Positions 1 to 35,263 of a DNA stretch of 35,263 bases are shown here, in pieces. The stretch is taken from positions 1 through 35,263 of the forward strand of contig CALDYW010000053.1 in assembly GCA_937944395.1 (NCBI GenBank), given 5' to 3'. The notes beneath the pieces were generated by a model. It did no database searches. It saw nothing but the letters and a program-made list of their open reading frames with translations, and was not told the origin of the DNA. The position numbers and the translations under genes were made by a program. This DNA comes from an uncultured Paracoccaceae bacterium. GTDB lineage: Bacteria > Pseudomonadota > Alphaproteobacteria > Rhodobacterales > Rhodobacteraceae. Numbering within the stretch: position 1 is the first letter of the stretch; the number at the start of each line of letters is the position of its first letter.

Positions 1-2
1 GG

Positions 3-707
3 GCCGAGGATCCGACCAATGCGGACCCGCGCTACGACCGGGTCAGGGCGCGGGCGGCGCTGGCGGCGCTGGCTGCGCTCGGCAGCGACGCGGCGGGGAT
101 CGCCGCGACGGCGGCCCGGCTGGGCGATGCGCGCCGGGCGCTCGACGGTGCCGCGGCCGCCGCGGCCGCGGGCATCGTCGCTGTCGGGCGGGCGGGCGAG
201 GCGGTGATCGATGCCGCCGGACTTGCGACGCTCGATCCCGAACTGCGGCGGCGGATCGTCGCGCGGGTGCTGACCTGGGTTGCGGGCGGCGGCTATGCCC
301 CGCGCCACGCGGCGCTGGAGCGGTTCATCGCTTCCGTGCTGGCCGGACAGGGGGCCACGCTTCACGGCTGCTGGTCGGTCGCCTCCGGGGGGAAGGTTGT
401 GATCCTGCGCGAGCCTTCGGCCGTGGCCGGCCTCGAGGCTCCGGCGCCGGGGCGGTGGGACGGCCGCTGGCAGGTGGACGGACCGCCGGACACCGGCTGC
501 ACGATCCGTGCGCTGGGGCCGGCGGGGATCGCCCTGCGGCCGGACTGGCGGGCGACGCGCACCCCCCGCGCGGCGCTGCTGGCGGCGCCGGCGGTCTGGC
601 GGGGGTCTGCGCTGGTGGCCGCGCCGCTGATCGACGGGTCCGGCACCTGGTCGGTCCGGCTGCTGCCCGGCCGGACGCATCCCTTCGCCGCCGACGAGGC
701 GTGTTGA
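3..707 (+). CDS. tilS: tRNA(Ile)-lysidine synthase, C-terminal part (5' end outside window)
   Basis: Frame 3 is open from the window edge: AEDPTNADPRYDRVRAR..., a typical TilS segment. It lies directly upstream of ftsH, a common alphaproteobacterial order. Confidence 0.8.
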   Translation, partial: AEDPTNADPRYDRVRARAALAALAALGSDAAGIAATAARLGDARRALDGAAAAAAAGIVAVGRAGEAVIDAAGLATLDPELRRRIVARVLTWVAGGGYAPRHAALERFIASVLAGQGATLHGCWSVASGGKVVILREPSAVAGLEAPAPGRWDGRWQVDGPPDTGCTIRALGPAGIALRPDWRATRTPRAALLAAPAVWRGSALVAAPLIDGSGTWSVRLLPGRTHPFAADEAC

Positions 708-731
708 ACGCAGGCCGCGAACGTCTATGTT
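704..731 (+). promoter_or_regulatory. candidate sigma70-type promoter for ftsH
   Basis: TTGAAC (704-709), 16-nt spacer, TATGTT (726-731), 48 nt before the ftsH start and overlapping the tilS stop codon. Confidence 0.45.
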
Positions 732-779
732 AGGCCAAGACCGGCCGGGCCGCCCTGGCCCCGCCGAAGGGAGCTTCGC

Positions 780-2717
<1,938 letters not shown>

Positions 2718-2903
2718 CCGGGCGTTCCGGGGGTCCGGCGCGCGTCCGGGCCGGCTCGCGGCCGCTGCCCTTGCCCCGGGCTCGCTCCGCGCGGGGCGGG
2801 GTTGCCGCCGCGCGGCGAGCGTCGCGGGTGTCCGGCCCGACCCGGCCCTTGCGCCCGATGCGCGGAGGGGCGAGGAAGGACCGCGCAGCGTCCGGAGGGT
2901 GCC

Positions 2904-3482
2904 ATGCCGGCCCTCGTTCCCACAGGTCACAAGGGCCGCGTCGTCTGGCTCGGCCGGGTGGAACGGCGCGCCCGGGGACTGCGCTCGACCCCGGTCGAGG
3001 CGCTGGCCCTCGGCTTCGCCGGACCCGAGGGCGAGGCCCATGCCGGGCTCACCCGCCCCGCCTGTTCGCGCGTCGCGGCGCTCCACCCGCGCGGAACCGA
3101 GATCCGCAACACCCGGCAGCTGTCGGTCCTATCGGCCGAGGACCTGGCGGCAATCGCCGCGGCGATGGGGCTTGAGGCTTTCGACCCGGCCTGGGCGGGG
3201 GCGACCCTTGTCGTCTCCGGGATCCCGGACCTCACCCATCTGCCGCCGTCGTCGCGGCTGCAGGCCGAGGGCGGCGCGACGCTGGTGGTGGACATGGAGA
3301 ACCTGCCCTGCCGCCTGCCGGCGCGACCCATCGAGACCGACCGGCCGGGATACGGTGCCCGCTTCCGTGCAGCGGCCGAGGGGCGGCGGGGGGTGACCGC
3401 CTGGGTCGAGCGCGAGGGGACGATCCGCCTGGGGGACCGGCTGAGGCTGTTCGTCCCCGCCCAGCGCCCCTGGGCGCCCTGA
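2904..3482 (+). CDS. MOSC-domain-containing protein
   Basis: ORF with MOSC-like organisation (ETDRPGYGARFRAAAEGRRGVTAWVEREGTIRLGDRL). Start chosen at ATG 2904, inside the longer called ORF. Confidence 0.7.
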   Translation: MPALVPTGHKGRVVWLGRVERRARGLRSTPVEALALGFAGPEGEAHAGLTRPACSRVAALHPRGTEIRNTRQLSVLSAEDLAAIAAAMGLEAFDPAWAGATLVVSGIPDLTHLPPSSRLQAEGGATLVVDMENLPCRLPARPIETDRPGYGARFRAAAEGRRGVTAWVEREGTIRLGDRLRLFVPAQRPWAP

Positions 3483-3610
3483 GCGCGACCCGAGGCGCAA
3501 GGGGAGGCAATTGCGTCGCAATCGCCCCTGTTCGCCGCCGCCCGTCCGGCTAAGAGACGGCCAGCACGAGTCGCCCAGCCGCGCGACCTGGCGAAGAGGA
3601 CGGTAAAGCC

Positions 3611-5287
3611 ATGGCCCACAAGACCGACATCGAGATCGCCCGCGAGGCGAGAAAGCTGCCGATCCAGGAGATCGGCGCGAAACTCGGCATTCCGGCCGGG
3701 CAGCTTCTGCCCTACGGCCATGACAAGGCGAAGATCGCGCAAGGGTTCATCGCGGGTCTGGCCGACCGGCCGATGGGCAAGCTGATCCTGGTGACGGCGA
3801 TCAACCCGACGCCGGCGGGCGAGGGCAAGACCACCACGACCGTGGGCCTGGGCGACGGGCTGAACCGGATCGGCAAGCGCGCCGCCGTGTGCATCCGCGA
3901 GGCCAGCCTCGGCCCGAACTTCGGGATGAAGGGCGGCGCCGCCGGCGGCGGCATGGCGCAGGTCGTGCCGATGGAGGACATGAACCTCCACTTCACCGGC
4001 GACTTCCACGCCATCACCTCGGCGCACAACCTGCTCGCGGCGATGATCGACAACCACATCTACTGGGGCAACGAACTCGGCATCGACGAGCGCCGCATCA
4101 CCTGGCGCCGGGTGATGGACATGAACGACCGGGCGCTGCGCGACATCGTCGTCGGCCTCGGCGGGGTGGCCAACGGATTTGCCCGGCAGACCGGTTTCGA
4201 CATCACGGTGGCCTCCGAGGTGATGGCGATCCTCTGCCTCGCCTCGGATCTCGCCGATCTCGAGAAGCGGCTGGGCGATATCGTGGTGGCCTACCGGCGC
4301 GACAAGAGCCCGGTCTATGCCCGCGACCTGAAGGCCGACGGGGCGATGGCGGTGCTTCTGAAGGATGCGATGCAGCCGAACCTGGTGCAGACGCTCGAGA
4401 ACAACCCCGCCTTCGTCCACGGCGGGCCCTTTGCCAACATCGCGCATGGCTGCAACTCGGTGATCGCCACCACCACGGCGCTGCGGCTTGCGGACTACGT
4501 CGTGACCGAGGCCGGCTTCGGCGCCGACCTCGGCGCCGAGAAGTTCTTCGACATCAAATGCCGCAAGGCGGGGCTGAAGCCCGCCGCCGCGGTCATCGTC
4601 GCCACGGTCCGGGCGATGAAGATGAACGGGGGGGTCGCCAAGGCCGACCTTGGCAGCGAGAATGTCGAGGCGGTGCGCAAGGGCTGCGCCAACCTCGGCC
4701 GGCACATCGCCAACACCAAGGGGTTCGGCGTGCCGGTGGTGGTGGCGATCAACCACTTCGGCACCGATACCGAGGCCGAGATCGCCGCCGTCAAGGCCTA
4801 CTGCGCCGAACAGGGGGCGGAGGCGATCCTCTGCCGCCACTGGGCGCAGGGCTCGGCCGGCATCGAGGAGCTCGCGCACAAGGTCGTCCAGCTCGCCGAG
4901 GCGGGGACGGCGAACTTCGCCCCGCTCTACCCCGACGAGATGCCGCTGTTCCAGAAGATCGAGACCATCTCGAAGCGCATCTACCACGCCGGCGAGGTGA
5001 TCGCCGACAAGGCGGTGCGCGACCAGCTGAAGGCCTGGGAGGCGGCGGGCTACGGCCATTTCCCCGTCTGCATGGCCAAGACCCAGTATTCCTTCTCGAC
5101 CGACCCGAACCTGCGCGGCGCGCCCACCGGCCACACGATCCCGGTGCGCGAGGTGCGCCTCAGCGCCGGCGCCGGTTTCGTGGTGGCGATCTGCGGCGAG
5201 ATCATGACCATGCCCGGCCTGCCCAAGGTGCCCTCGGCCGAGGTGATCCGCCTCGATGCCGCCGGCCGGATCGAAGGGCTGTTCTGA
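3611..5287 (+). CDS. fhs: formate--tetrahydrofolate ligase
   Basis: 558 aa; [23 protein letters not shown] and the [12 protein letters not shown] region are diagnostic. Confidence 0.98.
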
Positions 5288-5363
5288 GGCGCTTCGCCCG
5301 GTTGCGGGGCCGGCGATGGGGCGCTACCTCGCGCGGCGGACCCCAGCCGACCCGGAGATGCGA

Positions 5364-5681
5364 ATGAAACCGCCCGCCGAGTGCCGCACCATGGCTGAAC
5401 TCCGCGCCGAGATCGACCGGATCGACGAGGCGCTGGTGCGGCTGTTCGGGGAACGCGCCGCCTACATCGACCGCGCGGTCGAACTCAAGTCCGACCTCGA
5501 CCTGCCGGCGCGGATCGAGGACCGGGTGGAACAGGTGGTGGCGAACGTCCGCCGCCATGCCGCGGCGCACGGGCTTCCGCCCGACCTGGTGGAAAAGCTC
5601 TGGCGCCGGCTCATCGACTGGTCGATCGCGCGCGAGGAAGCCGCGCTCGGCCCTGACACGCTCAGGAAGGACGCGCCATGA
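5364..5681 (+). CDS. chorismate mutase (AroQ type)
   Basis: [33 protein letters not shown]...; stop overlaps the folD start. Start could be 5358 or 5364. Confidence 0.85.
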
Positions 5682-6568
5682 CCGCCGGGATCATCGACGG
5701 AAAGACCTTCGCCGCCCGCATCCGCACCGAGGTTGCGGCCCATGTCGCCCGCCTCGGGGCCGCGACCGGCACGGCACCGGGGCTGGCGGTGGTACTGGTG
5801 GGCGAGGATCCGGCAAGCCAGGTCTATGTTCGCAGCAAGCATGCGGCCACGGTCGAGGCGGGCATGGCGAGCTTCGAGCACCGGCTGCCGGCGGCGACGA
5901 CGCAGGCCGAGCTGCTTGCCCTGATCGGCCGGCTGAACGCCGACCCGGCCGTGCACGGCATCCTCGTGCAGCTGCCGCTGCCCGCGCATCTGAACGCCGA
6001 TGCGGTGATCAACGCCATCGACCCGGCCAAGGACGTGGACGGGTTCCACATCTCGAACGTCGGGCTGCTCGCGACCGGACAGAAGGCGATGGTGCCCTGC
6101 ACGCCGCTCGGCTGCCTGATGCTGCTGCGCGACCGCTTGGGCAGCCTCGCCGGGGCCGAGGCGGTGGTGATCGGCCGCTCGAACATCGTCGGCAAGCCGA
6201 TGGCCCAGCTTCTGCTGCGCGACAGCGCGACGGTGACGGTCGCCCACAGCCGCACCCGCGACCTGGCGGCGGTGTGCCGCCGCGCCGACATCCTGGTTGC
6301 CGCGGTCGGCCGGCCCGAGATGATCACCGGCGAGATGGTGAAGGCCGGCGCCACGGTGATCGACGTGGGCATCAACCGGGTCGAGCGCGACGGCAAGGCG
6401 CGGCTGGTCGGCGATGTCGATTTCGCCTCGGTCGCGGCGGTCGCCGGGGCGATCACGCCGGTGCCGGGCGGGGTCGGGCCGATGACGATCGCCTGCCTGC
6501 TGGCCAACACGCTCACGGCCTTCTGCCGGTCGCGAGGACTGCCGGAACCCGAGGGGCTGACCGCCTGA
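5678..6568 (+). CDS. folD: bifunctional methylenetetrahydrofolate dehydrogenase/cyclohydrolase
   Basis: 296 aa; [32 protein letters not shown] and [19 protein letters not shown] motifs. Confidence 0.98.
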
Positions 6569-6592
6569 CCCGGCGCGCCGCGGCTCAGGCGG
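6561..6592. terminator. candidate bidirectional terminator between folD and pdeM
   Basis: Perfect 8-bp inverted repeat CCGCCTGA / TCAGGCGG containing the stop codons of both convergent genes; loop contains GGCGCGCC. Confidence 0.45.
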
Positions 6593-7247
6593 CGCGGCCG
6601 GGGTAGGGCGCCTCGATCACGCGCGTCCCGGTCAGAAGCGCCCGCGCCCCCGGCCCCATCAGCGCGGCGAGTGCGGCCGACCCGGCCCGGAGCCCGCCCG
6701 TGTAGGTGCCGAAGGCGGGCAGGATCACCCGCCGGGAATCGACCAGGAAGCAGCGGCGCGACTGGCCGCCGACCCGCAGCTTCGGGTGGAAATGCCCCGA
6801 GACCTCGCCGGGCGCCGCCCCGGCCTGCGCCTCGTGGCGGAAGGTCAGCGGCCCCTCGCGCAGTTCGCCGCGCTGCGAGCCGGGCAGCCCGTTCGGTGCG
6901 GGGTCGTGGTTGCCCGCGACCCAGATCCAGCGCCGTCCGGCCACGAGCCGCAGCAGCCACCCGGATGCTGCCTCGGTCATCTCGCCCGCGGCCTGCGTGT
7001 CGTCGAAGCTGTCGCCGAGGCAGACGACGGTGCGCGCCCCGGTCGCGGCGATCTCGGCCGCGAGGCGGGCCAGCGTGTCCTGCGTCTCGTAGGGCGGCAG
7101 CAGGGCGGCGCCCGCCCGCGCCAGCCGCCCGGCCTTGCCGAGATGCAGGTCGGCGACCGCCAGAAGCCCGGCCTCGGGCCACCAGAGCGTGCCCGCGGGC
7201 CGGGCGACCAGGCCGGCACCGGCGAGTGTGAATGCGTGTCCGTTCAT
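6585..7247 (-). CDS. pdeM: ligase-associated DNA damage response endonuclease PdeM-like metallophosphoesterase
   Basis: VADLHLGK, CLGDSFDD, VAGNHDP and SGHFHPK metallophosphoesterase motifs; overall PdeM/YkuE-like layout. Confidence 0.8.
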   Translation of the reverse strand: MNGHAFTLAGAGLVARPAGTLWWPEAGLLAVADLHLGKAGRLARAGAALLPPYETQDTLARLAAEIAATGARTVVCLGDSFDDTQAAGEMTEAASGWLLRLVAGRRWIWVAGNHDPAPNGLPGSQRGELREGPLTFRHEAQAGAAPGEVSGHFHPKLRVGGQSRRCFLVDSRRVILPAFGTYTGGLRAGSAALAALMGPGARALLTGTRVIEAPYPGRAA

Positions 7248-7382
7248 GCTGCGTTCCTAGCGCCCCGTGTCGCGTCCGGGAACCCCCCGCGCCTGCCTCG
7301 CCTCGGCGATCGGGTTGCCGGGGGGGCCGGGGCGAACGGGACTGATCCGGGTCATCGCCGGCCGCGCCCCGGCCGTGACAGG

Positions 7383-8423
7383 ATGGCCGAGGCGATTCGG
7401 TCGATCAGGTGGGCAATGCGGCGCCGGACGGTTCTGGCAGGGCTTGCGGCCGCAACCGCGGCGGGGGGCGGCGTGCTCTGGGCAGGTCATGCCCGGCGCC
7501 TCGGCCGGGCGCGTGCGGCGATCACCGCCGATGCCGAGCCGCGCGCGATCGACAGTCCATGGGGCAGGGTCGAATACGCCGTCGCGGGCGCAGGGCCGCC
7601 GGTGCTGATGATCCACGGCACCGGGGGCGGGTTCGACCAGGCGCTCCTGTTCACGCGCCCTCTCGTCGCCGCGGGCTGGCAGGTCATCGCGCCGTCGCGC
7701 TTCGGGTATCTCGGCTCCGGCTTCCCCGCAGACGCCGGTCCCGAGGCACAGGCCGATGCGCTGGCGGCACTGCTCGATGCTCTGGGGATCGCGCGGTTGC
7801 CGGTGATCGGCGGCTCGGCCGGGGCGATCCCTGCCATCGCCTTCGCCCTGCGCCACCCGTCGCGGACGGCCGCGCTGCTTCCTGTCGTGCCGGTCGCGCA
7901 CGTTCCCGGCCGGCCTGCGCCGCCCCCGCCGGACGCCGTGGCGGCGGCGATCCTCCGCCGGGGTCTGCGGTCGGACTTGCTGTTCGATGCCGGCGTCGCC
8001 CTTGCCGAGGACCTGATGATCGCCAGCCTTCTGGCCACCGACCCCGCGCTGGTGCGCGCCGCCGGGCCGGCCGAACGGGCGCGGGTGCGCGCGATCCTGC
8101 ACGGGATCCTGCCGGTCAGCCTGCGGGCGCGCGGGCTTCTCAACGATGCCCGCTGGGCCGGCGACCCTCCGGCGATGGATCTTGCGGGGATCGCGGCCCC
8201 GACGCTGACGATCTCGGCCGAGGACGACCGTTTCGGCACCGCCGCCGCGGCCCCCCTGCGATCCCTCGGGCGGCGAGGGCCCGTCCCGACCCGCAGTTCC
8301 GGACGAATGTCGCGTCACCGGCCGCAGGGGCCCGCCCTTGCGGTCGGTGCGGGGCGCATGGCGTGCGCGCGGCCGTCCCTTCCGGGCCAGGTGGCGCTGC
8401 CGATGCGGTTCGGGGCAGCCTGA
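7383..8423 (+). CDS. alpha/beta hydrolase, probably C-terminally disrupted
   Basis: Twin-arginine-like N-terminus (MRRRTVLAG), MIHGTGGGFDQ, GGSAGAIPA nucleophile elbow, PTLTISAEDDRFGT acid region. Recognisable homology stops near 8255 and no catalytic-His motif follows. Confidence 0.65.
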   Translation: MAEAIRSIRWAMRRRTVLAGLAAATAAGGGVLWAGHARRLGRARAAITADAEPRAIDSPWGRVEYAVAGAGPPVLMIHGTGGGFDQALLFTRPLVAAGWQVIAPSRFGYLGSGFPADAGPEAQADALAALLDALGIARLPVIGGSAGAIPAIAFALRHPSRTAALLPVVPVAHVPGRPAPPPPDAVAAAILRRGLRSDLLFDAGVALAEDLMIASLLATDPALVRAAGPAERARVRAILHGILPVSLRARGLLNDARWAGDPPAMDLAGIAAPTLTISAEDDRFGTAAAAPLRSLGRRGPVPTRSSGRMSRHRPQGPALAVGAGRMACARPSLPGQVALPMRFGAA

Positions 8424-8441
8424 TTGTGGCCGGTTGCGCGC

Positions 8442-8460
8442 CCGCCCGGAGCCCGGGCGG
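8442..8460. terminator. candidate bidirectional terminator between alpha/beta hydrolase and rpoH
   Basis: Perfect 8-bp stem CCGCCCGG-AGC-CCGGGCGG between two convergent stop codons. Confidence 0.5.
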
Positions 8461-8469
8461 CCGATCGCC

Positions 8470-9366
8470 TCAGGCGGCCGGCAGCAGCCCGCGGTCGCGT
8501 GCGAGTTCGCGCATCCGCTTCTGCAGCTTCTCGAAGGCGCGCACCTCGATCTGGCGGATCCGCTCGCGGCTGACGTCATAGCGTGTCGAGAGTTCCTCGA
8601 GCGTCACCGGGTTCTCCTCGAGCCGGCGCTGCATGAGGATGTCGCGCTCGCGGTCGTTCAGCACGTCCATCGCCTGCACCAGAAGCTCGCGCCGTGCGCT
8701 CAGCTCGTCGCGCTCGGCATAGGCGGTGGCCTGGTCGGCGTCCTCGTCCTCGAGCCAGTCCTGCCACTGCGTCGAGCTGTCGCCGTCCGATCCCACCGTC
8801 GCGTTGAGCGAGGCATCGCCGCCCGAGAGGCGGCGGTTCATGTCCACCACCTCCTCCTCGGTCACGTTCAGGTCATGCGCGATTCGGGCCACGTTCTCGG
8901 GGCGCAGGTCGCCCTCCTCCAGCGCGCCGATCCGGGCCTTGGCCTTGCGCAGGTTGAAGAACAGCTTCTTCTGCGCCGAGGTGGTGCCGAGCTTCACGAG
9001 GCTCCAGGACCGCAGGATGTATTCCTGGATAGCGGCGCGGATCCACCACATGGCATAGGTGGCCAGACGGAAGCCGCGCTCGGGGTCGAACCGCTTGACC
9101 GCCTGCATCAGGCCGACGTTCGCCTCGGAGATCACCTCGGCCTGGGGCAGCCCGTAGCCGCGGTAGCCCATGGCGATCTTGGCGGCCAGACGCAGGTGCG
9201 AGGTGACCAGCGTGTGCGCCGCCTCGGTATCCTGATGATCGACCCAGCGCTTGGCCAGCATGTATTCCTCCTCCGGTTCCAGCATCGGGAACCGGCGGAT
9301 CTCCTGCAGGTAGCGGTTCAGCCCCTGCTCGGGCGATGGCGCGGGAAGATTGGCGTAGGTCGTCAT
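8470..9366 (-). CDS. rpoH: RNA polymerase sigma-32 factor (RpoHI-like)
   Basis: MTTYANLPAPSPEQGLNRYLQEIRRFPMLEPEEEYMLAKRW...; region 2 LATYAMWWIRAAIQEYILRSWSLVK; region 4 SRERIRQIEVRAFEKLQ. Confidence 0.97.
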   Translation of the reverse strand: MTTYANLPAPSPEQGLNRYLQEIRRFPMLEPEEEYMLAKRWVDHQDTEAAHTLVTSHLRLAAKIAMGYRGYGLPQAEVISEANVGLMQAVKRFDPERGFRLATYAMWWIRAAIQEYILRSWSLVKLGTTSAQKKLFFNLRKAKARIGALEEGDLRPENVARIAHDLNVTEEEVVDMNRRLSGGDASLNATVGSDGDSSTQWQDWLEDEDADQATAYAERDELSARRELLVQAMDVLNDRERDILMQRRLEENPVTLEELSTRYDVSRERIRQIEVRAFEKLQKRMRELARDRGLLPAA

Positions 9367-9409
9367 CACATGCCTCCCGGTGACGCCGCGTCGGGGCGGC
9401 GCTCCGTCA

Positions 9410-9438
9410 ATATGGCAAACTGAACGGTCTTGTTCAAG
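9410..9438 (-). promoter_or_regulatory. candidate rpoH promoter, sigma32-like and sigma70-like overlapped
   Basis: Minus strand reads CTTGAA-N15-TGCCATAT. The same bases read as sigma70-like TTGAAC-N17-CATATT. Confidence 0.55.
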
Positions 9439-9533
9439 TTTCTGCCGGTTCCTGCCTCCGAAGCGATCATGCGCCGGATTGCCGCGCCCGTGGGGCGATG
9501 TGTCGGACCTATCACGTCGTTGTGCAGCGCGCG

Positions 9534-10577
9534 TTAACCCGCGCCCGCCTCGAGCCGGGCGGCAAGCTGCGCCAGGTCCGGGGGCAGGTCGGTGTGGAAG
9601 TGCAGCCGCGCGCCGGTCACCGGATGGACGAATCCCAGCGTGGCGGCGTGCAGCGCCTGGCGCGGAAAGGCGGCGGCCGCCTCGGCCGCCGCCGCGCCCA
9701 CCGCCGAAGCGGCCAGCCGCCGCCGCCCGCCGTAGACCGGATCGCCGATCAGGCCGTGACCGGCATGCGCCAGATGCACCCGGATCTGATGCGTCCGTCC
9801 GGTCTCGAGCCGGCATTCGACCAGCGCCGCGGCGGGCGGGCGGCCGAAGCTGCGCAGCACGCGGACCCGCGTCACCGCAGGACGACCGCCCGCGGGCAGG
9901 ACCGCCTGGCGCTGCCGGTCGGTCGGGTGGCGGCCGAGGCGCGTGGCGATCCGGATCGTCCCGCCGGGCTCGACCGTGACGCCGGGCAGTCCGCGCAGGC
10001 GCGGGTCGCCGGCGTCGGGAACGCCGTGGCAGAGCGCGAGGTAGCTCCGCTCGACGGCATGCGCCTCGAACTGGCGGGCAAGGCCGTGATGCGCGCGGTC
10101 GGAGAGGGCGACGACCAGAAGGCCCGAGGTGTCCTTGTCGATCCGGTGGACGATCCCGGGCCGCCGCGCGCCGCCGATGCCCGACAGCCGCGCCCCGAAC
10201 CGGTTCAGCAGGGCGTTGACCAGCGTGCCCGAGGCCGCTCCGGGGGCGGGATGCACGACCAGGCCGGCGGGCTTGTCGATGACCGCGAGATCGTCGTCCT
10301 CCCACAGCACGTCGAGCGCGATCGCCTCGGCTTGGTCGCGCGCCGGTGCCGGGGCGGGGACGGAGACGAGGATCTCCTCGCCCGCCGCGACGCGCGCCGA
10401 AGGGTCGGTGAGCGGGCTGCCGCCGCGGCTGACCCGGCCTTCGGCGATCAGCCGCGCGATCCGCGTGCGCGACAGGTCGGCTGCGGCTGGCAGGTCGCGC
10501 GAAAGCGCCCTATCAAGTCGCGGCGGCGGGTCGGCGCCGATCCGCACCGCGATCTGGCGCGAAGGTTCCTCGGTCAT
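9534..10577 (-). CDS. rluD: RluA/RluD-family 23S rRNA pseudouridine synthase
   Basis: S4-like N-terminus, HRIDKDTSGLLVVA active site, ETGRTHQIRVHL motif; upstream of rpoH. Confidence 0.92.
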   Translation of the reverse strand: MTEEPSRQIAVRIGADPPPRLDRALSRDLPAAADLSRTRIARLIAEGRVSRGGSPLTDPSARVAAGEEILVSVPAPAPARDQAEAIALDVLWEDDDLAVIDKPAGLVVHPAPGAASGTLVNALLNRFGARLSGIGGARRPGIVHRIDKDTSGLLVVALSDRAHHGLARQFEAHAVERSYLALCHGVPDAGDPRLRGLPGVTVEPGGTIRIATRLGRHPTDRQRQAVLPAGGRPAVTRVRVLRSFGRPPAAALVECRLETGRTHQIRVHLAHAGHGLIGDPVYGGRRRLAASAVGAAAAEAAAAFPRQALHAATLGFVHPVTGARLHFHTDLPPDLAQLAARLEAGAG

Positions 10578-10896
10578 GGACGGTCCACCGGGGCCCGAGG
10601 CCCCCCCTCCCGGCGATCTGCGTTTCCTCCGCCGGCTGGTGCTGGCCCTGACGGCGGTGATGATCGCCGGAATAGTGGCGATCGTCGTCCTGCTTGTCAT
10701 CCGCCTCGGGCCGGGCGCGGCGCCCGCGCCTGCCCTTCCCGAGCTTCCGGCCGGCCTGGTGCTGCCCGACGGCGCGGTGGCGCAGGCGGTGACCTTCGGC
10801 CCGGGATGGGTGGCGGTGGTGACCGCCGACCAGCGCATCCTTGTGTTCGACGCGGCCGAGGGGCGGCTGCGGCAGGCGCTGTCGCTCGCCCCCTGA
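10576..10896 (+). CDS. small single-pass membrane protein, DUF6476-like
   Basis: ORF with one hydrophobic segment (LVLALTAVMIAGIVAIVVLLVIRL) and conserved-looking tail; GAAGG ribosome-binding site before the ATG. Confidence 0.65.
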   Translation: MDGPPGPEAPPPGDLRFLRRLVLALTAVMIAGIVAIVVLLVIRLGPGAAPAPALPELPAGLVLPDGAVAQAVTFGPGWVAVVTADQRILVFDAAEGRLRQALSLAP

Positions 10897-10913
10897 GCCC
10901 GCCGGTCCTGCGG

Positions 10914-11660
10914 TCAGGGCACCCGCCCGGTCGTCAGCGCCGCCACCCAGTCGTCGGCCCCGGCCGCGCGGGCCAGCGCCACCATCGGCGCGGTCTCGTA
11001 GGGCACGGCGATCAGGGCCGCGGCCCAGCCCGCCGCCGTCCGTTCGAGGATCGCATAGCGGGCATCCGCCGCCCCGGTCTCGGCGCGCAGGGTCCGTGCC
11101 GGATCCCGCCGGTCGGCCCAGGCCGGCAGGCCGACCGATCCGGGATTGACCACCGGCCGCCCGTCGGCAAGGCGCAGCATCCGCGGCAGGTGGGTGTGGC
11201 CGCAGAGGAACCCCTCGGCATCGGGATGGCCGGCCGCCTCGGCCTCGATTCCGGACGCAGGGGCGGGCTCCAGCGCTCCGTCCGGGCCCGGCCGGTCGAG
11301 CCAGGGCGCGAGGTCGGAGGACGGCGTGCCGTGGCAGAGCAGCAGCCCCGCCACCGGCCGCGTTGCCGGAAGGCCGCGCAGCCAGTCGAGGTGCTCCGGG
11401 CGCAGCCGCGGGAACACGGGGGCCTCCCAGCTTCCCATCCGCTCAGGCGGCCGGTCGATCAGCGCGCGGTCATGGTTGCCGAGGACGCTCGGCAGCCCGA
11501 GCGCGACCAGCCGCTCGGCGGTGCCCGGGGCATCGAGCGGGCCCGAGAGGCTGTCGCCCAGGTTCACCGTCAGGTCGGCGCCGCGCCGGGCGATATCGGC
11601 CAGAACGGCGTCGAGCGCGGCGGAATTGCCGTGGATGTCCGAGATGACCGCGAGCCGCAT
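10914..11660 (-). CDS. metallophosphoesterase family protein
   Basis: MRLAVISDIHGNSAALDAVLADI, NLGDSLSG, LGNHDRAL, CGHTHLPR, VVNPGSVG. Confidence 0.88.
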   Translation of the reverse strand: MRLAVISDIHGNSAALDAVLADIARRGADLTVNLGDSLSGPLDAPGTAERLVALGLPSVLGNHDRALIDRPPERMGSWEAPVFPRLRPEHLDWLRGLPATRPVAGLLLCHGTPSSDLAPWLDRPGPDGALEPAPASGIEAEAAGHPDAEGFLCGHTHLPRMLRLADGRPVVNPGSVGLPAWADRRDPARTLRAETGAADARYAILERTAAGWAAALIAVPYETAPMVALARAAGADDWVAALTTGRVP

Positions 11661-11816
11661 CCGCCCCTTCCCGCGCCGCCTGCGCCGATGCCGCGGCACG
11701 GGCCCTTCGTGCCGCAGTTCCGGGTCCGTCGCAAGCGCACCCGGACCGACGGGACGCGCGGGAAGAGCGCGGGCGAACCGGGGCCGGCGGCCGGCCCGGC
11801 CCCCCCCACCGGCCGG

Positions 11817-12656
11817 TCAGGCACGGCCCGACGAGCCCAGCCCGCGCAGCACCAGCCGCGTCGCCTCCCGCAGCGGTGCCTCGGTCTCGCGCAGAAGGGC
11901 GATGCGGTCGAACCGATGCGGATCGGCCGCGAGCGCCGCGCGCAGCGCCGCGCCGAAGACCCGGCGCAGTTCGGTGCCGATGTTGACCTTGCAGATGCGG
12001 CTGTCGCGTGCGAGCCGCGCCCGCTGCGCCGGCGGCACGCCCGACCCGCCGTGGATGACCAGCGGCCCCCGCGTCGCCGCCTCGATCGCCGCAAGGTGCG
12101 CCTCGTCGATCGGCAGGTCGGCCGCGGAGCGCAGGTGCAGGTTGCCGACCGAGACGGCCAGCGCATCCACCCCGGTCTCGCGCTCGAACCGGCCGGCCTC
12201 GGCCGGGTCGGTGCCCTGCGACGGCTTCCCGCCCGCATGGCCGACGACGCCGATCTCGCCCTCGCAGCAGACGCCCGCGGCATGGGCGAGCGCGGCGACC
12301 GCGGCGGTTGCGGCGATGTTCTGCTCGAGCGGCAGCGCCGAGCCGTCGAACATGACGGAGGTGAACCCGTGGTCGATGGCCGCGCGGCATTCCTCGGGCG
12401 AGCGGCCGTGATCGAGGTGCACCACCACCGGCACAACGACGCTTTCGGCAAGGTGCCGCAGCATCGGCCCGAGCACGGCGAGCGGCGTATGGTCGCGGCA
12501 GCCGGGCCCGGCCTGAAGGATCACCGGCGCGCCCTCGGCCTCGGCCGCCTGCGCATAGGCGCGTGCGTCCTCCCAGCCCAGGCAGACCAGCCCCGCGACC
12601 GCGTAGCCGTCGCGCAGCGCCGGGGTCAGCACCTGCGACAGGGTGGCCAGCGTCAT
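11817..12656 (-). CDS. iolJ: class II fructose-bisphosphate aldolase family protein, IolJ-like
   Basis: HLDHG and FDGSALPLEQNI motifs, GEIGVVGHAGGK, HGGSGVPP, VNIGTELR; stop side abuts iolB, 4-nt overlap. Confidence 0.75.
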   Translation of the reverse strand: MTLATLSQVLTPALRDGYAVAGLVCLGWEDARAYAQAAEAEGAPVILQAGPGCRDHTPLAVLGPMLRHLAESVVVPVVVHLDHGRSPEECRAAIDHGFTSVMFDGSALPLEQNIAATAAVAALAHAAGVCCEGEIGVVGHAGGKPSQGTDPAEAGRFERETGVDALAVSVGNLHLRSAADLPIDEAHLAAIEAATRGPLVIHGGSGVPPAQRARLARDSRICKVNIGTELRRVFGAALRAALAADPHRFDRIALLRETEAPLREATRLVLRGLGSSGRA

Positions 12657-13495
12657 CGGAACTTCGCCACCATGTCCATGATGCCCGGGATCGTGTGGAG
12701 CTGGTCGGCGTGGGCCGGCTGGAAGTACTGGATCAGGCTGCGCTGCGACAGCCCGCCGAGGATGGTGAAGTAGTACATCTCGTAGCCCGGCAGCACGCAG
12801 CAGGGGTGATAGCCGCGGTCGATCAGCACCGTCGATCCGTTCACGACGTGATAGGCCTCGCCGGGCGCGTCCTCGGCGCGCTGCAGCATCTGCAGGCCCG
12901 AGCCGTGGCCGGGGCGGAAGCGGAATTTGTAGGTCTCGTCATGGCGGGTCTCGACCGGCGGTCGGTCGGTGTCGTGCTTGTGCGAGGGAAAGCCCGACCA
13001 TCCGCCCGCGCCCACGGTGAACAGCTCCGACACCAGCAGGCGCCCCACCCGCCCGTGATATTTCGTCCCGAGGATGTGCTTGATCTTGCGGTGCGTCTTG
13101 GTGTCGTCCGAGCCGTACTGGACGATGTCGAGATCGCCCGCGCGGACCGCGAAGGGGTCCAGCGTCCGGTCGAACCGCGCCCCGGCGACGAAGACCTCGG
13201 CGGCCGCGCTCCGGCAGGTCAGACGGGCGGCAGCGCCGGCGGGGACATAGACGCCTTCCGGCTCGCCGTCCCAGACGTCGCGGACGCGGTTGCCGATGTC
13301 CTCGAAGGCCAGTCCCCCGACGTCCACCGTCACGGTGCCGGTGGCGGGGACGACGCAGGTCTCGTAACCGGGAACGCGGTAGTCGAAGGTCTCGCCCTGA
13401 CCGAGGCGCACGATGTTGAAATAGTTGAGCGGCACCAGCGGATGGTCGGCATCGACGATCGGGCGGTTGCGGTTGTCGTGCGGCGGGATGTGCAT
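12653..13495 (-). CDS. iolB: 5-deoxy-glucuronate isomerase
   Basis: 280 aa; SHKHDTDRPPVETRHDETYKFRF, HPCCVLPGYEMYYFTILGG. Confidence 0.93.
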   Translation of the reverse strand: MHIPPHDNRNRPIVDADHPLVPLNYFNIVRLGQGETFDYRVPGYETCVVPATGTVTVDVGGLAFEDIGNRVRDVWDGEPEGVYVPAGAAARLTCRSAAAEVFVAGARFDRTLDPFAVRAGDLDIVQYGSDDTKTHRKIKHILGTKYHGRVGRLLVSELFTVGAGGWSGFPSHKHDTDRPPVETRHDETYKFRFRPGHGSGLQMLQRAEDAPGEAYHVVNGSTVLIDRGYHPCCVLPGYEMYYFTILGGLSQRSLIQYFQPAHADQLHTIPGIMDMVAKFR

Positions 13496-13515
13496 CTGTG
13501 CCGTCCTCCTGTCCC

Positions 13516-14496
13516 TCAGCTGCGATCAGGCGCCGGGCCGCGGGCCAGGAGCGCGTCGATCTCGCCGGTCGTCGGCATGGCCGGTGCGCAGCCGACCCGG
13601 CCGACCACGATGGCGGCCGCGGCCGAGCCGCGGCGCACCGCCGCCTCGGGCTCCTGACCGGCGGCCAGCCCCGCGATCAGTCCGCCGAGAAAGGCATCGC
13701 CCGCCCCGGTGGGCTTGAGCGCGCGGGTCGGATAGGTGCCGGTGCGGAACTCGGCCCCGCCCGCGAAGGTGATCGCGCCGCGCTCGCCCATCTTGTGGAC
13801 GACGACCGCCGCGCCGCGGTCGGCGAGGTCGCGGGCGCGTGCCAGCCCGTCGCCGCCGGCGCCCGCAAGCACGCCGAACTCGAGGTCGTTGCCCGCGACG
13901 ACCTCGCAGAGCGCCGCCGCTTCGGCGCAGACCGCGCCGGCCTCGGCCTCCGAAGTCCAGGAATAGGGCCGGTAGTCGATGTCGAGGATGCGCACGAGCC
14001 CCGCGGCGCCGGCGGCCGCCAGCGCGGCAAGGGTGGCGCCGCGCGAGGGTTCGGCGGCCAGCGCGGTGCCGGTCACGGCAAGGGCCGACCAGGCGTTCCA
14101 GTCCACCGCCGCCACATCCGCTTTGCAGAGCGCGAGGTCGGCCGCGCCGTTGCGGTAGATCACCGACTGGCAGTCCTCGAGCCGCGTCTCGACCAGGGCG
14201 AGCGAGGTTCGGCGGTCCCCGCCGACCACGCGCACATGCCGCCGGTCGATGCCGTGACGGTCGAGTTCCGCAAGGCAGAAGGCGCCCACGGCATCGTCCG
14301 ACACGCAGGAGAGCAGCCCAGCGCCGATCCCCTGCCGGCGGAGGGCGACCGCGACATTGGCCGACGAGCCGCCGAGACAGGCGAAGAACCGCGCGGCCTG
14401 CACGGTGCGCGTGCCCGGCGGATCGGCGTAGAGGTCCATCCCGGCCCGACCGAGGACGAGCACGGGGGCGCGCGCGAGGCGACGGAAGTCCGCCAT
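13516..14496 (-). CDS. iolC: 5-dehydro-2-deoxygluconokinase (PfkB family)
   Basis: VLVLGRAGMDLYADPPGTR, ARFFACLGGSSANVAVALRRQG, KPTGAGDAFLGGLIAGL; unfused, no DUF2090 domain. Confidence 0.93.
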   Translation of the reverse strand: MADFRRLARAPVLVLGRAGMDLYADPPGTRTVQAARFFACLGGSSANVAVALRRQGIGAGLLSCVSDDAVGAFCLAELDRHGIDRRHVRVVGGDRRTSLALVETRLEDCQSVIYRNGAADLALCKADVAAVDWNAWSALAVTGTALAAEPSRGATLAALAAAGAAGLVRILDIDYRPYSWTSEAEAGAVCAEAAALCEVVAGNDLEFGVLAGAGGDGLARARDLADRGAAVVVHKMGERGAITFAGGAEFRTGTYPTRALKPTGAGDAFLGGLIAGLAAGQEPEAAVRRGSAAAAIVVGRVGCAPAMPTTGEIDALLARGPAPDRS

Positions 14497-14522
14497 CAGG
14501 CCCCGAGCCCCGGGCGGCGGGC

Positions 14523-14544
14523 GGCACCCGCCGCCGCGGGTGCC
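14523..14544. other. GC-rich hairpin in the candidate iolC 5' leader
   Basis: Perfect 9-bp stem GGCACCCGC-CGCC-GCGGGTGCC. Confidence 0.5.
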
Positions 14545-14700
14545 GGGCCGCGCGCGTGCCCCGCGCGGCCGGTGCCGCGACCCTGCTGCCTCCGGCGGGC
14601 CCTCCGGGCCGGGATCGGCCCGATCCACGCGGCAGCGGATGCCATGCCGTGTTTCTCCTTTCCTCTGTCCGGGGGCGGGACTTGCGGTTCTTCCCGGCCG

Positions 14701-14728
14701 AGGATAACAGGTATGAAACCGGTTGCAA
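14701..14728 (-). promoter_or_regulatory. candidate iolC-iolB-iolJ promoter
   Basis: Minus strand TTGCAA-N16-TATCCT; the -35 and spacer overlap the LacI-type operator at 14714-14727. Confidence 0.45.
14714..14727. promoter_or_regulatory. LacI-family operator in the divergent iol intergenic region
   Basis: TGAAACCGGTTGCA: palindromic except one mismatched pair, with the central CCGG/AACCGGTT core typical of LacI-family operators. Confidence 0.7.
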
Positions 14729-14757
14729 CGACACGCGGTGCCCCGCGGAGGATCAAC

Positions 14758-15873
14758 ATGCGCGCGCTCGGAGTGGGCATCGTCGGGGGGGGCTACATGG
14801 GCAAGGCCCATGCCGTTGCCATGGCCGCGGTGGGGGCGGTGTTCGACACCGCGCTGCGGCCGCGCCTCGAGGTGATCTGCGCCGCGACCCCCGCCTCGGC
14901 CGAACGCTACCGGGCGGCCTACGGCTTCGCGCGGGCGACCGCCGACTGGCAGGAGCTCGTGGCCGATCCGGCGGTGGAGGCCGTGGTCGTGGCGACACCG
15001 CAGGCGCTGCACCGCGAGATCGTGCTGGCCGCCGTCGCGCTGGGCAAGCCGGTCTTCTGCGAGAAGCCCCTGGGCCTGTCGTTCGAGGAAAGCCGCGAGA
15101 TGGCGGATGCGGCCGAGGCGGCGGGGGTCGCCAACATGGTCGGTTTCAACTACGTCCGCACGCCCGCCACGCAGTTCGCGCGTCGGCTGATCGCCGAGGG
15201 CGCGATCGGCACGCCCACCTGGTTCCGCGGCGAGCACACCGAGGACTTCCTCGCCGACCCCCGAAGCCCCGCGACCTGGCGGACGCGCGGGGCGGCGAAC
15301 GGCACGCTGGGCGACCTCGCCCCGCACATGGTCAACTGCGCGCTGGCGCTGCTCGGGCCGATCGCCGAGGTCTCCTCCGAGATCGAGACCGTCCATGCGC
15401 TGCGGCCGGGCGCCTCTGGAACCGAGCCGGTGACCAACGACGATCAGGCGCAGATGATGTGCCGCTTCGCCTCGGGGATCATGGGTCACCTGTTCTTCAG
15501 CCGGATCGCGACCGGGCGGAAGATGGGCTATGCCTACGAGGTGCACGGGACGGCCGGGGCGATCCGCTTCGACCAGGAGGACCAGAACACGCTCTGGCTC
15601 TACCGGTCCGAAGGGCCGGCGGCGACGCGCGGCTTCTCGCGGATCCTCGCCGGGCCCGAGCATCCCGATTACCTGCCGTTCTGCCAGGGGCCGGGTCACG
15701 GCACCGGCTATCAGGACCAGATCATCATCGAGGCGCGCGACTTCCTGCGCGCGATCGAGACCGGCACCCCGGTCTGGCCGACCTTCCGCGACGGGGCCGC
15801 GGTGAACGCGGTGATCGCGGCGGCGCGCCGGTCGGCGGAGGGCCGCCGCTGGGCCGCGGTTCCGCAGGTCTGA
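14758..15873 (+). CDS. Gfo/Idh/MocA family oxidoreductase
   Basis: GIVGGGYMGKAHA Rossmann motif, CEKPLGLSFEE. The ATG at 14713 would make the operator coding, so 14758 is preferred. Confidence 0.9.
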   Translation: MRALGVGIVGGGYMGKAHAVAMAAVGAVFDTALRPRLEVICAATPASAERYRAAYGFARATADWQELVADPAVEAVVVATPQALHREIVLAAVALGKPVFCEKPLGLSFEESREMADAAEAAGVANMVGFNYVRTPATQFARRLIAEGAIGTPTWFRGEHTEDFLADPRSPATWRTRGAANGTLGDLAPHMVNCALALLGPIAEVSSEIETVHALRPGASGTEPVTNDDQAQMMCRFASGIMGHLFFSRIATGRKMGYAYEVHGTAGAIRFDQEDQNTLWLYRSEGPAATRGFSRILAGPEHPDYLPFCQGPGHGTGYQDQIIIEARDFLRAIETGTPVWPTFRDGAAVNAVIAAARRSAEGRRWAAVPQV

Positions 15874-15886
15874 GGGAGGGGCGGGG

Positions 15887-16780
15887 ATGACCATCCGCAT
15901 CGCCAATGCGCCCTGCTCCTGGGGGGTCGAGTTCGCCGACGACCCGCGCAACCCGCCCTGGCGCCGGGTGCTCGCGGAATGCGCCGCGGCCGGTTACGCC
16001 GGCATCGAGCTCGGCCCGGTGGGCTACATGCCCGAGGATCCCGCCCTGCTGGGCGCGCTACTGGCCGAACACGGGCTGACGCTGGTCGGCGGGGTGGTGT
16101 TCCAGCCGTTCCACGATCCCGCGATGTGGGACGCCGTGCAGCAGGCCGCGCGGCGCACCTGCCGCGCGCTCTCGGCGCACGGGGCGCGGCACCTCGTCAT
16201 CATCGATTCGATCTCGCCGCGGCGGGCGGCGACCGCCGGACGCCCCGCCGAGGCCGAACAGATGGACGCCGCCGAGTGGTCCGCCTTCCGCGACCGCATC
16301 GCCGCCGTCGCCCGGATGGCCGCCGAGGGATACGGGCTGACCGCCAGTATCCACGCGCATGCGGCGGGGTTTCTGGACTTCGAGCCCGAGCTCGAGCGCC
16401 TGCTCGACGAGGTGGACCCGGCCGTGCTCGGCATCTGCCTCGATACCGGCCACCATTCCTACGCCGGCTACGACCCCGTCGCCTTCCTGCGCCGGCACAT
16501 CGACCGCATCCGCTATCTGCACTTCAAGGACATCGACCCGGCGGTGAAGGCGCGCGCGGTGGCCGAGCGCACCGGCTTCTACGAGGCCTGCGGTCAGGGC
16601 ATCTTCTGCAACCTCGGGCGCGGCGAGGTGGACTTTCCCGCGGTGCGGCAGGTCCTGCTCGAGGCCCGGTTCGACGGCTGGTGCACGGTCGAGCAGGACT
16701 GCGATCCGCAGCTCAAGGTGCGGCCGGCCGACGATGCCCGGGCCAACCGCAAATACCTCCGACACATCGGGTTCGACTAG
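15887..16780 (+). CDS. iolE: sugar phosphate isomerase/epimerase-type TIM barrel, IolE-like (inosose dehydratase)
   Basis: MTIRIANAPCSWGVEFADDPRNPPWRRVLAECAAAGYAGIELGPVGYMPED...; CLDTGHHSYAGYDP; RYLHFKDID. Confidence 0.75.
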   Translation: MTIRIANAPCSWGVEFADDPRNPPWRRVLAECAAAGYAGIELGPVGYMPEDPALLGALLAEHGLTLVGGVVFQPFHDPAMWDAVQQAARRTCRALSAHGARHLVIIDSISPRRAATAGRPAEAEQMDAAEWSAFRDRIAAVARMAAEGYGLTASIHAHAAGFLDFEPELERLLDEVDPAVLGICLDTGHHSYAGYDPVAFLRRHIDRIRYLHFKDIDPAVKARAVAERTGFYEACGQGIFCNLGRGEVDFPAVRQVLLEARFDGWCTVEQDCDPQLKVRPADDARANRKYLRHIGFD

Positions 16781-16792
16781 GATGGGCGTTTC

Positions 16793-17956
16793 ATGCGGCG
16801 ACTGAACTGGGGGCTGATCGGCGGCGGCGAGGGCAGCCAGATCGGCCCGGCGCACCGGCTGGGGGCGGCGGTGGACGGGCTCTATGCCTTCGTGGCGGGT
16901 GCGCTCGACCATCGCCCCGAGGTCGGGCGCGCCTTCGGCCGCCGGCTCGGGCTGGCGCCCGACCGCGCCTACGGCGACTGGCGCGAGATGCTGGCGGCCG
17001 AGCGCGACCGGCCCGACCGGGTGGACCTGGTCACCGTGGCGACACCCAATGCCACCCACTACCCGATCGCACGCGCCTTCCTCGAGGCCGGCTTCGACGT
17101 GCTCTGCGAGAAGCCGATGACGACGACGGTCGAGGAGGCCGAGGATCTGGTGCGCCTGGCGCGCGCGACCGGGCGGATCTGCGCGGTCAATTACGGCTAC
17201 ACGGGCTATGCGCTGGTCCGGCACATGCGCGCGATGGTGGCGCGCGGCGACCTCGGCCGCATTCGTCTGGTGGTGGCCGAGTTCGCCCACGGGCACCATG
17301 CCGCCGGCGACGACGACCGCAATCCCCGCGTGCGCTGGCGCTACGACCCGGCCGAGGCCGGCGTCTCGGCGGTATTCGCCGATGCCGGGATCCATGCGCT
17401 GCACCTCGCCGTCTTCGTCACCGGACAGGAGGTCACCCGGCTTGCGGCCGATCCGGTCTCCTGCGTGCCCTCGCGCCGGCTCGAGGACGACGCGATGATC
17501 AACTTCCGCATGGACGGGGGCGCCGTCGGCCGGCTCTGGACCTCGGCGGTGGCGATCGGGCGGATGCACGGGCTCACGCTGCAGGTGTTCGGCGAAAGGG
17601 GCGGGCTGCGCTGGGCGCAGGAGCAGCCGAACCAGCTCTACTGGATGCCGCTCGGGGGGCGGCTCGAGGTGATCGAGCGGGGCGAACCGGGCCTGTCGCC
17701 CGAGGCCGAGCGCGCCTCGCGCGTGACCGTCGGCCACGCCGAGGGCATGCCGCTGGCCTTCGCGAACATCTACCGCGACATCGCCGAGGCGATCCGGGCG
17801 CGGGCCGAGGGGCGCGCGCCCGATCCTTCGGTCGATCTCTACCCGCGGGCCGAGGATGGCCTGCGCTCGGTCGCGGCCGTCCATGCGATGGCCGCATCGG
17901 GCCGGGGCGGGGGCTGCTGGGTGGATGCCCGGCCGCCGATGTTCCGAACCGGCTGA
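16793..17956 (+). CDS. Gfo/Idh/MocA family oxidoreductase (second copy, divergent)
   Basis: WGLIGGGEGSQIGPAHR, VATPNATHYPIARAFLEAGFDVLCEKPMTTT. Confidence 0.9.
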   Translation: MRRLNWGLIGGGEGSQIGPAHRLGAAVDGLYAFVAGALDHRPEVGRAFGRRLGLAPDRAYGDWREMLAAERDRPDRVDLVTVATPNATHYPIARAFLEAGFDVLCEKPMTTTVEEAEDLVRLARATGRICAVNYGYTGYALVRHMRAMVARGDLGRIRLVVAEFAHGHHAAGDDDRNPRVRWRYDPAEAGVSAVFADAGIHALHLAVFVTGQEVTRLAADPVSCVPSRRLEDDAMINFRMDGGAVGRLWTSAVAIGRMHGLTLQVFGERGGLRWAQEQPNQLYWMPLGGRLEVIERGEPGLSPEAERASRVTVGHAEGMPLAFANIYRDIAEAIRARAEGRAPDPSVDLYPRAEDGLRSVAAVHAMAASGRGGGCWVDARPPMFRTG

Positions 17957-18022
17957 TCGCGGGGCGGCGCGCGTCCGGAAGGGGTCGCGGCGCGGGCGTC
18001 GGGCGGGCGGGACGATGCAGGT

Positions 18023-18044
18023 CGGCAACCGGAGCGGCAACCGG
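18023..18044. repeat. tandem CGGCAACCGG direct repeat upstream of the lacI-type gene
   Basis: CGGCAACCGG at 18023-18032 and 18035-18044, 12-bp period. Confidence 0.5.
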
Positions 18045-18097
18045 CAGACCGTCGCGGGCGACCCGCGCCCGGCGGGTGCCGGCGAGGGGGCCGGGTC

Positions 18098-19189
18098 GTG
18101 ACCCGCAGGCCTTCCGGACCGCCGGACCCCGGCGCGGCGCAACCCGGCGCGGCCGGGGCCCGGCGCGGCACGCAACCGCGCCCGGCCGGCGCCCGGGTGA
18201 CGCTGCGCGAGGTGGCCCAGCGCGCGGGCGTCTCGCGTTCGGCGGTGTCGCGGACCTTCACCGAGGGGGCGCCGATCTCGGAGGAAACCCGCCGGAAGGT
18301 GCTGCAGGCGGCGCATGACCTCGGCTACAGCCCGAACCTGCTGGCCAGCAGCCTGACCACCGGCCGCACCCGGCTGATCGGGCTGGTCGCCGACAATTTC
18401 ACCAATCCCGCCTTCCTCGGCGTCATCGACCGCTTCACCCGCGCGCTCGATGCCCGCGGCTTCCGGCCGCTGCTGGTGAACCTTGCCGGACAGACCGATC
18501 CGGCGGCGTCGGTGCAGCTGCTCGCCCGTTACTCGGTCGAGGGGGTGATCCTCGCCTCCTCCACCCTTCCGCAGAGCTTCGCGCAGGCCTTCCGGCAGGC
18601 GGGGCTCCCGGTTGTCCATGCCTTCGGCCGCACCGCCGGCGACGCGGTCGCCCATGTGGTCGGCGTGGACAACGTCCGCGCCGGCGAGATCGCCGCAGCC
18701 GCGCTGATCGGCCGCGGCTACCGGCGGCTCGGGTTCCTCGGCGGGCCGGAACCGGCCACCTCGACCGAGGACCGGCTGGCTGGGTTCCGGCGCGCGGCGC
18801 TGGCGGTCGCGGGCGTCGGCATCGAGGCCGCCTTCGCCTCGGCCTACAGCCACGAGGCCGGGCGGAAGGCGATGGCCGCTCTGATCGCGCGGGGCGGACT
18901 TGCGCAGGCCTATTTCTGCGGCGACGACATGGTGGCGATCGGCGCGATGGATGCGCTGGCCGAGGCCGGGCTCGGCGTGCCCGGGGATGTCGGGCTCATC
19001 GGGATGAACGATGTGGCGATGGCCGGCTGGCGCAGCATCGGCCTCAGCACGATCCGCCAGCCCTTCGACGAGATCATTTGCGCCGCGATCGACCTGGTGC
19101 TGGCGCTCATCGCCGACCCGGGCCTTGCGCCCGAGGTCCGCATCCTGCCCTGCACGCTTGTCGAGCGGCGCACGCTCGGCCGCGTCTGA
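18098..19189 (+). CDS. LacI family transcriptional regulator (start could be GTG 18197)
   Basis: VTLREVAQRAGVSRSAVSRTFTEGAPISEETRRKVLQAAHDLGYSPNLLASSL HTH/hinge, periplasmic-binding-like sensor domain. Confidence 0.93.
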   Translation: MTRRPSGPPDPGAAQPGAAGARRGTQPRPAGARVTLREVAQRAGVSRSAVSRTFTEGAPISEETRRKVLQAAHDLGYSPNLLASSLTTGRTRLIGLVADNFTNPAFLGVIDRFTRALDARGFRPLLVNLAGQTDPAASVQLLARYSVEGVILASSTLPQSFAQAFRQAGLPVVHAFGRTAGDAVAHVVGVDNVRAGEIAAAALIGRGYRRLGFLGGPEPATSTEDRLAGFRRAALAVAGVGIEAAFASAYSHEAGRKAMAALIARGGLAQAYFCGDDMVAIGAMDALAEAGLGVPGDVGLIGMNDVAMAGWRSIGLSTIRQPFDEIICAAIDLVLALIADPGLAPEVRILPCTLVERRTLGRV

Positions 19190-19198
19190 GCCGCCGGC

Positions 19199-19230
19199 GG
19201 CGCCCGGGGGTCTTGCCGCGCCCGGGCGCC
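19199..19230. terminator. candidate bidirectional terminator between lacI-type and phyH-type genes
   Basis: Perfect 10-bp inverted repeat GGCGCCCGGG ... CCCGGGCGCC with 12-nt loop, between convergent stops. Confidence 0.55.
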
Positions 19231-19276
19231 CCGGGGGCGCGGCGGCGGCGGGGCCCGCGCCGCGGACACCGGCCGG

Positions 19277-20464
19277 TCAGTGCGACCGCTTGCGCGCCGC
19301 CTTCGCGTCGATCTCGCGGTCGAAGCGCGCGGCGTCCCAGCCTTCGGCCAGCGCCCGGCGCATCACGTCCTGCTGGCTGGGCGGGGCCATGCCGCCGAGC
19401 GGCGAGTCGAGGTCGAGGTTCGCCGGGAACGGATAGCCCTCGCCCGAGGCCGCGATCACCGCCTCGACCTCGGGCCCGCTCAGCGTTTCGGCGGCGACCC
19501 GACGCGCCAGCACCGGATAGACCGCCTTGGCGACCCGGGCCCGGTCGACGATCTCGATCGACCGCCCGAAGCCCGAGCCGATCTGCATGAGGTTCGCGAA
19601 GCGGCGGACATGGGCGGTGCGGTTGTGCCCGGCGGCATGGAAGGTGGCGGGGTTGAAGAACAGAAGGTCGCCCTTCTCCAGCGGTATCTGGACATGCGCC
19701 TCCTCGAAGAAGGCGCGGAACTCGGGCCGCAGCACGGCAAGATAGCCCGGAAGGAAGCTCTGCGAATAGGGCAGCAGCTTCGTCGGCCCCGACTCGACCG
19801 GCATGTCGCCGTGCGCAACCGCCCCCTGCAGCGTCAGCGCCGCCGAAAGCCGGTGCTGGACGGCGGGGTAGGCGGTCAGCGTCGCGGCGTCGGTGAAGCC
19901 GAGGTGATAGTCGCGATGCGCGGTCTGGGCCGCCCCGCCCGGGTGGACGACGTTGACCTGGCAGGTGATCTGATAGGCCGGGCCGAGCCAGGACCGGGCG
20001 GCCAGCATCACCGCGGGGTTGGCGTTGTAGCGCAGGAAGAGGTCGGGATCCCTCGCGCTTAGCTTCTCGTGGGCGTTCCACAGCCGGCTGTTCGCGCCGG
20101 CCGCGGCGAAATGGTCGCCCCGGCCGGTGCCCGCGCGCGCCTCCTCGGCGATGATCGCCCCGAGCGCCTCCGTCACCGCGTCGATCAGCGAAAGATCCCC
20201 GTAGCCCGAACGGATGACGATGATTCCCGGCCCGTCGAGAAAGGCGCGGTTCCATTCGGCCATCAGCGCCCGGGCCGCGGCCGGGTCTCCCGCCGCCCGC
20301 CGTGCCGCGGCGCCGTCATATTGCGGAACGTTTCCGACGATCGCGGCGGCAAGCGGGTAGTCCGCCGCCGCCGTGGTCTGCGCGACATGGCTGCGGAAGG
20401 CCCCGAGATCGCAGTCGTCCTCGCCGAGCCAGACGGTCGGGTGCGCGGGACTTCTGTTCGGCAT
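19277..20464 (-). CDS. phytanoyl-CoA dioxygenase family protein (Fe(II)/2OG oxygenase fold)
   Basis: 395 aa; HRDYHLGF (HxD), ESGPTKLLPYSQSFLPGY, LLFFNPATFHAAGHNRTAHVRRFANL. Confidence 0.8.
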   Translation of the reverse strand: MPNRSPAHPTVWLGEDDCDLGAFRSHVAQTTAAADYPLAAAIVGNVPQYDGAAARRAAGDPAAARALMAEWNRAFLDGPGIIVIRSGYGDLSLIDAVTEALGAIIAEEARAGTGRGDHFAAAGANSRLWNAHEKLSARDPDLFLRYNANPAVMLAARSWLGPAYQITCQVNVVHPGGAAQTAHRDYHLGFTDAATLTAYPAVQHRLSAALTLQGAVAHGDMPVESGPTKLLPYSQSFLPGYLAVLRPEFRAFFEEAHVQIPLEKGDLLFFNPATFHAAGHNRTAHVRRFANLMQIGSGFGRSIEIVDRARVAKAVYPVLARRVAAETLSGPEVEAVIAASGEGYPFPANLDLDSPLGGMAPPSQQDVMRRALAEGWDAARFDREIDAKAARKRSH

Positions 20465-20574
20465 GGGCTCTCTCCCACTCGTCCGGCGCGGCCCGGGATC
20501 CGGCCGTCCGCGCCGTCATCGGTATCCCGGAGCGGCAGGGATTGCCACCGTCCCCGGAGAGCCGGCGGCCGTCG

Positions 20575-21290
20575 GCCGGCCGCCGCCGGAGCCGGCCGTG
20601 TTCCGCCGGGGGCGTGCCGCCGCCGCCGATGCCGCGGTCGCGGCCGAAGCCGCCTTCCTCGCCTCCGAAACCGCCGCGCGCGCGGTCGGGCTGGCGCACC
20701 TGCTGAACCCGGTCTCGATCGGGTGCGGCCCGACACGATCCGTCACCTCCGTCACGGGCCCGATGCCCGCCGCTTGCTTCCGGCCGCGGCAGGGGTCTGG
20801 GCGCACCAGCGCCGGCACGGCTTCGACGCGCAGACGCCGCGCAGCGACGGCGGCAGCCTGCGCATCCTCGCCGCGCCGGTCCCCCCGGCCGGTATCCGCC
20901 TCGCCGGACCTTGTGCGGCGGTTCCGCGCCGGAAGGGGGCGGCGGCCGGCCTCGGCACCTGCGACGAACACGACGCCTTCGCCCGCGGTCCTTGCCTTCG
21001 CCCGCGGTGCGCGGATCGAAACCCCGCCCCCGGCGCGGGCCACGCCGGTCGGACCTGCCGGCCGCGCCGCCGCGGGAGGCCCTGTTGCGGTGGCTGTCCG
21101 GCCGACCGGCGCCGACTCCCGAACCGCGCCGGGTGCGGGAAGGGATCGTCGGACCCTGCCCGCAGCGGTCGGCGATCGCGGAGGCGGCACGGACGCGATC
21201 TGAACCGGGTGCCGGCGTCCCCATCCGGCGAAGGGCCCTGCCGCCTCGTGCGCCGCCTGCCGGACGCCGCCACCCCGATCAGGTGCATGC
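20575..21290 (+). pseudogene. candidate decayed coding region, identity unknown
   Basis: No single ORF gives a coherent protein, but short stretches in different plus-strand frames look coding: AAEAAFLASETAARAVGLAHLLNPVSIGCG (frame 3), then AAAGVWAHQRRHGFDAQTPRSDGGSLRILAAPVPPAGIRLAG (frame 2). Confidence 0.3.
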
Positions 21291-21355
21291 CTGGGCAGGA
21301 GCCGGAACAGATGGAAGAGAATCGTCCGGATCCGGCGAAAGCATATCATCTGTTA

Positions 21356-21385
21356 TTGACGCCCGCCTTTCCGCGCCCCTAGGCT
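21356..21385 (+). promoter_or_regulatory. candidate promoter for the ABC importer operon
   Basis: TTGACG (21356-21361), 18-nt spacer, TAGGCT (21380-21385), in a locally AT-richer patch 31 nt before the TTG start. Confidence 0.3.
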
Positions 21386-21416
21386 CGAGCCGTCCGAACA
21401 AGGGGGGCAGGGCGGC

Positions 21417-23315
21417 TTGGCACGAGGCGGGCCTCAGGTCGCGACAGGGTCCGGTCCGGCCGCCGCCCTGCGCGGCGGCGCGACCGCCGCTGTCGTCGCT
21501 CTGGGCACGCTGATGCTCTGGGCCGTGCTCCCGGCCGGTTTCGAGGGTCCGCTGATCCTGATGCTGGTCAGCATGGTCGCGGTCGTCGGGATCGGTATCT
21601 ACAGCGGCAACAGCGGCATCGTGAGCTTCGGGCATACCGCCCTCATGGCGCTCGGGGCCTATGCCTCGGCGATGATGACGATCGCGCCGGACGACAAGGC
21701 GCGGCTGCTGCCGGCGCTTCCCGATGCGGTGATCGCGCTGCATCTGCCGCCGGTTGCGGCGATCCTCGGGGCCTGCGCGGTCGTCGGGGTGGTGGCGCTG
21801 CCCGTGGCCCTGCTGATCGGGCGGCTCGAGGGCTCGTCGGCCTCGATCGCCACGCTCGGGCTTCTGCTCATCGTCAACGGCGTGCTGGTCGGCGCGCGCG
21901 ACTATACCCGCGGCAGTCAGGCGCTGTTCGGCCTGCCCATCGCCGTGACCGTGCCGGTGGCGGCGGCCTTCGTGGTGCTTGCGATCCTCGCCGCGCGGGC
22001 GTTCCGAGACTCGCGCATGGGGCTCGCGCTCAGGGCCGCGCGCGAGAACGCCGCCGCGGCCGCCGCCGTCGGGGCCGACGTGGTCCGCGCCCGGCAGGCG
22101 GCCTTCCTGCTCTCGGCCGTCATCGCCGCACTGGCCGGCGCGCTCTACGGCCATTTCATCGGCGTGCTCACCCCCCGGGCGTTCTATTTCGACCTGACCT
22201 TCGCGCTGCTCGCGATCCTGATCGTCGGCGGCATGACGACGATCGCGGGCGCGGCGCTCGGGGCGGTCCTGGTCTCGGTGCTGGTCGAGGTGCTGCGCCG
22301 CCTGGCCGACGGGGGCACCTTCGGTCCGCTGACGCTGCCGCCGGTTTACGGCCTGACCACGATCGGGCTGAGCCTCGCGATCCTCGCGGTGCTCTACCGC
22401 CGGCAGGGCGGGCTTCTGCCCTATGTCGAGCCCGACGAGGTGCTGCGCCCGCCCGCGCGCCCTGCCGTGCCGCCGCCCGCGCCGGCGCGGATCGAGGCCG
22501 GCTCGGGCGAGCTTCGTGCCGAGCGGCTCACCCGCCGCTTCGACGGAGTGATCGCGGTGTCCGAGGCGTCGCTGGTGCTGCGCCCCGGCGAGATCCTCGG
22601 TCTGATCGGGCCGAACGGGGCCGGCAAGTCCACGCTGCTGTCGATGATCGCGGGCTCGGTCCCGCCGACCTCGGGCCGCGTGCGGATCGACGGTGCCGAT
22701 GCAACCGGCCTGCCGCCGCACCGGATCGCGCGGCGCGGCGTGCAGCGGACCTTCCAGAACATCCGGCTGTTCGGCAACCTCAGCGTGCTCGACAACGTCC
22801 GGGTGGCCGCCGATGGCGGGCCCTGGAGCCGGGCCGAGGCGACGGCGCGGGCCTGGGCGCTGCTGGACCGGTTCGACCTGACGGCGCTTGCGGCGCGCCC
22901 CGCGGGCACGCTGGCCTACGGGCCGCAGCGGCGGGTCGAGATCGCGCGGGCGGTGGCGCGGGCGCCGCGCTACCTTCTGCTCGACGAGCCCGCGGCGGGC
23001 ATGAACGCGGCCGAATCCGATGCGCTGCTCGACCTGCTCGAGGGGCTGCGCCGCGACGACGGCATCGGCCTTCTGGTGATCGACCACGACCTGCGGCTGA
23101 TCCTCAGGCTCTGCGACCGGGTGGCGGTGCTCGGCAAGGGGCAGGTGATCGCCGAAGGACCGCCCGAGGCGGTCAGCCGGGATCCGCTGGTGATCGAGGC
23201 CTATCTCGGGCGGCGTCACGCCGGCGACGGACGAGGGCCGGCCCGGTCGGCCGCCACCTCCGGGGCACCGGGGCAGAAGACGACGGACCAGCACGAAAGG
23301 AGAAGGGATCCATGA
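21417..23315 (+). CDS. branched-chain amino acid-type ABC transporter, permease (LivM)-ATPase (LivG) fusion
   Basis: 632 aa: N-terminal LivM-like membrane domain (SFGHTALMALGAYASA), then Walker A GPNGAGKST, signature-like LAYGPQRRVEIARAVA and LLLDEPAAGMN. TTG start. Confidence 0.93.
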   Translation: MARGGPQVATGSGPAAALRGGATAAVVALGTLMLWAVLPAGFEGPLILMLVSMVAVVGIGIYSGNSGIVSFGHTALMALGAYASAMMTIAPDDKARLLPALPDAVIALHLPPVAAILGACAVVGVVALPVALLIGRLEGSSASIATLGLLLIVNGVLVGARDYTRGSQALFGLPIAVTVPVAAAFVVLAILAARAFRDSRMGLALRAARENAAAAAAVGADVVRARQAAFLLSAVIAALAGALYGHFIGVLTPRAFYFDLTFALLAILIVGGMTTIAGAALGAVLVSVLVEVLRRLADGGTFGPLTLPPVYGLTTIGLSLAILAVLYRRQGGLLPYVEPDEVLRPPARPAVPPPAPARIEAGSGELRAERLTRRFDGVIAVSEASLVLRPGEILGLIGPNGAGKSTLLSMIAGSVPPTSGRVRIDGADATGLPPHRIARRGVQRTFQNIRLFGNLSVLDNVRVAADGGPWSRAEATARAWALLDRFDLTALAARPAGTLAYGPQRRVEIARAVARAPRYLLLDEPAAGMNAAESDALLDLLEGLRRDDGIGLLVIDHDLRLILRLCDRVAVLGKGQVIAEGPPEAVSRDPLVIEAYLGRRHAGDGRGPARSAATSGAPGQKTTDQHERRRDP

Positions 23316-24481
23316 CGACGGCACTTCGGACGACGACGACGACCACGGCCGTGGCACTCGCCCTCGCGGCGGGGGCAGCCCAGGCGCAGGAGACGGTGAC
23401 GGTCGGCTTTGCCGCGGGCCTCACCGGCTATCTGGCCTTCTACGACGGCATGGTGATGCAGGGCGCCGAGATGGCGGTGGACGAGATCAACGCCGCCGGC
23501 GGGGTGCTCGACGGGCGGTACACCCTGGCCCTGTCGGTCAAGGACATGCGGTCGGAGACCCCGGCGGCGGTGATCGCCGCGCGCGATCTGGTCGCCGAAG
23601 GGGTGCGCGCGCTGCTGGTGCCCTGCGACGTCGATCCGGCGATCGCGGCGGGGCAGATCGGCCAGCAGGCCGGGATCCCGATGATCGCCGCCTGCGCCTC
23701 GACCCCGACGCTGCCGGGCCTGGTCGGCGACTACCTGTTCAACCTCAAGACCGCCGACAACCTGCAGGCGGCGGTGCTGGCGGAATACGCCCGCGCCCAG
23801 GGCTACGAGACCGCCTACATCCTGCTGTCGCCCGACACGCCCTATACCGACCTGTTGCCGCGCTACTTCGCGCAGGCCTTCGAGAGCCTCGGCGGCAGGG
23901 TGGCGGCGATCGACACCTACGCCTTCGACCAGCAGGACTTCAGCGTGGAAGCCACGCGCATCGCGGCGCTCGACCCGCAGCCCGACGTGATCATGACCGC
24001 CGCCTACGAGCCGCATTTTCCCGCCTTCATCCAGCAGCTGCGCAATGCCGGTGTCACCGCTCCGGTGCTGGGCAGCGACGGAATCGATTCGCCCACCACG
24101 CTCGGGATCGGGCCGGCGGCGGACGGGGTGGTGTTCTCGATGGCCGGCTTCCCGGTCGAGGGCGGAACGCTCGCCGCCTTCTACGACGCCTACGAGGCGC
24201 GCTACGGCGAGGATCTGCCCTTCGCCTTCAGCGCCACCGGCTACGAGGCGGTCAAGCTGCTCGCCGCGGCGATCGAGACGGCGGGCTCGATCGAGGGGGC
24301 CGCGATCCGCGACGCGCTCGATGCGGTCGTGGACTTTCCCGGCGTGACCGGCACGACGATCACCTATGCCGGGCAGAACCGCGTGGCGCTGCGCGACGTG
24401 ACCCTGGTCGAGGTGCGCGACGGCGAGCAGCACTTCGTGCTGCAGGCGCGGCCGGCACCCGAAACGACCCCGAAGCCCTGA
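23312..24481 (+). CDS. ABC transporter substrate-binding protein (LivK/Peripla_BP_6 type)
   Basis: Signal peptide ending AQAQE, VGFAAGLTGYLAFYDGMVMQGAEMAVDEINAAGGV; ATGA overlap with upstream gene. Confidence 0.92.
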   Translation: MTTALRTTTTTTAVALALAAGAAQAQETVTVGFAAGLTGYLAFYDGMVMQGAEMAVDEINAAGGVLDGRYTLALSVKDMRSETPAAVIAARDLVAEGVRALLVPCDVDPAIAAGQIGQQAGIPMIAACASTPTLPGLVGDYLFNLKTADNLQAAVLAEYARAQGYETAYILLSPDTPYTDLLPRYFAQAFESLGGRVAAIDTYAFDQQDFSVEATRIAALDPQPDVIMTAAYEPHFPAFIQQLRNAGVTAPVLGSDGIDSPTTLGIGPAADGVVFSMAGFPVEGGTLAAFYDAYEARYGEDLPFAFSATGYEAVKLLAAAIETAGSIEGAAIRDALDAVVDFPGVTGTTITYAGQNRVALRDVTLVEVRDGEQHFVLQARPAPETTPKP

Positions 24482-24498
24482 CCGGAAGCGCCGGGGCG

Positions 24499-25212
24499 AT
24501 GCTCGAAGTGACGGGACTGGAGGTTGCCTACGGCGCGATCCGGGCCGTCAGGGGCATCGACCTTCGCGTGGGGCAGGGCGAGATCGTCGCCCTGCTCGGA
24601 CCCAACGGGGCGGGAAAGAGCTCGACGCTCATGGCGATCATGGGCGTCGTGCCGCCGCGGGCCGGGCGCATCCGCCTGGAGGGGCGCGATGTCTCGGGGC
24701 TGGCCCCCGAAGCCCTGGTCCGCGCGGGCATGGCGCTGGTGCCCGAGGGGCGGCGCATCTTCGCGCCGCTGACGGTGACCGAGAACCTGGTCGTCGCCGC
24801 GCCGCCCGGTCGCCGAAGGTCGGAACTTGCGGCGGACCTCGAAGAGATGCACGCGCTCTTCCCGGTGCTCGCCGAGCGGCGGACCCAGCAGGCGGGCACC
24901 CTCTCGGGCGGCGAGCAGCAGCAGCTTGCCATCGCGCGCTGCCTGATGGGCCGGCCGCGGATGGTGCTTCTCGACGAGCCCTCGCTGGGGCTCGCGCCGC
25001 AGATCGTGGACCAGATCTTCGACCTGATCGCCGGTCTGCGCGACCGCGGCCTGACGATCCTGCTGGTCGAGCAGAACGTGGACCTGTCGCTCGAGATCGC
25101 CGACCGCGGCTATGTGCTGGTCGGCGGCGAGATGGTGCTGGACGGCCCGGCCGCGGCGCTTGCCGCCTCGGAAGGGGTCGAGCGCGCCTTCCTCGGCCTG
25201 TCGGGGGCGTGA
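24499..25212 (+). CDS. livF: branched-chain amino acid-type ABC transporter ATP-binding protein (LivF type)
   Basis: GPNGAGKSST, LSGGEQQQLAIARCLM, LLDEPSLGLAP, VEQNVDLSLEIADRGYVL. Confidence 0.93.
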   Translation: MLEVTGLEVAYGAIRAVRGIDLRVGQGEIVALLGPNGAGKSSTLMAIMGVVPPRAGRIRLEGRDVSGLAPEALVRAGMALVPEGRRIFAPLTVTENLVVAAPPGRRRSELAADLEEMHALFPVLAERRTQQAGTLSGGEQQQLAIARCLMGRPRMVLLDEPSLGLAPQIVDQIFDLIAGLRDRGLTILLVEQNVDLSLEIADRGYVLVGGEMVLDGPAAALAASEGVERAFLGLSGA

Positions 25213-25219
25213 GGCCGCC

Positions 25220-26104
25220 ATGGATCTTCTGTTCCAGAACCTCGTCAATGCGCTGAGCCTCGGCGGCATCTACGCGCTCCTCGCGCTGGGGCTTGCGCTC
25301 GTGTTCAGCATCATGGGGCTGATCAATTTCGCCCACGGCGAACTGATGACGATCACCGCCTACGGGCTGATCCTCGGCGCCGGGCTGGGCCTGCCCTTCG
25401 GGGCCGCCGTGATCCTGGGTGTGGCGCTGGCCGGTCTCGCCGCGATGGCGATGGAGCGCATCGCCTTCCGCCCCGTCCGCGGCGCCTCGGCGGCCACGCT
25501 CCTGCTGACGAGCTTTGCGGTCAGCGCGGTGCTGCAGGTGCTGTTCCAGAACCTGATCGCTGCCCGCCCTTTGCCGGTCGCGGTGCCGCGGGCGCTGGCC
25601 GGCACGCTCGACCTTGGCGGGTTGCGCGTGGGCGTGCTGCCGCTCGCGACGATCCTCGGCACGGGGATCCTGCTGGCCGCCCTGGCGCTGGTGCTGCGCC
25701 GCACCCGGGTCGGAATTGCCATGCGGGCCGCGGCCATCGACTTCCAGATGACCCGGCTGGTCGGCATCCGCGCCGATGCGGTGATCGCCGCGGCCTTCGG
25801 CCTGTCCGGACTCCTCGCCGGCATCGCGGCGGTGTTCTGGGTGGCGCAGCGGGGGTCGGTCGATCCGATGATGGGCTTCCTGCCGGTCCTGAAGGCCTTC
25901 ATCGCGGTGATCGTCGGCGGCCTCGGCAGCCTCTCCGGGGCGGTGGTGGGGGCGTTCCTGCTGGCCTTCATCGAGGTCGGCCTGCGGGCGCTCCTGCCGC
26001 CCGAACTGCTGCCCTACCGCGAGGCGCTGGCGCTGGCGCTGATCATCCTCGTGCTCCTGGTGCGGCCCCAGGGGCTGTTCGGGCGCAGGGAGACGGTGCG
26101 ATGA
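25220..26104 (+). CDS. livH: branched-chain amino acid-type ABC transporter permease (LivH type)
   Basis: MDLLFQNLVNALSLGGIYALLALGLALVFSIMGLINFAHGELMTI; GGLGSLSGAVVGAFLL. Confidence 0.93.
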   Translation: MDLLFQNLVNALSLGGIYALLALGLALVFSIMGLINFAHGELMTITAYGLILGAGLGLPFGAAVILGVALAGLAAMAMERIAFRPVRGASAATLLLTSFAVSAVLQVLFQNLIAARPLPVAVPRALAGTLDLGGLRVGVLPLATILGTGILLAALALVLRRTRVGIAMRAAAIDFQMTRLVGIRADAVIAAAFGLSGLLAGIAAVFWVAQRGSVDPMMGFLPVLKAFIAVIVGGLGSLSGAVVGAFLLAFIEVGLRALLPPELLPYREALALALIILVLLVRPQGLFGRRETVR

Positions 26105-26913
26105 GCCTGCTCGGCCCCTCGGATCCGCCGCCGGTCGAAGTCGCGAACGCGGCCGGCGCGGCGCCGCTGCTGATCGTCTGCGACCACGCGGCCAACCGCG
26201 TGCCCGCGGCTCTCGGGGATCTGGGCTTGCCGGCCGCGGCCCGTGCGGCGCACATCGCCTGGGATCCCGGGGCGGCGATGATCGCCCGCCACCTCAGCGC
26301 CCGGTTCGATGCCCCCGCGATCCTGTCGGGCTATTCCCGGCTGGTCGTCGATTGCAACCGCTATCCGCACGATCCCGCCAGCATGCCCGAGGTCAGCGAC
26401 GGCACGCCGGTTCCGGGCAACCGCGACCTCGAGCCGGCGGCGCGCGAGGCGCGGCTTGCCGCGCTGTTCCGACCCTATCACGCCGCCATCGCGGCGCGGC
26501 TGGACCGCTTCGCCGCGGCGCAGGTGGTGCCGGTGCTGCTGTCGGTGCACACGATGACCCCGCGCCTCGGCGGGCGCGACCGGCCCTGGCCGGTGGCGCT
26601 GTCCTGGCGGCTCGACGGCCGGCTGGCGCCGGCGCTGATCGCGGCGCTCCGCGCCGGCGGGATCGCCGCCGGCGACAACGAGCCCTACGGCCTCGATCCG
26701 GGCGAGGACTACACCGTGCCCGAACACGCCATGCGCCGGGGTCTTGCCCATGTGCAGGTCGAGTTCCGCCAGGATCTCGTGTCCGGCGCCGGCGGCGCCC
26801 GCGTCTGGGCCGACCGTTTCGCCGACGCGCTGGCGCCGCTGCTCGGCGATCCGCGGCTCCGCCGGCCCGAGCACCACTGGCCCGGAACCGGCGCTCAGCC
26901 GATCCCGGGATAG
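26101..26913 (+). CDS. N-formylglutamate amidohydrolase family protein
   Basis: VCDHAANRVPAALGDLGL, HIAWDPGA, YSRLVVDCNRYPHDPASMPEVSDGTPVPGN, LSVHTMTPRL, VEFRQDL; ATGA overlap with livH-type gene. Confidence 0.88.
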   Translation: MSLLGPSDPPPVEVANAAGAAPLLIVCDHAANRVPAALGDLGLPAAARAAHIAWDPGAAMIARHLSARFDAPAILSGYSRLVVDCNRYPHDPASMPEVSDGTPVPGNRDLEPAAREARLAALFRPYHAAIAARLDRFAAAQVVPVLLSVHTMTPRLGGRDRPWPVALSWRLDGRLAPALIAALRAGGIAAGDNEPYGLDPGEDYTVPEHAMRRGLAHVQVEFRQDLVSGAGGARVWADRFADALAPLLGDPRLRRPEHHWPGTGAQPIPG

Positions 26914-28037
26914 ATCCGCCGCGCGTTGCCCTCGGCGAACAGCCGCACGATCTCGTCCGCGTCGGCGGCCGAGCAGAGCCCGTCGGCCAGCCAGCGGTCG
27001 ATCACCCGCCCGAGCGCGCGGCGGTAGAGGAAGGCGCCGAGGTAGTAGAGCTCGGCCAGCCCGAAGGCGTCCGACGAGAACAGGTACTTGGTGAATTTCC
27101 CCATCTCCAGCGCCTCGGCGAGGATGCCGTCGTAGTTGCCCGCCCCGTAGTTCAGCACCACCCCGGTGTCGTAGTAGACGTTCCGGAACACCTCGGACAT
27201 CCACTGCGCCTCGCGGATGAAGGGGTAGTTGTGCAGGAGCGTGACCGGCACCTCCCAGCCTTCCAGTGCGGCAATGAAGGGGGTGAAACGGGTGGGGTCG
27301 CAGGCGTGCATCAGGATGTCCGGGTCGCCGATCCCGACATGCACCTGCAGGGGCCAGCGCCGCTCGCGGCAGAGGTCGGCGCCGACCCAGAGGATGTGGC
27401 GCAGCAGCACCGGATCGGCGATGCGCCAGCGCCCGGCGGCCTCGGCCGCGCGGAACCAGCGGCCCGCCGCCTCGGCCACCTCGGCCTGCGCCGGCGCGGT
27501 CTGGTCGAAGGCGAAGGAGATGCGGTAGGCCACGATGGTCTTGAGCCCGACCGCCGCGGCCGAGACCTCGCGCAGGCGCGCTGCGAAGGCATCGGCGAAG
27601 GCCGCGGCCGCGACGCCCGAGCGCGCCACCTCCTCGGCCACCGCCTCGATCCGGACGACCTCGGAGGCCGGGCAGCCGGCGATCGCCGCCATCGCGGGCA
27701 CGCCGAGGATGATCTCGGCCCGGTGGCCGGTGTCGATGATCAGATGCCCGAAGCCGCCCGCCCGCATCAGGCGGCGGTTGACCTCCGCCGCGCCCAGTTC
27801 GCGCCGTCGCGCCATGTAGGCCGGGCCGGGCGCCCCCGGCTCGAGGTCGAGGAGCGGCGCGCAGAAGCGCCGGATCGCCAGCCCGAGCGGCTTCTGGAAC
27901 TCGTGCGTGCCCGCAGGCGGCGGGCGGTAGCTTTCCGAGAACAGCGCCTGGAAGGCGGTGTCGTCGAGGTCGCGGTCGCTGATCCCGTGGCAGTGATGGT
28001 CGATCAGCGGGATCGTCGCGATCAGCTCGGCGAGCAT
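26895..28037 (-). CDS. amidohydrolase family protein, similar in type to the FluG N-terminal domain
   Basis: IPLIDHHCHG (HxH), LQVHVGIGDPD, LHNYPF, YYDTGVVLNYG, YLFSSDAFGLAELYYLG, EGNARRIY. 3' end overlaps the convergent formylglutamate hydrolase gene by 19 nt. Confidence 0.8.
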   Translation of the reverse strand: MLAELIATIPLIDHHCHGISDRDLDDTAFQALFSESYRPPPAGTHEFQKPLGLAIRRFCAPLLDLEPGAPGPAYMARRRELGAAEVNRRLMRAGGFGHLIIDTGHRAEIILGVPAMAAIAGCPASEVVRIEAVAEEVARSGVAAAAFADAFAARLREVSAAAVGLKTIVAYRISFAFDQTAPAQAEVAEAAGRWFRAAEAAGRWRIADPVLLRHILWVGADLCRERRWPLQVHVGIGDPDILMHACDPTRFTPFIAALEGWEVPVTLLHNYPFIREAQWMSEVFRNVYYDTGVVLNYGAGNYDGILAEALEMGKFTKYLFSSDAFGLAELYYLGAFLYRRALGRVIDRWLADGLCSAADADEIVRLFAEGNARRIYPGIG

Positions 28038-28038
28038 G

Positions 28039-29358
28039 TCAGTAGGCCTCGCGGTAGCGCGCGCAGACGGTGTCATCGTCGAGCCCTTCCATCATCCCGA
28101 TCTCCTTGCGCTTCACGGCGATCCAGGACTGGCGCATCACCGGCGGCAGGAAGCCCGCAACGGTCGCGTCGGCCTCCATCAGGGCGATCGCCTCGGCCAG
28201 CGACCCCGGCAGCGGCCGGATTCCCAGGCGCTCGCGTTCCGCCCCGGTCAGATCGGCCGGGTCGCGGTCGAGCGCGGGCGGCAGCGGCAGGCCCGCGCGC
28301 ACCCCCTCGAGCCCGGCGCGGATCAGCGCGCCGAGGGCGATGTACGGGTTCGCGGTGCCGTCGGGCACCCGCAGCTCGATGTTGTAGCCGGCGCGCCGGC
28401 GTTCGGGATCGGCATGCGGCGAAGGGCAGATGCGCAGCGCCGCCTCGCGGTTCTGCACCCCGAAGGCGGCATAGCCGCAGGACCAGTGATGCGGACCGAG
28501 GCGGAAGTAGGATACCGGCGAGGGCGCGAAGAGCGCGCAGAGGCCGGGCAGGTGGCGCAGCACGCCGGCGCAGAAGGCGGCGGCGACCGCCGAGGCGCCG
28601 GCCGGCGCCGCGGCGTCGTAGGCGGCATTGCGCCCGGCGTCGTCCAGCAGGCTGAAGTGCACATGCGCCCCGGCCCCCACCGCCCCCGGCGCGGGTTTCG
28701 GGGTGAACGAGGCGCACAGGCCCGCCCGCCGCGCCGCCTCGCGGATCACCTCGCGGGTCAGCACGGCGCGGTCTGCGGCCATGAGCCCGGCCGCCGGGGC
28801 GGTGGAGACCTCGTACTGGCCGCGGCCGTATTCGGGCTCGACCGTTTCGGGTTCGACGCCGGCTTCGGTCAGCGCGCGGGCGATCATGCCGGCGACGCCG
28901 GCAGCCTCGCGCATCGCGGCGAGCGAGAAGGGCGTCTCGCGCGGTGCGCCCGGCCCGGTCAGCAGGAACTCGTGCTCGAAGGCGGCGGCAAAGCCGAGCC
29001 CGGTTTCCGCCCGGAGCCGGTCCAGCGCGTCGCGGAGGAAGCGGCGTCCGCAGCACTCCCAGCCCTGCCCGTCGGCGGTGTTGGACTCGCACAGCACGAT
29101 GTGGAACGGCGGCACGCCGGGCCAGAGGTCGAGCCGCACCTCGGTTTCGGGCGCCGGGGTCTGGCGGACCTCCAGCATCGGGCCCCACGGATTGTCGGCG
29201 ATGTCGTCGAAGGGGGTCAACGCCTGGCCGGCGACCGCCCAGCCCAGGCCGCGCTCGCGCCGGGCGGCATACTGGTGGGCGGGGACCGCGCGGCAGCGCG
29301 TCACGCCCACGTAATCGGACCAGCACAGGTGGATGATCTCGTCCGCCGCCGTCGTCAT
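28039..29358 (-). CDS. glutamine synthetase family protein (GS-like ligase, FluG-C / gamma-glutamyl-ligase type)
   Basis: EHEFLL, EPEYGRGQYEVSTAP, GAGAHVHFSLLD, NREAALRICPS, NIELRVPDGTANPYIALGALIRAGLEG. Confidence 0.88.
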   Translation of the reverse strand: MTTAADEIIHLCWSDYVGVTRCRAVPAHQYAARRERGLGWAVAGQALTPFDDIADNPWGPMLEVRQTPAPETEVRLDLWPGVPPFHIVLCESNTADGQGWECCGRRFLRDALDRLRAETGLGFAAAFEHEFLLTGPGAPRETPFSLAAMREAAGVAGMIARALTEAGVEPETVEPEYGRGQYEVSTAPAAGLMAADRAVLTREVIREAARRAGLCASFTPKPAPGAVGAGAHVHFSLLDDAGRNAAYDAAAPAGASAVAAAFCAGVLRHLPGLCALFAPSPVSYFRLGPHHWSCGYAAFGVQNREAALRICPSPHADPERRRAGYNIELRVPDGTANPYIALGALIRAGLEGVRAGLPLPPALDRDPADLTGAERERLGIRPLPGSLAEAIALMEADATVAGFLPPVMRQSWIAVKRKEIGMMEGLDDDTVCARYREAY

Positions 29359-29362
29359 GCCC

Positions 29363-30268
29363 TCATGACCCTTCCCCCTTGCCTCCGCAGGCCGCCGGGC
29401 GCCCGCCGGTCCATTCGTAGCCCGCGCGCAGTTCCTCGACCTTGCGCATGCGGGCAAGCCCCGCCTCGCCCAGCCGCGCGGCGACCCCCGCGATCAGCGC
29501 CTCGCAGAGCGCCGTCATCGGCACCAGCGAATCGAAGGCCGAGGGCGAGCGCACCTCGGCGGTCAGCACGATCCGCGCGCAATCGGCGATCGGCGACAGC
29601 CAGGGATCGGTGCACAGGATGATCGTCGCGCCGCGCCGGCGGGCCATCTCGGCGATGCGCACGGTGCGCGCCTCGTATCGGCGCACGTCGAACAGCACGA
29701 CGACGCTGCGGCGCGTGATGTCCACGATCCGGTCCTCGCGCGGCTGCAGGTCGCCGCGCAGGCGGCCGACCCGGTCCCGCAGCAGGAACAGGTGCAGGAA
29801 CAGCATGTCGGCGATCAGCCGCGTGAACCGCCCGCCGTCGGTCACCACGGGCCGCGCCGGGTCGGCCAGAAGTTCGACCGCGGCCTCGAAATCCGCGCCG
29901 GACAGGCGCGCGAAGCTGTCGTCGAGCGCGGCGGCGAAGGTGGTGCGGCAGTGGTCCAGAAGCGCGCTGTCCGAGGGCGGGCGGCCGCTGTCGTAGAGCG
30001 TCAGCGGCGAGGAATGGCGGGCCTCCAGCTCCTGGCGGATCGCGCGCTGGAACTCGGGGTAGCTCGTGAAGCCGAGCTTGCCGACCAGCCGCAGCACGGT
30101 CGGCCCCGAGACTCCGGCCCGCCCGGCGAGGTTCGCAACCGTATCGAGCCCGGCGAGCATTCCGGTCCGGGTGAGAAGCCGAGCAACCCGTGCCTCGGCC
30201 GCGGCCAGCCCCACCGTCGCCTGGCGAAGCCGGTCGGTCAGCGTGGCGTCGAGGGTGGACTGCGGCAC
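29363..30268 (-). CDS. RpiR/MurR family transcriptional regulator (GTG start)
   Basis: N-terminal HTH (TVANLAGRAGVSGPTVLRLVGKLGFTSYPEFQRAIRQEL), SIS-like domain. Confidence 0.9.
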   Translation of the reverse strand: MPQSTLDATLTDRLRQATVGLAAAEARVARLLTRTGMLAGLDTVANLAGRAGVSGPTVLRLVGKLGFTSYPEFQRAIRQELEARHSSPLTLYDSGRPPSDSALLDHCRTTFAAALDDSFARLSGADFEAAVELLADPARPVVTDGGRFTRLIADMLFLHLFLLRDRVGRLRGDLQPREDRIVDITRRSVVVLFDVRRYEARTVRIAEMARRRGATIILCTDPWLSPIADCARIVLTAEVRSPSAFDSLVPMTALCEALIAGVAARLGEAGLARMRKVEELRAGYEWTGGRPAACGGKGEGS

Positions 30269-30296
30269 GGGCGCTCCGGAACGGCGGACGGAACGG

Positions 30297-30324
30297 ACGA
30301 TACGGATTGATCCCGGACTGTCAA
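30297..30324 (-). promoter_or_regulatory. candidate sigma70-type promoter for rpiR-GS-amidohydrolase operon
   Basis: Minus strand TTGACA-N16-TATCGT about 29 nt before the GTG start; GGAG ribosome-binding site. Confidence 0.55.
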
Positions 30325-30405
30325 ATTGTTATCGCCTGTTTCCATCCGGGTTCTGCCGGTGCGCCGCGCGCCCCGGCGGCCCGGCCTGACCGGCGAGGCC
30401 CAGCC

Positions 30406-32478
30406 ATGACCCGCGATCCCCGCCACGACATCCTGTTCGAGCCGGTGCGGATCGGTCCGAGGGTGGCGCGCAACCGCTTCTACCAGGTTCCGCACTGCAA
30501 CGGGCTCGGCCATCGCGCACCGCGGGCGCTGGCCGCCATGCGCGCGGCGAAGGCCGAGGGCGGCTGGGCCGTGGTCTGCACCGAGGAGGTCGAGGTCCAC
30601 CCCGCCGCCGAGGTCTCGCCCAGCATCGAGGGCCGGATCTGGAGCGATGCCGACATCCCCGCGCACGAAGGCATGGTGCAGGCGGTGCAGGCGCATGGCG
30701 CGCTGGCCGGGATCGAGCTGGTCTTTCCCACCCCGCGCGCCAACCACGATTCGCGGCTGGTGCCGATGGGCGTGCGGGCCGGCCCGGTGGGCTCGGGCGG
30801 GATCGACCCCTGGCAGGCGCGCGCGATGGATGCGGACGACCTGCGCGATGTCCGCCGCTGGCATCGCGCCGCGGTCGGCCGGGCGATCCGGGCGGGCTAT
30901 GACCTGGTCTATGTCTATGCCGGGCACGGGCTGTCGCTGCTGCAGCAGTTCCTGTCGCGCGCCACCAACGACCGCAGCGACGCCTACGGCGGCTCGCTTG
31001 CGAACCGGTCGCGGCTGTTGCGCGAGATCCTGTCCGAGACGCTCGAGGAGGCGGCGGGCCGGGTTGCCGTGGCTGTCCGGATCGCGATGGCCGAGCCCGA
31101 CATCGACGACGGGCTGACGCGCGAGGAGATCGCCGAGGTCGTCGGCATGGTGGCCGAGGCGCCCGACCTCTGGGACTTCTGCATGGGCAGCTGGGAACGC
31201 GACTCGCCCACCGCCCGGCTGGCGCCCGAGGGCTTCCAGGAGGCGGCGATCCGCGGGCTGAAGGCCCTGACCACAAAACCGGTGGTGGGGGTCGGCCGCT
31301 TCACCTCGCCCGACACCATGGCCGCGCAGGTGCGCGGCGGGCTGATGGATTTCGTCGGCGCAGCGCGGCCGTCGATCGCCGACCCGTTCCTGCCGCGCAA
31401 GATCGAGGCGGGCGAGGCCGACCGCATCCGCGAATGCATCGGCTGCAACATCTGCGTCGCCAGCGACAACCTCGCCGCCCCGATCCGCTGCACCCAGAAC
31501 CCGACGATGGGCGAGGAATGGCGCCGCCGCTGGCACCCCGAGCGGATCGCGCCCCGGGGCAGCGCTGCGCGGGTGCTGGTGGTGGGCGGCGGGCCGGCGG
31601 GGCTCGAGGCGGCGCGCGCGCTCGGCGCGCGGGGGTACGAGGTGGCGCTGGCCGAGGCCGGGGCGCGGCCGGGCGGGCGGGCGGTGCGCGAGGCGCGGCT
31701 GCCGGGCCTGTCCACCTGGGCCCGCGTCGCCGACTGGCGGCTGGGCGAGATCGCCCGGATGGGCCATGTCGCGGTGTTTCCGGGCAGCCCGATGACCGCC
31801 GCCGACGTGCTGGACTTCGGGGCGGCGCATGTGGTCGTGGCCACCGGCGCCCGCTGGCGCCGCGACGGACGCGGGCGGCGCCACCCCCGGGGCATCGCCG
31901 TCGCCGAAGGCGCGAGCGTGCTGACGCCCGACGACCTGCTCGACGGTGCGGCGCCCGGGGGCAGCGTGCTGATCTACGACGACGAGCACTACGTCATGGG
32001 CAGCGCGCTGGCCGAGCTCCTGGCCGGGCAGGGGGCGGCGGTGACGCTCGTCACCCCCGCCCCTCTCGTCGCGGCCTGGACCGTGCACACCCTGGAGCAG
32101 GCCGCGGTCGAGCGGCGGCTGGTCGGCCTCGGCGTGCGGCTGCGGACGCGCACGGCTCTCGTGCGGATCGACCCCGGTGCGGCGATCCTGCGCGACGAGG
32201 TGACCGGTGCGGCCGACAGCCTGCCCGCCGATGCCGTGGTCGCGGTGACGGCCCGCGCGCCCTGCGACGGACTGGCGGCCGAGCTGCAGGCGCGGCGGGG
32301 GGAATGGGCGGATCACGGAGTGGCCGGCGTCACCGTGATCGGCGACGCGCTGGCGCCCGGGACGATCGCGCACGCGGTCTTCGCCGGCCACCTCTACGCC
32401 CGCAACCTCGACACAGGCGCCGGCGCCGACGACCTGCCCTTCCGCCGCGAACTGCCCTTCCCCGGTGAAGCGGGATGA
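30406..32478 (+). CDS. FMN/Fe-S NADH:flavin oxidoreductase of the trimethylamine/dimethylamine dehydrogenase (DgcA-like) family
   Basis: RDPRHDILFEPVRIGPRVARNRFYQVPHCNGLG; CIGCNICVASDNLAAPIRCTQNPTMGEEWRRRWHPE Fe-S motif; VVGGGPAGLEAARAL C-terminal dinucleotide domain. Confidence 0.9.
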   Translation: MTRDPRHDILFEPVRIGPRVARNRFYQVPHCNGLGHRAPRALAAMRAAKAEGGWAVVCTEEVEVHPAAEVSPSIEGRIWSDADIPAHEGMVQAVQAHGALAGIELVFPTPRANHDSRLVPMGVRAGPVGSGGIDPWQARAMDADDLRDVRRWHRAAVGRAIRAGYDLVYVYAGHGLSLLQQFLSRATNDRSDAYGGSLANRSRLLREILSETLEEAAGRVAVAVRIAMAEPDIDDGLTREEIAEVVGMVAEAPDLWDFCMGSWERDSPTARLAPEGFQEAAIRGLKALTTKPVVGVGRFTSPDTMAAQVRGGLMDFVGAARPSIADPFLPRKIEAGEADRIRECIGCNICVASDNLAAPIRCTQNPTMGEEWRRRWHPERIAPRGSAARVLVVGGGPAGLEAARALGARGYEVALAEAGARPGGRAVREARLPGLSTWARVADWRLGEIARMGHVAVFPGSPMTAADVLDFGAAHVVVATGARWRRDGRGRRHPRGIAVAEGASVLTPDDLLDGAAPGGSVLIYDDEHYVMGSALAELLAGQGAAVTLVTPAPLVAAWTVHTLEQAAVERRLVGLGVRLRTRTALVRIDPGAAILRDEVTGAADSLPADAVVAVTARAPCDGLAAELQARRGEWADHGVAGVTVIGDALAPGTIAHAVFAGHLYARNLDTGAGADDLPFRRELPFPGEAG

Positions 32479-32578
32479 CTTCCCCGTGCGACCCGGGCCG
32501 CCGTGCCCGATGTCACCGGGCGGATGGAACCGGCGCCGGAGGCCCCGTTCCGGCGATACCGCTTGACCGGCGCAGGCC

Positions 32579-33772
32579 TCAGCGCAGGATCGGCGGCGGG
32601 TCGGAAAAGTCCAGACCGGGGAACACAGTCCCCTCGATCGCCGCGCGGTCCAGCCCGAACAGGCCGGCGAGCGCCGCGCCCGCATGGGCGCGCAGGTCCG
32701 CGGTCGGCATCAGGTCGCGCGACTGGTAGAGGTCGGCCTCGTCGAGCCCCGGCCAGCGCCCGATCACGCGCCCCCCGCGCAACGCCCCCCCGGCCATCAG
32801 CAGCGCGCCGCCGGTGCCGTGGTCGGTTCCGCCCGATCCGTTCTCGCGCACGGTGCGGCCGAATTCGGTGAGCGCCATCACCAGCGTGCTGTCCCAGGCG
32901 CGCCCCAGGCCGCTGCGCAGGTCGGTCAGAACCTGCGCCAGCGCCTCGAGCCGGGGCGGCAGCACGGCGGCCTGGCGGCGGTGGGTGTCCCAGCCGCCCA
33001 TCGAGAAGGCGGCGATGCGGGCGTCGCCCGTCAACCGTTCGGCCACGAATGTGCCGAGGCTGCGTTCGCCCCCGCCGCCGCCGGCCGCCCGTGCCTCGGC
33101 CTCGCGCACGAGTTCTGCCGCCCCGGCATAGGCGCCGGCGAACAGGGGATCCTCGGCATAGACCGTCTCGAGCAGAAGCTGCGCCTGCGCCGACAGCGCG
33201 TTGCGCGACACCGGCAGCCAGTGGCCGGAGGGGTTCGGCCCCTCGAGGATCAGCAACGGTTCGGTGCCGATCGCGACCGCGGTTCGGGTGTCGGCGCCCG
33301 GCAGGAAGCCCACCGCCCGGTTCAGCCAGCCGTGGCGGTCGGGGGTGAGTTCGCCGGTCTCCGCGCCCGAGCCGTTCTCCAGCAGATCCTGCCCCTGGAA
33401 GTGGCTGCGGCGGTTGCGATAGGGGGTGGCGACGGCATGGGCAAAGCCGAGTTCGCCGGCCTCCCAGAGCGGCATCAGACCGCCGAGCGCCGGATGCAGC
33501 GCATAGAACCCGTCGAGGTCGATCCCCTCGGGGCCCGCGCCGGGTGCCAGCAGACCCGGCCGGTGGCCGCGCAGCGCCCGATCGCCCATCGGGCGCAACA
33601 GGTCGAGCCCGTCCACCGCGCCGCGCAGCAGGATCACCACCAGCCGGTTCTCGCCCGGAACGGCGGCGAAGCTCACGCGCGTCAAGAGCGGGCTCGCCGC
33701 CGCCGAACAGCCGATCAGGAAGGCCCGGCGGCCGAGGCGCGGTCCGGCAAGGCGTTGGATCGGCGCGGTCAT
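32579..33772 (-). CDS. DUF1501 domain-containing protein with twin-arginine signal
   Basis: GRRAFLIGCSAAASPLLTRVSFAA signal; LVVILLRGAVDGLDLL, SMGGWDTHRRQ, MALTEFGRTVRENGSGGTDHGTGGALLMAGG. Confidence 0.9.
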   Translation of the reverse strand: MTAPIQRLAGPRLGRRAFLIGCSAAASPLLTRVSFAAVPGENRLVVILLRGAVDGLDLLRPMGDRALRGHRPGLLAPGAGPEGIDLDGFYALHPALGGLMPLWEAGELGFAHAVATPYRNRRSHFQGQDLLENGSGAETGELTPDRHGWLNRAVGFLPGADTRTAVAIGTEPLLILEGPNPSGHWLPVSRNALSAQAQLLLETVYAEDPLFAGAYAGAAELVREAEARAAGGGGGERSLGTFVAERLTGDARIAAFSMGGWDTHRRQAAVLPPRLEALAQVLTDLRSGLGRAWDSTLVMALTEFGRTVRENGSGGTDHGTGGALLMAGGALRGGRVIGRWPGLDEADLYQSRDLMPTADLRAHAGAALAGLFGLDRAAIEGTVFPGLDFSDPPPILR

Positions 33773-33784
33773 CGGCAGGTCCTC

Positions 33785-35134
33785 CTAGCGGCGCATGAAG
33801 GCGGGCGAGGCGAGCAGCACCGCCACCCCCTCCCAGCGCTGTTCCGCCGCCCCGACGGCGAAGCGCAGGCCCGCGTCGGCGAGCGGTCCGAGCACGGCAT
33901 CGGTCAGCATGCCGGGCTCGATGCGTCCGGCGAAGGCGCGCGCGAGGTCGGCCGCCCAGTCGATCCGCTGGGCGAGGAGCGGCGGCGAGATCCAGGCGGT
34001 CGCGACGTCGGGCCAGCCGTTGGGGCCGTTCGCGCGGAACGGCACCTGGCCCATCCGCGGCAGGATGCGGCCGAACCGCATGGTGCCGCGCAGCGCGTCC
34101 TTGTCGTCGCGCTCGGCCCCGGTCAGTCCCAGGGCGCGGCAGGCCGCGACGACGTATTCGGCCGGCATCCGGACCTTGCCGAGTTCGGGCCGGGCGGCCT
34201 CGGGCCGGGTCAGCAGCGCCCGGTAGGTCGCCATCAGGTCGCCCTCGCTCGACAGGAAGGCCTGCGCCACCGCCGCGACGGCGGCCTCGGGTGGCTCGTC
34301 GGCCAGGAAATGCCGGCACAGTCCGAAGGCGACGCTTCGTGCGGTCTCGGGCCGGGCGGCGAGATCGTCAAGGAAGCGTTCGATCTCGTCGAACCCTTCG
34401 CGTCCGCGACGGCCGTAGTCGCGCCCGAGGATCGTGAAGACGCCCGGCTCGGACTGCCGCGGATCGAAGGCGGTGCCCTCGGGGCCGACCACGAGCCCGG
34501 TGAGCAGCCGCGCCGCCCCGGTCACGTCGGCCTGGGTGTAGCCCGAGCCCATGGTGTGCAGTTCCATCAGCTCGCGGGCGAAGTTCTCGTTCAGACCGCG
34601 CCCGCGGCTGCGGCCGACCGGGGAATTGGGACCGACCGAGCTGGACTGGTCGAGATAGAGCAGCATGGCCGGATGCAGGGCGACCGCGCGCAGCAGGTCG
34701 GCGAAGCGGCCGGTCAGGCGCGGCCGGATCGCCTCCTCGTGGAACGGCTGCACCATGAGCTGCAGCGCGAGGCCACGCATCACCACGGTGAAGCGGTTGC
34801 CCCAGTAGCCGGCGAGCCGTTCGCGGAAGCCCTGTCGCGCGCCGACGAGCCGCGGGATCCAGAGCTCCTCGTCCTCGCGCGCGATCCGCCGCGACTCCTC
34901 GCGGGCGAGACGCGGGGTTTCGGGGTCGCGGCGGTAGGCGCGCTGCTCGGCGCGCCCGCGCTCGATCAGCACGAGGCGCTCGGCAAGTCCCGGGCGGCGG
35001 AAGGCGGGGTCGGGGTCGTCCGGGGCCTCGAGCGTGGCCAGCACCCGGTCGGGGTCGAAGCCCGCGGGGCGGGGAACGGGTTCGGGTCCGACGGGGCCCA
35101 GTCCGAAGCGGATCTCCTCGAGGATGCTCAGCAT
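33785..35134 (-). CDS. DUF1800 domain-containing protein
   Basis: RGLNENFARELMELHTMGSGYTQADVTGAARLLTG, FRANGPNGWPD; directly upstream of the DUF1501 gene. Confidence 0.9.
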   Translation of the reverse strand: MLSILEEIRFGLGPVGPEPVPRPAGFDPDRVLATLEAPDDPDPAFRRPGLAERLVLIERGRAEQRAYRRDPETPRLAREESRRIAREDEELWIPRLVGARQGFRERLAGYWGNRFTVVMRGLALQLMVQPFHEEAIRPRLTGRFADLLRAVALHPAMLLYLDQSSSVGPNSPVGRSRGRGLNENFARELMELHTMGSGYTQADVTGAARLLTGLVVGPEGTAFDPRQSEPGVFTILGRDYGRRGREGFDEIERFLDDLAARPETARSVAFGLCRHFLADEPPEAAVAAVAQAFLSSEGDLMATYRALLTRPEAARPELGKVRMPAEYVVAACRALGLTGAERDDKDALRGTMRFGRILPRMGQVPFRANGPNGWPDVATAWISPPLLAQRIDWAADLARAFAGRIEPGMLTDAVLGPLADAGLRFAVGAAEQRWEGVAVLLASPAFMRR

Positions 35135-35241
35135 GGCCCGTCCTTTCCCCCGTTCAGATAGGCGCGCGCTGCCGCGGCGGAAGGGGGCGGCGGGCGGTTG
35201 GCGCGGTGCCCGGCGGCGGTCCGCCGCAGGGTGGGGGTCAA

Positions 35242-35260
35242 GGGGGGCCGTCTGCCCCCC
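35242..35260. terminator. G6/C6 hairpin at window edge
   Basis: GGGGGG-CCGTCTG-CCCCCC followed by TCT; strong simple stem-loop. Confidence 0.35.
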
Positions 35261-35263
35261 TCT

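Follow-up and report, generated by a model that had tools for sequence, protein, structure and literature searches.

Does a bacterial gene pair that encodes, side by side, relatives of the two halves of the fungal protein FluG make up a two-step pathway of its own, or does it belong to a larger one? FluG has a key role in triggering the formation of spores in fungi, and bacterial loci with separate genes offer clues to its substrate. Its N-terminal and C-terminal halves have been modelled on 2QPX and 4HPP, respectively (PMC6478659). We analyzed a contig of 35,263 nucleotides from an uncultured Paracoccaceae bacterium (CALDYW010000053.1; hereafter the window), in which a preliminary description had placed a GS-like gene one nucleotide ahead of an amidohydrolase gene on the minus strand. 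Both ORFs were found as claimed. The gene for the GS-like gamma-glutamyl ligase (28039–29358; 439 aa), of the type of the FluG C-terminal half, PA5508 and GlnA3, has its ATG at 29356–29358 and its stop at 28039–28041. That for the TIM-barrel amidohydrolase (26895–28037; 380 aa), of the type of the FluG N-terminal half, 2QPX and SCO6961, runs from an ATG at 28035–28037 to a stop at 26895–26897, so that the single position 28038 separates the two. An in-frame ATG upstream, at 28076, would overlap the GS-like gene by 38 nt; the start at 28037 is more likely because alignments with relatives begin at the first residue of the protein that it yields.

The amidohydrolase has Amidohydro_2 as its sole Pfam match (E 1.5e-10), and its closest solved relative by sequence is 2QPX (E 3.5e-37). 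The residues H15, H17, K166, Y171, H233, H269 and D323 are invariant in 44 sequences, the binuclear-metal and carbamylated-lysine ligands are so in 43–44, and the predicted active site is of the 2QPX-type H/H/K/Y/H/H/D form found in FluG. The chain numbering of 2QPX is shifted by one relative to that of PMC6478659; conservation falls on the residue one position further along. A predicted model (pLDDT 95) also gave 2QPX as the best fold match (E 3.6e-23), many orders of magnitude ahead of uronate isomerases (about 1e-7; 1.1e-7), and membership in the latter group was rejected.

The GS-like protein matches Pfam Gln-synt_C / Gln-synt_N_2 (E 1.5e-75), and its nearest solved structure is 4HPP (PA5508; E 6.5e-96). 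The residues for ATP, metals and glutamate are all retained; E128, E130, E176, E183, H232, H234, R286, W292, R304, R309 and E328 are kept, and these catalytic positions are invariant in 35 sequences. Trp292, invariant in the GS-like relatives, stands where GlnA has a proton-abstracting glutamate, and the ammonium site is without an acidic residue, with Ala41 at the position of V42 in 4HPP. Such a replacement of Glu by Trp together with a non-acidic ammonium site is a feature of enzymes that ligate amines, not ammonia (PMC6478659). By its residues, then, the protein bears the gamma-glutamyl ligase signature of the FluG GS-like domain. Assignment to canonical type I GlnA was rejected by the TIGR00653 model (178 bits against a cut-off of 429) and by a tree in which the protein falls outside GlnA with 100/99 support. 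PuuA was rejected likewise (NF045547, 273 against 650 bits; separate in the tree), as was the type III / GlnT family (TIGR03105, 161 against 470 bits). The tree also took in three paralogues from the window's own genome; the protein stands apart from these and from the GlnA and PuuA of E. coli, and its neighbours are PA5508 and other GS proteins linked to an amidohydrolase. With 2QPX and 4HPP as the best solved relatives and the catalytic residues conserved, the assignment of each protein to the family of the corresponding FluG half holds.

To judge the linkage of the two genes, a collection-wide scan with the amidohydrolase as the only query gathered 80 loci. A GS-like gene lay within 1 kb of the amidohydrolase in 57 of the 68 loci with enough flank, in several phyla; since the loci had been collected by the amidohydrolase alone, this adjacency is not due to chance. 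In 32 of these 57 loci the two genes share a strand with the GS-like gene first, a median of about 38 nt apart; 8 have the order reversed, and in 17 the genes lie on opposite strands. Adjacency was seen in Pseudomonadota, Actinomycetota and Bacillota and on one Deinococcus plasmid, and searches of plasmids for the pair gave few matches, mostly distant. Taklimakanibacter lacteus is an example of a relative with the pair that has been grown in culture. Between the distance matrices of the GS-like protein and the amidohydrolase the Mantel r is 0.79, a value that none of 999 permutations reached; shared species descent accounts for part of this correlation. The idea that two unrelated genes became neighbours by chance might draw on the sporadic occurrence of the amidohydrolase (3 of 298 genomes of the family and 11 of 387 of the class), so that few genomes hold the pair, but it is refuted by the conserved adjacency and the matrix correlation and may be considered extremely improbable. 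The two genes are nevertheless not strictly co-inherited: in two loci (L068 and L078) the GS-like protein is about 60% like that of the window and the amidohydrolase only 41–42%. Three further loci (L031, L035 and L038) have the amidohydrolase and an FGase-family gene without a GS-like gene.

A fused GS–amidohydrolase ORF was sought in 84 bacterial amidohydrolase loci and none was found. Separate genes are thus the bacterial norm, and the term "split" FluG, which implies a broken fusion, is not appropriate; gene fission from FluG was rejected. Bacteria ordinarily have the two as neighbouring but separate genes, and the fusion seen in fungi is probably derived. The side-by-side pair itself is an arrangement already described in bacteria and is not new: the authors of the FluG study remark on the clustering of GS-like and amidohydrolase genes in bacteria (PMC6478659), and Strong et al. 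(2003) is cited there for the linkage. The close spacing had also been read as a sign of a single two-step pathway. A shared pathway is likely, because several phyla have kept the pair and the distance matrices correlate, whereas a limit of two steps does not stand, as a regulator, an importer, an FGase-family hydrolase and a flavoenzyme accompany the pair.

The regulator is an RpiR-family protein (HTH_6 and SIS domains; 29363–30268, minus strand), encoded by the first gene of the minus-strand operon. Because this gene lies only four bases ahead of the GS-like gene, the RpiR, GS-like and amidohydrolase genes probably form one operon. Upstream of it, in the gap between the divergent RpiR and flavoenzyme genes, is a candidate sigma-70-like promoter (30324–30297, minus strand; TTGACA-16-TATCGT), proposed from its match to the consensus at 10 of 12 positions. 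A search for an RpiR operator in 30255–30410 gave nothing better than short imperfect palindromes. On the plus strand, and convergent to the amidohydrolase gene, lies an importer operon, which encodes a fused LivM-LivG (permease and ATPase in one polypeptide; 21417–23315; BPD_transp_2, ABC_tran and BCA_ABC_TP_C in Pfam), a LivK-type periplasmic binding protein (23312–24481), a LivF-type ATPase (24499–25212), a LivH-type permease (25217–26104) and, as the last gene, an FGase-family (PF05013) amide hydrolase (26101–26913; E 6.5e-45; match to 2ODF). The fused LivM-LivG was matched over 0.7–1.0 of its own length in relatives, LivK and LivH were assigned by domain and relatives, and LivF by relatives. 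The ATG of the FGase gene overlaps the stop of the LivH gene (four bases).

This set of genes recurs. The RpiR, GS-like, amidohydrolase, FGase and LivH/F/K/MG genes occur together, whole or in large part, in other alphaproteobacterial lineages (L013, L016, L018, L021, L023, L025, L026, L033, L111, L112, L113 and L114). Over the 87 loci, RpiR is near the pair in 20, and 26 have an FGase-family gene close to the amidohydrolase; in nine actinobacterial loci its neighbour is an M20 hydrolase, and FGase and M20 never share a locus. The amidohydrolase might reverse the ligase reaction, but it is often accompanied by a second amide hydrolase, FGase or M20. Among relatives, an isochorismatase-family hydrolase occurs in 7 loci, and a recurring class-III PLP gene is nearest to the amino-acid-amide racemase 6GIO, not to GABA transaminase. 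The window was searched for a cassette-type aldehyde dehydrogenase, a class-III PLP enzyme, DAO relatives and an isochorismatase, and none is present; lacking the first three, it would leave part of the route to be encoded elsewhere. No paper describing the full cassette was found in the open-licence literature.

Divergent from the RpiR gene is the gene for an amine dehydrogenase-type flavoenzyme of the histamine/trimethylamine dehydrogenase family (30403–32478, plus strand), 56% identical to histamine dehydrogenase 3K30 (E 1.6e-234). The cofactor and catalytic residues Cys35, Tyr176, His179, Asp270 and Arg230 and the Fe-S cysteines are kept, and the pocket is changed. Q65E, F77S and N115R replace residues present in both 3K30 and 6DE6; I74V is a further change, as are Y181L and G269R relative to 3K30, and Glu79, Trp267 and Asp358 are unchanged. 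The pocket gains Glu62, Arg112 and Arg266, which might fit a glutamyl group; as the two arginines are not common to the other cassette-linked copies, this fit is only a suggestion. L114 has a relative of the flavoenzyme within its cassette, flanked by LivH and FGase; in L017 and L029 such a relative adjoins the cassette, and in L069 one is near the pair. Six other loci have instead a DAO-type enzyme, whose nearest relatives are sarcosine/N-methyltryptophan oxidases, and the two enzyme types never occur at one locus (5 loci with an HADH-family enzyme and 6 with a DAO type), as expected of interchangeable oxidising modules. The cassette-linked flavoenzyme copies do not form one clade, which suggests repeated recruitment. 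HADH-family genes are present in all 10 other amidohydrolase-bearing genomes of the class, compared with 56 of 386 overall (hypergeometric p 2e-9 by genome and 2e-7 by genus, values that are optimistic because some of the amidohydrolase-bearing genomes share families). The window's unrelated DUF1501 gene, used as a control, was present in 2 of 10 versus 81 of 386.

Taken together, it appears fairly probable that the locus is a gamma-glutamylation-based catabolic cassette for an amine or an amino-acid derivative. The Liv-type ABC importer would take in an amine or an amino-acid-derived amide or amine, and the GS-like enzyme, to judge by its residues and relatives, would use ATP to join the gamma-carboxyl of glutamate to the amino group of the substrate. 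The gene content suggests how the route could continue: the HADH-family flavoenzyme would oxidise the substrate or its glutamylated form, by deamination or N-demethylation, the 2QPX-type amidohydrolase and the FGase-family hydrolase would free glutamate and the processed product, and RpiR may govern expression from the divergent promoter region. Besides the ligase residues, the recurrence of the cassette and the exchange of flavoenzyme types, the polyamine induction of the homologous glnA3–SCO6961 pair and the hydrolase role proposed for the FGase family in the ethanolamine route speak for this reading. Counted against it are the aldehyde dehydrogenase, class-III PLP enzyme and DAO missing from the window, the importer, which is of the amino-acid/amide type and not the polyamine type, the GS–amidohydrolase divergence in L068 and L078, and the three loci without a GS-like gene; nor did the sources consulted include an assayed relative of the amidohydrolase. 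Two classes of substrate may be considered. GlnA3 points to diamines or polyamines; the Liv importer, the racemase-like PLP enzyme of relatives and the DAO type point to amino-acid amides, lactams or N-methyl amino acids. More tentatively, the cassette with FGase or M20 and an interchangeable flavoenzyme could carry out a gamma-glutamylation pathway not described before, whose substrate would be an amino-acid amide, a lactam or an N-methyl amine and in which the HADH-family enzyme may act on a glutamylated intermediate. If so, working out this pathway would for the first time yield a substrate for the amidohydrolase half of FluG. A bacterial cassette that includes transport, regulation and redox genes is a tractable test system for FluG-type chemistry.

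Other readings share parts of this evidence. The locus could serve to break down an amino-acid amide, a lactam or an N-methyl amino acid through import, N-demethylation by the flavoenzyme or a DAO-type enzyme, and opening of amide or N-carbamoyl bonds by the hydrolases. The Liv-type importer points in this direction, as do the kinship of the relatives' class-III PLP gene with 6GIO, the DAO enzymes near N-methyltryptophan and sarcosine oxidases, and the isochorismatase-family hydrolase of the 7 loci. The HADH/TMADH family also includes N-demethylases. The window itself, however, is without PLP, DAO and isochorismatase genes, and we hold this reading to be possible at best.

A Puu-like diamine or polyamine route seems rather doubtful. 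In it the GS-like enzyme would take the part of PuuA, the flavoenzyme that of PuuB, acting on a gamma-glutamyl diamine at its free amine, and either the amidohydrolase or FGase that of PuuD (gamma-Glu-GABA hydrolase). This route is favoured by the homologous glnA3–SCO6961 pair, which is polyamine-induced and in which SCO6961 has been proposed as the hydrolase (PMC5403932), by the activity of histamine dehydrogenases on agmatine, putrescine and 1,3-diaminopropane (PMC10180351), and by loci L049 and L054, where the pair has ALDH and class-III PLP genes close by. However, the importer is of the Liv type, the window has no ALDH match, the GS-like protein scores far under the PuuA cut-off, and the class-III PLP gene of relatives is not nearest to a GABA transaminase. 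Degradation of histamine or an aromatic monoamine by the flavoenzyme, with the pair glutamylating the same amine, would agree with 3K30 as the best flavoenzyme match and with the description of PA5508 as an aromatic monoamine ligase (PMC6478659), but is unlikely. The changes at five pocket positions (65, 77, 115, 181 and 269) weaken plain histamine catabolism and make histamine an improbable substrate, and a plasmid homologue (L093) that keeps the Q65/F77/N115 set adjoins an aldehyde dehydrogenase gene and is without a GS-like or amidohydrolase gene.

Compared with known systems, the catabolic cassette shares with FluG of Aspergillus nidulans, through the common templates 2QPX and 4HPP, the two enzyme families and the catalytic residue sets. 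FluG, in contrast, is one polypeptide with the amidohydrolase at its N-terminus and has a developmental role, whereas here two genes are present, the GS-like one first. In Streptomyces coelicolor, GlnA3 (SCO6962) and SCO6961 are likely co-transcribed (PMC5403932), and as in the window the GS-like gene comes first, with an amidohydrolase-2 gene immediately after it on the same strand; however, GlnA3 ligates polyamines, and the description of that pair includes no Liv importer, FGase or flavoenzyme. PA5508 (PauA7; 4HPP) has the same active-site signature, whereas the GS-like protein of the window belongs to a different, amidohydrolase-linked subclade. For the ethanolamine route, members of the FGase family have been put forward as the enzymes that hydrolyse gamma-glutamylglycine (PMC6529630, PMC10132767). 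The ethanolamine glutamylation clusters (SCO1611-1615; Phaeobacter MED193_10021-10056) likewise combine a GS-like ligase with an FGase-family hydrolase, and the Phaeobacter cluster has RpiR, but alcohol and aldehyde dehydrogenases are used there and the Phaeobacter importer is of the TRAP type. Elsewhere in the genome of the window, a GS/ALDH/FGase/RpiR group (L120) looks like such an ethanolamine-type cluster, which argues that the cassette serves another substrate. With the histamine dehydrogenases 3K30 and 6DE6 the flavoenzyme shares the fold family, Cys-FMN, the Tyr/His/Asp triad and the 4Fe-4S cysteines, and it differs in its pocket at Gln65, Phe77, Asn115, Tyr181 and Gly269 (3K30 numbering). 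What the present analysis adds is the conserved wider cassette and its swappable oxidising enzyme.

The cassette is accompanied in many relatives by a class-III PLP enzyme, as in the compared loci L013 (11227-12549), L016 (1634-2950) and L112 (10687-12009), among others. The closest match of the L016 copy is the amino-acid-amide racemase 6GIO (E 7e-154), and no counterpart of this cassette-associated enzyme was found in the window. An isochorismatase-family hydrolase accompanies the cassette in loci L014 (11198-11836), L015, L017, L036, L044, L112 and L114, often immediately 3' of the amidohydrolase gene, and it is strongly conserved, with 67-78% identity among these seven loci. Within the window, the LivM permease and LivG ATPase of the importer are fused into a single 632-aa protein (21417-23315), most of whose length is matched in cassette relatives.

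The DUF1501-DUF1800 gene pair (32579-35134, minus strand) lies downstream of the flavoenzyme gene; co-occurrence of the DUF1501 homologue with the amidohydrolase was no greater than chance. Elsewhere in the window, positions 12653-20464 appear to be a sugar/inositol-type catabolic region. It encodes a KduI/IolB protein, two Gfo/Idh/MocA dehydrogenases, a xylose-isomerase-like TIM barrel and a LacI regulator, together with a dioxygenase of the PhyH type on the minus strand (19277-20464).

The same genome carries a third copy of the histamine dehydrogenase (HADH) family at 37-2094 of contig C46, whose in-frame TAG reflects either a pseudogene or an assembly error. Another HADH-family paralogue (20705-22753 of contig C220) lies approximately 14 kb from a gene group on that contig, away from the window, in which genes for an aldehyde dehydrogenase, a GS-family protein and an FGase are clustered with a divergently oriented RpiR gene (locus L120, 4481-9040). 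This group is similar to the published ethanolamine glutamylation cluster.
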